Shown here: positions 1-64,000 of the stretch, in pieces | Position numbering within the stretch: the first letter of the stretch is position 1 | Layout: every line of letters begins with the position of its first letter | Assembly: GCA_005954745.1 (NCBI GenBank) | Contig: CP040680.1 | Coordinates: 1-64,000 of the forward strand | Direction of reading: 5' to 3' | Source: Halostella pelagica | GTDB taxonomy: Archaea; Halobacteriota; Halobacteria; Halobacteriales; Natronoarchaeaceae | DNA length: 64,000 nucleotides | Translations under genes and position numbers: made by a program | The notes under the pieces: generated by a model | Database searches by the model: none | What the model was told of the DNA's origin: nothing | The model's input: the letters and a program-made list of their open reading frames with translations, nothing else

Positions 1-994
1 GACGTCGCCGAGATCGCACTCGACGAGCAGTTCACCAACGCCTGCGACCTCCCCACCGACGACACCGACTCCATCAGCACCACCGCCGGCGTCGCGCCCC
101 ACTCGTCCGACGGCTTCGCGAACATGCAGCAGCTCTCGCTGGCTCTCGACGACGACGATAACGAAGGAGACGGGTGTCCGGACGACGATCTCGAAGTCAC
201 CTATCTGGACGTACAACAAGGAACGAGCATCCTTCTAGAGGCGCCGAACGGTAAAAATATGCTAATCGATACTGGCCCGGCGAAGAATCGGGTAGCAGAT
301 GAACTCTCTCGACTCGGTGTCGACCGTCTCGATTACGTCGTGATTACGCATAATCACTCGGACCATCTCAGCGGTCTTTCGGGGCTACTTGATGCTCACG
401 AGAGTGGCGAGATTACCATCGGGAAACTATATGTAAATGGACTCATGGCAGAGGACGACGACGGCGATCTCGGACAGACACAACGACGAGTGCGGCAAGA
501 TCTCGAAGGGATGTCCATCCCCGTGGAGCGACTTTCACGCGGTGACGGATCCGAGTTAGCGTTAGGTACGGGTGTCGAACTGGACGTACTCAACCCACCC
601 GAGAATAATCGACCAAGGGACGATCGGCGATCACATGTCAGAAGAAACTGGACTGTAACTCGATAGTGCTCCGGGTAGAGTACAAGTCGCAGAATTTCCT
701 CTTCACTGCCGACATCCGTGAGGCACTCGAAGAAGAGCTCTTCGACGACTTCGGCGACGTCGACGTGTTGAAACTCAGTCATCATGGGAGTGACTCCGCT
801 AACGGCGAAGCACTTCTGGAGATACCGTGGTCGTTTCCGCGAGTACGAAATATATCGATGACAAAGAGATAATCGACGAGATGCGCGACCGAGATACGCC
901 GATCTATATCACTGGAGAAGACGGGAACCTCGAGTTCGTGGTCACCGAACAAGGAGCGCTAATCGGTCCAGACGAAGCGGTCGACGATGAATAA
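1..994 (+). pseudogene. MBL-fold metallohydrolase (ComEC/Rec2-like), frameshifted, cut by left edge
   Basis: The reading frame is open from base 1, so the gene starts outside the window. Frame 1 carries a metallo-beta-lactamase fold of the ComEC/Rec2 type: a VTYLDVQQG start strand, LIDTGP, and the metal motif THNHSDH near base 350. Frame 1 stops at 664-666, but the fold goes on in frame 3 (LFTADI, then LKLSHHGSD near 770-790) and again in frame 2 from about 820 to the TAA at 992-994. Two frameshifts are therefore needed to read the whole domain. In intact relatives this domain is a metal-dependent hydrolase. The 41 residues before the first internal ATG (124) look like the end of a longer upstream region. 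It could be the C-terminal domain of a larger secreted protein, but that part is outside the window. Confidence 0.7.
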
Positions 995-1052
995 GACGAA
1001 GAGGCCGAGCGACTCCCCAAAAAATAAGAAACCCGAAGAGAATCGGCACGGC

Positions 1053-1553
1053 ATGATTGAAATAGAAGTCGAACTGCGAGTGGCTGAGTGGACCGACTAC
1101 GGGACGGACAAATCGGGAGATTCGGGACTTCGGGTGTATCCCGAGTATCCGGATCATCCCGACGAGGACGACAGCATGTTCCCTGTCGAAGCAGGGCTAC
1201 TCATCCTCGAAGGGGAACTCTTGCGGTCGATTATCCGGGATTTCAACGGTACAGATCAGCTATCAGAGTCCTTGACGAAGACGGTCGGGGAGAGAACCGT
1301 CAGGCTATCCCTCTGCGACGGTCTGGTCGGCGACGACGCCAGGGAGGGCTGGACGCTTGATGCCGAACTGTACGATACGACGCGGTTCTCGGAGAACGAT
1401 ATCAGTCACGAGTTCCTGCTGCGTGACCCCGGAACGGGCGAGCAGGTGGGGCTCTTCGAGCTCAACGAGGCAAAGCTTCTCGAAGAACCGGACGTCGACT
1501 GGGAGACCGAGGAGTGGACGTTCCGGATCGCCGACCACGAGCAGAGCGAATAA
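1053..1553 (+). CDS. Hypothetical protein, paralogue of the gene at 4071
   Basis: A 166-residue acidic protein with no family that I recognise. I chose the ATG at 1053 rather than 987 because the paralogue at 4071-4571 is also exactly 166 residues and aligns from this point (RVAEWT.YGT near the start; GLL.(V/L)EGE.LRSII; RFSEND(I/V)SHEF; FRIADHEQSE at the end). No signal peptide or membrane segment. An in-frame extension to 987 would overlap the end of the MBL gene. Two near-copies separated by two larger related genes resemble the duplicated immunity genes downstream of polymorphic toxins, but this is inference from layout only. Confidence 0.75.
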   Translation: MIEIEVELRVAEWTDYGTDKSGDSGLRVYPEYPDHPDEDDSMFPVEAGLLILEGELLRSIIRDFNGTDQLSESLTKTVGERTVRLSLCDGLVGDDAREGWTLDAELYDTTRFSENDISHEFLLRDPGTGEQVGLFELNEAKLLEEPDVDWETEEWTFRIADHEQSE

Positions 1554-1599
1554 CCGACCGCGGCCGTGCCTCACCGATCCAGTGCCAGCGGTGACACGG
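1484..1599 (+). repeat. 116-bp direct repeat, partner at 4502-4617
   Basis: The last 70 bases of the paralogous genes and about 46 bases after their stop codons are near-identical at the DNA level. The first 47 bases (1484-1530 and 4502-4548) match exactly. The similarity runs through the stop into non-coding DNA, so it reflects a recent segmental copy or gene conversion rather than protein-level selection alone. Confidence 0.8.
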
Positions 1600-1719
1600 A
1601 CTCGACGGGGTGCACGTCGAACTCCTGGTTCACTATCGCTCAGAGATGTCCGGAACGGACATCCGGCCTCCGGTGGTCATATTTACTGACGGCGAGCACT
1701 GCATAAATGAGCGTCCTCA

Positions 1720-3012
1720 ATGCTTGCATCTCTAAGCACGTTCGCGGAGTGGGAGAAGAATCATGGACCGATAGCGGACATACACTGGAACGCGCTCAAG
1801 TGCTACGTTCACAGGGACTACACGCCACTGTCGATGCATGGTACCGGTCCGCTCTACGTCGAGTACGAGGTCACGGCCGAGCCGGTGGAGAGGACGGTCG
1901 ACGTTGGATTCCGGCGGACCGAGATACGGTCGGCAGCGACCTACGGGAGCAATACGCTCCACGTCGATCATCCTGACCCGGCGGTCGACCAGGACCTGTT
2001 CGCAGCTATCGTATCCTATTACGACTGGGAGTGCTTTCCGGAGGTCGACGGTCCTGACGACCGGTTCGAGGACGGATCGACGTACGGGATCTCCGTTCGG
2101 CTCGAACACGACCCGGCACGGGCACTCTGGCGGACCGACAAATCGCTGGCCGAACTCGAACGAACCCGTTCGGACCAGCCGGATGCGGCCGCTGTCGAGC
2201 GCGTCTTCGAGGACCCGGCGCTCTCCGTCGCCACGTGGGACGCGACGCTCTCGGCAGTGAGCGACGATGGATTGGGAACGTTCGAGAGCGCCGCCGTCGA
2301 CTACCGGGTCGTCCTTCCGCACGACGCGCTCCCGCAAGAGATCCCGTTCGTCGGAACCAAGTATCAGATGCGTACCGGTATCGCGGCCAGCGACCGTTCG
2401 TTCGTCGAGTCCGCCACTGCGTCGCTCTCGGAGTGGCGCGGCACCGTCGAGCGGGTCGACGACGAGACGGCGACGGTATCCCTGGACACTCCCACCGGCG
2501 GAGCGGACGGAGAGACGACGTTGACCCTGCCGGTGGATCGACTTCCGGACGCCAGCGCGACGCCGACCGAGACCGTGACGGTGGTCGTCCACTGGACGTA
2601 CGACGGAACCCGAACCGACGAACGGTCGGTCGCCCCGACTGTTCGTCGCCTTCCGGACACGTCCCTCGAATTCGCCTACGACGGCCGAGTCGCTCACGAC
2701 TCCGGCCGGGAGATAGCGTTCTCGAACGCGATACGATACGGGTACGGACACGATTCCGGTGCCATCCTCGTGTTCGACCCATCTGAGGCAGGCGTCGACG
2801 ACCCGGACGTCGTCGTTCCCGACGCCAGACCGGTCGCGAGGATCGACGAGCACGGCGACCTCGACTGGATCGTCGACGCCGAAGGCGACGACTCGACTGT
2901 CAGCATTCGCGACGCCTTCATCTGCGACGACGACCTGTACACGCTGAAGTGGAGCAGCCCGAATGCGAGGTTCGACGCTACGACGGGCCACCTCGTTCGA
3001 CGGTTCGACTGA
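1720..3012 (+). CDS. Hypothetical protein, 430 aa, shares C-terminal domain with the next gene
   Basis: No recognised family. The protein is soluble and acidic with no signal peptide. Its last 110 residues (starting DGRVAHDSG, then a strand-rich section ending ARFDATTGHLVRRFD) match the end of the 273-residue protein at 3151 (DGEVSHDAG ... DLDAATGTVDAVY) in order and spacing, so the two share a C-terminal domain. The alternation of beta-strand-like segments suggests a beta-sandwich or propeller-like fold, but this is only an impression. It sits between the two 166-residue paralogues and is transcribed in the same direction. Confidence 0.75.
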   Translation: MLASLSTFAEWEKNHGPIADIHWNALKCYVHRDYTPLSMHGTGPLYVEYEVTAEPVERTVDVGFRRTEIRSAATYGSNTLHVDHPDPAVDQDLFAAIVSYYDWECFPEVDGPDDRFEDGSTYGISVRLEHDPARALWRTDKSLAELERTRSDQPDAAAVERVFEDPALSVATWDATLSAVSDDGLGTFESAAVDYRVVLPHDALPQEIPFVGTKYQMRTGIAASDRSFVESATASLSEWRGTVERVDDETATVSLDTPTGGADGETTLTLPVDRLPDASATPTETVTVVVHWTYDGTRTDERSVAPTVRRLPDTSLEFAYDGRVAHDSGREIAFSNAIRYGYGHDSGAILVFDPSEAGVDDPDVVVPDARPVARIDEHGDLDWIVDAEGDDSTVSIRDAFICDDDLYTLKWSSPNARFDATTGHLVRRFD

Positions 3013-3150
3013 ACTCGGAACGGCGACGACGGGACCACGACCGAAACGCTCGGAACACTGGAACACGGGTCTCGCCGAGCCGTCCCGTCGATTGCATCCG
3101 AACCGGCTACGCCAGCCAGCTTCTATGTAGCCTGTTATTCCAGATTGCCG

Positions 3151-3972
3151 ATGTCTTCACCGCCCGAACTTTCAATTGATACGCTTCGTACGAACCAGGT
3201 GATGCTGTTCGAGAATGCCGTCGTACGAGCGTGGGACGACCCGTTCGACATGTTCCGATATCTCACCGTCCCCGACTTCGGCGATATCCGGATTCACGAG
3301 GACTTCCTCCCAGAGGGGAGCGACTACAACGGCGCGCGGTTCCACACGGTGACCGAGATTCGACGAGGGAGGTCCGAACTATCAGTAAGACGGGACGGCG
3401 ATCTGCTCGAGATTGAAGGTCCGCTCGAACCGGGCGAGTTGGCTACCATCTCACACCCGGGGTACGACTCCCCCATCGTCTCCTTGCACCTGAGCTGGCT
3501 CGACCAGGAGTGGAAGCCCGGCGTCGATAGCCACGAAGCACTCCCGGACGACGACCTCTACGCCAGGGTACGGGTCGAGTACGACCACGTGCTCTCGATG
3601 CCAAACGAAAGCAAGCGGGTGCACTCGTTCACCGACGACGGGTTCACGGTCGATTACGACGGCGAGGTGTCTCACGATGCCGGCTGGAGCCTCTCCCTCC
3701 CGGGACCAGTCTCGACAGTGCTACCGTTCGAGGACGACCTGATGGTGGTCCTAGAGCCAGAGCAACTCGACGCCGGAAACGAGTTCGGGGCGACCCCGAC
3801 CCGGAATCTGGTCCGCGTTTCGTCAGCAGGCGGGATCGAGTGGGTCGCCGAGGAAACAGACCGCGAACACGCCTACCGGTATCCCGTCATGAAAGAAGGC
3901 GAACTGTTCGCCAAGGCACGGGACATGGTCGACCTCGATGCTGCCACGGGCACCGTCGACGCCGTATACTGA
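3151..3972 (+). CDS. Hypothetical protein, 273 aa, paralogue of the preceding gene's C-terminal half
   Basis: ATG at 3151 is preferred to a TTG two codons upstream. No known family. The second half matches the 430-residue neighbour (DGEVSHDAG, LVRVSSAGGIEWV, DLDAATGTVDAVY). The first half (residues 10-100) has MLFENAVVRAWDDPFDMFRYL and is not obviously shared. Together with 1053, 1720 and 4071 this gives a pattern of two duplicated gene families in a row, as seen in immunity or accessory arrays. Function unknown. Confidence 0.75.
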   Translation: MSSPPELSIDTLRTNQVMLFENAVVRAWDDPFDMFRYLTVPDFGDIRIHEDFLPEGSDYNGARFHTVTEIRRGRSELSVRRDGDLLEIEGPLEPGELATISHPGYDSPIVSLHLSWLDQEWKPGVDSHEALPDDDLYARVRVEYDHVLSMPNESKRVHSFTDDGFTVDYDGEVSHDAGWSLSLPGPVSTVLPFEDDLMVVLEPEQLDAGNEFGATPTRNLVRVSSAGGIEWVAEETDREHAYRYPVMKEGELFAKARDMVDLDAATGTVDAVY

Positions 3973-4039
3973 GTTGCGAGGTGGACCATCGGGTAGGATG
4001 AAGCACTCCACGACAAAGCGGATGCTCGTCTCGTTCGAA

Positions 4040-4049
4040 AATTAATTAG
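4040..4049 (+). promoter_or_regulatory. TATA-like box for the gene at 4071
   Basis: AATTAATTAG lies centred about 27 bases before the ATG at 4071, the spacing expected for a leaderless haloarchaeal transcript. It suggests the second paralogue has its own promoter. Confidence 0.45.
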
Positions 4050-4070
4050 AGCAACTAACGGGGTGGTCCT

Positions 4071-4571
4071 ATGATCCAAACCACAGTCAAATCACGTGTC
4101 GCAGAATGGACGGAATACGGGACGGAGGAGCCTTGGGATGCGGGGCTCCGGACGTATCCCGAGTACCTCGACCACCCCAAGGAGGCGGAGCGCGGGTTCG
4201 CTATCGATGCAGGGCTTCTCGTCGTCGAAGGAGAGCGACTGCGGTCGATAATCGAGGAGTTCGAGGGTGCAGGTCAGCTCTCGGAGAACCTCGACAGTGA
4301 GGTCGACGACAGGATCGTCACGTTGGTCCTTTCCGATACCCCTCCCGGCGGCGGCGTGGCGCAGCGCCAGATGTTCCATGCCGGACTGTACGACACGGCG
4401 CGATTCTCGGAGAACGACGTCAGTCACGAGTTCGTGCTCCGCGATCCCGGAACAGACGAACAGGTTGGAGTCTTCGATCTCAACGAGGCGAAACTCCTCG
4501 AGGAACCGGACGTCGACTGGGAGACCGAGGAGTGGACGTTCCGGATCGCTGACCACGAGCAGAGCGAATAA
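4071..4571 (+). CDS. Hypothetical protein, paralogue of the gene at 1053
   Basis: 166 residues, same length as its paralogue. The N-terminus (SRVAEWTEYGTEEPWDAGLR) and the C-terminus (NEAKLLEEPDVDWETEE, then WTFRIADHEQSE) are strongly conserved; the middle (residues 75-110) has diverged. This distribution, with conserved ends and a variable centre, fits a duplicated family whose copies have different partners. No membrane segment or signal peptide. Function unknown. Confidence 0.75.
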   Translation: MIQTTVKSRVAEWTEYGTEEPWDAGLRTYPEYLDHPKEAERGFAIDAGLLVVEGERLRSIIEEFEGAGQLSENLDSEVDDRIVTLVLSDTPPGGGVAQRQMFHAGLYDTARFSENDVSHEFVLRDPGTDEQVGVFDLNEAKLLEEPDVDWETEEWTFRIADHEQSE

Positions 4572-4720
4572 TCGAACTCGGCCGCGCCCCACTGATTCAG
4601 TGCCAGCGTCGACACGGGCTCCATCAATACTACCCGGCACGTCTTGCTGCGCGCGTTCCGGGTGCGTTCGTGGGGTCGCGTTCAGATTAGCTGATTCCAT
4701 GGGAAGACGAATGAGTTGAG

Positions 4721-4836
4721 CTACTCATCAGCAGTTTCCGCCCTGGCGTGGCTGAAACAGTTTGAGAACGAGAGCGTTCGTCGTTTTACCGCTCGAAAGA
4801 CACGTTCGACGCTGTTGCGATTCCCGTGTCTCTCAA
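4721..4836 (-). mobile_element. C-terminal remnant of an IS6-type haloarchaeal transposase
   Basis: On the minus strand the frame reads FERHGNRNSVERVFRAVKRR and then TLSFSNCFSHARAETADE before a TAG at 4721-4723. The RHGNRN.VERVFR.VKRRT.SFSNCFS stretch is typical of the C-terminal DDE region of haloarchaeal IS6-like transposases. Everything upstream of it is missing and the usual last 15 or so residues are lost. It abuts the tail of a hydrolase gene whose stop codon (4833-4835) overlaps it. Confidence 0.7.
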
Positions 4837-5177
4837 AGGGAATCGACGAACTGGTCGAGGATTCGGTTGAACTGCTCGGGTTCCTCGTAGTGTGGACCGT
4901 GGCCGCTTGCCTCGAACAGCTCGACCCTCGAATCGGGAACGCGTTCCGCGACAGAACGAACAGCGTCGACGCTGCCTCGTGTCTCTGTGGTGCCCGCACA
5001 GACTAGCATGGGGACGTCGATCTCGGGAAGGGTGGAACGGTAGTCACGGGTATGGGTATCGAACAGGATCGCGCTCTGGATCGAAGGTGGTGTACGTGAG
5101 ATCTCGTCGTACTCTACTCCGATGACGGGTCTGAAAGAGACACTTCCAGTTTCACCCTCCGGGAACAAATTCGCCAA
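4833..5177 (-). pseudogene. Alpha/beta hydrolase C-terminal fragment
   Basis: The last 60 residues are a typical alpha/beta hydrolase end: IDVPMLVCAGTTE, then a helix (SVDAVRSVAERVPDSRVEL), then the catalytic-His region FEASGHGPHYEEPEQFN and a final helix ILDQFVDSL. The acid and histidine part is present, but the nucleophile elbow (GxSxG) and oxyanion region are absent, because only 114 codons remain of a family usually 250-300 residues long. No coding remnant of the front is visible beyond 5177. Presumably non-functional. Confidence 0.7.
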
Positions 5178-5327
5178 GGCCCGCCGAATTAGCAGATTGC
5201 AGGCGCTAAGCCCCCTTCCTCAGCGAGCACCGACCAAAGGGAAGATGAACTCCTGACACGAGTGTTATCAGGTTCGAGGCCTGTCACTCACACTTATTAA
5301 CGGCCTCGGGTCGAATGATGACTCATC

Positions 5328-6377
5328 ATGTTGTACGATCAGGTCTCCGAATTGGAACTCGAAATCGAGGGCTACAATCTCGAACAGCGCGAGCGGGACA
5401 CGTCCAGTGGTTTCTCCCGAGCGACGACCATCGTCTCGTTACACGGCGATGGCGAAACCGGGCGTGGCGAGGACGTCACGTAGGACAACGACGCCCACGA
5501 AGCCCTCAACGGTTCCGCGGGGGTCTTCCCGATAACGGGTGAATATACTCTCGACGAGTTTTCGGGCCAGGTGTCCGAGATCGATTTCTTTCACGGTACT
5601 GAACCGAATCAATCGATCTTCCGCAACTATCGACAGTGGGCGTTCGAGAGCGCCGCGCTCGACCTCGCATTAAAACAGTCCGATACGAACCTCGCTGATC
5701 GCCTCGGCCGCGCGTACGACCCCGTTCGATTCGTCGTGAGTACGCGTCTGGAGGAGCCGCCGACCGGCGACGTCGTGCTCGACTGGCTTGACCGCAACCC
5801 CGAACTAGAGTTCAAACTCGACCCGACATCGGAGTGGCCGACAGCGGTCATAGAGCGACTCGCGGCAACCGACGCCGTCCGAACACTCGACCTCAAAGGT
5901 CAATACCACGGGACAACAGTGGATCAGCCTGCTGATCCAGAACTTTACGAGCGAATCATCGAGGGCTTTCCCGAGGCACTCATCGAAGACCCGGAACTCA
6001 ACGAGGAAACGCGACCACTGTTCGAAGGTGAGGACGCCCGTGTGACGTGGGACTACCCGATTCGAGGTGTCGAGACGGTCGAAAACCTCCCGTGGGAACC
6101 GGAGTGGCTCAACATCAAGCCATCCCGATTCGGCTCGGTCCAGTCGCTCTTCGACACAATCGAGTACTGCCGAGAGCATGATATCCAGATGTTTGGAGGT
6201 GGACAGTTCGAACTCGATGTCGGCCGCGAGCACATCCACGCCGTTGCCTCGTTGTTCTATCCAAACGCCCCGAACGACGTGGCTCCGAAGGCATACAACG
6301 ACCCCGATCCGAGTGGCGATCTCCCGCCGAGTCCGCTCGCGCCGCCAACGGTTTCTCAGGGCCTCTCTTGGCAGTAG
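5328..6377 (+). pseudogene. Enolase-superfamily protein interrupted by one in-frame TAG
   Basis: From the ATG at 5328 a single frame runs to 6377 (349 codons) and is broken only by TAG at 5481-5483 after 51 codons. Both halves are one protein: start LELEIEGYNLEQRERDTSSG, then after the stop GEYTLDEFSGQV, WAFESAALDLAL, LEFKLDP, LNIKPSRFGSVQSLFDTIEYC and MFGGGQFELDVGREHIHAVA. This matches the haloarchaeal branch of the mandelate racemase/muconate lactonising enzymes (capping domain then TIM barrel, metal-dependent proton abstraction). Substrate unknown. An intact relative would most likely have Tyr or Trp at the TAG. A downstream restart could give a barrel without the cap, unlikely to be active. 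Confidence 0.65.
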
Positions 6378-6447
6378 GGTGTGCAAACGACGAACCTCGT
6401 TCGACGAGAGAATATCTAGTTTTTGGCTCTGAACGATACCCTGATTG

Positions 6448-6789
6448 ATGGAACACGACCGCCAAATGACTCATGCGTACATGGTCGGCATAGATCTCCG
6501 AAACGACCTTCGTGAGGGGGTTACTCTCCGTGATGCGATACGGAGGGTTGATGGTCCATTCGAAAACGAGTACATGAGCATCAAGAGTGATTTTCTGGCG
6601 AAAACGTCCTCAGAGGACGATCGAGTTCGACTGTTTTATTTCGTGTTCGCGGTGTTGCTGTATAATATCTGGCGGTTGACGGACTTTCTCCTGAAAGCGG
6701 GCGTCGACGGGGAAATGAATCACGTACCCGTGCTGACGGCCGGTGAGTGTGTCGAGATCGTCGTCTCGGCATTGATACCACCCGACTGA
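6448..6789 (+). mobile_element. C-terminal fragment of a DDE transposase
   Basis: The 113-codon frame ends with FENEYMSIKSDFLAKTSS, RLFYFVFAVLLYNIWRLTDF and VLTAGECVEIVVSALIPPD. The E in NEYxSIK and the hydrophobic YNIWRLTDFLL segment are typical of the C-terminal part of haloarchaeal DDE transposases (E of the triad followed by a tail). The catalytic aspartates are missing, so it is a dead remnant. The transposase front at 24.3 kb may belong to the same IS family, judged from my memory of full-length members. Confidence 0.6.
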
Positions 6790-7263
6790 GCGACCGATTT
6801 CCTACTGAGTTCGCCGCTCGGGAGTGGCGACACCGTACAGTAGCGCCAAAATCCGTGTAGTTTCTCATGCTCGCTTGGTTGACACGCCCGCTAAGGTCCG
6901 AAGTCGACGCTTGATCAGTGGAAAGCATCTCAAATCGACGGAGATTCGACCCAAAACTAGCCCATCCTCGGAAACTGTGACATCCAAGCTCGGCGAGTAG
7001 TTGAGACTGGCCGCCTCAATGCATACGATGGGGATATCACATAGCTTCCCAGAGATCTAATCTCGATTAACTACTTAGCTGGTACTCTCATTGAGAACTT
7101 CATTTTCACCCAATTGATTATCCTGTCTTCGGCTACTGTGTGGTCGAACAATAGGATGGTTGGCGATAGTCTGGTTCAGAGAGCTTCTGATAAACCGCGA
7201 GATTCTTACCCAGTAGATACAATTAGTCGTGTAATCGACTTAACTAGAGGATTCAAAATAACA
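6790..7263. other. Gene-free stretch with possible IS end and regulator promoter
   Basis: No convincing coding frame. The part next to the transposase tail is probably IS 3' DNA. Base composition becomes AT-richer from about 7040, and a TATA-like ACTTAACTA (7238-7246) stands about 22-26 bases before the ATG at 7264. Confidence 0.4.
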
Positions 7264-8109
7264 ATGAGCCAGATACAAGCTTCAACAGAAATATTTGCTT
7301 ATAAATGGTACCCGAGTATCATTTATACTGTTAACGAATTGGAAGGAGCGGGATATTCGGAACTCGAAAGCTCCCTTGGAAGTATCTCATCAAAAATGCT
7401 GTCGGATGGTCTGTCTGATCTCTGTGAGCGGAATGTTTTAACGACGACGGAGACAGTTGAAGGGGGTGGTCGAACGGTGTACATACTGTCCAGCAAAGGA
7501 CGGGCACTTATCCCTGCCATAGAGGTGTTAGAAGCGTGGGAACAGCACTATGGAGAAGAGGCAGCAACAGTTCTGATCGTTGAAGATGAACAAATGGTCG
7601 CAGATATCTTTGCAAACTATTTTTCTGGGAGTTACCATACACAGTACGTCTCGACCGGTACAGAGGCACTCGAAGCATATACTGCTGACACCGATCTCGT
7701 CATCATCGACCGAAAATTGGAGGGGATGTCAGGCGATACTGTCGCAGCTCGAATCAGAGCGGAGCACGAACAGCAACTTCTGTTGTGCGTTAGTGGTGTC
7801 GAACCTGACAACGATCTCTATGAACTGGACTATGATGACTATATCCACAAGCCGGTCGAGGAAGACGAAATGAGAACACGGGTGGAGCTGTTGCTCAATC
7901 GAGCAGCGTTAGATTCAACAGCGCGAACGTATCTGACTCTCCGATCAAAGCAGTTCGCACTGACAGAGACGCACGGGAAGGCTGCAACGAAGATGAACGG
8001 ATACAAAAATTGCACAGCCAAGATTGAGGGACTCGATCTTTCGACGGATCACAAACAGATGCTCGAACCGCTTCTTCAAGACAGCGACCGAGTTGCGTCC
8101 ATTCGCTGA
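7264..8109 (+). CDS. HxlR-like winged helix fused to receiver domain and HalX-like C-terminus
   Basis: 281 residues from the ATG at 7264 (TTG 7114 and ATG 7156 are in frame upstream, but the promoter-like element at 7238-7246 and the usual HxlR length favour 7264). Residues 10-95 are an HxlR-like winged helix (KWYPSIIYTVNEL, SSKMLSDGLSDLCERNVL, YILSSKGRAL). Residues 103-212 are a receiver domain: acidic pair E107/D108, phosphoacceptor D149 in VIIDRKLEGMSGD, and K196 in DYIHKPVEEDEM. The last 65 residues fit the haloarchaeal HalX helical domain. Haloarchaeal HalX regulators normally start with the receiver domain, so the N-terminal DNA-binding domain is unusual. It converges on a histidine kinase gene, its likely partner. 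Confidence 0.8.
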   Translation: MSQIQASTEIFAYKWYPSIIYTVNELEGAGYSELESSLGSISSKMLSDGLSDLCERNVLTTTETVEGGGRTVYILSSKGRALIPAIEVLEAWEQHYGEEAATVLIVEDEQMVADIFANYFSGSYHTQYVSTGTEALEAYTADTDLVIIDRKLEGMSGDTVAARIRAEHEQQLLLCVSGVEPDNDLYELDYDDYIHKPVEEDEMRTRVELLLNRAALDSTARTYLTLRSKQFALTETHGKAATKMNGYKNCTAKIEGLDLSTDHKQMLEPLLQDSDRVASIR

Positions 8110-8211
8110 ATGACGTTCGCTCGGCGGTGATGAGACACTACTGTACCGGACGACTGCGCCGAACTCCACTGTTTCCGATCAGCCAGATGAGCCCACGAAA
8201 AGCGGCGATGG

Positions 8212-9930
8212 TTATCTGGCTTCGATGCCGGAAATCTCGAATCGAGTGCCACCATCGGTCCCGTCGGTAACCTGAATCTCCCAGTCGTGTGCGTCGACGA
8301 TATGTCGCACGATGGAGAGTCCATATCCGCTTCCATCTCGGTTCGTAGTGTATCCGTGTTCCAAAATCACGTCCCGTTGATCTTCGGGGATGCCACGCCC
8401 GTCGTCTTCGATAAAAAAGCCAACGGACTCGTCGGCGCTAGCGAGTTCACCACGCTCGTCGAGCGTCCCGACTTGCACAGTCAGTGGTGAGTCGTTGTGA
8501 TCGAGTGCGTTTCGAAAGAGGTTCTCCAGCACTTGGAACAGGCGGACAGGGTCTGCTTCGATAGTCGTATCCTCAACGTGACAGTCCAGTTCTACGCCAC
8601 TCGTCTCGACGGTTCCCCAGACTTCCTCGGCGAGTTCGCCCAGAGAACACTCCTCAGAAGTTTCTATTTCCGCTCCAGCGCGGGCTAGCCTCAACATATC
8701 GTCGATCATCGATTCCATTCGATCCAGCGCTTCTTGGAGGGCCTCGACACGTTCGTCGGATTGGTCCTGTGCGAGACGATTCGTTTGAACTACTGCGTTA
8801 TTTAGCGGGGTACGCAAGTCGTGTGATACCATCGACGCGAACTGATCGAGTCGTTGGTTCGTCTTTTCCAGTTCTGTAACGTCTCTAAACGTGGTTACCT
8901 GGCCCCCGATGTCTCCAGCGCGTGTCCGGATTGTGGTCCTCTTGACGTTGAAATACCGGCTCGCGTCATCCAGTTCGATCGTGTTGTATCGTGTCGTCTC
9001 ATTGCCACGGGCTGCCTCGATGCGGTCGTAATATGGTGCAAAAAAATTGCTCTCGTCCATTCTCCTCCATCCCTCCCCGGCCTCGAACACCTCCCGTGCT
9101 CTCGGATTGCTATAGACGATCTCGTTCTCGTCGTTTTGGAATACGAGCAGGTCGTCCATGCCCTCGACGAACTCTTGGCGGCCAACGGCGGCGAGATCGA
9201 GCATCCGGTATCGGAACACGGCGACGGCCAAGCAGACAGCGAGTACGCCAAATGCAACATCAGTGAGGGGCAGTACCAGCGGAAGCACTCCGACAGACAT
9301 CAGACGCCGTACGACTATTGGGGTCCCGATGCCAACGACCAATGAGGCCACCTGTCCGGCGGCGACGTCTGCCCGCTTCCTCAGTGTGTACTGAACGAGG
9401 ATAGCACCGCTGACCACCCAGATCACATGGTGATACAGATTGCGTATCGTTTCCGCTGTCGTGAACGTTCGGTCTAGGACAGTCCATCTCTCAAATGTCA
9501 CGTTCAGCACGGTCATCGGGCCCTGATATACGATCCCATCGACTGTCTGGAGAAATTCAGGGTTGAGGGCCGTCATCGTGCCGATTACGAGAACGTGGGC
9601 AAAAAATAGGCCCCAGACCACTCGAATACGGCGTTGGCTCGAGTCAGTATACGCTAATGCAAACCACACTAACGACCACGTAAACAGCGGAATGAGTACC
9701 ACGAGAGTAAGGTGCAACACCCACACTGTTGGCGATAGGTCCGTGAAGAGGCGTCTGAGGACATCTGCGAGTTGCCAGAGCGCGGTTGCGGTCATTAGCG
9801 TTGCGAATGCTAACACTTCCTGGCGACGTCCCTCTCGGAGGTACAGAACACCTCCGTACCCTGCCAGTGAAGCCGCAAGCAGGAAAATAGGAATATTGAC
9901 CAATAGCGACGGCGTAAGCTGGAACGCCAT
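8212..9930 (-). CDS. Sensor histidine kinase: 7TM N-terminus, PAS, HisKA, HATPase
   Basis: 572 residues. Seven membrane helices fill residues 10-240, matching the 7TM histidine-kinase N-terminal domain. A PAS domain follows (residues 250-355: DDLLVFQNDENEIVYSNPRA). The dimerisation domain has the phosphoacceptor His370 in SMVSHDLRTPLNN. The ATPase domain shows the N box (VLENLFRNALDHND), G1 (IEDDGRGIP) and G2 (GSGYGLSIV). All catalytic motifs look intact. The gene is divergent from the giant repeat-protein gene (171 bp apart) and convergent with the HalX-like regulator, so the pair may control the giant protein; the signal is unknown. Confidence 0.92.
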   Translation of the reverse strand: MAFQLTPSLLVNIPIFLLAASLAGYGGVLYLREGRRQEVLAFATLMTATALWQLADVLRRLFTDLSPTVWVLHLTLVVLIPLFTWSLVWFALAYTDSSQRRIRVVWGLFFAHVLVIGTMTALNPEFLQTVDGIVYQGPMTVLNVTFERWTVLDRTFTTAETIRNLYHHVIWVVSGAILVQYTLRKRADVAAGQVASLVVGIGTPIVVRRLMSVGVLPLVLPLTDVAFGVLAVCLAVAVFRYRMLDLAAVGRQEFVEGMDDLLVFQNDENEIVYSNPRAREVFEAGEGWRRMDESNFFAPYYDRIEAARGNETTRYNTIELDDASRYFNVKRTTIRTRAGDIGGQVTTFRDVTELEKTNQRLDQFASMVSHDLRTPLNNAVVQTNRLAQDQSDERVEALQEALDRMESMIDDMLRLARAGAEIETSEECSLGELAEEVWGTVETSGVELDCHVEDTTIEADPVRLFQVLENLFRNALDHNDSPLTVQVGTLDERGELASADESVGFFIEDDGRGIPEDQRDVILEHGYTTNRDGSGYGLSIVRHIVDAHDWEIQVTDGTDGGTRFEISGIEAR

Positions 9931-10051
9931 TGATACCCACGTCAGACTATGGAACTATCAAACTATCTCTAAACGGAGACCAATTCGGCCAACTTCGCTG
10001 AATGGTTTCTGCGATGTGATCCACTTACCTAAGTGTTAGTTCTGGCTTTAG

Positions 10052-10062
10052 TTATAGTAATA
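10052..10062 (+). promoter_or_regulatory. TATA-like box for the giant repeat-protein gene
   Basis: TTATAGTAATA lies about 45 bases before the GTG at 10102. It falls inside the longer frame that could start at GTG 10033, which argues that translation begins at 10102 after a short leader. Confidence 0.45.
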
Positions 10063-10101
10063 TTACACTTATGTGCTTGGGGTCATTTTAAACGCGTAAC
10101 A

Positions 10102-13100
10102 GTGAATACTTCGCTACGATTGGGTGTCGCTTTTTTGGCACTCACTCTATCACTTTCGGTCCTGACTGGTGTCGTAATCGGTAGTTCCGTCGCTGCCACT
10201 GATATTGACGGCGATGGGTTGACTGATGAGACTGAGACCGAGCTCGGCACTGACCCCAACGCCGCCGACAGTGACGGGGACGGCATCAACGATAGTGGTG
10301 AGACGAACAATGGGTCTGCTATCGATACAGATAGTGACGGGACTATCGACGCATTAGACGACGATAGTGACGGTGATGGGATCCTCGACAGTACTGAAGG
10401 TGCTGGAGACGCCGACGATGATGGGACAGCGAACTATCGAGACCTCGACTCTGATGGAGACGGCATCGACGACGAAGACGAGGACGCCCTCGGCACCGAT
10501 CCGTACGATGCGGACTCCGACGACGACGGGATTCCCGACGGTGTGGAAACAACGCGACTAGACGGAACGGGCCCCGGCGAGGCAGTCGACACGGACGGCG
10601 ATGGCACCATTGACGCACTCGATACCGACAGCGACGGCGACGGCACGGAAGACACGAACGAGGGAACTCGCGACAACGATGGTGACGGTACTCCCGATTA
10701 CCGCGATCCGAAAGATGGGGACGGTCCAGACGGCGACCTTGACGGTGATGGCCTGACCAACAGCCAGGAACGAACGCTCGGTACTGACGCCAACGACGGC
10801 GACAGCGACGACGACGGGATTCCCGACAACGTCGAGACGAACGATGGAAACAACGTCGACACGGACGGCGACGGCAGGCTTGATGCAAAAGATACGGACA
10901 GCGACGGGGATGGTATTTCCGATAGTGAGGAGGGGACAGGCGATCCAGACGGTGACGGCACCGCGAACTACAGAGACGAGGATTCCGACGGTGACGGCAT
11001 TCTCGACAACACCGAGGGAACCGGCGACACTGACAGTGACGGCACGGCGAACTACCTGAGCGCCGACGCGGACAGCGATGGCATTGACGACTCGGTGGAG
11101 GGAACTGGCGATCCTGACGCCGACGGAACGCCGAACTACGCGGACTTCGACAGCGATGGCGACTTCCGGAACGATGCAGAGGAGGGGACCAGTGACGCTG
11201 ACGGCGACGGGACGCAGAATTACCTCGATACCGACAGCGACGGAAACGGTGTCCCGGACAGCAGGGACAGCGACGGGGACAACGACGGCGACGGGGTTCT
11301 GGACTACCTCGACACGGACGACCAGGACGGGCCGGACGGCGACCCCGACGGTGACGGACTGACGAACAGCAAAGAGGATTCACTTGGAACCGATACCCAG
11401 GATAGCGACACTGACGGAGACGGCATCAGTGACGGGACGGAGGCACCCGACGGAACGGCCGTCGACACGGACGGTGACGGGACCATCGACGCGCTGGACA
11501 CCGACAGTGACGGTGACGGACTGTCCGATAATGTGGAGTCGAATCTAGGTACGGATCGAACGGATAGCGACTCCGATGGCGACGGGATCTCGGACGCTGT
11601 CGAGACGAACGACGGAAACAGTGTCGACACGGACGGTGACGGGACTATCGACGCGCGCGACACCGACAGCGATGGCGACGGGATCGCTGACAGCACGGAG
11701 GGAAGCGGCGACGCCGACGGGGACGGAACGGCGAACTACCGGGCTACGGACGCCGACGGTGACAGCATCCCGGACCGTATTGAAGGAGCAGCAGACGCCG
11801 ACGGTGATGGGGATGCGAACTTCCTCGATACCGACAGTGACGGCGACGGTATCGACGATGTTGACGAGTACACCAACGACCCAGGTGCCGGTAACAGCGA
11901 CAAGGACACCGACGACGACGGGGTTCCGAACTTCCTCGACACGGACAGCGACGCAGACGGGATCCCGGACACGACTGAGGGACAAAGCGACTCTGATGGG
12001 GACGGCATCCCGAACTACCTCGATGCCGACAGCGACGACGACGGCGCGTTCGATCTCAACGAAGGCACGGACGACGCGGACAACGACGGGGCGCCGAACT
12101 ACCTCGACCCCGACAACCAGGTTGGGGGCGGGTTCGATCCCAACGGCGACGACGACAACGATGGTATCCCGAACCTCGTCGATGGGTTCGGTGACGCCGA
12201 CGGCGACGGGGACCCGAACTACTTCGATACCGACGCCGACGGCAATGGTATTCCGGACAGTACTGAGGGCAGCGACGACGCCGACGGCGACGGGACCGGG
12301 AACAACGCCGATATCGATAACGACGGCGACAGGATCGACGACGACGTCGAGGGAACGGACGACGAAGACAACGACGGGACGCCTAATTACTTCGACCCCG
12401 ATTCGGACGGGGACGGTATCGACGACGAGGTCGAAGGCGAGTCCGACGAAGACGGCGATACCACACCGAACTTCCTCGACCTCGATTCGGACGGTGACGG
12501 TATCGACGACAGTGCCGAAACTGCGAGCGATGCCGATGGCGATGGCACGCCGAACTTCCTCGACACCGACGCCGACGGTGGTGGGATTCCCGACAGCACG
12601 GAGGGAACCGGCGACCAGGATGGCGACGGCACGCCCGATTACCTCGACAGCGATACGGACGGTGACGGCATTGGAGACGGAACGGAAGGATCGAACGACC
12701 TCGACAGCGACGGGACGCCGAATTTCAGGGACGACGACTCGGACGGCGACGGGGTTCTGGATAGCACCGAGTCAGCTCTCGGAACCGACCCGCGTGATGA
12801 GGACTCCGACAGAGATGGAATCACTGACGACGTCGAGACGACGCGCCCAGACGGCACGGGGCCCGGTGAATCAGTCGACACTGACGGCGACGGCACCATC
12901 GATGCGCTCGATACCGACAGCGACGACGACCGAATCCCGGACAGCACAGAAGGAACTGGAGACCCCGACGACGATGGAACGGCGAACTACCGTGACGAGG
13001 ACGCCGACGGTGACGGCATTGCCGACCTAGCCGAGTCCGACGGTGGGCGGTCGGTCGACACGGATGGTGACGGGACAGCGGACTATCTGGACACTGACAG

Positions 13101-16100
13101 CGACGGTGACGGGATTTCGGACAGAGCCGAAAGCGACACAGGCCTTTCTGTCTCGAGCCCACCGGCATACCTCGACAAGGACGCAGACAACGACGGGATA
13201 CCGAACTATCGCGACACCGACGCTGATGGCGACGGTATCCCCGACAACACCGAGACCGATGACGACGCGGACGCGGACGAGTTGGCGAACTACCTGGACC
13301 GGGAGTCTGACGGCGACGGGATCAGCGACCGCGAGGAGACGGACGCCGATACCGACGGCGACGGGAACCCGAACTTCCTCGACACCGACGCAGACGGCGA
13401 CGGCGTCGACGACGCGACCGAACAGACGCTCGGCACCGACTTCCTGAACAGCGACTCGGACGGCGACGGTATCGACGACGGTACCGAGACGTCTGACAAC
13501 GACGGGACGGATCCCGGTCAGGCAATCGACACCGACGGCGACGGCACCATCGATGCCCTCGATACGGACAGTGACTCGCCCGGCCTGCCCGAGGTGAGTC
13601 CGGACAGCGAGGAGACCAGCAGCGACGAGGACGGAGACGGCATCCCGAACTACCGGGACACCGACTCGGACGGCGACGGCTTCGACGACGACGTTGAGGG
13701 GAACGATGACCTTGACAACGACGGGACGCCAAACTACCTCGACACTGATTCCGACGGCGATGGGATCAGCGACGCCGATGAGGACGCAATCGGGACCAAC
13801 CCGTTCGACGAAGACTCTGACGCTGACGGGATCACCGACGATACCGAGGGTGCCGGCAGCGAGACCGACACCGACGGCGACGGCACCATCGACGCACTCG
13901 ATGATGACGCGGACGGTGACGGGATTCCGGACACCGACGAGGGAGGTGGCGACAAGGACGGGGACGGCACACTGAATTTCAGGGATGATGATGCGGACGG
14001 GGATGGCGTCCCGGACAGCACTGAGGGGACGGTCGACACAGACGGCGACGGGACGGCCGACTTCCTCGATACCGACTCCGACGGCGACGGCGTGTCGGAC
14101 AGCACCGAAGCCTCGTCCGCGACCGACCGGACGGACAGCGACACTGACGGCGACGGTATCGACGACGGCACCGAGACGACTCGTGTCGATGAGACTGGTC
14201 CCGGTGAGTCAGTCGACACGGACGGAGACGGGACCATCGACGCGCTCGATTCGGACTCCGACGGCGACGGCATCGACGACTCGACAGAGGGCGCGGGCGA
14301 TACGGACGGTGACGGCACCGCAAACTACCGGGACCGAGACAGCGACAATCCCAACGACCAAGCTGGCGATGGTGATCTCGATGACGGGTCTGCTGATGAA
14401 GGAACGACGGACGTCGACGGGGATGGGACACCGAACTATCTCGACGACGACAACGACGGCGACAGCATTCCGGACGCAGATGAGGGGTCTCTCGGTACAG
14501 ACCTGAACGATGCCGACTCTGACGGGGATGGCATCGACGACGGGACCGAGACGACTCGTACCGACGGGACCGGTCCCGGCGAATCGGTCGACACGGACGG
14601 GGACGGAACGACTGATGCACTCGACTCGGACTCCGACGGCGACGGCATCGACGACTCGACAGAGGGCGCGGGCGATGCGGACGGTGACGGCACCGCGAAC
14701 TACCGGGACCGGGACAGCGACGATCCCAACGATCAAGCGGGTGATGGTCAACTGGACGACGGCTCGGGTACTGAAGGGACAACCGACACGGACGGAGATG
14801 GGACACCGAACTACCTCGACGACGACAACGACGGCGACGGTATCTTGGACACCGACGAGGACGAGAACGGCAATGGGTCACTTGATGCCGGCGAGACCGA
14901 TCCGAACGACACCGACACCGACGGCGACGGGCTCTCGGACAGCACGGAAGGAGCCGACAGCGAGACCGATACCGACGGTGACGGCACCATCGACGCCCGC
15001 GACACGGACTCAGACGATGACGGCATCCCCGACAGTATCGAGGGCAACGACGACCCCGACGGCGACGGCGTTCCGAACTACCGGGACACTGATTCGGACG
15101 GTGACGGCATCGACGATACCGACGAGGACGAGGATGGAGACGGTGTGCTCGACACCGGTGAGACCGATCCGTATGATCCCGACACCGACGGCGACGGGCT
15201 CTCGGACAGCACGGAAGGAGCCGACAGCGAGACCGATACCGATGGCGACGGTACCATCGACGCTCGGGACACCGACTCCGACGACGACGGCATCCCCGAC
15301 GACACCGAAGACCAGACTGCCGATGATGGGCAGGCAACCGACACCGACAGCGACAACACTCCAGACTACCGCGATGACGATTCGGATAACGACGGCATCG
15401 CTGACAGTATCGAAGGGTCCGACGACACCGACGGCGACGGCACGCCGGACTACCTAGACGAGGACAGCGACGACGACGGCATTCTGGACACCGACGAGGA
15501 CGAGAACGGCGACGGGGTGCTCGACGCCGGCGAGACAGACCCGTACGACACCGACACCGACGGCGACGGCCTCTCTGACAGCACCGAGGGCGCTGCCAGC
15601 GATACGGATACCGACGGTGACGGCACCATCGACGCGCAAGATGGCGACTCCGACGACGACGGCATCGACGACAGCGTCGAGGGAGACGGTGACCCGGACG
15701 GGGACGGCGTCCCGAACTACCGTGACGGTGACAGCGACGATGCGAGTGACAGTACGTTTGACGGTGACGGCTCGCTCGACGACGGCTCGGCGACCGAAGG
15801 GACGGCCGACACAGACGGCGATGGCACCGCGAACTATCTCGACGACGATAATGATGGTGACGGCATCCTGGACACTGATGAAGACGAGAACGGCGACGGC
15901 AGCCTCGACGATGGCGAGACCGACCCGAACGACCCCGATACCGACGGCGACGGACTCTCCGACAGCCTCGAAGGGGCCGACAGCGAGACCGACACGGACG
16001 GCGACGGCGACATCGACGCCCGAGACACCGACTCCGACGACGACGGCATCGACGACAGTACTGAGGACCTGACCGCCGACGATGGAGAGGCGACGGATTC

Positions 16101-19100
16101 GGACGGCGACGGCGTCCCGAACTACCGCGACGGCGACAGCGACGATGCCAGTGACAGTACGTTTGACGGTGACGGCTCGCTCGACGACGGTTCAGCGACC
16201 GAAGGGACGACCGATACTGACAGCGACGGGACGCCGAACTTCATCGATTCTGACAACGATGGGGATGGTATCCTGGACGGCGACGAGGACGAGAATGGAG
16301 ACGGCAGCCTCGATACCGGCGAAACGGACCCAAACGACCCCGATACCGACGGCGACGGTCTCTCGGACAGCGTCGAGGGTGCCGACAGCGAGACCAACAC
16401 CGATGGCACCGGCGATATCGACGCCCGAGATACTGACTCCGACGACGATGGCATCGAGGACAGCGTCGAGGACGTAACTGCCGACGACGGTAGCGCGACT
16501 GACACGGACGGGGATAACATCCCCGACTATCGCGACGACGACTCGGACGGCGACGGTATCGCCGACAGTATTGAGGACCAGACTGCCGACGACGGTGACG
16601 CCACCGACACGGACGGCGACGGCACGCCCGACTTCCAGGACACCGACAGCGACGACGACGGCATCACGGACGACATCGAGGACGATACGGTGGCCATCGG
16701 CGACTCGCCGACAGACACCGACGGCGACAACACGCCGGACTACCTAGATACCGACTCCGACAACGACCGTATCGGCGACGATACGGAGGACCTGACCGAC
16801 GACGATAGTCCGGCGACGGACACCGATGGCGACGGCACGCCGGACTACCGCGACGACGACTCGGACGGGGATGGCATCTCGGACGATGTCGAGGACGACG
16901 ACAACACGGTGGGCAACGGCCAGGCCACTGACAGCGACGGCGACGGAATCCCGGACTTTCAGAGTACAGATTCAGACGGTGACGGCATTCCCGACACCGA
17001 CGAGGACACGAACGCCAACGGCGTACTCGACCCGGGCGAGACTGACCCGAACCTCGCCGACACGGACGGTGACGGAATCGACGACGACATCGAGACGACC
17101 CGGGTCGACGGGACCGATCCCGGCGAATCGGTCGATACGGACGGTGACGGAACCATCGACGCCAGGGACACCGACTCCGACGATGACGGTATCCCGGACA
17201 GCACGGAGGGCGCTGGGGATGCCGACGGCGACGGGACTGCGAACTACCGGGACCGGGACAGCGACGATCCGACCGACCAGGCCGGTGACGGCCGGCTGGA
17301 CGACGGCTCAGCCACCGACGGAACGGGCGATACCGACAGCGATGGCACGGCGAACTACCTCGATGCCGACAACGACGGCGACGGCATCCTGGACACCGAC
17401 GAGGACGAGGATGGCGACGGGATCCTCGACACCGGCGAGACCGACCCGAACGATCCCGACACCGACGGCGACGGGCTCTCGGATAGTCTGGAGGGTGCCG
17501 ACAGCGAGACCAACACTGACGGCACCGGCGACATCGACGCCAGGGACAACGACGCGGACGACGACGGTATCGAGGACAGCGTCGAGGACCTCACCGCCGA
17601 CGACGGTAGCGCGACTGACACGGATGACGACGGCACGCCGGACTACCGCGATGCCGATTCGGACGGCGACGGTATCGCCGACAGCATCGAGGACCAGACC
17701 GCAAACGACGGTGACGCCACCGACACTGACAACGACGGTACACCCGACTTCCAGGATACGGACAGTGACGGGGACGGCATTGAGGACGATGTCGAGGACG
17801 ACACCGAAGCGATCGATGACTCCCCGACCGACACGGACGGCGACAGTACTCCTGATTACCTCGACACCGACTCCGACGACGACGGCATCGACGACAGTAC
17901 CGAGGATCTAACCGCCGGCGACGGGCAGGCGACGGACTCCGACGGCGACGGCGTCCCGAACTACCGTGACGGTGATAGCGACGATGCCAGCGACAGTACG
18001 TTCGACGGTGACGGCCAGCTTGACGACGGGTCGGCCACCGAGGGAACCACCGACACGGACGGTGACGGGACGCCGAACTACCTCGACGACGACAACGACG
18101 GCGACGGTATCTTAGACGGTGAGGAAGACGAGAACGGAGACGGCAGCCTTGATCCGGGTGAGACGGCCCCGAACGACGCCGACACCGATGGCGACGGTCT
18201 CTCGGACAGCACTGAGGGAGCCGACAGCGAGACTGACACCGACGGTGACGGCACCATCGACGCGCGGGATACTGACTCCGATAACGACGGCATCCCCGAC
18301 AGCATCGAAGGGACGACCGATACCGACGGCGACGGCGTCCCGAACTATCGAGATACCGATTCAGATGGCGATGGCATCACAGACGGTGGCGAGGACAGCA
18401 ACGGGAACGGGTCCGTCGACGCCGGTGAGACTGACCCCTATGCCGTCGACACGGACGGCGACGGCATCACGGACGACATCGAGACGACCCGGGTCGACGG
18501 GACCGGTCCCGGCGAACCGGTCGATACGGACGGCGACGGCACTATCGACGCACAGGACGACGACTCAGATGGCGATGGCATCGACGACAGCACGGAGGGC
18601 ACTGGCGATGCCGACGGCGACGGGACAGCGAACTACCGGGACCGGGACAGCGACGATCCGACCGACCAGGCCGGTGACGGCCAGTTGGACGATGGCTCGT
18701 CTACAGAGGGAACGACAGACACTGACGGTGACGGAACGCCGAATTACCTCGACGACGACAACGACAGGGATGGAATCACCGACAGCAACGAGGACGAGAA
18801 CGGTGACGGCGTGCTCGATAGCGGCGAAACGGACCCGAACGACGCCGACACTGACGGTGACGGTATCGACGACGACACGGAAGGCGCTGCCAGCGATACC
18901 GACACCGATGGAGATGGGACGATAGACGCCAGAGACGACGATTCCGACGACGACGGGATTCCTGACAGTACGGAAGGAGTCGGAGACGAGGACGGCGATG
19001 GGACGGCGAACTATCGCGACGACGACTCAGATGGAGACGGTATCCCCGATTCCACGGAAGGGACCGACGATGTCGACGGTGACGGGACGCCGAACTACCT

Positions 19101-22100
19101 TGATTCCGACAGCGATGCTGACGGTATCTCCGACTCCGAGGAGGGAACTGAAGATGACGACGGTGATGGTACCCCGAACTATCTCGATGCGAACGATGAG
19201 GACGGCCCAACGGGTGACACAGATGGTGACGGGCTGACAAATAACGAAGAAGAGACGCTCGGAACAGACCCCACCGATAGCGACTCCGATGACGACGGAA
19301 TCGATGACTCCGTCGAAACTGATGGGGGGACTGCCGTGGACACCGATGAGGACGGCGACATCGACGCCCTCGATACGGACTCTGACGACGACGGCATCTC
19401 AGACAGTGCTGAAGGAACGACCGACACTGATGGCGACGGGACACCGAACTACCGAGACACCGATTCGGACGGTGATGGTATCCCCGACAGTACCGAGGGT
19501 ACGACTGACTCTGACAGTGACGGTGTCCCTGACTATCTCGATTCAGACAGTGACGGCGACGGTATCAGCGACGGTACCGAGGGGACCGATGATGTCGACG
19601 GTGACGGCACGCCAAACTATCTGGATACCGACAGCGACGATGACGGAATCCCAGACGGGACAGAAGAAGCCACAGATGCCGACGGTGACGGAACACCAAA
19701 CTACCTGGACACTGACAGCGACGGAGACGGGATCCCAGACAGTACAGAAGGCACTGGAGATGTCGATGGCGACAGCACGTCGAACTACCTCGATACTGAT
19801 TCAGATGGTGACGGGAAGCTCGACGCTGGCGAAGGAACTGGCGATTCCGACGGCGACGGGACGGCGAACTATCTCGACCCCGACGACGACGATGGTCCGG
19901 ACGGTGACAGCGACGACGATGGGCTGAGCAATACCGAAGAAACAGCACTGGGAACCGATCCCGACAGTGCTGACTCGGACGGAGACGGAATCAACGATTT
20001 CATCGAGACCGACGAAGGGATCCCCGTCGACACTGACGGCGACGGCACCATCGACGCGCTCGATACCGACGCCGACGACGATGGCATCGGTGATGGCACG
20101 GAAGGCACAGAAGACAGAGACGGCGACGGAACGCCGAACTACCGGGACACCGACAGCGACGACGACGGAATCACCGATACTACCGAAGGAGCGACCGACT
20201 CCGACGGCGACGGTGTCGCCGACTACCTGGATACCGATAGCGATGGTGATAGCATCCCCGACAGTACAGAGGGGGTCGGCGACGCTGACAGCGACGGGAC
20301 GCCGAACTACCTCGATTCCGACAGCGACGGTGACGACATTCCCGACAGTACCGAGGGAACCGACGACGCCGACAGCGACGGGACGCCGAACTACCTCGAC
20401 ACTGACGCGGACGGTGACAGCATTCCCGACAGTACCGAGGGAACCGACGACGCCGACGGCGACGGGACGCCGGACTATATCGATACTGATAGCGACGACG
20501 ACAGGGTGCCGGACAGTCAGGAGGACTCACTCGGCACGGACCCGACCAGTGCCGACTCTGACGGCGATGGAATCAATGACTTCATCGAGACCGACGGCGG
20601 CGACTCGGTCGATACCGACGGGGATGGAACCATCGACGCGCTGGACAGCGATAGCGATAGTGACGGCATCCCCGACAGCACCGATGGAACTAGTGACGCT
20701 GACGGAGATGGCACGCCGAACTACCGCGACACTGACGCTGATGGCGACGGCATCCCCGACAGCACCGATGGAACCAGTGACGCCGACGGAGATGGCACGC
20801 CGAACTACCGCGACACTGACGCCGATGGCGACGGCATCTCCGACAGCACGGAAGGGACCGACGACGCCGACAGCGACGGGACGCCGAACTATCTGGACGA
20901 CGATTCCGACGGCGACGGCATCCCCGATGGCACCGAAGGCACTGCCGATATCGACGGAGATAGCACGTCGAACTACCTAGATACGGACGCCGACGGCGAC
21001 GGGACGCCAGACAGCGAGGAGGGGCCCGGTGACGCCGACGGCGACGGCACACCCAACTATCTCGACCCTGACGACGATGACGGCCCGGACGGCGACAGCG
21101 ACGACGACGGCCTGGACAACGACGAGGAACGGGCTCTGGGCACCGACCCGAACAGCGCCGATTCGGACGGTGACGGTATCGACGATCGTATCGAGACCGA
21201 CGGCGGTGATACGGTCGATACCGACGGCGACGGAACCGTCGACGCCCTCGACACTGACAGCGACGACGACGGAATTCCCGACAGCATCGAGGGGACGGCG
21301 GACACAGACAGCGACGGGACGCCGAACTACCGCGACACCGATGCCGACGGGGACGGGATTCCCGACAGCACGGAGGGAACGACGGACACGGACGGCGACG
21401 GGGTGTCGAACTACCGGGATACTGACAGCGACGGGGACGGTATTCCAGACAGGGCAGAGGGTACCGACGATGCCGACGACGACAGCACGCCGAACGCGTT
21501 CGACAGAGATAGCGACGGTGACGGCATCCCCGACGCCACAGAGGGGGCCGACGACGTGGACGGTGACGGCACGCCGAACTATCTCGACCCCGTCGACACC
21601 GATGGACCCGACGGCGACACCGACGACGACGGACTGACCAACGGTGAAGAGACGACACTCGGGACGGACCCGAGCGACGCTGACTCAGACGGAGACGGAA
21701 TCAACGACTTCGTCGAAACTAACGGTGGCAGCGCCATCGACACGGACGATGATGGGAGCATCGACGCGTTGGACACGGACGCCGACGGAGACGGCATCCC
21801 AGACAGCACGGAAGGCACCACCGACGCAGATGGCGACGGGACGCCGAACTACCGTGACACTGATAGTGACGGTGACGACATCCTCGACAGCACCGAAGGG
21901 ACAACCGACTCGGACGGTGACGGGACGCCAGACTACCTCGACCCCGATACGGACAGCGACGACGGGGGCGACAGTGGGGACGGAGATGACAGCGATGGTG
22001 GAGACAGCGGGGATGACAGCGATGGTGGAGACAGCGGGGATGACAGCGATGGTGGAGACAGCGGGGATGACAGCGATGGTGGAGACAGCGGGGATGACAG

Positions 22101-22857
22101 CGATGGTGGAGACAGCGGAGATGACAGCAACGACAGCGAAGACAGCAGTGACGGGGACGAGCGTGATGACACCGACGGCGATGGCCTGACTGACGAGGAA
22201 GAGCGGGCCCTCGGGACGGAGGTGAACAGCACTGACTCGGACGGAGACGGTATCGCTGATAGCGTCGAGACGAGTGGCGGCAGGTCGGTCGATACGGACG
22301 CCGACGGAACCATCGATGCGCTGGACACGGATGCCGACGGGGATGGAATTCCCGACAGTCTCGAAGGGACGGCGGATACAGACGGCGACGGTACGCCAGA
22401 CTACCGCGATACCGACAGCGACGGTGACGGCATCCCCGACAGTACCGAGGGAACCGACGACACCGACGGTGACGGCATCCCGAACTACCGGGATACTGAT
22501 TCGGACGGGGACGGTAGGCCAGACCGGATTGAAGGCACGAGCGACGTAGACGGCGACGGGAGGCCTGCGTATCTCGACCCAGTGAACGACAGCGTCGATG
22601 GGGACGGCGACCCAGAATCCAGTGCGACACCGACTGCGACGCCGACCGGCTCCGCGCCTGCCGACCACGGGAGCTGTGAGCTGTTCGGACTCGACTTCGG
22701 GTCGTTCGTCGTGTGCTGGTACTGGTGGTTCCTCGCAGCCACCGCTGGACTGGTCCTCGTCGGCTACCGCGCCTGGCAACGAGAGACACTCAGTGTCATC
22801 CTCGGCGTCGGGGCAGACAGTTATGACGATGGAACCGGAGGTGAGGGCGATGAGTGA
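10102..22857 (+). CDS. Giant secreted, membrane-anchored type 3 thrombospondin (calcium-binding) repeat protein
   Basis: 4251 residues from GTG 10102. Residues 1-32 form a signal peptide (Arg6, hydrophobic core, cleavage likely after SSVAA); the GTG at 10033 would put 23 odd residues in front of it. From about 33 to 4090 the protein is nearly unbroken repeats of the DxDxDGxxD calcium-loop type (DTDGDGTIDALDTDSDGDGI, STEG..D.DGDGTPNYLD), as in thrombospondin type 3 and EF-hand-like haloarchaeal surface proteins. Near 3962-4006 there are five copies of DDSDGGDSG, then more TSP3 loops, a short Thr/Pro stalk (TPTATPTGS) and one membrane helix near 4205-4225 (WYWWFLAATAGLVLVGY) with a 26-residue acidic tail. 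It probably forms a rigid calcium-dependent fibre on the cell surface for adhesion or shielding. No globular adhesin, enzyme or Ig domain is visible. Two membrane-linked genes flank it (histidine kinase, small membrane protein). Confidence 0.9.
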   Translation: MNTSLRLGVAFLALTLSLSVLTGVVIGSSVAATDIDGDGLTDETETELGTDPNAADSDGDGINDSGETNNGSAIDTDSDGTIDALDDDSDGDGILDSTEGAGDADDDGTANYRDLDSDGDGIDDEDEDALGTDPYDADSDDDGIPDGVETTRLDGTGPGEAVDTDGDGTIDALDTDSDGDGTEDTNEGTRDNDGDGTPDYRDPKDGDGPDGDLDGDGLTNSQERTLGTDANDGDSDDDGIPDNVETNDGNNVDTDGDGRLDAKDTDSDGDGISDSEEGTGDPDGDGTANYRDEDSDGDGILDNTEGTGDTDSDGTANYLSADADSDGIDDSVEGTGDPDADGTPNYADFDSDGDFRNDAEEGTSDADGDGTQNYLDTDSDGNGVPDSRDSDGDNDGDGVLDYLDTDDQDGPDGDPDGDGLTNSKEDSLGTDTQDSDTDGDGISDGTEAPDGTAVDTDGDGTIDALDTDSDGDGLSDNVESNLGTDRTDSDSDGDGISDAVETNDGNSVDTDGDGTIDARDTDSDGDGIADSTEGSGDADGDGTANYRATDADGDSIPDRIEGAADADGDGDANFLDTDSDGDGIDDVDEYTNDPGAGNSDKDTDDDGVPNFLDTDSDADGIPDTTEGQSDSDGDGIPNYLDADSDDDGAFDLNEGTDDADNDGAPNYLDPDNQVGGGFDPNGDDDNDGIPNLVDGFGDADGDGDPNYFDTDADGNGIPDSTEGSDDADGDGTGNNADIDNDGDRIDDDVEGTDDEDNDGTPNYFDPDSDGDGIDDEVEGESDEDGDTTPNFLDLDSDGDGIDDSAETASDADGDGTPNFLDTDADGGGIPDSTEGTGDQDGDGTPDYLDSDTDGDGIGDGTEGSNDLDSDGTPNFRDDDSDGDGVLDSTESALGTDPRDEDSDRDGITDDVETTRPDGTGPGESVDTDGDGTIDALDTDSDDDRIPDSTEGTGDPDDDGTANYRDEDADGDGIADLAESDGGRSVDTDGDGTADYLDTDSDGDGISDRAESDTGLSVSSPPAYLDKDADNDGIPNYRDTDADGDGIPDNTETDDDADADELANYLDRESDGDGISDREETDADTDGDGNPNFLDTDADGDGVDDATEQTLGTDFLNSDSDGDGIDDGTETSDNDGTDPGQAIDTDGDGTIDALDTDSDSPGLPEVSPDSEETSSDEDGDGIPNYRDTDSDGDGFDDDVEGNDDLDNDGTPNYLDTDSDGDGISDADEDAIGTNPFDEDSDADGITDDTEGAGSETDTDGDGTIDALDDDADGDGIPDTDEGGGDKDGDGTLNFRDDDADGDGVPDSTEGTVDTDGDGTADFLDTDSDGDGVSDSTEASSATDRTDSDTDGDGIDDGTETTRVDETGPGESVDTDGDGTIDALDSDSDGDGIDDSTEGAGDTDGDGTANYRDRDSDNPNDQAGDGDLDDGSADEGTTDVDGDGTPNYLDDDNDGDSIPDADEGSLGTDLNDADSDGDGIDDGTETTRTDGTGPGESVDTDGDGTTDALDSDSDGDGIDDSTEGAGDADGDGTANYRDRDSDDPNDQAGDGQLDDGSGTEGTTDTDGDGTPNYLDDDNDGDGILDTDEDENGNGSLDAGETDPNDTDTDGDGLSDSTEGADSETDTDGDGTIDARDTDSDDDGIPDSIEGNDDPDGDGVPNYRDTDSDGDGIDDTDEDEDGDGVLDTGETDPYDPDTDGDGLSDSTEGADSETDTDGDGTIDARDTDSDDDGIPDDTEDQTADDGQATDTDSDNTPDYRDDDSDNDGIADSIEGSDDTDGDGTPDYLDEDSDDDGILDTDEDENGDGVLDAGETDPYDTDTDGDGLSDSTEGAASDTDTDGDGTIDAQDGDSDDDGIDDSVEGDGDPDGDGVPNYRDGDSDDASDSTFDGDGSLDDGSATEGTADTDGDGTANYLDDDNDGDGILDTDEDENGDGSLDDGETDPNDPDTDGDGLSDSLEGADSETDTDGDGDIDARDTDSDDDGIDDSTEDLTADDGEATDSDGDGVPNYRDGDSDDASDSTFDGDGSLDDGSATEGTTDTDSDGTPNFIDSDNDGDGILDGDEDENGDGSLDTGETDPNDPDTDGDGLSDSVEGADSETNTDGTGDIDARDTDSDDDGIEDSVEDVTADDGSATDTDGDNIPDYRDDDSDGDGIADSIEDQTADDGDATDTDGDGTPDFQDTDSDDDGITDDIEDDTVAIGDSPTDTDGDNTPDYLDTDSDNDRIGDDTEDLTDDDSPATDTDGDGTPDYRDDDSDGDGISDDVEDDDNTVGNGQATDSDGDGIPDFQSTDSDGDGIPDTDEDTNANGVLDPGETDPNLADTDGDGIDDDIETTRVDGTDPGESVDTDGDGTIDARDTDSDDDGIPDSTEGAGDADGDGTANYRDRDSDDPTDQAGDGRLDDGSATDGTGDTDSDGTANYLDADNDGDGILDTDEDEDGDGILDTGETDPNDPDTDGDGLSDSLEGADSETNTDGTGDIDARDNDADDDGIEDSVEDLTADDGSATDTDDDGTPDYRDADSDGDGIADSIEDQTANDGDATDTDNDGTPDFQDTDSDGDGIEDDVEDDTEAIDDSPTDTDGDSTPDYLDTDSDDDGIDDSTEDLTAGDGQATDSDGDGVPNYRDGDSDDASDSTFDGDGQLDDGSATEGTTDTDGDGTPNYLDDDNDGDGILDGEEDENGDGSLDPGETAPNDADTDGDGLSDSTEGADSETDTDGDGTIDARDTDSDNDGIPDSIEGTTDTDGDGVPNYRDTDSDGDGITDGGEDSNGNGSVDAGETDPYAVDTDGDGITDDIETTRVDGTGPGEPVDTDGDGTIDAQDDDSDGDGIDDSTEGTGDADGDGTANYRDRDSDDPTDQAGDGQLDDGSSTEGTTDTDGDGTPNYLDDDNDRDGITDSNEDENGDGVLDSGETDPNDADTDGDGIDDDTEGAASDTDTDGDGTIDARDDDSDDDGIPDSTEGVGDEDGDGTANYRDDDSDGDGIPDSTEGTDDVDGDGTPNYLDSDSDADGISDSEEGTEDDDGDGTPNYLDANDEDGPTGDTDGDGLTNNEEETLGTDPTDSDSDDDGIDDSVETDGGTAVDTDEDGDIDALDTDSDDDGISDSAEGTTDTDGDGTPNYRDTDSDGDGIPDSTEGTTDSDSDGVPDYLDSDSDGDGISDGTEGTDDVDGDGTPNYLDTDSDDDGIPDGTEEATDADGDGTPNYLDTDSDGDGIPDSTEGTGDVDGDSTSNYLDTDSDGDGKLDAGEGTGDSDGDGTANYLDPDDDDGPDGDSDDDGLSNTEETALGTDPDSADSDGDGINDFIETDEGIPVDTDGDGTIDALDTDADDDGIGDGTEGTEDRDGDGTPNYRDTDSDDDGITDTTEGATDSDGDGVADYLDTDSDGDSIPDSTEGVGDADSDGTPNYLDSDSDGDDIPDSTEGTDDADSDGTPNYLDTDADGDSIPDSTEGTDDADGDGTPDYIDTDSDDDRVPDSQEDSLGTDPTSADSDGDGINDFIETDGGDSVDTDGDGTIDALDSDSDSDGIPDSTDGTSDADGDGTPNYRDTDADGDGIPDSTDGTSDADGDGTPNYRDTDADGDGISDSTEGTDDADSDGTPNYLDDDSDGDGIPDGTEGTADIDGDSTSNYLDTDADGDGTPDSEEGPGDADGDGTPNYLDPDDDDGPDGDSDDDGLDNDEERALGTDPNSADSDGDGIDDRIETDGGDTVDTDGDGTVDALDTDSDDDGIPDSIEGTADTDSDGTPNYRDTDADGDGIPDSTEGTTDTDGDGVSNYRDTDSDGDGIPDRAEGTDDADDDSTPNAFDRDSDGDGIPDATEGADDVDGDGTPNYLDPVDTDGPDGDTDDDGLTNGEETTLGTDPSDADSDGDGINDFVETNGGSAIDTDDDGSIDALDTDADGDGIPDSTEGTTDADGDGTPNYRDTDSDGDDILDSTEGTTDSDGDGTPDYLDPDTDSDDGGDSGDGDDSDGGDSGDDSDGGDSGDDSDGGDSGDDSDGGDSGDDSDGGDSGDDSNDSEDSSDGDERDDTDGDGLTDEEERALGTEVNSTDSDGDGIADSVETSGGRSVDTDADGTIDALDTDADGDGIPDSLEGTADTDGDGTPDYRDTDSDGDGIPDSTEGTDDTDGDGIPNYRDTDSDGDGRPDRIEGTSDVDGDGRPAYLDPVNDSVDGDGDPESSATPTATPTGSAPADHGSCELFGLDFGSFVVCWYWWFLAATAGLVLVGYRAWQRETLSVILGVGADSYDDGTGGEGDE
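17086..19000 (+). repeat. Long-period internal repeat in the giant gene (offset 1389 bp)
   Basis: The block that starts at 17086 (IETTRVDGTDPGESVDTDGD, then TANYRDRDSDDPTDQAGDG) is repeated from 18475 with almost the same bases for about 500 bp; the offset is 1389 bp, exactly 463 codons. Earlier related blocks start near 14170 and 14550. A second long repeat links about 16560-16880 and 17690-17940 (TADDGDATDTDGDGTPDFQD). These are unit duplications above the basic repeat. Confidence 0.65.
20662..20829 (+). repeat. 84-bp tandem duplication (2 copies, 28 codons each)
   Basis: Copies 20662-20745 and 20746-20829 differ at only a few third positions, for example ACTAGTGACGCT against ACCAGTGACGCC. 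Each encodes GIPDSTDGTSDADGDGTPNY plus RDTDADGD. This is a recent unit duplication. Confidence 0.85.
21985..22119 (+). repeat. 27-bp tandem repeat, five copies, encoding DDSDGGDSG
   Basis: Five consecutive 27-base units; the first four are identical and the fifth differs at its last base. A degenerate sixth unit follows. The flanking TSP3 loops are not conserved at this DNA level, so this Ser/Gly/Asp linker is young and likely to vary in copy number between strains. Confidence 0.9.
22837..22844 (+). promoter_or_regulatory. Shine-Dalgarno for the gene at 22850
   Basis: GGAGGTGA ends five bases before the ATG at 22850 and lies inside the end of the giant gene. It fits translation of the small membrane gene from the giant gene's transcript. 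Confidence 0.65.
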
Positions 22858-23209
22858 TAGCTCTGAGCCCAGCGAGGACGCTGTCCGGTGGACGGGCCGT
22901 CTCGCCGCGGCGGGGCTGGGTATCGCCACAGTCGTGGGGACTGTCGCCGCTCTCGGCATCTCCTTGCCCGGGTCGGTGTACTGGCTCGGTATCGTTGTCG
23001 CACTCGGCGGGATACTCGGTGCCACAGTGGTCATCTCCCGAGCGTCGAGCGCGAGGGACGCTCTCGGAGTGATAGCCGCAGTGTTCGGTGTCCTACTATG
23101 TGGGTACGGCGTTGAGAACGGGGTGCTCGTGGCCACGGTCGTCGGTGTACTGTTCCTAGTTGTGGGCGCTACTGGCGTCGTCGTTGACACACGGCCTGAG
23201 AAAGACTGA
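22850..23209 (+). CDS. Small four-helix membrane protein coupled to the giant gene
   Basis: 119 residues with about four membrane helices (LAAAGLGIATVVGTVAALGI, SVYWLGIVVALGGILGATVV, ALGVIAAVFGVLLCGYG, LVATVVGVLFLVVGATGVVV) and an acidic N-terminus. No known family. The start is fixed by GGAGGTGA five bases upstream; the ATG overlaps the last eight bases of the giant gene, so the two are translationally coupled. A role in export, anchoring or stability of the giant protein is plausible from this coupling but not shown by sequence. Confidence 0.8.
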   Translation: MSDSSEPSEDAVRWTGRLAAAGLGIATVVGTVAALGISLPGSVYWLGIVVALGGILGATVVISRASSARDALGVIAAVFGVLLCGYGVENGVLVATVVGVLFLVVGATGVVVDTRPEKD

Positions 23210-23334
23210 GACGGGAGCAACGGTATTGTGCGAACGGTGTCCCGATCCGGGAAACGACTATAGATAGCTTCTATCAGAATGTATCGCACAAGATGGATGG
23301 CGCGTCGAGGGTCGTAAACTCGCCTATGAATGGG

Positions 23335-23349
23335 AAAACGCAGAAAAAA
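23335..23349 (-). terminator. Oligo-T terminator of the gene at 23402-24052
   Basis: On the minus strand there are T6 and T4 runs spaced by six bases, about 55-65 bases after the stop codon. Such T-rich stretches are the usual archaeal termination signal. Confidence 0.4.
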
Positions 23350-23401
23350 TCGTCGTGCCACAGGTCGTAGTCAACGGGCTGAGAGGACCGACGACAAGTA
23401 G

Positions 23402-24052
23402 TCACGACAGCACAAACAACCGGAACGGACGGAAAAACCGGGCCAGGGCACGCCGGGTATTGTCCCGGACGAACGCCCACGCTCCGATTTTCGACTCGTC
23501 GAGATGCCACTGGTTGCCGTCCCTGTAGGCGGTATCTGCCCGCTCGTGGTACTCCAGTGCCTCGCGGACGCGTGACTCGGTCATGTCACAGGCGTCAGCG
23601 AGTTCCGGGGCCGTCTTCGGGCCGTCTTTCAGTTCCTCGGCGACGAGGTGGCCAACCTGCATCGACAGGAACACCTCACTGGAGTCGGCCTCAACCATCC
23701 CGTCGTCATTCGACCGGATGCCCTCCCGGAGGCTATAGAGTGCGTCCAACGCGAGCCAGCCACCGCCGCCGACCCCGACCGCTGCGACTGTCGTGTCTCC
23801 CTGCACCCAGTAAGCAAGGCCACCGGCAGGCATGGCGACGAGACCGAGCGCGAGTCGGACGTCGCGTTCGTCCAGTCCGGGCAGCGGACGCGCGAGTTCG
23901 ACGGACTCACCCACGAGCACGATGACTGTGACGACGATGGCCTGCGACCAGGTAAAATCGAACACGACGCCGAACAGCGCGACCAGCCCCACGGCGTAAG
24001 CGGCACGACGGACGGGGCTGGTGCCCGGCAGGGAATCAGTCAGGGACGCCAT
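23402..24052 (-). CDS. Membrane protein with C-terminal winged-helix-like domain
   Basis: 216 residues from ATG 24052; a start 12 codons further upstream is possible but adds a charged segment before the first helix. Residues 15-110 contain about four membrane helices (AAYAVGLVALFGVVFDF, AIVVTVIVLVG, ALGLVAMPAGGLAYW). The C-terminal half (residues 125-195) reads like a winged helix: FLSMQVGHLVAEELKDGPKT, PELADACDMTESRVREALEY, then a wing. The end (RRALARFFRPFRLFVLS) is basic and amphipathic. A membrane-tethered transcription factor is a reasonable inference. It converges on the giant-protein operon. Confidence 0.65.
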   Translation of the reverse strand: MASLTDSLPGTSPVRRAAYAVGLVALFGVVFDFTWSQAIVVTVIVLVGESVELARPLPGLDERDVRLALGLVAMPAGGLAYWVQGDTTVAAVGVGGGGWLALDALYSLREGIRSNDDGMVEADSSEVFLSMQVGHLVAEELKDGPKTAPELADACDMTESRVREALEYHERADTAYRDGNQWHLDESKIGAWAFVRDNTRRALARFFRPFRLFVLS

Positions 24053-24259
24053 GTGTTGAGGGAGGGTTCGACGGTCCCTAATGGCCACGGGACGCTAATG
24101 GGCCCGAAAACGGTGCAGTGGGTTTAAACGAGTCACGCTGGGGGGCTATCCAATAGCGTAGTCTGTTTGCTGAACTCCTCCTCTTTACTGAGCAGTTGGA
24201 CGAATACTTGAGCGTGTCACCACCACCATCCCGCTGTGGCCCTGACACGTGAATCTTGA

Positions 24260-25237
24260 CGTACTGTCTTCCGGCAGATCGCCCAGCTATCCTACGTCGA
24301 TTGGCCCACGTATGAGTCGAGCCCGCTGTTCGATCGCACGTCGCTGCCCGGAGTAGAATCGGATGTTCGTCTCGTTGCGGAAACCTCGTTCCAGCATGAC
24401 GATCACGATACCGTTGATCAATTCGTCCCTGCAGTGCCGCTCGCATACGTCCAATTCGATGCTCACAACCAATATGCAGGCTTGACGAGCTACGAGATGG
24501 AGACACTGTTTCGCCTGTTCCTGCTGAAAGAATGCCACGGCTGGGACCACGAAACTGCCCTCGTCGAATACCTCACCAAACACCCCGATCTCTGTGATCA
24601 ACTCGGCCTAGAGTCAGTGCCGAATCAGTCGACACTCTGGCGCAGCTGGCACCATCTGTTCACTGCTGCTCTCCAAGACACCGTCGAGACAGCAGCGCGG
24701 ACCATCCTCATTAAAGCGCAAAATGTGGGCGTCTCAGTCCCGCGCAAACCAGAGCGTCAGAGCCGCAGATACGATACTGAGGATACGGAATCAGACCCAT
24801 CTGACCAAACCGTATTAGAGCAGGCTGAGACAGTCACTGAGCAGGTGAGTCGCGTTGCGTTTCCAGCGTTCTCACTGGTCTGTGGCGAGGGCTGTGAGAT
24901 CCACGAGAACGCCTACTGGGACTTACAGACGTATCTGGGGCTTCGAGAGAACTTAGCCGCCAATGAGGCTCGGGCGTTCAAGGCCCGCGAAATCGCCTCC
25001 CAGATCGGCGTCGACGAGGGTGCAGTCAGCACTGCGCTCTCGCGGCTGAAGGATCGTGGTCTGGTCGAACACAAGGCGACGTACTGGGCGATAACCGACG
25101 ACGCCGAGCGACTCGACGGATACAGCGGATACGAACGAGCAACGGCGCTGTTCAACGACCAACTGGGTGCGGAGGACAAGGATTCCTGGCGCGAGCACAC
25201 ACCGCAGGAATCACACCCGAGCGTCGAGGACGAATAG
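24260..25237 (+). pseudogene. Chimeric frame: transposase N-terminal part fused to antitoxin winged helix
   Basis: The frame is open from a TGA at 24257 to 25237. The first two thirds (SYVDWPTYESSPLFDRT, LFRLFLLKECHGWDHETALV, LGLESVPNQSTLWRSWH, YWDLQTYLGLRENLAANE) match the front of a haloarchaeal DDE transposase. At about 24967 it changes without a break into AFKAREIASQIGVDEGAVST, ALSRLKDRGLVEHKATYWAI, a winged helix that haloarchaea place directly before PemK/MazF toxins. The normal antitoxin N-terminus is gone. NEARAF at the join resembles both NEGARSF of the transposase and the antitoxin's own sequence, suggesting recombination at a short match. Only internal starts (GTG 24434) exist, so whether a working antitoxin is made is unclear. 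Confidence 0.6.
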
Positions 25238-25599
25238 TGACCGACGAAGAGACACCAGTTTTCGAACGTGGCGACGTCGTCTACGGGGCTAATCCGTTCA
25301 AAGGTGACGAGGACGCTCGGCCCTGGCTTATCCTCTCGAATCACGAAGGCCGTCCGTTCCACGGCGACCAGTATATCGCGCTAACGTTGACGTCGAAATC
25401 CTGGATGGACGGTCTCATCGACATCCCCAGAGAGAGTTAGCTTCGCGGTGGGACACCCGATGAGAGCCGAATCGTCCCGTGGAGCGTCCAATCGATCGAT
25501 CATGAAGACATCGACTTCTGGCAGGGTCGTCTTGATAGCGACCTTGTCGACAGGGCGGTCGCTGCCCTCGTCGAAGAACTGGTGTCCATGACCCGATGA
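25237..25599 (+). pseudogene. PemK/MazF-like toxin interrupted by TAG
   Basis: GTG at 25237 overlaps the antitoxin stop by one base. FERGDVVYGANPFKGDEDA, RPWLILSNH, FHGDQYIALTLTSK is the PemK/MazF fold start (conserved GDVV and a P-to-NH strand). A TAG at 25438-25440 cuts it after 67 codons; the same frame then continues LRGGTPDESRIVPWSVQSID to a TGA at 25597-25599 and completes the domain (about 120 residues). Trp (TGG) is the likely original codon. Intact relatives are mRNA endonucleases neutralised by the upstream winged-helix protein. Loss of the toxin fits the damage to its antitoxin. Confidence 0.65.
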
Positions 25600-25686
25600 A
25601 ACCCTCAATTCCGTCGTGCAGGGTAGGGTTCTGATCGGCTGGCTCCGACAGAATGACGGGCTCCTATTCGGTCCGTCTTTGTGATT

Positions 25687-26322
25687 CTATTCGGTCTGGG
25701 AGTTCGCTGCTGCCAGCACGCGACCGATATAGATCTGCCTCCAGATGAGCCAGGCGCCGAGACCGATCCCGAGCAGCCCGAGACTGGTGATTCCGACCGC
25801 GTCCCAATGTGTCTTGGCGAGGGCGCAGTCCAGTGTTTCCGTTGCACAGGCACCGAACAGATGCTGGGTGATGGCGCCCGTGTAGACGAGCCAGCCGCCG
25901 ATGGCGACGGAGCCGACACCGGCCACGGTCTTCGACACTGCTTCCTGGACCGTGGGCGGGTCCGCAATAATCGCTGCCTGCACGTCCTCACGCGGCCCGG
26001 CTAGCTGTGAAAGAACGGCCGCCCCGAGGAGGAGCAGTGCAGCCGGGGCGATGACGAATCCAATCGACCACATACCGATGATGGCGAGCCCCGTCATCAA
26101 GAGGGCGGTCACCCAGACCAGCGGCGTCCGATTCGTCCACGCACCGAGTGAACCGGTGAGGGCGAGCAGAATGCTGAAGAGCACCCAGCCGGCGAAGAAC
26201 GCGTCAGCAAGCGGGTTTGGCGATAGGAGCAGTCCGGCTGCGACGATGGTGCTGAGGACAGCGAGACCGCTCAACATACGGGCACCGGTCGTCGCTGTGG
26301 AGGGCTGGACCGCTGGGGCCAT
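25687..26322 (-). CDS. Multi-pass membrane protein, unknown
   Basis: 211 residues with about six membrane helices (MLSGLAVLSTIVAAGLLL, ADAFFAGWVLFSILLALTG, LVWVTALLMTGLAIIGMW, FVIAPAALLLLGAAVLS, GVGSVAIGGWLVYTGAI, ITSLGLLGIGLGAWLIW). Two cysteines in CATETLDC lie in an extracellular-looking loop. No family recognised. It stands alone between the toxin remnant and the zinc-ribbon genes, and its ATG follows an AT-rich region. Confidence 0.7.
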   Translation of the reverse strand: MAPAVQPSTATTGARMLSGLAVLSTIVAAGLLLSPNPLADAFFAGWVLFSILLALTGSLGAWTNRTPLVWVTALLMTGLAIIGMWSIGFVIAPAALLLLGAAVLSQLAGPREDVQAAIIADPPTVQEAVSKTVAGVGSVAIGGWLVYTGAITQHLFGACATETLDCALAKTHWDAVGITSLGLLGIGLGAWLIWRQIYIGRVLAAANSQTE

Positions 26323-26479
26323 ACGAAAGACTAGTGGGGTAAACTCCTAATAGGGTATCGGTGACCCACTCATACTCACGAGGATTCATGTTCTACTGCA
26401 GGAAACGGTGGTTCCACGGTGTGATTCATGAAACAGCGATTCCAGAGATGGTTTAGTTCTCCACGGCGAGACGATCGGT

Positions 26480-26674
26480 ATGGTCCACTGTCCTGACTGT
26501 GGGACGACGCTCGAGGAGACAGCTGATATCGAGTTCGTGGAGATGGATGCCACGACGGGATTCCTGAAAGCATCGAAACGGTTCTATACGGCCAATTGTG
26601 CGGCATGTGGCACGGTTCTGGGGAGCGGCGTTGCCGGGGCGAAAGCGGGCGGTGGAGGCGGTGGTGCTGTCTGA
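26480..26674 (+). CDS. Small zinc-ribbon protein
   Basis: 64 residues with two CxxC pairs, CPDC at 4-7 and CAAC at residue 40, as in a four-cysteine zinc ribbon. The C-terminus is a Gly-rich tail. A TTTAGTT box stands about 27 bases before the ATG, consistent with a leaderless transcript. The neighbouring gene at 26716 is a duplicate. The partner (nucleic acid or protein) is unknown. Confidence 0.75.
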   Translation: MVHCPDCGTTLEETADIEFVEMDATTGFLKASKRFYTANCAACGTVLGSGVAGAKAGGGGGGAV

Positions 26675-26715
26675 GAGAATAAGAACTATACCTGTGTCTG
26701 CAGAACCTGAGAGCG

Positions 26716-26886
26716 ATGGTTCATTGCCCTGAATGTGAGACGACGCTCTCCGAGAAAGCCGATGTCGAGTTTGTCGAGATGGACGCGACGACGGGCTTCT
26801 TCAAGGCCTCAAAACGGTTTTATCTGGTGGCCTGCACCGACTGCGGCGTCGCGATCGGCAGCGGTGTCGCGGGCGCGAAGGCCTGA
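26716..26886 (+). CDS. Small zinc-ribbon protein, tandem duplicate
   Basis: 56 residues, about 70% identical to the gene just upstream (MVHCP.C.TTL, then FVEMDATTGF.KASKRFY, GSGVAGAKA) but without the Gly-rich tail. Cysteine pairs CPEC and CTDC are kept. The spacing of 41 bases and the shared start sequence show a tandem duplication. Too short for many gene finders. Confidence 0.75.
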   Translation: MVHCPECETTLSEKADVEFVEMDATTGFFKASKRFYLVACTDCGVAIGSGVAGAKA

Positions 26887-26925
26887 ACACGACTACACGC
26901 GGACATAACCCTCGCCGGTGCGAAA

Positions 26926-28248
26926 TCACCGATGGTGGACTTCCGCGGTGATCTCGGTGGCCGGTCGAAGTTGAATTGACGGAATGAACGTCAGCGGCCC
27001 ATCGGTGGTCACGTCAAGGGTGACGTGGCCGACCATTGTTGCCAGCGCTAACGTCAACTCCTGACGGGCGAAGTCGGCACCGATACAACTGCGGGGTCCG
27101 CCGCTGAACGGGAAGTAGGCGTACTCCGGGCGGTCGACGCTGCGGGTCCATCGGTCGGGAACAAACTTCTCCGGTTCGTCCCAGAATCGCTTGTCTCGAT
27201 GAGGGACCCACTGGGGAATCAGAAACTGGGCCGCTGGGGGCAACTCGTAGCCATCCAGCGTCACAGATTCAGTCGCCTGCCGGTTGATACCTGTCGTCGG
27301 CGGGTAGAGTCGGAGGGTTTCATCGACGACATATTGCGTGTATTCGAGGGCGTCGTAGTCCGCGATGGTTGGCCGGTCCCCCTCGACAACTTGGTCGTAT
27401 TCCTCGCAGAGGGACTCATACACGTCGGGATGGTCGGCAAGCAGATACCAAACATGGGTGAGCGCACCCGAGGGGGACTCGTGGCCTGCCAATAGGAATG
27501 CAACCAAGTTCTGCTTGACCTCTGTACGTGTCAATTCACCATCTTCGTGGGCGGCAAGCAACATCGCGCACACGTCCTCGTTGGTCTCTGTCTCTGCATA
27601 TTGCCGTTCGGCGACAAGGTCCTCGACAAACGTATCAAGATGCTGTACCGCTCGACGGAAGCGGCGCTCTGTTGGCGTCGGTATCCAGTCCGGGAGCAAC
27701 TGGCCGGGTCTGCGGAAGTTGGTCCGGTCAACGAACGCGTCTGCTGCTTCAATAACTACGTCCTCCTGCCCGCGAATGTCCTCATTGAGAAGTGTCTCAG
27801 CTAAAATCTGAACCGTCAGCCGGCGAATCTCGGGATGCAGGGCGAATCGCTCACCCTCGTCCCACTCGTCGATAAATCGCGCTGTCACCGCCGCCATGCG
27901 GTCGCCATAACTGGTGATGCTCTCACGGGTGAACGCCGGATGTGACGCTCGTCTGAGGCGTTTCCACCGCTCACCCGTTGCGGTCGTCATAGCCGCATCT
28001 TCAATTCCCTCGAAGGATTGTTGCTGTTCCGGGCCGATGGTGAACTTGTGCTGGTCCTCGACGAGTATCTGCTTGATAAGTTCCGGGTGGGTCACCATGT
28101 ACAGGGACTCGTCCATGAAGCGGAGGCGAACGAGGTCCCCGTGGGTAGCCCACGATTCCATCGCTCTGACCGGGTCCCGAGAAAATGCTAATCCGTTGCC
28201 TAGGATCGGGATACCAGCTGGAGATGGTGGATCCCCAGTCTCGCTCAT
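26926..28248 (-). CDS. Cytochrome P450
   Basis: 440 residues from ATG 28248; the frame opens 20 codons earlier, but the P450 N-terminus (proline-rich PPSPAGIPILGN) fits the later start. Diagnostic features: helix I AGHES (254-258) in place of the usual AGxxT, the ExxR pair E310-TL-R313, PERF-like PDRW, and the heme ligand Cys388 in FSGGPRSCIGADFA. All are intact, so an active monooxygenase is likely. It has no membrane anchor, like soluble archaeal P450s. No ferredoxin partner lies beside it. The substrate is unknown; a terpenoid, fatty-acid or xenobiotic target is typical of such enzymes. Confidence 0.92.
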   Translation of the reverse strand: MSETGDPPSPAGIPILGNGLAFSRDPVRAMESWATHGDLVRLRFMDESLYMVTHPELIKQILVEDQHKFTIGPEQQQSFEGIEDAAMTTATGERWKRLRRASHPAFTRESITSYGDRMAAVTARFIDEWDEGERFALHPEIRRLTVQILAETLLNEDIRGQEDVVIEAADAFVDRTNFRRPGQLLPDWIPTPTERRFRRAVQHLDTFVEDLVAERQYAETETNEDVCAMLLAAHEDGELTRTEVKQNLVAFLLAGHESPSGALTHVWYLLADHPDVYESLCEEYDQVVEGDRPTIADYDALEYTQYVVDETLRLYPPTTGINRQATESVTLDGYELPPAAQFLIPQWVPHRDKRFWDEPEKFVPDRWTRSVDRPEYAYFPFSGGPRSCIGADFARQELTLALATMVGHVTLDVTTDGPLTFIPSIQLRPATEITAEVHHR

Positions 28249-28439
28249 ATCACCGTCTTTCGGGTGCGCCGTCTTAACACTATTCCGCCGTGGCCCGGAC
28301 AGAACCATGCTGGCCCTTATTGTGACAAACGTATACGGTTCGCGGTTGGTCCGGAAACGACGTACTACAGTCCGTATGCAACGGTACTGCTACGGGATGA
28401 GGCGAGACAATCAACCCACGTTTCGTCGACAGGAGTTCG

Positions 28440-29912
28440 TCAGTCCTCGCCGGCAGCCGAGACGGCAGCGTCGTTCGCCGGTGTGGTGCTGTCGGACTCA
28501 TCCTGGTCTACGTACTTGATCTGCCAACCGGTCGCGCCCATGAACAGCAAGACGATCGGCGAGAAGATACCGAAGAAGTAGTAGGGGGCATACTGCACGG
28601 TTGGAACACCAAGCACCCCGGACATGTAGACCGCCCCACTGGTCCAAGGGACGAGCGCGCTCGTCGTCGTCCCGGCGGCTTCAACGGCACGTGAGAGGTT
28701 CTGAGATTTCAGTCCTTGCTCGCTGTAGAGGTTCCGAAGCGACATCCCTGGTACGACGATACTGATGAACTGTTCGGCGGCGAGAACATTCATCAAGAAG
28801 GCCGAAAGAGCAGTCACGCCGGTAGTACTACCAGCACCGTGACACATACGAGCCAGATGATGGGCGAGCACCGCGAGAATTCCGGTTCGTTCGAACATCC
28901 CACCAAGAGAGAGCGCGGCGATGACTATGGTGATGGCCCACGCAGCGTCGGTCATCCCGCCGCTCTCTAGCAGGCCGTTGACGAGTTCCATGCCCGTCTC
29001 AGGGGCTGTCCCGTCCAGCGCTGTAGACCACACGGTGGCGAAGTCAGTGCCCTGTACGATCATCGCTGTCGGAGCACTTGCGAAAATGCCGGCACCGAGC
29101 GTCGGGATTGGTGGAATCCCGTAGATGGCAAGTCCGAAGATGAGGACTAACGGCATGAAGACGAGTGGCGTCACGACATAGGAACCCTCAACGGCCGACT
29201 GAATCGCCGCGATACGACCATCAGGGATACTTCCGGAGACACTCAACCCAAGTACCGCGTACAGTACAACTGAGATCCCCAACGCGAGCGTGGAGCCAGG
29301 TCGCATAGCGCGGATGTGGTCGTAGAGATCGGTGTCTGTCACCGCCGCCGCGAGGTTCGTGGTATCCGACAGGGGGGACAGTTTGTCACCGGTGTATGCA
29401 CCCGTGAGGATAGCGCCAGCGGTCATCGGAGCGGGAATGCCAAGACCGGAGCCAATACCGATGAAGGCGACGCCGAGCGCGCCGACAGCGGTCCACGAGG
29501 AGCCGATTGTCATTGTGATACTTGCGATGAGGATCGCAGTCAACGGGAGGAATATCAGAGGAGTAAGCAGCTCTACCCCGTAGTACATGAGTGTTGGAAT
29601 CGTCCCTGCCAGTATCAGCGTAGAGACAAGCGTGTAGGCGAGAAAGATGATGAGGATCGCTTGCATCCCCATGAGGAGACTGTCACTGATGCCGTCATAC
29701 AACTCTTCCCACGAAATCCCGAGGCGATACCAAGCGAACAGTCCAGTGAAGGCAATACCCCACAGTAATGGAAATTGTGGGCTGAGTCCGAATACAACGA
29801 TTCCGACACTGAGAAAGCCGATCATCCCTATAATGGGAACGAACGATTCAGTGAGAGTTGGTCGGTCCTCCGGTGAGATCTCTTCAAACTGACGAGGCTT
29901 GAACTCTACCAT
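28440..29912 (-). CDS. nhaC: NhaC-type Na+/H+ antiporter
   Basis: 490 residues with about 11-12 membrane helices. NhaC-family features include TMTIGSSWTAVGALG, the GAYTGDKLSPLSDTTNLA motif (residues 185-205) and a late VPWTSGAVYMSGVLG. It exports sodium in exchange for protons, as expected for a salt-in archaeon. A Shine-Dalgarno (AAAGGAGA, 29920-29927 on the minus strand) precedes the ATG by seven bases. It reads toward the P450 gene 190 bases away on the same strand, too far to call an operon. Confidence 0.9.
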   Translation of the reverse strand: MVEFKPRQFEEISPEDRPTLTESFVPIIGMIGFLSVGIVVFGLSPQFPLLWGIAFTGLFAWYRLGISWEELYDGISDSLLMGMQAILIIFLAYTLVSTLILAGTIPTLMYYGVELLTPLIFLPLTAILIASITMTIGSSWTAVGALGVAFIGIGSGLGIPAPMTAGAILTGAYTGDKLSPLSDTTNLAAAVTDTDLYDHIRAMRPGSTLALGISVVLYAVLGLSVSGSIPDGRIAAIQSAVEGSYVVTPLVFMPLVLIFGLAIYGIPPIPTLGAGIFASAPTAMIVQGTDFATVWSTALDGTAPETGMELVNGLLESGGMTDAAWAITIVIAALSLGGMFERTGILAVLAHHLARMCHGAGSTTGVTALSAFLMNVLAAEQFISIVVPGMSLRNLYSEQGLKSQNLSRAVEAAGTTTSALVPWTSGAVYMSGVLGVPTVQYAPYYFFGIFSPIVLLFMGATGWQIKYVDQDESDSTTPANDAAVSAAGED

Positions 29913-29919
29913 TTACCGG

Positions 29920-29927
29920 TCTCCTTT
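29920..29927 (-). promoter_or_regulatory. Shine-Dalgarno of the NhaC gene
   Basis: AAAGGAGA on the minus strand, seven bases from the ATG at 29912. It confirms that start. Confidence 0.55.
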
Positions 29928-30120
29928 CGCATCTTTTGTCTGGCCACGCCGATTCCTGCATTCACTCTCTGAATGACGAGTGGAGATGTCATGTATGAAC
30001 TATCATGGAATATTCCCGAGAGAATCTAACCGCTCCATATGGAAATGCAATTATATGTATATAGCTGTTGATCACTCTTATGCATTGTTTTCTGCGCCCG
30101 GTAGCTACATCCTTCACATG

Positions 30121-30381
30121 TTAGCGTACAAGAGAGAGTGCCGTGTCGATATCTCCATGCCAGGGGTTACTGTGTCCGGGCAGGAGCGTCACCGACCCCA
30201 ATCCTTCGAAGCGAACGAGCGATGCTTTGGCTTCCTCGTGGTCATCGTCGGCCGAACCGAGTAGTTGCGGGTCTCCCTCTTGTTGCGTGAAGATATTCCG
30301 CGTGGCGAGTGCATCGCCACAGAAGAGGACGTCGCGGTCCTTTATGAACAACGTACATGACCCCGGGGTTCCCTCTACAGG
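30121..30381 (-). pseudogene. MBL-fold hydrolase C-terminal fragment
   Basis: The minus-strand frame PVEGTPGSCTLFIKDRDVLF then CGDALATRN, then GLGSVTLLPGHSNPWHGD is the second half of a glyoxalase-II/lactonase-like MBL protein. The metal-binding D in GDAL and the H in PGHS are present. The HxHxDH front half is absent. It directly follows, in frame, the stop codon of an MFS fragment, so two gene tails have been joined. Confidence 0.65.
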
Positions 30382-30672
30382 TCAGTCAAGCGAGTGGGAT
30401 GCTTCCTCTTTTGTCTCGTCTTCCACCGAGACTTCGTCACCAAGTTGGGCATTCGGGAGCGTGAGTGCAACCACGAACCCGGTTGCCATAATCAGTATTG
30501 CTGCCAGGAATACCGCGCTGAAGCTGTTTTCAAGCGCGGTTATCACGACCTGGAGCGCTTCCAGCGACAGGTCGATGAGTATTGACGGGGTAATTTCTCC
30601 GCTGGCTTCGACGAGCCGGTGCCTCGTCGTTTCATCGAGGTTAACGGCCGATATATCGGATCGGACCCTGTC
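30382..30672 (-). pseudogene. MFS transporter C-terminal fragment
   Basis: No start codon frame. The sequence NLDETTRHRLVEASGEITPS, then a membrane helix (FSAVFLAAILIMATGFVVALTL) and an acidic tail ending EEASHSLD is the last part of a 14-helix drug/proton antiporter (DHA2 type). Upstream in the same frame is a TGA at 30673-30675. Everything before it is missing. Confidence 0.5.
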
Positions 30673-30879
30673 TCAACCGTGCGAGACCCAGTTTTCGAAG
30701 TTGTCCGATTGGTACTGATGGAGGAGGGGTTGAAGGGAGAATTCCATATCTACCTTTTAGTCAAAGATTTCGACCAGAGAAACTCTAATCTCTGAAAGGG
30801 AAGATCTACACGATCCGGAACCCATATGTATAGACGATCTGCTCATCACAGTCCACAGTTTCAGTCACAAGAGCGAAGG

Positions 30880-30885
30880 TATAAA
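30880..30885 (+). promoter_or_regulatory. TATA box for the first luxE-like gene
   Basis: TATAAA centred about 27 bases before ATG 30910 is the classic leaderless spacing. It supports 30910 as the start instead of the upstream ATG at 30826. Confidence 0.55.
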
Positions 30886-30909
30886 CAGCTGTCTCCGGTT
30901 CCCTGGGAT

Positions 30910-31977
30910 ATGTCTGGCCTCAAACAGTTGCTCTCTGGACCACCTTTTGAACAGTACGACGAGGGACGATTCTTTCGGGCACTTACTGAATCTCTCGAGA
31001 GATGGAAACAGAACGACCTCTACAGACGAAAGCTAGAACGCTCCGAGGTCGATGGTCCGGTAACGTCGTGGGGCGATGTACATCAGTTACCGACGATCGG
31101 AATGCGGGAATTTAAGCAGCATCCAGAAGAGCTTGCGATCGACGAACTCAACCCGGACCAAGCACTCTACAGTAGTGGGACGACCTCCGAGTCGAAGAGT
31201 TTTGCTGCTCGATCGACAAAGACACTAGAGATACACCAGGGCAACTTAGCATCGTTCTCACGAGCCATCATCGGCGACGTTGATTACGCTGCCGCACTTG
31301 GTGTCCCTCGTGGCGATCTGGCCCGACTCCCCGCAGATGTGAGTCGCCGTGCTCTGTTCAGATATCTACTCTGGCTGATGGAGCCACACGATGCGTCGTT
31401 TTTCCTGCGCGTCAGTGGTAACAAGGAGATCGAGCCGGAGTACGACCGTCTCTATGAATATCTCGACCAACACAGCGGTAAGGGGGTGCTGAAGGGATCT
31501 ACATCCGGGATCGCTGCCTTCTGCAATTATCTGGAGGAGCAGGATGCATCCCTTGATCTTGGCGAAGACGGGATGGTCATAACTGGTGGTGGATGGAAAG
31601 GTCAATCAGAGATGACACGAGATGAGCTTCGGACGTTAATCGCGCGTCAGTTTGGGATACAGGAGGAGAACCAACTTGACTTCTATAGTGCGACAGAGTT
31701 TACATTCTTCACCGGGAGCAAGCCGGGGGACGATAACCCGAGTCTGAAGCGCGTTCCCGCGCAGGCCTATTGTTATATTGCTGATATCGAGACGTTCAGG
31801 ACACAAGGTGTCGTTGAACCAGTGGCGAACGGAGAAGAGGGTCTGCTTGTCGTCGTTGATCCACTCAACCGAAGCCACCCAGGAGTGATTCTAACGGACG
31901 ATGTGATGCGAAAAATCGGGGGTGAATACGGTCAAGACGTACGAATCGATCACATGGGACGCTCAACGAGGATATAG
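30910..31977 (+). CDS. luxE: LuxE-like acyl-protein synthetase/acyltransferase (copy 1)
   Basis: 355 residues from ATG 30910, chosen by alignment with copy 2 (MSGLKQLLSG against MSAIERLVRH) and by the TATA box at -27. It belongs to the LuxE/acyl-protein synthetase group of ANL adenylating enzymes: nucleotide loop YSSGTTSESKSF (residues 88-99) and GGGWKG before the FYSATEFTFF region. Bioluminescent bacteria use LuxE to activate a fatty acid and hand it to LuxC for reduction. The C-terminal cysteine that accepts the acyl group in Vibrio LuxE is not seen; the cysteines here are in AFCNYL and AYCYIAD. Followed by copy 2 and a luxC-like gene. Confidence 0.85.
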   Translation: MSGLKQLLSGPPFEQYDEGRFFRALTESLERWKQNDLYRRKLERSEVDGPVTSWGDVHQLPTIGMREFKQHPEELAIDELNPDQALYSSGTTSESKSFAARSTKTLEIHQGNLASFSRAIIGDVDYAAALGVPRGDLARLPADVSRRALFRYLLWLMEPHDASFFLRVSGNKEIEPEYDRLYEYLDQHSGKGVLKGSTSGIAAFCNYLEEQDASLDLGEDGMVITGGGWKGQSEMTRDELRTLIARQFGIQEENQLDFYSATEFTFFTGSKPGDDNPSLKRVPAQAYCYIADIETFRTQGVVEPVANGEEGLLVVVDPLNRSHPGVILTDDVMRKIGGEYGQDVRIDHMGRSTRI

Positions 31978-32132
31978 GGTCTCTCGGCCTTATTGAATTC
32001 CTCCGCCGCTGGCATCCGGAATAGACGCTTTACTTGGTACTTACAGTTAAATCAGATTGAAACCAGCAGACATACAAAACCGCAAGACTCGAAAAGGGGT
32101 TCAACAGAACCGAACACACTCATTGGGAAAGC

Positions 32133-32140
32133 CTAAAATG
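32133..32140 (+). promoter_or_regulatory. TATA-like box for the second luxE-like gene
   Basis: CCTAAAAT is centred about 27 bases before ATG 32163. The 185-base gap after copy 1 and this box suggest a second promoter inside the cluster. Confidence 0.45.
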
Positions 32141-32162
32141 GCAGGCGAATAACATAATTCTT

Positions 32163-33215
32163 ATGTCCGCTATCGAACGTCTTGTTCGACATGACCCACT
32201 CACCTACGATTCGACATCCTTCTTCGATGCGGTGAACGCCGCACTGACAGAGTGGCGAAAGAACGACCGCTATCGGCAGAAACTGGAGCAATCTGAGTTC
32301 ACCGACGATATCGAGTCTTGGGCTGATGTCCATTCCCTTCCCACAATAGATATGCGGGAATTCAAGACACGTCCCGAGGAACTCGCTATCAAAGAGTTAG
32401 ACCTTGAGAAAGCCTTCTACAGTAGTGGAACGACATCCGATACGAAGAGTTTCGCTGCACGGACGGATCGTGGAATCGAGTGGGAGAAACATAAGACGGA
32501 ACGATATGCCGACGAACTGATTGGCGATGTGGATTACTCTGCTGTACTTGCGCTTCCGGTTCCTGAACTTGAGAAATTACCGACTGACATGAGTCGCCGC
32601 GGCATCTTCCGGAAAATCCTCTGGGTGAAGGGCGACAAGTCGAAGTATTACCTCGAGATCGAGGATGACGCGATGGTCCCTGATTTCGAGAAACTACTGA
32701 CTGACCTCAAACAGCAGAACGGCCGTGGTATTCTACAGGGCGCGACCACACAAGTCCATGACTTCTGTGAATTCCTCGCTGAGCGGGATGAATCAGTTGA
32801 TCTTGGCGAAGATGGTGTTGTTCTGGTCGCCGGCGGGTGGAAAGGCGAACAGCATAAAACTAAGAAAGAACTGCGAGCGGACTTTGCTGAGTATCTCGGA
32901 GTACAGCCAAAGAACGTGATGGACGTCTATGCGACCACTGAATTCACCTTCTTCACCGGAAACAAGCCGGGTGACGATACTCCTGATCTGAAACGTCTCC
33001 CATCTCAGGCCTACGGCTACGTCGCCGATGAAGAAGCGTTCCACAAACGCGGCGTCGTCGAACCAGTGGACGTAGGAGAGACCGGTTTCTTGGTCATCGT
33101 TGACCCAACAAATCTCGATTACCCAGGGATCATCCTGACTGACGATATCGTCCGTAAGCACGGCTCGGCATATGGTGAAGATACTAGGATTGAATATGTT
33201 GGACGAGCGGAATGA
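32163..33215 (+). CDS. luxE: LuxE-like acyl-protein synthetase/acyltransferase (copy 2)
   Basis: 350 residues, a clear paralogue of copy 1 across its full length (SSGTTSDTKSFAAR at 87-100; AGGWKG at 223-228; DVYATTEFTFFTGNKPGDD; VVEPVDVGETGFLVIVDPTN; ILTDDIVRK). The single cysteine of the protein is C202 in HDFCEFLAE, in the same place as the FCNYL cysteine of copy 1; if an acyl-cysteine forms, this is the only candidate. The gene ends 13 bases before the luxC-like gene. Two synthetases for one reductase suggests different acyl chain ranges or a heteromeric complex. Confidence 0.85.
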   Translation: MSAIERLVRHDPLTYDSTSFFDAVNAALTEWRKNDRYRQKLEQSEFTDDIESWADVHSLPTIDMREFKTRPEELAIKELDLEKAFYSSGTTSDTKSFAARTDRGIEWEKHKTERYADELIGDVDYSAVLALPVPELEKLPTDMSRRGIFRKILWVKGDKSKYYLEIEDDAMVPDFEKLLTDLKQQNGRGILQGATTQVHDFCEFLAERDESVDLGEDGVVLVAGGWKGEQHKTKKELRADFAEYLGVQPKNVMDVYATTEFTFFTGNKPGDDTPDLKRLPSQAYGYVADEEAFHKRGVVEPVDVGETGFLVIVDPTNLDYPGIILTDDIVRKHGSAYGEDTRIEYVGRAE

Positions 33216-33228
33216 ATACGTATAATCC

Positions 33229-34641
33229 ATGAGTAGAGAAGGCGATTCCAAGCAACTACAGGCACAGTATCGAGGCGGATGCAGGGTTGAGAACATGGAG
33301 TCCGCCGATCGGGCGGACGATATCCCGAACGAGATCCCCGCGGAGGCCTACGTTCTTGAAGAAACTGAACAGAAGTCATTCCCCGAGAACCCCCGTCGTG
33401 CAATCCCCGACGAACAGCCACTCACAGATCTCTCACCGGATCGCCGGGTCGAACTCCTCTCTGAGATGGTTACCGTGTACGCCGACCGACTAGCCACTGC
33501 TGAGGTGCTCGAGAGCCTCGAGGAGATCACCGGCGAGTCTCGGGACATGCTTGAATACGACATCCAGGTAATCCGGATGCTATCCGATCCAGACGTGTTG
33601 TATTCAATGTATGATGTGGGGGATACGAACCTCGCTAGATTTATCGAAGAATGGCGAGAAGCAGACGGCTTCTACCAGAGAGCAACATCTCTGGGACGCG
33701 GTGTGAACATTAATGCCGGCCACAACGTCAGCACGGTTGTTGTACCTGAGATTTGGCAAGTACTCTCCGGAAATGCCGTTCTCCACAAGATGCCCTCGAG
33801 CGATCAGGTCACGCTTCGTGTACTCCACGATGTCTACGCCGAGTACGACAACCCTGTAGCGAATACCTGTCGAATTTCTTATTGGCCTGGCGGGAGCGAA
33901 GATCTTGAGGAGAACCTGTTCGCATCAGACTACGTCCTCGCATGGGGTGATGACCCAACGATTGACGCGATCCGGTCTCGACTCGCACCAACGACCAAGT
34001 TCGTTCCATTCCACTTCGAGTTCGGCACATATCTCGTTGATGCGGAGACCCAGCACGATTACGACCGCGAACTGCTTCAGCGAATAGCAGCGGACTTCTC
34101 ATGGGGAGATCAACTCCTTTGCTTCTCCCCGCTCGTCATGGTTATTGAGGATACGGATGCCACTACAGACTTCTTGACCGATCTCGCCACTGTCTTAGAA
34201 GAGTACGAAGCCGAATATAATATGGGGGCGGTCCCAGACAAAGAGCGGATGGGAATCACGCGATCAAAGAAAACCGCAAGAGACTACGGGAATCTAATCT
34301 CTGACTGGGAGAACAAGACTACTATCGTCCAGCGAGACGGCCTTGAACGTTCCGACATCTCTGAATTCCATAGCTTCCGCTACATCCAGGCTCACCGGGT
34401 GGATAGCCTTGAGGAATCTTTGGACGAGGTCGGCCACGTCAGAAATCTTCAGGAATTTATCCTCGCGACGAGTGAGGAGAGTCGCCAGGAGCTCAGAGAA
34501 CAGATTCTTGAGACGAACGCCAAGCGAATTGTCTCTCCTGGGGGCGCACCGCCAACACTCCCGATCCCGTGGGACGGAAAGCACGCTGTCAATGAACTCG
34601 TTCGATGGGTAACGGACGAATACCATCATGAACAGGCGTGA
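33229..34641 (+). CDS. luxC: LuxC-like acyl-CoA reductase
   Basis: 470 residues. The aldehyde-dehydrogenase-like LuxC fold is visible: GRGVNINAGHNVSTVVVPEI, GNAVLHKMPSSDQVTLRVLH (coenzyme-binding strand-loop), VLAWGDDPTIDAIR and WGDQLLCFSPLVMVIED, where Cys298 is the expected nucleophile that holds the acyl thioester. LuxC enzymes reduce acyl-enzyme to fatty aldehyde with NADPH. ATG 33229 lies 13 bases after copy 2; an internal ATG 22 codons on is also possible. No luxA/luxB luciferase or luxD thioesterase is in the window, so the product aldehyde probably serves lipid, wax or secondary metabolism. Confidence 0.88.
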   Translation: MSREGDSKQLQAQYRGGCRVENMESADRADDIPNEIPAEAYVLEETEQKSFPENPRRAIPDEQPLTDLSPDRRVELLSEMVTVYADRLATAEVLESLEEITGESRDMLEYDIQVIRMLSDPDVLYSMYDVGDTNLARFIEEWREADGFYQRATSLGRGVNINAGHNVSTVVVPEIWQVLSGNAVLHKMPSSDQVTLRVLHDVYAEYDNPVANTCRISYWPGGSEDLEENLFASDYVLAWGDDPTIDAIRSRLAPTTKFVPFHFEFGTYLVDAETQHDYDRELLQRIAADFSWGDQLLCFSPLVMVIEDTDATTDFLTDLATVLEEYEAEYNMGAVPDKERMGITRSKKTARDYGNLISDWENKTTIVQRDGLERSDISEFHSFRYIQAHRVDSLEESLDEVGHVRNLQEFILATSEESRQELREQILETNAKRIVSPGGAPPTLPIPWDGKHAVNELVRWVTDEYHHEQA

Positions 34642-34678
34642 CTGATCGGGCGCTTACATCTCGACAAGTATCGGTGAG

Positions 34679-35017
34679 GTGTATGCTCTCTTCTATAATA
34701 GCGCGGCGTCTCCCGGTTCTGAGAAGGCGACTCACGTAATGAACTTCAGGGCTGCGTTCGATCGCGTGCTTGATGACCTTGCGGTAGAACACTCATTCGG
34801 CTATCCAGACTTCCAGAGTTCGGAGTTCTTCGAGTTTGAGTCAGCAGAATTCCTCCTCAACGAACAGCTCCGTGTGTATGGCGTCCATATCCACAGCTAC
34901 CTGGGACAGCGATCGTTTTGCTTCTTCAAGAACGCCGGCTTCTATTCGGACTATCTGCAGATAATGAATGCCTCTGTTCTCGGTGCGAACGCCGCGATGG
35001 TCGCAATCGACAGATGA
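34679..35017 (+). CDS. Small unknown protein downstream of the luxC-like gene
   Basis: 112 residues from GTG 34679, or 92 from ATG 34739 (MNFRAAFDRVLDDLAV). Aromatic-rich (FQSSEFFEFESAEF, QRSFCFFKNAGFYSDYLQ) and without membrane helices. I do not recognise a family. Composition and codon use resemble real genes. It lies 37 bases after the luxC-like gene and overlaps the next small ORF by four bases (ATGA), which fits an operon member. It could also be a remnant of a larger enzyme. Confidence 0.4.
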   Translation: MYALFYNSAASPGSEKATHVMNFRAAFDRVLDDLAVEHSFGYPDFQSSEFFEFESAEFLLNEQLRVYGVHIHSYLGQRSFCFFKNAGFYSDYLQIMNASVLGANAAMVAIDR

Positions 35018-35178
35018 TGTCAAGAACGAGGGGTCAGAAACCATTCGTTCCTCCGACGACCTTCGAACGCTGGTCCGAGGAAGTTCCTGCTGACCAATTC
35101 AGATGGAATCGCGCATTACATCCCCTCTATGCTGGATGTAGTTTCAACTTCACGCCCTGGTATTTTGTATCGCGGTAA
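35014..35178 (+). CDS. Possible small ORF, 54 aa, end of the lux-like cluster
   Basis: ATG 35014 overlaps the preceding stop (ATGA) and the frame reads 54 residues (TRGQKPFVPPTTFERWSEEV, then RWNRALHPLYAGCSFNF). No known motif. It may be a genuine coupled small gene, or the continuation of the upstream protein after a frameshift. Confidence 0.3.
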   Translation: MMSRTRGQKPFVPPTTFERWSEEVPADQFRWNRALHPLYAGCSFNFTPWYFVSR

Positions 35179-35468
35179 ATGATATACGAGTTCATTTAGT
35201 GCGATAATCCGGCCCCAGAAGCCTCTAAAATCCATAATTCTGGCGATCGTCCGAATACTTCGAGTGGTCCTGATTATGCTCGTAATCACGACCACTTTGA
35301 AGTATCCCGCCGCTGTCGGGGAAGCACGAATGCTACAACCGCCTCACGACGCCGCTTCCCCCAGGTAGAGCCGCCAAGAACGGGGTTCGATATCTTTCTG
35401 GGTATCCTCAGCTGAGCTCAGGGCGATACCGAAGAAAAGGATTCGATATAGGACTAATAACCTCAATC
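35179..35468. other. Gene-free stretch after the lux-like cluster
   Basis: No convincing frame. It contains an 8-base inverted repeat, GGGGAAGC (35319-35326) and GCTTCCCC (35352-35359), with a 25-base spacer; nothing else recognisable. Confidence 0.4.
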
Positions 35469-35476
35469 TATATTAA
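35469..35476 (+). promoter_or_regulatory. TATA box for the integrase operon
   Basis: TATATTAA is centred 27 bases before ATG 35499, typical of a leaderless haloarchaeal promoter. Confidence 0.6.
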
Positions 35477-35498
35477 GACACAGCCGGAACGATGTTGT

Positions 35499-36038
35499 AT
35501 GACCGAAGACGGATCGAACTCCGAGAGCCTGATGAACCGTCAGACCACGGGTGAAGACCGCGCGCGGATGGTCGCCCGACAGCTGTCGGAGCCGCGAACG
35601 GCAAACTGGATCGCCTCTGAAGCGGGATGGTCACACGAGCCAACGAAGCGCGTTCTCGAGCGGCTCGTCGACGACGGGATCCTCCACCGGGACGAGAGCG
35701 GTATACACACCACGTACTACCCTGATTATCGCCGTCAAGCGATGCAGGAGGCGATGCGTCTTCGGGACAGCGGGCACACTGTCGAGGAACTCACGGACCG
35801 TCTCGCCGATATGAAGACGCAGATCCGCGACTGGGAGGACGAATTCGACGTCGAGTCACCGAACCAACTTCGCGGAACGCTCACTGACGAATCTCTTGAC
35901 GCTGACGAGGAAGACCGTCGCCGTGAGATCGCCCGCGAGTGGGAGCACCTTCAACGGCGTATCCAGATCGTCGGCTTCGCCATCCGCGAATGGGACTTTC
36001 TCGCGCCGACGACAGAGCCTGCCGAGGCCAACAGCTAA
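35499..36038 (+). CDS. Winged-helix protein, first gene of the recombinase operon
   Basis: 179 residues. Residues 18-75 are a winged helix: RARMVARQLSEPRTANWIAS, EAGWSHEPTKRVLERLVDDG, then ILHRDESG. The rest is a long charged helical region (LTDRLADMKTQIRDWEDEF and the final RRIQIVGFAIREWDF), probably a coiled coil for dimerisation. Haloarchaeal DUF7342-like proteins have this layout and are usually the first gene of a pair. The next gene starts three bases after the stop. A repressor/antitoxin role is the likely reading. Confidence 0.75.
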   Translation: MTEDGSNSESLMNRQTTGEDRARMVARQLSEPRTANWIASEAGWSHEPTKRVLERLVDDGILHRDESGIHTTYYPDYRRQAMQEAMRLRDSGHTVEELTDRLADMKTQIRDWEDEFDVESPNQLRGTLTDESLDADEEDRRREIAREWEHLQRRIQIVGFAIREWDFLAPTTEPAEANS

Positions 36039-36041
36039 CGG

Positions 36042-36500
36042 ATGTCTGTTCCGCATCCAGGTGGTGATCCGAACACGAACCTCTATGCTCAGCTAAAGCG
36101 TGATGTCCTCGACCGTGTTCCACAGGTCACGGCCGTCGAGTACGTTCCTGACGATATCGAGGCCAAGCAGCTGCGAGCGATTATCGATCCGGCTCGCCTT
36201 GATCCCCCGACGGGCCCTGAGTCATCGGAACTGACTGTCAAGTGGTATCGACAGGATCCAGACGATTGGTTCCGTATCAACTACACGGACTCGAACACTG
36301 GCTTTCACGCCGGCTGGCACCAAGACGAGGACCATCCTGATCTCGGACAGGCGCATTTTCAGTACTCAACCGCCGATACGGAGGACCGCTGGGGGATTTC
36401 ATTCGAGCACGAGACCCCCTCCCTGATCCTTTGGGAAATCATCGAAGCGCTTCTCGAGGACGTCCGTCCCACCTACCAATACGGGAACGAAGAATCATGA
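36042..36500 (+). CDS. Putative TumE-like toxin or partner protein
   Basis: 152 residues, translated right after the winged-helix gene and overlapping the recombinase start by four bases (ATGA). The body YVPDDIEAKQLRAIIDP, ELTVKWYRQDPDDWFRINYT, DSNTGFHAGWHQDEDHPDLG, AHFQYS and a final helix SLILWEIIEALLEDV resembles the haloarchaeal proteins related to TumE (DUF6516), the toxin half of a two-gene module. This match is from memory of the pattern only. If right, it is a toxin-antitoxin pair sitting inside the integrase operon, a classic stabiliser of mobile elements. Confidence 0.45.
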   Translation: MSVPHPGGDPNTNLYAQLKRDVLDRVPQVTAVEYVPDDIEAKQLRAIIDPARLDPPTGPESSELTVKWYRQDPDDWFRINYTDSNTGFHAGWHQDEDHPDLGQAHFQYSTADTEDRWGISFEHETPSLILWEIIEALLEDVRPTYQYGNEES

Positions 36501-37738
36501 CTCCCGGCACACCTCGAAACCGTTCTGATCAGTCACTCGCGAGTTCCTTCGAGCGCTATCTCCAGGACAAGGGGAAAGGCCGCGGTGGCGACGGCGGAAA
36601 CTACCGCCGGAACGCTGCGCGCGAGCTCGAGCGGTTCGCCGAGTGGGCCGCCGGCGACCGCGGCGACGACTGGACCGGGGTCGTCCCCGACGACGTCGAT
36701 CGCGAACCCTCCTTCGAGGATCTCGACGAACGTGTCTTCCGCGAGTACGCCCGGCATCTCGCTGGTGACCGTGGACTCAAGCAGAATACCGTACAAACCT
36801 ATTACCGCTATATCTCTGCGTGGTGTGGCTGGTGCGTCAACGAGGGATATCTCGAAGCCCATTACGCCCAGCGGGCAAGTGCGATGGCACCGCTCCCGGA
36901 AGACGACGGCCGCAAGCCCGGCGACCAGCAGGCCTGGACGTCCGAGCAGCGCCACGCCCTCACCCGCCACGTCGAGGAGCGGGCCCGCGACGCCGTGGAG
37001 GCGTACACCACACTCCCGGACGATACTGACCTCCTCGACAAGCAGCGAGCACGCTACGCGGCGCTGAAGGCTGCTCGTGACCGGGCGCTAGTGTTCGTTC
37101 TCGCGTACACGGCCGTTCGTGTCGGTGAACTCCTCCGGGATCCGAACGACCCGCGCCGACGTGGCGTCCGCTGGGAGGACCTCTCGCTCGATGAGGGGAG
37201 TATGGACGTCTACCGGAAGAAACAGCAGTGGGACGCCGCCAGTCTCCCCGACCCAGTGATCTCGCCGCTGCGAAGCTACCGGAAGCTGATGGACCCGCCG
37301 ACGGAGCGCTGGCCGGTGTTTCCGACGTACGACCAACGGACGCTTGCGGGTCTAGTCCAGGATGAGCTCGCCGACCGAGGGGAACGCCCAGAAGCAATTA
37401 CTGAGCGTCGTGAAGAGTACGCTCGCGACCTCCTGCTGGCGCTCGATGAGGATATCCGGCCGCCGTCGATTACGACGGACGGCGCGCGGTCAATTCTCCA
37501 ACGGCTCTCAGAAACTGCAGAGATAGACATCGACCATCCGAAACACGATTACCTTGCTCCACACGGCGGCCGGCGTGGAATGGGTGAAGTTCTCGTTCGA
37601 GCATTCGGATACACGGTTGCCGCCCGGTATCTCGACAATTCAGAGGAGATGGTGAGAGAGCGGTATTCACATATCGAGGCCGGAGAACTCGGTGATGTCG
37701 CTACTGAGGCGCTCGAGGAGATCGATAGTATACCGTAG
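36497..37738 (+). CDS. Tyrosine recombinase (phage-type integrase), complete
   Basis: 413 residues from ATG 36497, which overlaps the previous stop by ATGA. Residues 10-130 form the core-binding domain (SFERYLQDKG, FREYARHLAGDRGLKQNTVQ, then TYYRYISAW). The catalytic domain shows R208 in AYTAVRVGELLR, H356-GG-R359 and the nucleophile Y390 in RERYSHIEAG; K241 in VYRKKQQW may be the active-site lysine. All signature residues are present, so it is probably active. A 5'-truncated second copy lies at 57.2 kb in the same orientation. No tRNA or att core was found near either copy. Confidence 0.92.
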   Translation: MTPGTPRNRSDQSLASSFERYLQDKGKGRGGDGGNYRRNAARELERFAEWAAGDRGDDWTGVVPDDVDREPSFEDLDERVFREYARHLAGDRGLKQNTVQTYYRYISAWCGWCVNEGYLEAHYAQRASAMAPLPEDDGRKPGDQQAWTSEQRHALTRHVEERARDAVEAYTTLPDDTDLLDKQRARYAALKAARDRALVFVLAYTAVRVGELLRDPNDPRRRGVRWEDLSLDEGSMDVYRKKQQWDAASLPDPVISPLRSYRKLMDPPTERWPVFPTYDQRTLAGLVQDELADRGERPEAITERREEYARDLLLALDEDIRPPSITTDGARSILQRLSETAEIDIDHPKHDYLAPHGGRRGMGEVLVRAFGYTVAARYLDNSEEMVRERYSHIEAGELGDVATEALEEIDSIP

Positions 37739-37774
37739 TAACATATTTCGAGTGTGAGGGGTAGACCGTCACGT

Positions 37775-38428
37775 TCACACCGCGTCGACGGTGAACAGCG
37801 AGTCGTCGCTGAGGACGACCTGTACCCGGCGGTGCCAGGCGTCAGCAAAGGCCTCCCGTTGCTGGTCGCTTGCCGCTCCGTCGAGAATCCCCTGGAGGTT
37901 CCCGATCGCGGGTCCACCGTCAGGAACGTCGCTGACATGGTAGGTCACTTCGATGGTCTCGTCCGTGTCGGTTCGCCGGAAGCGGGACGTCGGCTCCGCC
38001 GTGTCCGGGTCGAAGGCGTCGAAGGGAAGGAGATCACGGCGGCCACCGTAGCCGCCGGCGAGCCCGCTGAATCCGTCGTCGTCAGTCGCGCCAGTCACGT
38101 ACGAGATGATGCGGCTCATCACGCCGTACGCAGCATCGTCCTGCGGGCCGGCCGCCTGGACCTCGATTTCGATCCGGACTGGATAGTCGTCGGGATACAG
38201 GGCGTCGAGTCCGAGCTGGACGATCCGGTAGGCGCCCGAGGCAGTCGGACAGGAGTGTCCCGCCTCTTTCACCGCGTCTCTATAGGTGATGACGAACGGC
38301 CCGCCCGGTTCGAGGACACCGAGGGCCTCCGCGACGGGGTCGCGGATTTCGATCGGATCGACGTCGTAGTCGACCTGCCAATTGGTTCTAGTCTGGGCCG
38401 TGTCAGTCGCAGTGGAATTCGATGTCAT
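37775..38428 (-). CDS. FmdE-like protein
   Basis: 217 residues. The core AVKEAGHSCPTASGAYRIVQ with LGLDALYP (residues 50-80) is the FmdE signature, the H/C metal-binding pair at the start of the domain. FmdE-related proteins occur as subunits or homologues of tungsten/molybdenum formylmethanofuran dehydrogenase, but haloarchaea have stand-alone forms of unknown role, some near metal transport genes. The downstream neighbour on the same side is a broken metal-transport ATPase. The start has a 15-residue Thr-rich lead. A metal-related role is inference. Confidence 0.7.
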   Translation of the reverse strand: MTSNSTATDTAQTRTNWQVDYDVDPIEIRDPVAEALGVLEPGGPFVITYRDAVKEAGHSCPTASGAYRIVQLGLDALYPDDYPVRIEIEVQAAGPQDDAAYGVMSRIISYVTGATDDDGFSGLAGGYGGRRDLLPFDAFDPDTAEPTSRFRRTDTDETIEVTYHVSDVPDGGPAIGNLQGILDGAASDQQREAFADAWHRRVQVVLSDDSLFTVDAV

Positions 38429-38453
38429 GAGTGGTGGTAGTAGTGTCTCGTGG

Positions 38454-39345
38454 TCAGTAGCGGAGCAGTCGCATCCCGTTGAGGATGACGAGGAGAACGC
38501 TAGCCTCGTGGACCAGCATTCCCGACGCGAGGGTGACGTAGCTGGTGAGCACGCCAGCGAAAAGAACGGTCACGGTCAGGACCGCGAGACCGACGTTCTC
38601 GAGGATGTTCCAGCGCGTCGCTTTGCTCAGTTTGACTGCGTAGGGGGATGCGTTCGAGGTTGTCGGCCATCAACGCCATGTCAGCAGTTTCGATAGCGGT
38701 GTCCGTTCCCGCAGCACCCATCGCGATGCCGACATCGGCAGTGGCCAGCGACGGCGCGTCGTTGATGCCGTCGCCGACCATCGCGACGACATGGCCGTCG
38801 GCCTGGTAAGCCTCGATGACGGACTGCTTGTCCTCGGGGAGGAGTTTGGCGCGGTACTCGTCGATGCCGACCTCTTCGGCGACTGCGGCGGCCGTCCGCT
38901 CGTTGTCGCCGGTGAGCATGACCGTCTCGATGCCGGCGTCCTGAAGCGCCGCGACGACGTCGGGTGCGGTCTCTCGGAGTTCGTCCCGCAGCGCGATTGC
39001 GCCGATGATATCCCCATCCCGGGCGACGTGGACGACCGTCTCGCCGCGCTCCTCACGCTCGCGGACGTAGTCGGCGACCCGACTGGGGACGTCGATGTCG
39101 CGGTCGTCCAGCAGTGCGCGGTTGCCGACGACAACTTCGTGGCTATCGGTATGGGCGATGACGCCCTTGCCAGCGACCACGTCGAAGTCGTCCGGATCGG
39201 GGATCGACTGGCGCCCCGCGTCCGTATCGTCCGCCTGGGTGACCGCCGTTCCACCGTCCGTCGCGGCGGTCGGACTCTCGTGGGCCGCGTCGACGATGGC
39301 GTCAGCGAGGTGGTGTTCGCTCTTCTTCTCGTTGGACTCGGAGAC
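38454..39345 (-). pseudogene. Metal-transporting P1B-type ATPase, C-terminal half, frameshifted
   Basis: On the minus strand the frame carries the nucleotide-binding and hinge part of a P1B ATPase: KKSEHHLADAIVD, DDFDVVAGKGV, GIETVMLTGDNERTAAAVAE and VVAMVGDGINDAPSLATADV. After MADNLERIP a run of five G/C bases near 38648 shifts the frame; the last two membrane helices continue in another frame (AVKLSKATRWNILENVGLAV and NGMRLLRY) to the TGA at 38454. The metal-binding N-terminus, the first six helices and the phosphorylation motif are missing. The front is joined to a different gene near 39345. Zn/Cd/Co or Cu specificity cannot be told. Confidence 0.85.
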
Positions 39346-39583
39346 GAATTCCCTCCTCTGTGTTGCTGTCCTCCACAACGTCAACGACCTGTGGAGTCGC
39401 ATCAGGATCCAGAACCGTCAGTTCGTCATCGTCGGTGACGATTCCGTATCCGCTTTCGACGCAATGACCCATCATCGCGCAATCCCGTGAGTGGGTCCTG
39501 GCCTTTTCAAGGAGATCATCGCGGGCGTTCTTCCGAACACAGCCGACGTCGATAACGTATCCCTCAAGCGCTTCTGGTGCCAT
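39302..39583 (-). CDS. Small hypothetical protein, C-terminus probably altered
   Basis: ATG 39583 gives 93 residues: GYVIDVGCVRKNARDDLLEK, SRDCAMMGHCVESGYGIVTD. The cysteines (C18 and the CAMMGHC pair) suggest metal or redox binding. It overlaps the broken ATPase by about 40 bases in another frame, and its last residues (RVQREEERTPPR) come from ATPase DNA. It seems to be an intact front with a replaced tail. Confidence 0.45.
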   Translation of the reverse strand: MAPEALEGYVIDVGCVRKNARDDLLEKARTHSRDCAMMGHCVESGYGIVTDDDELTVLDPDATPQVVDVVEDSNTEEGIRLRVQREEERTPPR

Positions 39584-39744
39584 TATGAATCCTAGTGGCA
39601 GGTGGCCTTTGCGTGTTGGGGGCACTTCTTCTCATCCCACTAGTGGGGCGCACAGAGACTAGTGTATACCGTCTAATATGCTGTGCTGCGTAGAATGACC
39701 GAGCGCGACCGGGACGGCTACTTTTCTTCCTTCTCATCCCCTTG

Positions 39745-40023
39745 TCAGTCCATTCTCTGGATCTGCCGAATAAGATTCAGATGGAGTAGATGAAGATGCA
39801 CAGCGATACCAAGAAGCAGGAACGCAATTCCGACGAATATCAGCGGCATAAGGATTGAATCTATAGCGTTCGATGCGCTGTTCAGGTTCTGTGGGAGTAG
39901 TACAATCACTGCCAAGAGAAACGCGAGACTGATTACAGCAATCCCGATTTTAGCGAGGGACGAGTACCATTCGGAGTTCTCTATTCGCTCGGCAATATCG
40001 CCTGGTGAGTCCTCTCGTGACAT
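39745..40023 (-). CDS. Two-helix membrane protein, unknown
   Basis: 92 residues with two membrane helices (IAVISLAFLLAVIVLLP and LMPLIFVGIAFLLLGIAVHLHLL) and an acidic N-terminus ending in EWYSSL. No known family. Divergent from the ion-channel gene, 216 bases apart. Confidence 0.6.
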   Translation of the reverse strand: MSREDSPGDIAERIENSEWYSSLAKIGIAVISLAFLLAVIVLLPQNLNSASNAIDSILMPLIFVGIAFLLLGIAVHLHLLHLNLIRQIQRMD

Positions 40024-40239
40024 AGAGTATTTACCCTACGACAGCATTAGGCCTGAAGCTTTGTTCCAGTTTTGGCAGTCATTTACTACCACGCCTCACA
40101 CAGAGCATTTTCGCGTCAAGGACGAATACAGGCTAATGGAAACGCCAATCAGCGCCAACACTCGTGTGCCAGCACCAGGGATAGTTGAAGTCCGGTTTGC
40201 TTCCAATGGAAATAGGCCGACCGCGGGGAGGCGGCTTCA

Positions 40240-41262
40240 ATGAACCTTCTCTACTTTGTTCTCGGCTCTCTCCTCCTTTTGCTCGTGATCGTAGATCTCC
40301 TATGGACAACGGTCTGGGTAGAACAGGGTGCTGGACCGCTGACATCTCGCCTGATGTCTTGGACATGGAACTCGATACGAAAGATGGCCTCTACAAACTC
40401 GATCGTTTTGACCCTGTCTGGCCCATTAATCTTGATACTGGGCCTTTCGATCTGGCTCTCGTTTCTCTGGGTCGGATGGACGTTGATATTTGCAAGTGTC
40501 GAAGGTGCGCTCGTAGATACAGTTAGTAGTCGGCTGATCTCTTGGCCTGAACTCCTCTACTTTACAGGCTACACGGTCTTCACTCTCGGGAACGGCGATT
40601 TTATCCCTAGTGGGCCAGTTTGGCAGCTTGCTACCGTGCTGGCTACGGCGAGTGGTATGCTCTTCGTCACGTTGAGTGTCACCTACGTTCTTTCCGTTCT
40701 CGGCGCCGTGACGCAAAAGCGCTCATTCGCGAGAGGGGTCCATGGACTCGGCACGGAGAGCACTGCTATCCTCAGAACGAGTTGGGATGGAAACTCGTTC
40801 CAGGGGTTAGACGTTCCACTCAACACACTCGCTACGGAACTCAACGCGCTCACGTCGAACCACAAGGCGTACCCGATTCTCCACTACTTTTACAGCGAAC
40901 AGCGGGAACAGGCCCCGACTTCAGGCATCACTATACTCGACGAAGCGCTTACACTACTCCGCTTTGGCGTTTCTGAACAGAAACGTCCAAACGAGATGCT
41001 CCTCTTGCAGACTCGGTCAAGTGTTGATGGCTACCTTGATACGGTCGGGGGCGCCTATGTCGAGCCTGCGAATCGCTCCCCACCACGGCCTGATATTGAG
41101 GAACTCCGCGATGCAGGTATCCCGACCGTTTCCGACGAGGAGTTCGCTACTTCGGTAGAAGAGTTAGACGAACGCCGACGAACACTACTGGGCCTCATTG
41201 AGTCCGACGAGCGGCAGTGGCCGACGACAGACCCGCCCCAGGGCAACCAATCAGATACGTAG
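40240..41262 (+). CDS. Ion-channel protein with two-helix pore domain
   Basis: 340 residues. Three or four membrane helices (1-27, 50-80, 131-155) flank a pore loop, ELLYFTGYTVFTLGNGDF (residues 108-125). The filter-like TLGNGD replaces the potassium channel TVGYGD. A 185-residue soluble C-terminus follows with no RCK motif that I can see, ending in a disordered tail. It probably passes cations; selectivity is uncertain because of the changed filter. Confidence 0.75.
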   Translation: MNLLYFVLGSLLLLLVIVDLLWTTVWVEQGAGPLTSRLMSWTWNSIRKMASTNSIVLTLSGPLILILGLSIWLSFLWVGWTLIFASVEGALVDTVSSRLISWPELLYFTGYTVFTLGNGDFIPSGPVWQLATVLATASGMLFVTLSVTYVLSVLGAVTQKRSFARGVHGLGTESTAILRTSWDGNSFQGLDVPLNTLATELNALTSNHKAYPILHYFYSEQREQAPTSGITILDEALTLLRFGVSEQKRPNEMLLLQTRSSVDGYLDTVGGAYVEPANRSPPRPDIEELRDAGIPTVSDEEFATSVEELDERRRTLLGLIESDERQWPTTDPPQGNQSDT

Positions 41263-41310
41263 CCCACACATCCAATATCTTGAGACCCATAGTCACCGAA
41301 CGAGATACCA

Positions 41311-41965
41311 ATGGACAACCACGACCATAATCACACATCAGATGGGGCCCACCACCAGAGGAACATCCCCATCACGGTCAGAACACCAATACTGTAGAAG
41401 GCGAAGTAGACTCTGACGACGAAGAACCCTGTGTAGAGCAGTCGATACTCGAGGAGGAGGCAGAGGATGCCGACGAGGCCGTACGAGACGTCGAGGAGCA
41501 CTACGAACACGGCACAGAACACGGGGACCACGGGGCTGAGCACGGTGACCACGGTGGGATGCACGAAGGTCACGAGCAGATGTTCCGCCGGCGCTTTTTC
41601 ATCTCGACAATCCTGTCAGTCCCTGTCCTCCTGTACAGCGAGATGCTGCAGGAGTGGCTCGGATTTTCTGTCCCAACGTTCCCGGGGAGTGAATGGATCA
41701 ACCCCATCTTTGCGATTATTGTCTTTGCATACGGTGGGATTCCGTTCCTCCAGATGGGGGTCCCGGAACTAAAAGACCGGTCGCCGGGGATGATGACGCT
41801 CATCTCGATGGCCATCTCGGTCGCATTCGTCTACAGTCTCGCGAGCGTCGTCTTCCCGACGCAGTCGGCGTTCTTCTGGGAGCTCGTCACGCTGATCGAC
41901 ATCATGCTGCTCGGGCACTGGATCGAGATGCGATCGGTGCGCCGGGCATCTCGGCGGATGAGCAG
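41311..41965 (+). pseudogene. CopB-type metal ATPase, N-terminal part only
   Basis: ATG 41311 begins a His-rich N-terminus (MDNHDHNHTSDGAHH) that runs into a stop; a one-base shift near 41355 continues EEHPHHGQNTNTVEGEVDSD and a second His cluster (EHGTEHGDHGAEHGDHGGMH). The first four membrane helices follow in frame 3 (FISTILSVPVLLYS, INPIFAIIVFAYGGIPF, MTLISMAISVAFVYSLA, FFWELVTLIDIMLLGHWIEM). At RRAS (about 41965) the ATPase ends abruptly. The His-rich metal-binding head and helix pattern are typical of CopB-like copper exporters. A piece of the middle of a related ATPase sits at 56.75 kb on the same strand. Confidence 0.8.
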
Positions 41966-42326
41966 GCCCGCCCGGCCGACTAATGTCTCTAACCGGTTCT
42001 ATCGACCCAGATCGTTCGTCCTCGTGGAATTTTGAAGAGCCGTCCCAGTAGCGGAACAGAATCCTAGTTTTTCAAAGCAGGACGGGCCGAGCGTGAGGGC
42101 GACCGCTCCCATGAGACCGGTCGCATTGGGGATACGCAGCCGAATGCGGATATGAGGCGAGCCGATCAGTCACTGTCGGCCGCTATTCAGCCGGAAAAGC
42201 ACGCGAAAGTAGTTCGGTCTGTAAAGAATCACCCAGTTGTTGGTTTGTACTCCAATATTCACTCTCCATTGAGACACGGGTTCTCTAGGCATAATTCCGT
42301 TAGGGACGGACCTCCATCTAGTAGAT
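41966..42326. other. Gene-free stretch between two broken genes
   Basis: No coding frame with conserved motifs. It starts at the point where the copper ATPase ends and probably contains one or more deletion or insertion joints. No terminal inverted repeat was seen. Confidence 0.4.
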
Positions 42327-43306
42327 ATGGAACGGACGGAATACGCGATCCTCGCGGTCATCGGGCTAGCGACCGTCGGTATTGGCGTATTCACCACGTC
42401 AGAACCGCTCTCGACGTTCTTCGTCGAGAGCACGCAGGAGTTCCTGACCACCACAGCGGCGATGGCATAGATCACGTGGTGGGCGATCGTCATCGGGTTC
42501 GCGATTGCTGGCGGCGTTGAGGCCTGGACCTCTAACGAGGAGGTATCGGAACTGCTGGAGGGGCACGGACCACGTGAAATCGGGTACGGATCACTGTTCG
42601 GATTCGGCTCGTCGTCGTGTTCGTACAGTGCTATCGCGACTGCCAAGAACCTCTTCAAGAAAGGCGGCTCCGCGGCAGCGACCCTCGGAGCCTTCATGTT
42701 CACCTCGACCAACCTCGTCATCGAGATCGGCGCGGTCATCTGGATCCTGCTGGGCTGGCAGTTTCTTCTCGCGGACATCATTGGCGGATTTACGCTCATC
42801 GGCCTGATGGCAGCCGGTTCGTCTACGTGGTCCCCAACGAGATCGTCGAGCGGGCCCGCGAGAACGTCACCGACGAGGGGGACTCGAGCGTCCAAGACCC
42901 CGTCTGTGGAATGGAGGTCGACCCCGACGATGCCGACTACTCCACCGAGGTTGACGGCGAAACCTACTACTTCTGCTCGCAATCGTGTAAAGAGAGCTTA
43001 GACCCCGAGGACGCGAACACAACCGTCCGTGAGCAGGCGACGTCGCTGTCGGGGTGGAAGGCGCTCGCGGACAAACAGTGGAAGGAGTGGGGGATGCTCT
43101 GGGACGAGATCGCGATTGGCTTCGTCTTTGCCGGCCTTATCGCTGAGTTCATCCCCGAACAGGTGTGGACGTCGGTGTTCTCGGGTCCCACGTTCGGACT
43201 GCCAGTGTACATCTTCTGGACTGCAGTGCTCGGCGCAGTCATCGGCGTCGCGACGTTCGTCTGCTCGGTCCGAAACGTCCCGTTCGCACACACTAAGCCG
43301 CATTGA
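42327..43306 (+). pseudogene. Permease (DUF318/ArsP-like) with YHS domain; one stop and one frameshift
   Basis: ATG 42327 gives a first membrane helix, then TAG at 42468-42470 (likely Trp TGG). The same frame continues ITWWAIVIGFAIAGG, then the pore-forming FGFGSSSCSYSAIATAKNLF and two helices. Near 42813 one base is lost, and the protein goes on as FVYVVPNEIVERARENVTD. A YHS metal-binding domain is then inserted (DPVCGMEVDPDDADYS and YYFCSQSCKESL), followed by the second helix pair and FVCSVRNVPFAHTKPH. Permeases of this family export organoarsenicals or related species. The YHS insert suggests a metal or thiol sensing step. Non-functional as read. Confidence 0.7.
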
Positions 43307-43446
43307 ACGACCTCCGCTATTTTCACCCGACAGATAGTCTGACCAGTCCAATGAAAAGCGAATTCCTGTAGAATAGACCACGTTGGAGGCTAAACCATAC
43401 TCAAATCGTGGACTATCTGGGTATCCGGTTCGGTCTGAGGAGGCGC

Positions 43447-43653
43447 TTACTCACTCGTTGCGGTATGATAGACTGCGGCCCCGGAAACGAGCGCAATCAC
43501 CAACCCGGCACCTGCACCGATCGTGATTCCGGTCGCCAGCTCACCCCCCATGATTTGCGCCATTACGATCCCCCATCCGGCACCGATCCCGGCCCCGATC
43601 CCGATACCTGCACCGATCGCCTTCGAACGGTCAGACTGACCAGAATCGCTCAC
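43447..43653 (-). CDS. Small glycine-zipper membrane protein
   Basis: 68 residues: a short Asp/Ser-rich head, then a glycine-rich hydrophobic stretch (AIGAGIGIGAGIGAGWGIVM) and a second helix (ATGITIGAGAGLVIALVSG). The regular GxxxG-like spacing favours tight helix packing. No function known. Neighbour of an ABC-2 transporter gene but 195 bases away. Confidence 0.65.
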   Translation of the reverse strand: MSDSGQSDRSKAIGAGIGIGAGIGAGWGIVMAQIMGGELATGITIGAGAGLVIALVSGAAVYHTATSE

Positions 43654-43848
43654 AACTGAGTGATTCCCTCCCTACAAGGTCAATTCCGGGGGAGAAAAGG
43701 ATCCGAGGAAAGGTTTGTCCACACCGACCCGATCTCACCTCATCTCTGTTCAGCAACGCTACTCTATTCGCGTGCTATCCAGCAGACACTTGAACACGCG
43801 TGAGTAGTCTCCTCAATCTCTGGATAATTGAGATCACTCTCGATAATA

Positions 43849-45615
43849 TTACAACGAGGGTGAGTATCGGTCAAATCGCCGCACTGCCAGTCGATACGAA
43901 AGAACGGTTATGACGACTGCACCGACGACGAGCAGACCACCACCGACAAGCTGGAACGACTCACCACTGACGGACTGCACAGCTGTCCCGATACCGTAGA
44001 ACCATGTCGAAGCATCCGAGAGCACTCCGACATCCTCTCCGGCGACCAACTGCAGGAGCGCCGCTGGGAGGAAGCCAACGATGCCAGCGACGAGTGTACG
44101 AGCGAATCGAGGATTCAGCAGACATAACGTGAGGAGCGTCGCTGGACCCGTTACTCCGAGGAAGTGAAACGCTGTAGTCACCAATCGTGGGGGAACGACC
44201 TCTCGGCTCTGTCCGATGCTGATCGCGCTGAACCGGGGGAACCATATACCGACGGCGGGGGCCGTGGAGACGGCGACGACGGTAGCAAGGAGCGCAACTC
44301 CCACGAGTCCGACCGCGGCCGGCAGTTCAAACGGGCCAACGAGCGCGGCACCTCCCGTTACGAGGACGGCGATGGGCAATCCGAGCAACAGACCCGGCAG
44401 CATCACCCCGCGGACGTAGGCCAGGCCCGAGATGGAGATGAGCGTGATGGGGAGGACAGAGCCTTCGTCGCCAAACGGGTTCATCGCGAACGTCGCACCA
44501 GCCATCCAGGGGAGCAGAACGGCAGCGGCTGGAACGAAGACGGCCAAAGGCGACTCGGCTTGCATCCCCGAACTGAACAGGGCACTCCCCACAATCACGA
44601 CGGGCAACAGCAGGAAGTTGAGGCGACGTGGATCGCGTCGTGTTCGCAAGATGCTCCACTGTGCGACCCGGCGGGTCGGTTGCGAGATCCCACGCGGAAT
44701 TCGGACCGGAGCGGTAGCGTCGGCCAGTGCTGTTCGTGTCTCCTTACTCGTTGTGGCGGCGGGGTCGGACTCCTCTTTCTGTCCTTCCTCCCCACTGACT
44801 GGATCGGTGAACCAGAGCCGGGTTGCCTCGCGTTCGATGAGTGCGATACCACCAACCACGACGAGGAGACTCCCGACACCGACGACGGCTGCGCGTGTCA
44901 TCGACCCTTGAATCGGGCTTCCGATGACGGCGAGGTCCACGAACCACCCGACGGGGAGGACCGCGAGCGCTTCTTGACCGACTCCACCGAACTGCGGGAG
45001 CGTCACGAAAAGGTAGCCACCCATCGCTGCGAGGACGGCGACTCCGCCGAGGACGGTCTTGTGGCGGGCGACGAACGGGGAGGTGGCAATCAGCAGTGCA
45101 ACAGCGTAGCCGAGAACCATCCCGACGAGGACAGCGGTGAGACCGAGGAGGACGGCAGCCAGCGGTATCAGGAGGGCGCTCGCCGGTGAGCTGAACAGGT
45201 AGACCATCCCGCCTGTCAGGACCGAGACCGGGAGGCACAGGTAGGCAAGGACGCGGAGTGTCTCGGCGACGAGCAGCCCACCGACGACAGTCCGAGCAGA
45301 GACGGTCGTGAGAATGAGCGATTCAGCGTCGATGCGTGGACGGGCGGAGACGACGCGCTGCGTGGCGATGAACACGCCGAACAACCAGAGGAGCGCGACC
45401 GTTCCTCGGGCGACTGGCGGGAGTGAGACCGTTCCGATATCGCGGATTACCCCAGAGAAGAGATAGATGAACCCCACGAGCATGAGCGACGGGAAAACGA
45501 GGCCCGCAGCCATCAGGAACGCTCGGGCCTTGTCCTGCCAGATAGCTCTGACTGAACGCCGAAACTCGAAGACGCCAACACCGAGTGCGTGCTGCAGCCA
45601 GTTCGGCTCAGCCAT
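43849..45615 (-). CDS. ABC-2 type transporter permease
   Basis: 588 residues with about 12 membrane helices in two sets of six around a cytoplasmic loop (residues 265-330, EREATRLWFTDP to WSILRTRRD). Such fused double permeases are common in haloarchaeal ABC-2 exporters. The ATPase gene upstream overlaps its start by eight bases, so both are one operon. The substrate is unknown; drugs, lipids or peptides are typical. No frameshift seen. Confidence 0.8.
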   Translation of the reverse strand: MAEPNWLQHALGVGVFEFRRSVRAIWQDKARAFLMAAGLVFPSLMLVGFIYLFSGVIRDIGTVSLPPVARGTVALLWLFGVFIATQRVVSARPRIDAESLILTTVSARTVVGGLLVAETLRVLAYLCLPVSVLTGGMVYLFSSPASALLIPLAAVLLGLTAVLVGMVLGYAVALLIATSPFVARHKTVLGGVAVLAAMGGYLFVTLPQFGGVGQEALAVLPVGWFVDLAVIGSPIQGSMTRAAVVGVGSLLVVVGGIALIEREATRLWFTDPVSGEEGQKEESDPAATTSKETRTALADATAPVRIPRGISQPTRRVAQWSILRTRRDPRRLNFLLLPVVIVGSALFSSGMQAESPLAVFVPAAAVLLPWMAGATFAMNPFGDEGSVLPITLISISGLAYVRGVMLPGLLLGLPIAVLVTGGAALVGPFELPAAVGLVGVALLATVVAVSTAPAVGIWFPRFSAISIGQSREVVPPRLVTTAFHFLGVTGPATLLTLCLLNPRFARTLVAGIVGFLPAALLQLVAGEDVGVLSDASTWFYGIGTAVQSVSGESFQLVGGGLLVVGAVVITVLSYRLAVRRFDRYSPSL

Positions 45616-46375
45616 ACGTTTCCTCCGTGTCGTCCTGCGCCGGATCGGTGCTCGTGAGTTCGAGAAAGGCGTCTTCGAGCGTACGCGTCTCGCCGGTCTC
45701 GGCGCGTTGAGTCAACTGGTCAGGGGTGTCCTCTGCGACGAGTTTGCCGTCGTAGAGGATACCGACTGTGTCGGCGACCTCCTCGACGACAGGGAGGATG
45801 TGCGTCGAGAGAAATACCGTCGTGCCCTCGTCGGAGAGTTCGCCGATGAGTTCGCGGATAGTCCGTGCGGCGCGCGGGTCAAGTCCTGACGTGGGTTCGT
45901 CGAGGAACGCGACGTCAGGGTCGTGGAGGACGGCCTGGACGTACGCCACCTTCTGGCGCATTCCTTTTGAGTACTCCGCGATGCGCGTCGCCGCGTCGTC
46001 CGGTGAGAGGTCGAGTCGGTCGAGCAACTCGTCAATACGATTCTGAGTCTCCCGGGAGGGAAGGTCACGGAGCCCGGCGACGTATTCCAGCTGTTCGTAG
46101 GCGGTGGCCTGCTCGTACAGCGGGGGCTCCTCAGGAAGGTACCCGATGTGTGGTCGGAGCGAATCTCGATTTGTGACCGGGACGCCAGCGACGGTTGCCG
46201 ACCCGCTGGTCGGTGTTGTGAGACCTGTGAGAATCCGCATTGTCGTCGTCTTTCCGGCCCCGTTCGGGCCCAGGAATCCATAGACTGTGCCATCGGGGAC
46301 CGAGAAGTCGAGCTGATCTACTGCGGTCGTCGAACCGTAGCGTTTGGTTAGCGCGGTCGTTTCAATGGAGGGCAT
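45608..46375 (-). CDS. ABC transporter ATP-binding protein
   Basis: 255 residues with Walker A GPNGAGKTT (residues 36-44), Q-loop GYLPEEPPLY, signature YSKGMRQKV, Walker B VAFLDEPTSGLD and H-loop STHIL. It pairs with the overlapping permease and powers export. Confidence 0.93.
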   Translation of the reverse strand: MPSIETTALTKRYGSTTAVDQLDFSVPDGTVYGFLGPNGAGKTTTMRILTGLTTPTSGSATVAGVPVTNRDSLRPHIGYLPEEPPLYEQATAYEQLEYVAGLRDLPSRETQNRIDELLDRLDLSPDDAATRIAEYSKGMRQKVAYVQAVLHDPDVAFLDEPTSGLDPRAARTIRELIGELSDEGTTVFLSTHILPVVEEVADTVGILYDGKLVAEDTPDQLTQRAETGETRTLEDAFLELTSTDPAQDDTEETYG

Positions 46376-46533
46376 CGTTGGAATTCAGGGATGATGTCGG
46401 TTGCTGAGTGGATATAGTTGACCCTCTTCTTCTAACAGTACAGGATATGTTGGGATTCTGGTTACGTGCGCTATCGCGTTGAGTGACTGGAAGCATCGAT
46501 AGGCATTTTCTATCGACGACCGAATCTGAGCAT

Positions 46534-46740
46534 ATGCTGCTTCGTATCGTCCTGGCGGTCTTCGGGATCGTAGAGCTGCTCTTCCCGCGAAAGATCGTCG
46601 ACTACATGATGGATGTCTCGACCACGGCGGAGACGACATACGAGCTCAAGCCATGGGTATACAGTCTCGCCAGACTCGAAGGACTTGTATTCGTTCTTGT
46701 TGCATTCTGGTGGGGAAAGAACCCGGATGACGACAGTTAG
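46534..46740 (+). CDS. Small haloarchaeal membrane protein
   Basis: 68 residues from ATG 46534: helix LLRIVLAVFGIVELLFPRKI, a central acidic turn, and helix LARLEGLVFVLVAFWW. The frame opens 17 codons earlier, but this ATG gives the usual form of these short proteins. Role unknown. Confidence 0.6.
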   Translation: MLLRIVLAVFGIVELLFPRKIVDYMMDVSTTAETTYELKPWVYSLARLEGLVFVLVAFWWGKNPDDDS

Positions 46741-46883
46741 AAGGTTGTCTCCTAGATTGTCAAGAACGCTAGACAGGTTTGTGGGATCCCGATCCGAAAG
46801 GAGATATTCGACCAAACTCATTGATCTCCGAGAATACAGTGCCGAGAATTGATGTTCACGAGAATACGCGATCTGACCCCTCG

Positions 46884-47539
46884 TTACCCCGCAACCTGTG
46901 CTATCGCGACGACCTCCCGGTAGCAGGCGACTGCCAGCAACAGATACCCGCCGATCAGAAGCATCCACTCACGCCGCGCTAACGACCAGTCGCTGGGGGA
47001 TTGTACCCGGTCAAACTCCTCTTTCCACCGGGGGCCGGATTCCTGATGCCACAGCATCACACCACGCGTCGCGACCACGATCGCGACGAGTGCCGTGATC
47101 TCTATCGGACCACTTCGTTCGATGAGTACGCCCAACGACGGCACGATGCGCTCTCCCGCTCCGATAGCGAGCGATCCGGTTCCCCAGACTGCCCCGTACC
47201 AGGGCGCCTGGACGACCTCGATGACATACCCATCGGTGTGTTCACCGACCGGAGCGTGTTCGCGCCGACAGCGATCAGGGAGACACCAACATTCCACCCG
47301 AACAGCCACAGGAATTCCCGTGTGATACTCCCTGCGTACCCAGTAGCTGCACCCGGGTTCCCTCCGCGTAACAGCCCCTGGGGGAGAAAGAGGTAGCTGA
47401 GGACCCACGCTGCCGTGAACACGCTCGCGACGACGATCCACAGGGAGACAAATCGGACGAGGATGTCGTCGTGGTTGACGCACCGTCCGATTCGGTTCGA
47501 GACGCGACCGATCAGTTCGGTCACGTTCGACGCTGCCAT
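46884..47539 (-). pseudogene. SpoIIM-like membrane protein, frameshifted
   Basis: From ATG 47539 the first frame gives LVRFVSLWIVVASVFTAAWV and GWNVGVSLIAVGANTLRSVN, then TPMG. One base is missing near 47228; the protein continues in another frame as YVIEVVQAPWYGAVWGTGSL, IERSGPIEITALVAIVVATR and a last helix. The NxxVSLxxVGAN and ERSGPxE patterns match the SpoIIM (DUF95-like) membrane family of unknown role in archaea. With the base restored the protein would be about 218 residues. Confidence 0.55.
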
Positions 47540-47573
47540 ACATGCAATCGTTGTACGCCCTCCGAGAAATACG

Positions 47574-48406
47574 TTAGCGAGCCGGACGGTCAGCGCCAAG
47601 CGATCTCCTAGCGGCGATGACGAGTGTGAGGACAGCGACGGTAAGCGCCGCGACGAGAAGTCCGAGCCCGAGGGGCGTCGTCACACCCACGACACCCCCA
47701 ACGGGGTAGTAGTTCAGGAGCGCGTTGCCACCCGCGTGCAAGAGTATTGCCGGCAGAACACTCCCCTCGACCCGGTTCGTGAGCCACGTCAATAGTATCG
47801 AGAGTTCGACGAGCTGGAGCAGGTATAGGCCAAGCGGAAGCGTGTGCTGGATAGTACCCGGAATGAATACCAGCGGGAGGTGCCACCCAGCCCAGACGAC
47901 GCCGACGAGGAGGCCGGCCGTGAGCGGACTGTACGTCTCCTGGAGTGCCGGCAGGAGGTATCCGCGCCAGCCGGGTTCCTCGAGCCCGCCGCCGAACAGG
48001 ATGACGAACCCGAGAAAGAGCGGATACTCGATGACGCCCGGAAGCACGTCCGGTGTCACGACGACATCGAAGAAGACGACATGGATCACGGCGGCACCGA
48101 GAAACAGGGCGACCGGAAGCGCAAGAGCGAGTACGTAGTACCGCGGTGCGATGTGCGCCTGGAAGATGTCTCGGAACACGCCTTCAGGGATCGGCCCGAT
48201 GCCCGAACGAGGATGGCGCTCGCTACGACCGGTCCGAGCCCACTGAGCACGAACAGGACCGTTCCTGTGAACGTCGCTCCGGTCTCGCTGATCGCCCACA
48301 CGCTCCACAGCGACCACGAAATGATGTACGTGAGGACGGTGTACCCGAGGAGTGTCGCCCGAGGCGACCAGCCTGCGACAGCGACGTCGTGCGGGCGCGC
48401 CGGCAT
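47574..48406 (-). pseudogene. CPBP-family intramembrane protease, frameshifted
   Basis: ATG 48406 begins helices GYTVLTYIISWSLWSVWAIS and VLFVLSGLGPVVASAIL; near 48193 the frame shifts and the protein continues as PEGVFRDIFQAHIAPRYYVL. The active-site motifs EEPGWRG (glutamates and Arg), HLPLVF and HAGGN of the CAAX prenyl protease/bacteriocin-immunity family are all in the second part. Unbroken it would be about 277 residues. A related intact gene lies at 55211-56107. Confidence 0.75.
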
Positions 48407-48410
48407 TCAG

Positions 48411-49100
48411 TTACACCCGACGGTTCGGGGACGCGATTGTCGTCACGCCGGGACTGTAGTAGTGCACCGGCTCGGTTTCGGGGTGGGCGAATCCATTGGC
48501 CTCGAACAGCGTGTTGATCTCGATCGTCGGGTCGGCCTCGTACAGCGGCCACGGCTCGTGGTCGATGGCTGCGTACCGTAGCGAGCCGTCTTGTGCCTCT
48601 GTGTAGTACCGGTAGCGCTCAGTGAGGAACGCTTCGAGCGAGTCTGACTGTACGTCGAGTTCTGTACCCGTCGGACCGTAGGTTCCCTCAAAGTGAGCGG
48701 GGCGTTCGCCGGGATGCAATCGCCTGCTCCGAAACCGGATGTCGCCGTTGACTTCAACAAGCGAACAGCGCGCGTAATAGTACGGGAGGTGATGGAAGAG
48801 ACGCGCGCCGATGACGCCGAAGATGCCCTCGGCGTCGAGACTGAAGAAGTACACTCCATCGTGGTCGTCATGGGTGACGTATGTCCGGAGGTTGAGTTCG
48901 GAGAGCGGGAATCCCCACCCTTCGGGGACCCACGTCGGGCGAACGTCGACGTTCGTAAAGGGGACGACGGACAGCCACGCGTCGCCGTCGTACGTATCGA
49001 CCGAGAGTGTCGATGGGAGATGGGCGTCGACGATGTCAGGGTTGACGGGCCAGTTCGCGAATAGGACGTGCCGCCAGCCCATGTGGAGTGCTGGTATCAT
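48411..49100 (-). CDS. DUF2071 (YqjF-like) protein
   Basis: 229 residues. The pattern MGWRHVLFANWPVNPDIVDA, LPSTLSVDTYDGDAWLSVVP, then FFSLDAEG and IGARLFHHLPYYYA is the DUF2071 family, found in bacteria and haloarchaea with unknown function. The ATG lies near a conserved MIPALHMGW start. It stands four bases upstream of the broken CPBP gene on the same strand, so the two were probably co-transcribed. Confidence 0.85.
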   Translation of the reverse strand: MIPALHMGWRHVLFANWPVNPDIVDAHLPSTLSVDTYDGDAWLSVVPFTNVDVRPTWVPEGWGFPLSELNLRTYVTHDDHDGVYFFSLDAEGIFGVIGARLFHHLPYYYARCSLVEVNGDIRFRSRRLHPGERPAHFEGTYGPTGTELDVQSDSLEAFLTERYRYYTEAQDGSLRYAAIDHEPWPLYEADPTIEINTLFEANGFAHPETEPVHYYSPGVTTIASPNRRV

Positions 49101-49152
49101 CGCATGGATACCTCGATTCGGGTACTGGGGTCGTGGAGTGCTTCACACATGG

Positions 49153-50025
49153 CTAACTTCCTCCTGGGATGGCGACAGGCTCGAACCGTTGGAGGCCGAA
49201 GTATGTGTTCAGAACGGCGCCGAACCCGACGACTGCGACGAGCAATTGTGTGATCCCACCAAGGTACGGTACAAGCCCGAGGAGCTCAAAGATGAGCAGG
49301 AACGCGGCGATACCAGCGAGCGTCGCGACGCCGTCTCGCTCGATCGGGAGGCGCCTTCCGATGAGGTATCCGAACACGGTCTGTCCGTAGAGAATGATCA
49401 GGAACTCGGCGAACAGCCCGATGATGGCGACCGGGAGCAAGATGAGGGTGAACGCCATATAGACGAACAGCACGAGGAGGGTCGTTGCGCCGAGGCTGCC
49501 GACGACGCCGCTGACGAGTGCATGCTCGGTGATCGCGGTACCGACGTTCTCGATCACGAGCGGGTGGCAGGTAACGAGCCACCACCCGAACCCGCCGAGA
49601 ACGAGGAACTGTAGGAGGAACGCCCCAATCCGTTGGGCAGGCGAACTCGAGGGAGTGGGCGCCTCGAATTGCGAGACGGCCCCGACTGAGGCGTCCGAAC
49701 TGACCGAGGCGGATCCCGAATAGGTCTGGATGGTCCCGGTCACAGTTGCGGCGTCACGTACCGAAAGGTTCCCGTTGAGGAGTGTCACGTCCCCGTCAAT
49801 GGTTCCCTCAATAGCCGCAGTGCCACCGATTACGTAGATGTCTCCGTCGACTGTTGCACCCTCGGGAACGGTGGTGGTTCCGCCGGCGACGACGTGGATA
49901 TCCGCAAGGGAGTCGATATTGTTGTCGCCTTGGAACGTCACGGACATGTCTTGGACGTCGCCCCCGCCGATGGAGATCATGAGGAGGACGACGATGAGCA
50001 GCGGGATGGCTTCCGTCGGACTCAT
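49153..50025 (-). CDS. Bactofilin-like membrane protein
   Basis: 290 residues. Residues 1-20 are a membrane helix, then residues 30-115 form a beta-solenoid-like region with short repeats (ATVDGDIYVIGGTAAIEGTI, DGDVTLLNGNLSVRDAATVT), as in polymer-forming bactofilins. Four more helices follow (AFLLQFLVLGGFGWW, GATTLLVLFVYMAFTLILL, IIGLFAEFLIILYG, LVAVVGFGAVLN). The repeat part would lie outside the membrane. Its start overlaps the upstream MFS gene's stop by four bases (50022-50025), so both are coupled. Confidence 0.75.
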   Translation of the reverse strand: MSPTEAIPLLIVVLLMISIGGGDVQDMSVTFQGDNNIDSLADIHVVAGGTTTVPEGATVDGDIYVIGGTAAIEGTIDGDVTLLNGNLSVRDAATVTGTIQTYSGSASVSSDASVGAVSQFEAPTPSSSPAQRIGAFLLQFLVLGGFGWWLVTCHPLVIENVGTAITEHALVSGVVGSLGATTLLVLFVYMAFTLILLPVAIIGLFAEFLIILYGQTVFGYLIGRRLPIERDGVATLAGIAAFLLIFELLGLVPYLGGITQLLVAVVGFGAVLNTYFGLQRFEPVAIPGGS

Positions 50026-51329
50026 GCACTCGCACCTCCGTTCTCACGAGCGAGTTCGATCATCCGGTTAACGTACAGACCGACTGCGAGCCCAAATAGG
50101 AGGAGGAGTGAGAGTGCCTGCACCACGTTCAGATGTGAAAGGAGCGTGAGGTCCGCTGCCTGGAAGTACAGCGCAAGCGCAGTACTGGAGAACGTAGCGA
50201 GCCACCCGGCGACGCCAATCCCGATGGCGGAATGGGTGCCGATCGTTTCTGGCGTGGAGAGATCGGGCCAGATCGCGAAGTTCAGCGTCGTGTAGAAGCT
50301 CACGGCGATCGCGTACAGGGCGGGATTCAGGGGGGAAGTTCCGGCGCCCGCGATCGCGGGGAACACCTCGGCAAATCGCAGGTCGGACGTGTACATGACG
50401 TGTGTGAGCGCGAACAGCGTGAACGTCCAGAGGAAGATGCGCGAGAGCGAGTAGTTCGCATAGATGACGCCAGCCATTACGGCACCGACGACGTGTGCCA
50501 CGGCGATGAACAGTCGCGTCGAGAACTCCGGAGACTGCCAGGAACTCAGAAGGAGTGACGGCGTATCGATAATCCGGAGAAACCCAAGACTGTCGATGAA
50601 GAACACGCCGAACATCAAGACAACGGGGATCGCGAACGCGAGACTGCGAGTCCGAATCAGGTCATCATAACAAAACCGCCCCCTGCCGTACGTCTCGTGT
50701 TGGACCCCGAGTGCGTCGATGATCGAATCGAGACGGTCGACATTGGCGAACGACAAGATGCCGAGTACGAGGATACCTGGGGCCATTGCAGCGACCATCA
50801 GCCGACTGAAGATGTCGACCGACCAAGAGAGCGGAATTGCGTTCGCCAGAAAGTACGCAATCGCTGTGATCGCCGCGGCGACATACCCCCGGTCCGGCAC
50901 CGGAACGAGATCAATCGCAAGCGAGAACGAGACCGGAAATCCGACCCCGAGCCCGATCGACGCGAGGATGATCCATGCACCGAACCCGGGAACGGTCCGA
51001 ACCATCGGTGCGACAAGCGTGAGCGCGAACTGCACGCAGACGACGCCGAACAGGAGTCGGAGCTTCGTCCGGAGATCCGTACTCCAGCCACGACGATCCA
51101 TCGTCACGCCGGCCACGGCCGCCACGACGAGGGTCACGAGCGCGAGCGCCGCCATCCACATCGAGACAGCAGTCTCGGACATTCCGACGAGGCGCGTCCC
51201 GAGATCGATAAGCCCCAGCTGGACGAACGTGATATTGTAGTAGTACCCGGCGACCATCAGCGCGACGAAGAGCCCGTATCCTGCTATCGTCGTCCACTGG
51301 CGTTCTCGAACATGCGTGCTGAACTCCAT
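50022..51329 (-). CDS. MFS-type transporter
   Basis: 435 residues with about 12 membrane helices and an MFS-like loop 2-3 motif (AGVTMDRRGW). The central loop (residues 200-235, DSIIDALGVQHETYGRGRFC) splits two halves of six helices. No specific substrate family recognised. ATGA overlap with the bactofilin-like gene downstream suggests a joint membrane function. Confidence 0.75.
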   Translation of the reverse strand: MEFSTHVRERQWTTIAGYGLFVALMVAGYYYNITFVQLGLIDLGTRLVGMSETAVSMWMAALALVTLVVAAVAGVTMDRRGWSTDLRTKLRLLFGVVCVQFALTLVAPMVRTVPGFGAWIILASIGLGVGFPVSFSLAIDLVPVPDRGYVAAAITAIAYFLANAIPLSWSVDIFSRLMVAAMAPGILVLGILSFANVDRLDSIIDALGVQHETYGRGRFCYDDLIRTRSLAFAIPVVLMFGVFFIDSLGFLRIIDTPSLLLSSWQSPEFSTRLFIAVAHVVGAVMAGVIYANYSLSRIFLWTFTLFALTHVMYTSDLRFAEVFPAIAGAGTSPLNPALYAIAVSFYTTLNFAIWPDLSTPETIGTHSAIGIGVAGWLATFSSTALALYFQAADLTLLSHLNVVQALSLLLLFGLAVGLYVNRMIELARENGGASA

Positions 51330-51428
51330 TTGAGCCGTCTTGACCAGTCGTACACACGGATTGCCATTAAATACGGTGTCGTCGCTAATCGAACCCTCGT
51401 CGCTGCGTTCCCTCGATCCACGTATTCA

Positions 51429-52259
51429 TCATCGTGATGGACCGTCGTACCTTCCCATTCCGGCATGGAGATGGCCATCGAGGTGCGTCCATCCCTGGCG
51501 GTCGTCCACATAGATTGCAGGAGACGTTGTCGCTTCGAACGTGTTGAAACTGTTCGAGAGCCAGAATCCCCATTCGTTCCAGGCTTCGAACCTGATCTCG
51601 TCGATGACAACTGTCGCCTGGTTCGGTGACTCGTACGTGGCTGCAGCGGCGGTAGCGAAATCCCAGCACGTGTCCGAGTCGTCCCATCTATACTCGCAGT
51701 CGGCGGTGGCCACGTCAGTGATTGGTGCAAGGAACGACGCGTTCCCGATCGGGTATCGCGTTTCGATGTCGTGGTCGACCGAGTGCTGCCACGAAATCGA
51801 GTACCGAGTCGGGTCTGGTGAGAGTTCCTTGTTGCTCATATCGTCAGGGATTTCGTCGGGACCGATCTCGTCGCGGTCTATCACCGAGCCGTTGGGTGCG
51901 TAGGTCCAGAGGATGTACTGATCCTCACCAATGAGTCGATCAACGTTGAGACGCAGCATCGGTCCGCGGTCGGTCTGGACGATAGCGGTATCCCAGTTTG
52001 TGAGTTCCGTGCCGTTATCATCGTGGATCCACAGGTTCGATAAGGCGTCAGACTCCACGTTAGCGCCGGCGGGGAACGGGAGATGGACCGTGGCGTTCTC
52101 GATCGTCGTATTCGTACTGAGAGAGGTGGTATAGGAGTACGTCGATGTATGCGAATACGCGAAGTCCGGAGGGAAGGAGAGAAAACCCACGGCTGCGATC
52201 GGTACGAGAACGACGAGGACCGCGACTGCGAGCACGAGGAGCTGCTTCAAGGAAACCAT
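51429..52259 (-). CDS. Membrane-anchored extracellular protein, unknown
   Basis: 276 residues. Residues 8-28 are a single N-terminal membrane helix (LAVAVLVVLVPIAAVGFLSF); the rest is outside, beta-rich and glycosylatable (NTTIENATVHLPFPAGANVE, NGTELTNW, GNASF). Two cysteines (CEYRWDDSDTC) may form a disulphide. No known family. 99 bases from the MFS gene, same strand. Confidence 0.65.
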   Translation of the reverse strand: MVSLKQLLVLAVAVLVVLVPIAAVGFLSFPPDFAYSHTSTYSYTTSLSTNTTIENATVHLPFPAGANVESDALSNLWIHDDNGTELTNWDTAIVQTDRGPMLRLNVDRLIGEDQYILWTYAPNGSVIDRDEIGPDEIPDDMSNKELSPDPTRYSISWQHSVDHDIETRYPIGNASFLAPITDVATADCEYRWDDSDTCWDFATAAAATYESPNQATVVIDEIRFEAWNEWGFWLSNSFNTFEATTSPAIYVDDRQGWTHLDGHLHAGMGRYDGPSR

Positions 52260-52544
52260 ACCGTGACTACGTTCATATCAACGATAATCCTGTTGAGCCC
52301 CCGGATAGCACGCGACAGCACTCTGACGACCACGAACTTGCGATAGGACATTGAGGTATATCTCTTTCTCACAGCGATCAACCTCTGAACGTAGCAGTTT
52401 GACGGATTACCGGATCCCCACCCTTGGCCGTCACGACTTTCAGCGAACGAATCGGATCGGAGTACGTCCCAGTGGCTGTAGCGCTGAGATGCTGATTTCG
52501 GGGTTCTGACAGTCTCTGTTCCACCGAAAATTCGCATAAATTCC

Positions 52545-52928
52545 TTAATCGGTTGGTGTAGCGAACCGAGGATTTTCTGTTCGAGAGAGCATTGTCTCAC
52601 GGTCTGCGAGAAAGGAGTTTGCGCTGAACCGGCCAACACCGAACGGTTGCTCCCCACTGCCATGGTGGTAGATGAGCGTTGGATACCCCGCTCCGAGCCA
52701 TTACCAGGGTAGATACGCCGCTTCGAACTCCCCCAACGGGGCATCGACCACGACGTCGTGTCGACCAGCACTGCTTGGGTCACCAATATCGTCGACCGGT
52801 GGCGTCGTCTCCGTGGCGATCTCAACGAGCGGTGGCGAATCGATGGAGTGCGCGAAGAACTTCGAATCACCCAGGAAGAGAGAACTAAGCCGGATCGTCG
52901 CGATGTCAAGGAATTCGTGTCGGTTCAT
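52545..52928 (-). pseudogene. Alpha/beta hydrolase N-terminal fragment with in-frame TAA
   Basis: ATG 52928 starts MNRHEFLDIATIRLSSLFLG and VVVDAPLGEFEAAYLPW, then TAA at 52701-52703; the same frame continues WLGAGYPTLIYHHGSGEQPF, the oxyanion HHGSG strand of an alpha/beta hydrolase. Homology ends about 52600, before the nucleophile, and the frame stops at 52545. On the other side it abuts a truncated metalloprotease in opposite orientation. Confidence 0.6.
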
Positions 52929-52930
52929 CG

Positions 52931-53584
52931 TTGTGGGTCGTCATCATTCCTCATGAACTCTGTCATGGATTGGGAATCCGCCACTTTGGAGGAGAGCCGC
53001 GATTCGGACGAGGAGTCGCGTACTTCGTCTTCCCGTATGCGTTCGCAACGACCGAGACGCGATTCTCGCGCAATCAGTTCATCGTAATTGCACTCGCCCC
53101 ACTTGTGATACTCTCGATACTCGGTGTGCCAGTAATGCTTGTGTTCGAATGGCCTTGGCTCGCTCTGCCGTTGGCGCTGAACGCTGGCGGCGCCGTTGGT
53201 GACCTCTGGATGGTATTGACACTGCTGAGTTATCCTCCGACTGTTCCGGTGGTCGATACGACGACTGGGCTCGAAATCTACGGAACATCGTCGCTTGAGC
53301 GAACCGAGACCGCCCCGGCAACCGTCGTCTGGGATCTGCTCGTCGGCATCGCAGGCGGCGTCGTGATCCTCGCCGTCTCTGGGGGTATTCTGGCACCGCT
53401 CGTCCTGGGTGCAATCGGTCTCGATTCATTCACCCTCGGCGTGTCAGACACCCCACTGTTGATCCTCGAGTTCGTCCAAACGCCCGACGGCGGTATCGAT
53501 TTCACGATGGGCACTGGGATCCTCGCCGTCGGCGTCTTCATCGGGATCTGTTACGCGTATCTTCGGGCGAGCGGACGACATTGA
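52931..53584 (+). CDS. DUF3267-type membrane metalloprotease, N-terminally truncated
   Basis: 217 residues from a TTG start. It begins just before the metal motif: IIPHELCHGLGIRHFGGEPR contains HELCH (HExxH), followed by YFVFPYAFATTETRFSRNQF, typical of the DUF3267 zinc-protease group. Three to four membrane helices follow. The first 50-60 residues of the family, with one helix, are missing; the break lies right next to the broken hydrolase. Probably inactive or poorly expressed. Confidence 0.65.
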   Translation: MWVVIIPHELCHGLGIRHFGGEPRFGRGVAYFVFPYAFATTETRFSRNQFIVIALAPLVILSILGVPVMLVFEWPWLALPLALNAGGAVGDLWMVLTLLSYPPTVPVVDTTTGLEIYGTSSLERTETAPATVVWDLLVGIAGGVVILAVSGGILAPLVLGAIGLDSFTLGVSDTPLLILEFVQTPDGGIDFTMGTGILAVGVFIGICYAYLRASGRH

Positions 53585-53615
53585 CGGCTGTGTGGGATAC
53601 CTCAGTACTCCTCTG

Positions 53616-54482
53616 TCAGTCTATTCGTGTTTCAGCTCCCGCGTGCGGTTGGGTTGTGAAGGAACTGTGTGGGATGGCGCGGATAAATCGAGTCACGAGA
53701 GCGAGACCAGTGAGACTCAGGAGGGCGAACAGCACGATCTGGGGAAGCGGGACGGTCTGGCCGTTCTGAAGCATGAATACGATCATGGCGAGGACCGCGA
53801 GGCCGAGCGTGGTGCCTTTTACGAGGAGGACGCCGGTGAAGACGTAGCCCCACGCTCGCTGCTTCCGAAGGAGGGCCGCCGAGAGAGCGAACGATGGGAT
53901 GACGACGCCGAGATCCAGGGACTGGATGACGGGGACTGGAAGCGTTGTCTCGGCGATGCTCCCGGGTCTGGTGCCAGCAAGGCTCGCGGGGCCGACATCA
54001 GCAAGCCACATTAGGGCCAAGAGTCCGGCGACGAGGGCTTGGAAGGCGACGTATCCGCGAACCGGGTGATCGTCGAACGCTTCCCTCAGAACTGTTGGGT
54101 CGATACGGGCGATGCCGCCGATGAGCGTGAACAGCGTTAGTGCGAACAGCGCAACGTAGACGAGATACAGTTCGTTGAATGCCGTGAGGAATGCGTACGA
54201 GGCATACGTGTAGAGGAGGTAGCCTGTGACGCCAAGCCAGACGACGTAACCGCGGAGTGACCCCTGGTGCGCGGAATAGAGGGCGCCGGCAAGTGCGGGG
54301 ACGGCGACGACGAGCGTCAGCAGGTCCTGCCCGTACAACTGTGGGAGGAGGACCTCAGCGTCTCGGTAGAACTCGGGGACGAACAGTCCGACGCTAGTCG
54401 CCACGACCGCGAGCAGGAGGGTCAGCGTCGACGCAACAAGATAGAGCCGAGGGAGGCGTCGGGGCGGTTGCGAAACCGTCAT
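53616..54482 (-). CDS. Eight-helix membrane protein, unknown
   Basis: 288 residues with about eight membrane helices (LVASTLTLLLAVVATSVGLF, LLTLVVAVPALAGALYS, VVWLGVTGYLLYTYASYAFL, and others). No recognised signature. Its start overlaps the flavodoxin gene's stop by four bases (ATGA), so the two form an operon with the flavodoxin first. Confidence 0.75.
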   Translation of the reverse strand: MTVSQPPRRLPRLYLVASTLTLLLAVVATSVGLFVPEFYRDAEVLLPQLYGQDLLTLVVAVPALAGALYSAHQGSLRGYVVWLGVTGYLLYTYASYAFLTAFNELYLVYVALFALTLFTLIGGIARIDPTVLREAFDDHPVRGYVAFQALVAGLLALMWLADVGPASLAGTRPGSIAETTLPVPVIQSLDLGVVIPSFALSAALLRKQRAWGYVFTGVLLVKGTTLGLAVLAMIVFMLQNGQTVPLPQIVLFALLSLTGLALVTRFIRAIPHSSFTTQPHAGAETRID

Positions 54483-55060
54483 ACCGGCGAATCATCGGTG
54501 GTGTCCGGGGCAACGCCGAGACGGCCTTCGACGAACGAGGCGACATCCGCTGCGAACGCGTCGACAGCGTCCCAGTCGGTGAACTCGATGTCACCCTTCA
54601 GTTTCCGCTCCCCAGTGAGCAGGTCTTTTGCGATCTGTTTCATCATGAGGCGTTTGAGGAACCCGTACTCGGAGAACCGGAGCGCGCCGCCGAACTGGCC
54701 GATCCGATCCGGATACCACCCGGTTTCCGTGAGAAACGACTCGACGTACCCCGCAGCTTCTTCGCGTTTCTCCTCGTTCGCCGAGGACAGCGAAACCTGA
54801 AAGAACGCGGTCGGCATCTCTGATAGGGTGTCTCGATTGTCGGTGACGAAGTCACGAACCTCCTCCTGGTGTTTCCCGACGTGGATCGACGCGCCCACGA
54901 CGACGGCATCGTACTCTTCCAGGGTGAACGAGTCCGGTCGGTCACGCACGTCGATCTCGCTCGTCTCGTGACCGCGCTCGCTGATTGTATCCGAAATCCG
55001 TTCTGCGATCTTCGCCGTCTGGCCTTCGCCCGTCCCGTAGAGTACAAGGAAAGAGCTCAC
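54479..55060 (-). CDS. Flavodoxin-domain protein (HemG-like)
   Basis: 193 residues. The FMN phosphate loop is VLYGTGEGQTAKIA (residues 6-19); further flavin contacts are VVVGASIHVGKHQEEVRDFV and AFFQVSLSS. This matches the flavodoxin_5 / protoporphyrinogen oxidase HemG-like group. The C-terminal 50 residues (LMMKQIAKDLLTGERKLKG) also fit it. It probably transfers electrons; the overlapping membrane protein may be its partner. Confidence 0.85.
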   Translation of the reverse strand: MSSFLVLYGTGEGQTAKIAERISDTISERGHETSEIDVRDRPDSFTLEEYDAVVVGASIHVGKHQEEVRDFVTDNRDTLSEMPTAFFQVSLSSANEEKREEAAGYVESFLTETGWYPDRIGQFGGALRFSEYGFLKRLMMKQIAKDLLTGERKLKGDIEFTDWDAVDAFAADVASFVEGRLGVAPDTTDDSPV

Positions 55061-55210
55061 GTGTTCTCACATCTCCGTACGTGCGTTCAACACGTCAGCA
55101 GATAAAGTCTGGTAGATCCCGTAACTCCATCCGAGTCATGGCTCGACACAGGCATTGATTCACGCCGGAGCAACTCGGTACTTGTAATGGATGTCCATCG
55201 TTGGTAGGTT

Positions 55211-56107
55211 TCACTCTGCGGCGTCTGCTTCGGTCTCCGCTGGGAGGCCGGCATCTTGCGGGCTTGGTGGGTCGCGGTTCGCGAGGCGATCAGCGCCGTA
55301 GACGACGATCAAGAGGATCGCGACCAATACGAGGGGAACGGCGCCGGTGACTTCGGCAAGCAGGTTCAGCCAGGGATCAGGCACACCGTTCGGGATGAGT
55401 GCCTCCGGGTCGGCGGGGTGGAAGATCCCCATGACATTAATGCCGGCATGAAACACTGCGACGGCAAGGACACTCCCGCCAGTGCTGTTGTACATCCATG
55501 TCCAGAGGATAGATCCAGCCAGGATGGAGACCATCCAGAGGAGTTGCTGGGAGAGCGGCCAGCCGCCGTGGGTTGTGGTAGCGTTCAGGAACAGCGGAAG
55601 GTGCCAGGCGGCCCACGTGACGCCCACGATGGCACTCGACACTAGCGCACTGTAGGAGTCCTGAAGAATGGGCAACATGAAACCACGCCATCCGAGATCT
55701 TCTTGGCCGCCACCCCACACGGTCCCCCACGCCATCGCGAACAGGTAGATGAACGGTGATTCGAACTCGGTGAGGTCGATTGGACCACCGGCGACGACGA
55801 ACAGCAAGACGCCGAGCGAGAGGATGATGAACGGGAGTCCGAGCGCGAGCGCCCACCATTTCGCGCCGATCCGCCATTTGAACATCTGGCCGACCCAGGT
55901 GCGCAGGCTCCCACCGGAGGCCCAGATGACGACTGCGGCACCAATTGGCGGACCGAATCCACCGAAGCCGATAAGGATCGAGTGCGTCCAGGAGGCCTCC
56001 ATACCCGAATACGCGAGCGCCCCCTGGATCGTCCAGGTGAACGCATACGCGATTGCGACGAAGCTCAGGAGGCGGTGTTGATCGATCCACGTGCGGAGAT
56101 TAGACAT
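55211..56107 (-). CDS. CPBP-family intramembrane protease, intact
   Basis: 298 residues from ATG 56107 (a GTG six codons upstream is less likely). Active-site motifs: QEDLGWRGFMLP, HLPLFLN and FHAGINVMG, within eight membrane helices. The usual EE pair is QED here, so the first glutamate is replaced by Gln. Family members cleave prenylated proteins or act in bacteriocin self-immunity. A broken relative lies at 47574-48406. Confidence 0.85.
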   Translation of the reverse strand: MSNLRTWIDQHRLLSFVAIAYAFTWTIQGALAYSGMEASWTHSILIGFGGFGPPIGAAVVIWASGGSLRTWVGQMFKWRIGAKWWALALGLPFIILSLGVLLFVVAGGPIDLTEFESPFIYLFAMAWGTVWGGGQEDLGWRGFMLPILQDSYSALVSSAIVGVTWAAWHLPLFLNATTTHGGWPLSQQLLWMVSILAGSILWTWMYNSTGGSVLAVAVFHAGINVMGIFHPADPEALIPNGVPDPWLNLLAEVTGAVPLVLVAILLIVVYGADRLANRDPPSPQDAGLPAETEADAAE

Positions 56108-56200
56108 ACCAACGATTGTGGCCACGTCGCAGTTAACGGTACGCCCAGCTGCCGAGCTTTCGGCACTACACTCTTTTCAACTCATCTCGAATCCATTCGT

Positions 56201-56280
56201 ATGCCCGACAATGTTCTCGTCGCCTTCGACGGTTCCCCGCTTTCCGAGCGTGCGCTCACCTACACTCTCGAAAACTTCCA
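56201..56280 (+). pseudogene. Universal stress protein, first 26 residues only
   Basis: ATG 56201 starts MPDNVLVAFDGSPLSERALT, the clear front of a UspA-type protein, then YTLENF. From about 56281 the frame reads unrelated sequence. The rest of the gene is absent. Confidence 0.6.
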
Positions 56281-56377
56281 TACGTTGGTGAGCCACACTC
56301 GTCATCGCAATCGCGGACGCAGATTGGATCGTGGTCGAATATCCGGGATTCACAGTACGCACATGTCTCGTCTGTTT
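56281..56377 (-). pseudogene. Small zinc-finger protein fragment
   Basis: The minus-strand frame TDETCAYCESRIFDHDPICV then RDCDDECGSPTY has the CxxC...C..DC...C pattern of a short haloarchaeal zinc-finger family. It lacks a start (TAA just upstream) and breaks off at TY, exactly where the Usp fragment on the other strand ends. Confidence 0.4.
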
Positions 56378-56542
56378 AGGGGGTTGAGACAGTCGTCGAC
56401 ACACTCGTGCTGAGGAACTGCCCACAGAAATGTTTCTTCGGGCTGTGATCAGTGAAGGAATCTCGATCACCCCCTCCTCGAATTAGCAGTCTTCCCACCA
56501 CTTTTTCGAACAGCGTTGGAGACAGTCACCTGTTACAAATCC

Positions 56543-56755
56543 TCAGGTTTCGGGTCGCGTCATCCGTCGATATCCTTCGTACAGGGCTGGTAATCCGAGA
56601 GGAAGTGCGAGGAATCCAAACACGAGAAAGGCATATCGGTCTTTGTCCTGGTGTCGCACAACGAGGATGGTCGTGACGATGCCGAATAGCGCAATAACGT
56701 ATGCGGTGTTGCTCCAGAGCACGTCGTAGGTCGAACAGTACAGCCAGCAAACGAA
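56543..56755 (-). pseudogene. Membrane protein C-terminal fragment
   Basis: The minus-strand frame contains two helices (TAYVIALFGIVTTILVV and FLVFGFLALPLGLPALY) and ends YEGYRRMTRPET. Upstream it reads antisense to the P-type ATPase piece, so the true front has been replaced. Confidence 0.4.
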
Positions 56756-57180
56756 CGTGTAGGCCGGGGCGTTCGCGCGAACATCGACGGCAACGAGGTA
56801 TACGTCGGCGGGCCGAACCTGTTGACCCAACTCGATAGCGAGATACCCGACCACCTCCACCGCTTCGCCGACGAGGCCGGTCAGAACGCGCAGACGGTCG
56901 TGTATCTCGTTCGTGAAGGGGAGTTGATAGCAGCATTCGCGATGGCTGACGTGATCCGCGAGGAGAGTTATCGAGTCGTCGACGCGCTGCACGATCTCGG
57001 GATCGAGGTAGCGATGCTGACTGGTGATTCCCAGGATGTCGCAACCGCCGTCGCCGACGAACTTGGAATCGACACGGTATTTGCGGAGGTCCTCCCGGAA
57101 GACAAAGACGAGAAGGTCCAAGAACTGCAGGATCAGGGCAAGATCGTGGGCATGGTCGGCGACGGCGTGAACGACGCGCC
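56753..57180 (+). pseudogene. CopB-type P-type ATPase, internal fragment
   Basis: The open frame begins before the TTG at 56822 (DGNEVYVGGPNLLTQLDSEI) and carries the late nucleotide-binding and hinge part: ELIAAFAMADVIREESYRVV, IEVAMLTGDSQDVATAVADE, LPEDKDEKVQELQDQGKIVG and MVGDGVNDAPA. There it changes abruptly to recombinase DNA. Phosphorylation site and membrane helices are absent. Confidence 0.8.
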
Positions 57181-57761
57181 GGCGCGGCGTCCGCTGGGAG
57201 GACCTCTCGCTCGATGAGGGGAGTATGGACGTCTATCGGAAGAAACAGCAGTGGGACGCCGACAGCCTTCCCGACCCGGTTCTCTCGCCGCTGCGGAGCT
57301 ACCGCCAGCTGATGGACCCGCCGACGGACCGCTGGCCGGTGTTTCCGACGTACGACCAACGGACGCTGGCGACGCTCGTACAAGACGAGCTGGCCGACCG
57401 AGGGGAACAGCCGGATGTAATCGATAAGTGACGTAACGAGTACGCTCGTGACCTTCTGTTGGCGCTCGACGAGGATATTCGGCCGCCGTCGATTACGACG
57501 GACGGCGCACGGTCGGTTCTCCAGCGGCTCTCAGAGGACGCAAAAATCGACATCGACCCTCCGAAACACGATTATCTTGCTCCGCACGGCGGTCGTCGAG
57601 GGATGGGCGAGGTGCTTGTCCGCGCGTTCGGGTATACGGTGGCAGCCCGGTATCTCGATAATTCGGAGGAGATGGTTCGTGAGCGGTACTCACATATTGA
57701 AGCTGGTGAACTCGGTGACGTCGCAACTGAAGCACTAGAAGAGATTGATAGTCTCACGTAA
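57181..57761 (+). pseudogene. Tyrosine recombinase, 3' half, second copy
   Basis: From GGCGTCCGCTGGGAGG on, this matches the intact recombinase gene (37158-37738) at DNA level with roughly 85-90% identity by eye. It keeps HGGRRG and the nucleophile RERYSHIEAG but lacks the R208 part and the whole core-binding domain. A TGA at 57429-57431 interrupts it where the intact copy has CGT. Ends with TAA at 57761. Same strand as the full copy. Confidence 0.9.
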
Positions 57762-58203
57762 TCTTCGATCGCATTCTCGTCGTAGAGATAGTGACCGAAC
57801 TCGGGAGGGCTGGCCATGAGACACACGTCGTCCCAGTCGAGCTCAGGCTCTCGACCGTAGAGACAGAATGTACTGTGTCCTGACCACTCTCGGTGATTCG
57901 TCATTACCCGAACTGGGCAGTACATATACTCTCGGAGTCCGATTAACGGCTGGTCAGAATGCTTCATCCAGAGCGTTTCTCGCCGCCCGCATTCGTGAAA
58001 CCCCCTTCGAACCCCGGCAGTGCTCTATCTCAGGTCGTGTCGCAAGCAGTTTCTCTACCTGTGCACAAGGTACTAAGCCATTATTCTTGTCATATGTTGA
58101 TGGCTCCTCGAAAAGTTATCATAGATTCCCAGAAGCCTGGACATTGGGTTAATCAAATGAAGTGGTTGTCACTAAGGAATCGTCTATCTGAATCGTATCC
58201 GCA
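57762..58203. other. Mostly gene-free stretch; possible small remnant on the minus strand
   Basis: A minus-strand frame from 57902 (MTNHREWSGHSTFCLYGREP, LDWDDVCLMASPPEFGHYLY) looks protein-like but runs into recombinase DNA at about 57762 and matches no family I know. The remainder to 58203 shows no coding signal and is AT-richer. Confidence 0.3.
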
Positions 58204-58437
58204 TCAAGGTAAGTGAAAATTGATGTCCCAAGGGTCAGTTTGCCCCATTGTCACACAGGTATCGGTCGCGGCGAACTCGAAATTCCAAATCGGTCCACTG
58301 GTCACATCTACATCGTGACCTAAGCAGAACGAGATTAGAGCCGTATCGTGGAGAAGGTATTCACCAACGGTAAGATAATCGATGTACCCACAATGTGCGC
58401 ACGTTACGTGAATAAACACCTCTCTGAGATCTTTCCG
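58204..58437 (-). pseudogene. Regulator C-terminal domain fragment (DUF7351-like)
   Basis: On the minus strand: IHVTCAHCGYIDYLTVGEYL, LHDTALISFCLGHDVDVTSG, PIWNFEF and DPWDINFHLP. The CxxC start, a leader helix, FxxxHDVDVTS-PIW and a final DPW-strand match the C-terminal domain of haloarchaeal ArsR-like winged-helix regulators. The DNA-binding front is cut off next to the transposase gene. Confidence 0.5.
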
Positions 58438-58823
58438 AGGATGGCACTGCAAGATTGAGATTGAACTGAGTGGAGTTCTTCGAGGGAAGTGGAAACATGC
58501 TGTTCGAAGAACTCCAAGTCGATGTAACGGGTTCTTCTGATGTGGAATTTTTGAATAGCGATCGGACGCGCACGCCACCCTGGCTGATCAGGCTGGCGTG
58601 CGCTGTCCATGCTGGAGCAGCCTCGTTAGCGGAGTGTCGAGACCTCTGTGAGTGGTTCGGCGTCGGACGACGCCGAGCCACAATTCAGCACTGGTACCAA
58701 GCGTACGCTGATTATTACGAGCAAGACTTCACAGCAGAACCAGATCGGGTTGTGGTCGATGAGAAACAGATTCAACTCGAGAACGAAGAGAAAGCGTGGC
58801 TCTATGCTGCGATTGATGTCGAT

Positions 58824-58854
58824 TCGAAAGTCGTGCTCCAAGCACGACTTTCGA
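58824..58854 (+). repeat. Perfect hairpin inside the transposase gene (14-bp stem, 3-base loop)
   Basis: TCGAAAGTCGTGCT at 58824-58837, CCA loop, then its exact complement at 58841-58854. Confidence 0.9.
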
Positions 58855-58901
58855 GGCACAGGGGCCGAGATCCCGCTGAACAGTTCTTAGAGGGGCTGAA
58901 A

Positions 58902-58934
58902 GAGAAACACCGCGTCGCAGACGCGGTGTTTCTC
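58902..58934 (+). repeat. Perfect hairpin inside the transposase gene (15-bp stem, 3-base loop)
   Basis: GAGAAACACCGCGTC at 58902-58916, GCA loop, then its exact complement at 58920-58934. It lies 47 bases after the first hairpin. Confidence 0.9.
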
Positions 58935-59268
58935 GCTGACGGCATGGGCTACCTGACTGCCCTTGCCCGAACTAATCTCAGCGGCGTTCTCAACTACACT
59001 GACCGCAACATCGGTGAAAAGCTCTTTGAGACCTATACGATGCGAATCGAGCGGTTCCACGAAACATGGAACGGCAGTCAGACCAGCGCCGAGCGCTGGC
59101 TGACTGCCTACACCGCCTACTACAACCACCACCGCAGTCATCAAGCACTCAAACAGAAGGGTTCAATCTAGCAGTGCCCCCGAACAAATTCTAGCCCTCC
59201 TCGGTGACGTTGTACAAGGGACCCAGTGAATTTGCGGTATACCACGTTCACCGGCGTTCGCCCTCGAT

Positions 59269-60507
59269 TCAGACATGAAGGGTATCGACGCGAGCGTCAC
59301 GAGCCACGCGCCATCCGGCGACGATCGCGCCAAGCGTTCCGATACCGACTGCGATGACGAGTCCCCCAACGTAGACTTCCGGTGGCGTCCGTAGCAGGCC
59401 CTCAAAGCCGACGACCCGTGCGGCGACGTGATCGAGGCCGAACGCAAATGCCGGGGTCGCAAGGAGACCGAGGAGGCCGCCGATCAGCCCGAGTATCAAT
59501 CCCTGTCCACCGACGATCCCAGCGAGGAACCCGCGTGACAACCCGATCGCTCGCAACGCGGCGAGTTCTTTTCGCTGCTGGATGGCCATGAGGACGAGCG
59601 TGTTCACCGTCAGCGCGATACCAGCTATCAGCGCCAACACGACGAGCGTCGCACCGCTGGCGAGTACCAACAGATACTCACTCAGCAGCGACTTGAACTG
59701 TTCCTCGCTCGTCCGGACGTCGTATTCGGGATACGACTGCTGGAGTGCGTCACTAACGGCCGCCCGGTCGGCATCCGCTGCCGTGGTGACGGTCACGTAC
59801 GTCGCCCGATCGGTGCCAGTGGTTCCCGTGACGGTTTGGAGCTCGCTGAGTGGCATCGTCACTGTCGAGGTTCCAAGGAACTGCGAATACGCATCGGATA
59901 TCCCGACGACCTCGAACTCGCGTTCGGTGGCACTCGAGCGACTCGCCCCGACGTAAAGCGTGTCGCCGACGTCGACGTCGAACCGGTCGGCCGTCTGTGG
60001 ATCGATGAGTATCTCGTGACTCATCGGGCCGTCGTACGTGCCGTTCGCATAGTGGCTATCGCCCTCCGAGAACCCATCGCCGCTCTCGAGCGAGAGATCA
60101 CCGTGGGTGTTCGGAACGCCGAGGCCGGTCACTAGTTCGAGATCGTCCGGTCCCGTCCCGACGTAGACGCCGTGGAACGCGAGCGGCGACGCCGTCTTGA
60201 CGTCGTCGCGTCGCTCGAGGTCCGCGGCGAGTCGGTGTGAATCGGTAATCGGGTTTTCGATGCCGCCAGTCTCAGTCAACTCGACGCCATCGGCCGTGAT
60301 CCAGACGTCCTGACCGGCCCGATCGAACCGTTCCTCGCCGGTCTGGAGGACGCCGAGGCCGACGCTCGCTAGAAGCGTGACGGCCAGTACGGCCAGTGCG
60401 ATCGAGAGAACCACGAACACTGTCCGTCCGCGTTCGTGACGCACCTGGCGGAGTGTAAGCCGAGCGACCGCGTGCATTTTGGTGAGTAGCTGGCGCATGC
60501 TTATCAC
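59269..60507 (-). CDS. ABC transporter permease, FtsX/MacB type (downstream copy)
   Basis: 412 residues. First helix at 27-50 (VFVVLSIALAVLAVTLLASV), a large extracellular domain (residues 60-270), then three helices (LVVLALIAGIALTVNTLVLM, GFLAGIVGGQGLILGLIGG, VYVGGLVIAVGIGTLGAIVA). This is the four-helix layout of FtsX/LolC permeases. Its start overlaps the upstream permease stop by ATGA; both are driven by the ATPase at 61814. Confidence 0.9.
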   Translation of the reverse strand: MISMRQLLTKMHAVARLTLRQVRHERGRTVFVVLSIALAVLAVTLLASVGLGVLQTGEERFDRAGQDVWITADGVELTETGGIENPITDSHRLAADLERRDDVKTASPLAFHGVYVGTGPDDLELVTGLGVPNTHGDLSLESGDGFSEGDSHYANGTYDGPMSHEILIDPQTADRFDVDVGDTLYVGASRSSATEREFEVVGISDAYSQFLGTSTVTMPLSELQTVTGTTGTDRATYVTVTTAADADRAAVSDALQQSYPEYDVRTSEEQFKSLLSEYLLVLASGATLVVLALIAGIALTVNTLVLMAIQQRKELAALRAIGLSRGFLAGIVGGQGLILGLIGGLLGLLATPAFAFGLDHVAARVVGFEGLLRTPPEVYVGGLVIAVGIGTLGAIVAGWRVARDARVDTLHV

Positions 60508-61817
60508 CCCAGTTCAGTGACGACGTTCGTTCGTGCGACGAGGTAGAGCGGATACGGAAGCGCAAGGACGCCGGCGACCAGCGCGACGGCGATGGCATAG
60601 AGTCCGAACGTGGGACGGAGCGTCGCGATCGGCTCCGGCGCAACGGTCGCCGTCGCGACGTAGTTCGTGACTGCGGTGCCGATGGTTCCAAGGACGATGC
60701 CAACCAGCGCGCCGGCCAGCGTCAAACTCAACGTCGTGACCGCGACGATCGCAAGCCGGGACCGGGCCGAAAAGCCGATCGCTGCGAACACGGCAATCGT
60801 CTGTCGGTCCTTGTCTACCGTCAGTGCTGCCGAAGTCGCGATGAACAGCGAACAGATCACGACTGCGACGATCATCGCGACCAGACTCGTCGCGAGCGCG
60901 AAATCGTTACTCCGGATCAATTCCACCTGACCGTCGTCACCCGTTTGGACCGTTGCGTTCGGATACGTGTCCGCTGCTGCCGATTCGACTGCGGCCGTCG
61001 ACGGATCCGGGTCGGTTTTCACGAGTACTTGATCGGCCAGATCATCGTCGTCGGCCCCCGATATCGACTGTAGTTCACTCAAATGAAGCATGACGAGCGG
61101 AAGTTCCCCACTTACGCTGTTGGTTTCCGTGTCTTCGATGGCGGTCGTGGTGTACTCGAGTGAGCCACCACTGTTCTCCTGACGGAGTGTTGCAGCCGTC
61201 GTCGAACGTCCGATCTCGAGGGAATCGCCTTCCGAAGCGTTGATAGCGGCGGCTGCTTCGTCTGTCAGCACTACTTCGCCGGTTCGAGTACCGTCGTACG
61301 TTCCGTTCGCGAAATGGGGGTCCCCCGGCTCGAGTGGGGCAGTCGACAGCCCTTCGATCGTGATCGGCTCGGCCGGCGGGACGACGCCCATCGCGAGGAC
61401 GGTCTCCGTTTCGTCGCTCCCGTCGACCTGGATACGGAGTGCTTCGACGAAAACTGGTGTCGCGGATGCAACGTCCTCGCGCTCATCGAGCGTCGCGGAC
61501 GTCTCGTGAACGTTTCCGAGCCGTGCGTTTTCGACGTCAATGACCGACGAGAGCGTCCCGCCGCCAACCGGAACGATACGAACGTCGGCTTCGCTTTCGT
61601 CAGCTGAATCGGCCGCAATGCCAGCGGCGATTCCGGTCACGATCACCAAGAGGGCGATAGTAACGGCGATGAGGGCAACCGTCACGACCGTCTGTTTCGG
61701 CACTTGGCGCAGTCGTGATACCAGCCGGTAGATCGCGACCCGGAAGAGTCCGATCCATCGACGAATTCGGCGGCCACGTGGTCCGTCTCGATTCCGTTCC
61801 GGGAGATCGCCACTCAT
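60504..61817 (-). CDS. ABC transporter permease, FtsX/MacB type (upstream copy)
   Basis: 437 residues. First helix VVTVALIAVTIALLVIVTGI (residues 45-65), extracellular domain with repeated VTDEAAAAINASEGDSLEIG-type segments, then three helices (SLVAMIVAVVICSLFIATSA, LAGALVGIVLGTIGTAV, LYAIAVALVAGVLALPY). It and the next permease have similar outer domains (PHFANGTYDGTRTGE against SHYANGTYDGPMSHE), so they are paralogues forming a heterodimer. Confidence 0.9.
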   Translation of the reverse strand: MSGDLPERNRDGPRGRRIRRWIGLFRVAIYRLVSRLRQVPKQTVVTVALIAVTIALLVIVTGIAAGIAADSADESEADVRIVPVGGGTLSSVIDVENARLGNVHETSATLDEREDVASATPVFVEALRIQVDGSDETETVLAMGVVPPAEPITIEGLSTAPLEPGDPHFANGTYDGTRTGEVVLTDEAAAAINASEGDSLEIGRSTTAATLRQENSGGSLEYTTTAIEDTETNSVSGELPLVMLHLSELQSISGADDDDLADQVLVKTDPDPSTAAVESAAADTYPNATVQTGDDGQVELIRSNDFALATSLVAMIVAVVICSLFIATSAALTVDKDRQTIAVFAAIGFSARSRLAIVAVTTLSLTLAGALVGIVLGTIGTAVTNYVATATVAPEPIATLRPTFGLYAIAVALVAGVLALPYPLYLVARTNVVTELG

Positions 61818-62599
61818 TGCTCATCGCTGAACTGCCCAGCCTGTCGCATCTCCCCGTCGAGGAGTCGAAGAACACGGTCGGTCACTGCCATCGCACGCTC
61901 GTCATGTGTCGCTATTAGTACCGTCCGTTCGTCCGCGACGTCGACGAGGAGTTCGAGGACTCGCGCTCCAGTCCCTGTGTCCAACTCGCCCGTAGGTTCG
62001 TCGGCCAGAACGACCTCGGGGTCGGCGACCAACGCCCGCGCTATCGCGACGCGCTGTTGCTCACCCCCGCTCAGTTCGCTCGGCAGATGATCCATTCGGT
62101 CGTCGAGACCGACCTGTTCGAGTAACTCGGCCGCTCGCCGCTGCCGCTCGCGTCGTGACACGCCACGTTCGATCAGTGGGAGGGCAACATTGTCTCGAGC
62201 GGAGAGCGCCGGCAGCAGGTGAAACTGCTGAAAGACGAACCCGATATGATCACGTCGCAGTCGCGTTCGCTTCGCTCCGGAGAGTGCCGTGAGGTCCGTC
62301 CCGAGTACGTCGACGGTTCCGTTGTTCGGTTCGAGGAGGCCGCCAATGATATGGAGTGCCGTGGATTTGCCGCTCCCGCTTGGACCTACGAGACCGACGA
62401 CTTCGCCAGTGGCCACCTCGAACGAGACATCGCGGAGGGCCGTGACTGTCCGTGACACCGTCGATCCTGTCCCGTACTCGTGAGTCACTCTCTCACAGCC
62501 GACGGCGACCGACGACGGCTCCATCGTTCGATCAGCACCGCCGCTGATCGGGCGCACTCGAGATCTCTCGTTCTCGGTCGGGGATGAGTTGCGGGCCAT
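61814..62599 (-). CDS. ABC transporter ATP-binding protein, LolD/MacB type
   Basis: 261 residues; an internal ATG at 62524 gives a form without the 25-residue acidic head. Walker A GPSGSGKST, signature LSGGEQQRV, Walker B VVLADEPTGELD, H-loop THDER; RTVTALRDVSFEV is the typical front of the MacB/LolD subfamily. First gene of a three-gene operon with ATGA overlaps at both joints. Such complexes do not usually pump small molecules through the membrane but move or release surface lipids, lipoproteins or peptides. Confidence 0.93.
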   Translation of the reverse strand: MARNSSPTENERSRVRPISGGADRTMEPSSVAVGCERVTHEYGTGSTVSRTVTALRDVSFEVATGEVVGLVGPSGSGKSTALHIIGGLLEPNNGTVDVLGTDLTALSGAKRTRLRRDHIGFVFQQFHLLPALSARDNVALPLIERGVSRRERQRRAAELLEQVGLDDRMDHLPSELSGGEQQRVAIARALVADPEVVLADEPTGELDTGTGARVLELLVDVADERTVLIATHDERAMAVTDRVLRLLDGEMRQAGQFSDEQ

Positions 62600-62818
62600 T
62601 CGCTTGACTGTTCGAAGAACGACGAGCGACGACTCATTGTTTCGAGCCCCTTACCGTGCTTTGTATAATCTTACGAGCCAGTAGTACCGCCTTCACAGGT
62701 CTCGTATACTCGGTGGCCGATCGGATGGCCTGCCGTCTGAAACTGTTACAGCCAACCGCCCGCGTTCCCTCTCGGAGGGACTCGAGTGGCCGTCCATTGG
62801 CTCATCGTTTCGACTCGC

Positions 62819-63373
62819 TCAACGGTTTCCGGTGACGCGCTCGAAACCGCACCGAACGTAGCCGAGACCGGGTGCGCCGTCGTGATACCAGGCGACGAAT
62901 GCGATGCCAACGAGCCCCAGCTGGACCCACTCGTATCATCCCATTGAGTACCGCAGGAAGCCGGCAAGAATACTTCCGAGACTCTCGTACTGCGGTGGCT
63001 CGAGGACGGGCCAGAACAGAAACGTCGTCGCCGACAGGTCTCGAGCGAGGACTGCCGTCGGCGGGATATCGGCAACTAGATGCGAGACGTGCCCGATAGT
63101 GAACGCCACTCCGGTCTCGGGGCGACCGAGACGGTGGGCCAGATCGTAAGCCGCCGGGAGAAGCAACGCCGCGCCGAAGATCGAATGCGCAAGCGTCCGC
63201 CCGCCCGGGAGGAATCCGAACGTCCACGCGGACGGTTTGTCGATTAAGTCCGGAAACTGCGACCCGATCGCGAGGGCGATCACCGGACAGGCTCGCGGTG
63301 GCCGGCGGTCGCGTCGCCAGTGATAGCCCGTGTAGAGCAGGTACGCGACGGCGAGGTGTCCCCAGGGCCACAT
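62819..63373 (-). pseudogene. YdjM-like membrane metal-dependent hydrolase with in-frame TGA
   Basis: ATG 63373: MWPWGHLAVAYLLYTGYHWR, SQFPDLIDKP, GRTLAHSIFGA, IGHVSHLVAD, the His/Asp pattern of the YdjM/LexA-regulated hydrolase family. TGA at 62936-62938 ends it after 145 codons, and the same frame continues YEWVQLGLVGIAFVAWYHDG to TGA at 62819. The missing part is one last helix, so the short form might keep some activity. Confidence 0.7.
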
Positions 63374-63483
63374 CGGGTCGGGTTTGCAGCGGGGCCGGCA
63401 AAGACGTGTCGTTGTCGCCGGGAGCTTCGCTTTTCCAGTCTTCGTTGTCTAGGCGGTATCAAGCACGCCGAAGTTGCGGAACG

Positions 63484-63951
63484 TCAGTCAACATTCCCGA
63501 GAGCAAGTTCCGAGAGATTGTGTTTCGTCGGAGTAAACGCAGCGAAGTCAGCATTGTTGGTAAAGATCATTGGTTCCCGATCACCATGCTCGAATACGTG
63601 GACAACGATCGGGATGTCTTTCGACTGCACGGCGGTAATTCTAGCGAGGAGCTGGGTATGAACGTTCGCTCGACGTTCATCGAGTAGCGAGTCGGCGAAA
63701 TCGCGACTCGAGGGGGCTTCAATTAGCCCGGTCATTCGGGTAAGCCGAGTTAGGAATACCGTTTTCAACTCGTCTCGTTCCCTCCCTGTTAGTCCGGGTG
63801 TCCGATCGAACGCGTTGAGCGCCTCCTGCACGATGTGTGCATTGATCGCCGATACCGTCCCGCCTCGTTTGATATCGTCGAGAAGACGTTCTGCTCGATC
63901 GTTCGTCCCAAGCGTTCAGAAAACCCAGCGGTTCGTATCGAGGATTTTCAC
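63484..63951 (-). pseudogene. PIN-domain (VapC-like) toxin with in-frame TGA
   Basis: GTG 63951 starts KILDTNRWVF, then TGA at residue 12 (likely Gly), and the same frame continues TLGTNDRAERLLDDIKRGGT, INAHIVQEALNAFDRT, DFADSLLDERRANVHTQLLA and the final PIN strand PMIFTNNADFAAF. The four acidic residues of PIN RNases can be assigned (first D in LDTN, E in QEALN, D in the DFAD region, D in the last strand). The stop removes the start residues of the domain. A restart at the ATG-less inner frame would lack the first catalytic Asp. Confidence 0.7.
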
Positions 63952-64000
63952 GCGTGGTCAGTGTACTCGTCGGCCGTTTCTTCGCGAGCGGCTACAACCG
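63948..64000 (-). CDS. Antitoxin C-terminus (partial, cut by right edge)
   Basis: The last 16 codons of a frame (VVAAREETADEYTDHA) end with TGA at 63948-63950 and overlap the PIN toxin start by four bases (GTGA), the usual VapB-VapC coupling. The rest is outside the window. Confidence 0.5.
   Translation of the reverse strand, partial: VVAAREETADEYTDHA

Follow-up and report, generated by a model that had tools for sequence, protein, structure and literature searches.

What would a pair of LuxE-type enzymes and a LuxC-type reductase do in a haloarchaeon whose genes for them stand without luciferase genes? In glowing bacteria LuxE activates the acid, and both copies found here end before the cysteine on which the acyl group is described to travel. 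The locus therefore raises a second question, namely how an activated acid would reach LuxC at all.

Three lux-type genes in a distinct plasmid segment

The genes are three consecutive intact open reading frames on the plus strand of the window, by which we mean the whole 64,000-nucleotide stretch that was analysed. The first two, luxE1 (30910..31977) and luxE2 (32163..33215), encode LuxE-type acyl-adenylating enzymes of 355 and 350 aa. They are followed by luxC (33229..34641), whose LuxC-type acyl reductase product has 470 aa, or 448 aa if translation starts at the ATG at 33295.

The window is collinear (99.99-100%) with plasmid unnamed1 of Salinibaculum litoreum HD8-45 (CP046867.1, circular, 316,107 bp). 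In its own assembly the window lies on contig C3 (316,071 bp), which is a separate assembly of the CP046867.1 plasmid or of a sister plasmid.

The segment with the three genes has a GC content of 50-54%, compared with approximately 58-65% in its flanks, and third codon positions are 55-60% GC in luxE1, luxE2 and luxC versus 67-69% in the neighbouring genes. Between about 30,370 and 35,064, no DNA match to another plasmid was present among the matches listed. The left edge of this unique segment is marked by an MBL-fold metallo-hydrolase gene fragment (30120..30369, minus strand) that shares 79% DNA identity with a Halobaculum roseum plasmid gene. At the right edge begins an integrase module (35064..35400, plus strand) common to about 100 haloarchaeal plasmids. 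The island is adjoined by a gene for a tyrosine-recombinase-type integrase (36431..37738, plus strand; phrog_1 integrase, 1.2e-9), and the matching plasmids carry a phage integrase annotation at this place. Overall, the lux segment looks like imported DNA adjoining a mobile module.

Neither an SDR nor an acyl carrier or acyl source is encoded next to the three genes. A 112-aa ORF with a GTG start (34679..35017, plus strand), located 37 nt downstream of luxC, is a doubtful gene and a possible partner; profile and plasmid searches assigned it to no family and found no plasmid relatives. The P450 gene (26926-28308), which the preliminary description had named among partners to look for, was rejected as a partner, as it lies on the opposite strand, beyond arcD, in DNA of normal GC, and its GC3 is 0.67 versus 0.55-0.60 for the lux genes.

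Assignment to the LuxE and LuxC families

In the Pfam profile check proposed by the preliminary description, all three proteins exceeded the curated cut-offs. LuxE1 and LuxE2 matched PF04443 (cut-off 24.9) with 56.3 bits (E 3.3e-15) and 50.4 bits (E 2e-13), respectively. LuxC matched PF05893 (cut-off 21) with 113.2 bits (E 1.7e-32), and the match covered profile positions 10-401 of 401. The best NCBIfam family of both LuxE copies was LuxE as well (63.6 bits for LuxE1 and 51.8 bits for LuxE2), and this search reported no PaaK match. Both copies missed the 550-bit cut-off of NF052244, the LuxE equivalog of luminous bacteria.

A profile built from the two LuxE proteins had a sole PDB match up to E = 1, namely 7xc6_E (2.2e-16), with no CoA ligase in that range. 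The LuxC profile matched 7xc6_A (2.5e-49); its next matches, with values of at least 0.007, were unrelated epsin-type domains, and no ordinary ALDH was matched by LuxC in the PDB sequence searches. Both chains belong to the LuxC-LuxE complex of Photobacterium (7xc6). They were the only convincing matches at the sequence-profile level, and neither an unrelated ANL ligase nor an ordinary ALDH, the two outcomes named beforehand as speaking against the assignment, appeared as a top match. The AlphaFold predictions for the LuxE and LuxC folds were poor, with mean pLDDT values of 37 and 49. The reading frames, Pfam scores and PDB matches thus agree with the initial view of two LuxE proteins and one LuxC encoded in a row.

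The alignment also revealed that both LuxE copies retain the adenylation motifs, with the SSGTTS loop present as well as GG(W)KG, Yx(T)TE and LTDD.

As to light, no luxA, luxB or luxD is present in the 64-kb window, and the gene set is not that of a bacterial lux operon. A search of the genome with the LuxD-type profile PF02273 gave no match, but neither did the control. The genome encodes nine luciferase-like oxidoreductases of PF00296, none of them within the window. PF00296 was also matched in Haloferax and Methanosarcina; as it is a broad oxidoreductase family, the nine members provide no evidence for light. Light is not expected from the luxE1-luxE2-luxC set, just as the preliminary description had stated.

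Both LuxE copies lack the acyl-cysteine arm

In the described mechanism, LuxE makes acyl-AMP, and the acyl group is taken over first by Cys364 at the C-terminus of the same enzyme and then by Cys286 of LuxC (PMC8301110). The latter sits in the segment YDQQACFSTQ, and NADPH turns the resulting thioester into an aldehyde (PMC8301110).

We aligned the two window copies with 17 LuxE-type proteins, 7 of them from bacteria and 10 from archaea; almost every comparator is encoded next to a luxC. A cysteine in the C-terminal tail was found in every comparator (17/17) and in neither window copy (0/2). The tail motif is KGC(S) in Pantoea and Azospirillum, GCC in Priestia, RGC or RSC in archaea, and I-x-C-A in Pseudomonas, Novosphingobium, Actinokineospora and Streptomyces. 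LuxE1 and LuxE2 end two to four residues past the conserved GR that precedes this tail. On the NCBIfam LuxE profile (367 positions) they reach positions 327 and 331, respectively, while the Pantoea, Azospirillum and Priestia proteins reach 364-366. Since LuxE1 and LuxE2 stop at the same point despite an identity of only 49%, the truncation is probably old and common to both.

The lack of a Vibrio-type acyl-cysteine, claimed earlier for both copies, therefore holds against all 17 comparators. The copies were also said to share one other cysteine position instead, and this cysteine is indeed present in both (C205 in LuxE1 and C201 in LuxE2). None of the 17 comparators has a cysteine in the column, but Photobacterium LuxE does, so it is not a distinctive replacement. 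As the Photobacterium enzyme nevertheless uses its tail cysteine, there is no sign that C205/C201 took over, and we rejected it as a replacement acyl site.

Could the arm be missing merely because of a sequencing frameshift, or could it be encoded elsewhere, either in another frame after luxE1 or in the N-terminal GGC of the luxC ORF? The start of that ORF (..YRGGCRVENMES..) is slightly similar to a LuxE tail (..GCCAINLEKF..), but 11.7% of the window's GC-starting 13-mers score equally well, which places the similarity at chance level. The score of the frame-3 tail after luxE1 is chance-like too, and both candidates were rejected. An artefact is hard to reconcile with the aligned end that LuxE1 and LuxE2 share, and the other plasmid assembly agrees over the region. 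We consider an artefact or a displaced arm highly improbable.

A conserved nucleophile in a divergent LuxC

The predicted acyl-accepting nucleophile of LuxC is Cys298 (codon TGC, 34120..34122, plus strand). Within WGDQLLCFSPL, it aligns with the acylated cysteine of Photobacterium LuxC (FYDQQACFSTQ); all 18 LuxC sequences aligned have a cysteine in this column, and the DQxxC(F)S pattern is kept. The alignment thus confirms the nucleophile assigned at the outset.

The protein as a whole is divergent, with 22-25% identity and a branch length of 2.45. In the tree it forms a very long branch that belongs to no supported group, and the LuxE pair makes up its own clade. The Asn motif AGN reads AGHN in the window protein, in a part where the alignment is ambiguous. 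We rejected an Asn-to-His change, as a one-residue shift retains the Asn (AGHNVS vs AGNVP).

Putative promoters and selection

A T[AT]5 box, a pattern that occurs at only 1.3% of positions in the region and so has that chance at any one position, is located 26-32 nt upstream of both luxE starts. These TATA-like boxes are TATAAA (30880..30885, plus strand), about 30 nt upstream of the luxE1 ATG, and TAAAAT (32134..32139, plus strand), 29 nt upstream of the luxE2 ATG. Their placement fits leaderless haloarchaeal transcription and is in line with the putative leaderless promoters first noted ahead of each luxE. The luxC gene, in turn, starts 13 nt past the luxE2 stop and has no TATA-like box, so it is probably co-transcribed.

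The two luxE genes differ at codon positions 1, 2 and 3 by 0.39, 0.27 and 0.63, respectively, a pattern that reflects purifying selection since their duplication.

Distribution of related gene sets

In 392 sampled Halobacteriales genomes, which are part of a larger order, we detected neither a LuxC relative (E up to 1e-6) nor a LuxE above the Pfam cut-off outside the window's own genome. The conserved luxE-luxE-luxC neighbourhood for which the preliminary description proposed a haloarchaeal survey is absent from every other haloarchaeon in this sample, which leaves the present set as the sole LuxE-LuxC set among the haloarchaea sampled. We also scanned 84,980 species genomes with patterns taken from a single related pair, an approach that is far from exhaustive; apart from S. 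litoreum itself, the matches were five LuxCs of bacteria, with about 25% identity. The viral contigs searched contained no close relatives of the lux proteins, and the plasmids and genomes searched contained them only in S. litoreum itself.

Outside Halobacteriales the situation is different. Among 393 Halobacteriota genomes sampled there, 12 contain clear LuxC-type matches, and 10 of these 12 encode a LuxE directly upstream. Two of the non-Halobacteriales luxE-luxC operons scanned also encode a short-chain dehydrogenase together with an AMP-binding ligase. A luxE directly 5' of luxC is a common bacterial order, seen also in other Halobacteriota. As luciferase-free luxE-luxC pairs occur both in bacteria and in other Halobacteriota, a lux reductase that is not tied to light is no novelty. 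LuxE-LuxC without luciferase is a known, widespread arrangement, archaea included. The duplicated armless LuxE pair, judging by the sequences compared, is unique in this sample, where it was found in one species.

Proposed function and alternatives

We lean, with slightly better than even confidence, towards a plasmid-borne LuxC-LuxE carboxylic-acid reductase that is metabolic and not luminous. LuxE1 and LuxE2 would use ATP to convert a carboxylic acid into its activated form, acyl-AMP. The acyl group would then pass directly to Cys298 of LuxC, inside a LuxE-LuxC complex, or reach LuxC by an alternative route via CoA. LuxC is predicted to convert the thioester into an aldehyde with NADPH, and the aldehyde may become an alcohol, perhaps through a dehydrogenase encoded elsewhere in the genome.

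Retention of the adenylation site and of the LuxC nucleophile speaks for a reaction in which an acid is first activated and then reduced to an aldehyde, and the lack of a cysteine arm in either LuxE suggests a handover that is direct or runs through CoA. As a counterpoint, loss of the arm may have left the canonical route inoperative. The strong divergence of LuxC, the ambiguously aligned AGHN in place of its AGN motif and the want of an adjoining SDR, acyl carrier or acyl source also weigh against an acid reductase. A specific isoprenoid or fatty-acid substrate, as suggested earlier, gained no support, since nothing favours either type of acid. We hold only tentatively a narrower version, in which LuxE1 and LuxE2 work as a pair, adenylate an acid that is possibly isoprenoid or otherwise haloarchaeal, and deliver acyl-AMP straight to the LuxC cysteine.

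The main rival explanation overlaps with the CoA branch of the acid reductase. It holds that LuxE1 and LuxE2 have become acyl-CoA ligases and that LuxC has become a reductase of acyl-CoA, so that the acyl group would always pass through free acyl-CoA and contact between LuxE and LuxC would be unneeded, in the manner of PaaK-type CoA ligases combined with a fatty acyl-CoA reductase. Loss of the arm removes the protein-thioester step, PaaK-type relatives function without an acyl-cysteine arm, and LuxC proteins bear the name of acyl-CoA reductases. The family searches point the other way, as both copies were assigned to NCBIfam LuxE (64 and 52 bits) with no PaaK match, and the PDB yielded no CoA ligase up to E = 1. 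We regard this explanation as possible but not probable.

An import that is decaying, with the pathway disused, the LuxE arm lost and the genes on their way out, would account for the gene fragments on the flanks, the low GC, the restriction to a single species and the long branches. Yet all three frames are intact, LuxE1 and LuxE2 end at the same point, the differences across codon positions indicate selection, the active-site motifs are retained and both luxE genes have TATA-like boxes, which makes decay unlikely. Even less likely, in our view, is a LuxE-LuxC machine that reduces nothing and instead loads acids on some other thiol or amine, a scheme in which Cys298 of LuxC would serve as acyl carrier or transferase. 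Such a role would suit the arm loss, the divergence of LuxC and the lack of an adjoining aldehyde-using enzyme, but LuxC matches the whole reductase profile (positions 10-401), including its C-terminal half.

Why does the arm matter? The C-terminal acyl-cysteine of LuxE is the described carrier between activation and reduction, and all other LuxEs compared, from both domains, have retained it. If the window set makes aldehydes, the acid must be handed over in another way. An armless LuxE pair with its active site kept is thus a natural test of the need for an acyl carrier and, if it works, a compact, salt-tolerant acid-to-aldehyde reductase. The question of mechanism is sharp and testable, and the case for it is drawn from one species and its sequence.

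Comparison with known systems

A non-luminous LuxE-LuxC set was described in the flagellar glycosylation islands of Aeromonas (PMC7874193), and the two Halobacteriota operons with an AMP-ligase and an SDR are sets of the same kind. Like these islands and plasmids of Pantoea and Azospirillum, the window carries LuxE-LuxC without luminescence, the likeness to Aeromonas being drawn from the published description. Reductive enzymes lie near the sets of these bacteria, whose neighbours, unlike the window's, are ACP, SDR or glycan genes. The LuxEs of Pantoea and Azospirillum further differ from the window's in that the KGC tail is kept.

The pairs in Halobacteriota outside Halobacteriales (genomes G601, G441, G525, G529 and G406, among others) resemble the window in having luxE followed by an adjacent luxC. 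They differ in their single LuxE with an RGC tail, and they are not close in the trees.

Compared with the Photobacterium/Vibrio system, the window set has no luxD/luxAB cluster, has two LuxE copies and is distant in sequence, and its LuxEs lack the C-terminal arm on which Photobacterium LuxE carries Cys364 (PMC8301110). What it has in common with the Photobacterium/Vibrio LuxC-LuxE pair (7xc6) is the combination of the same two families, an acid-activating LuxE and a LuxC with a cysteine nucleophile.

Other features of the plasmid segment

Immediately to the right of the luxE1-luxE2-luxC segment lies a set of genes for an HTH protein, a small protein and an integrase (35064–37738). This set is a widespread plasmid module, common to about 100 haloarchaeal plasmids, and the non-coding stretch upstream of it is conserved as well. 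Further along, 38500–39402 (minus strand) and 42617–43306 (plus strand) hold parts of a metal-type P-type ATPase together with a related stretch, and these look fragmented compared with the genes of other plasmids.

A cytochrome P450 is encoded at 26926–28308 on the minus strand (PF00067, 9e-79); the neighbouring gene encodes an arginine/ornithine antiporter, ArcD. The top NCBIfam matches of the P450 are terpene-type oxidases (albaflavenone, pentalenene). The 4274-aa ORF at 10033–22857 (plus strand) consists almost entirely of acidic repeats of the DxDxDG type, which resemble thrombospondin type 3 repeats, and ends in a transmembrane-like C-terminus; it is a candidate giant surface protein.

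The genome also encodes nine PF00296 luciferase-like flavin oxidoreductases, on contigs C1, C2 and C3, two of them on this plasmid, both outside the window.

luxE-luxC loci in other Halobacteriota

In one Halobacteriota genome, the LuxC frame (locus L099, 5401–7914, minus strand) reaches 837 aa with an additional region past LuxC, and is adjoined by LuxE and an MFS transporter. In two others (loci L091 and L096), the luxE-luxC operons include an AMP-ligase and an SDR, and one of the two additionally a split transketolase. These two operons possibly represent a surface-glycan or lipid pathway.
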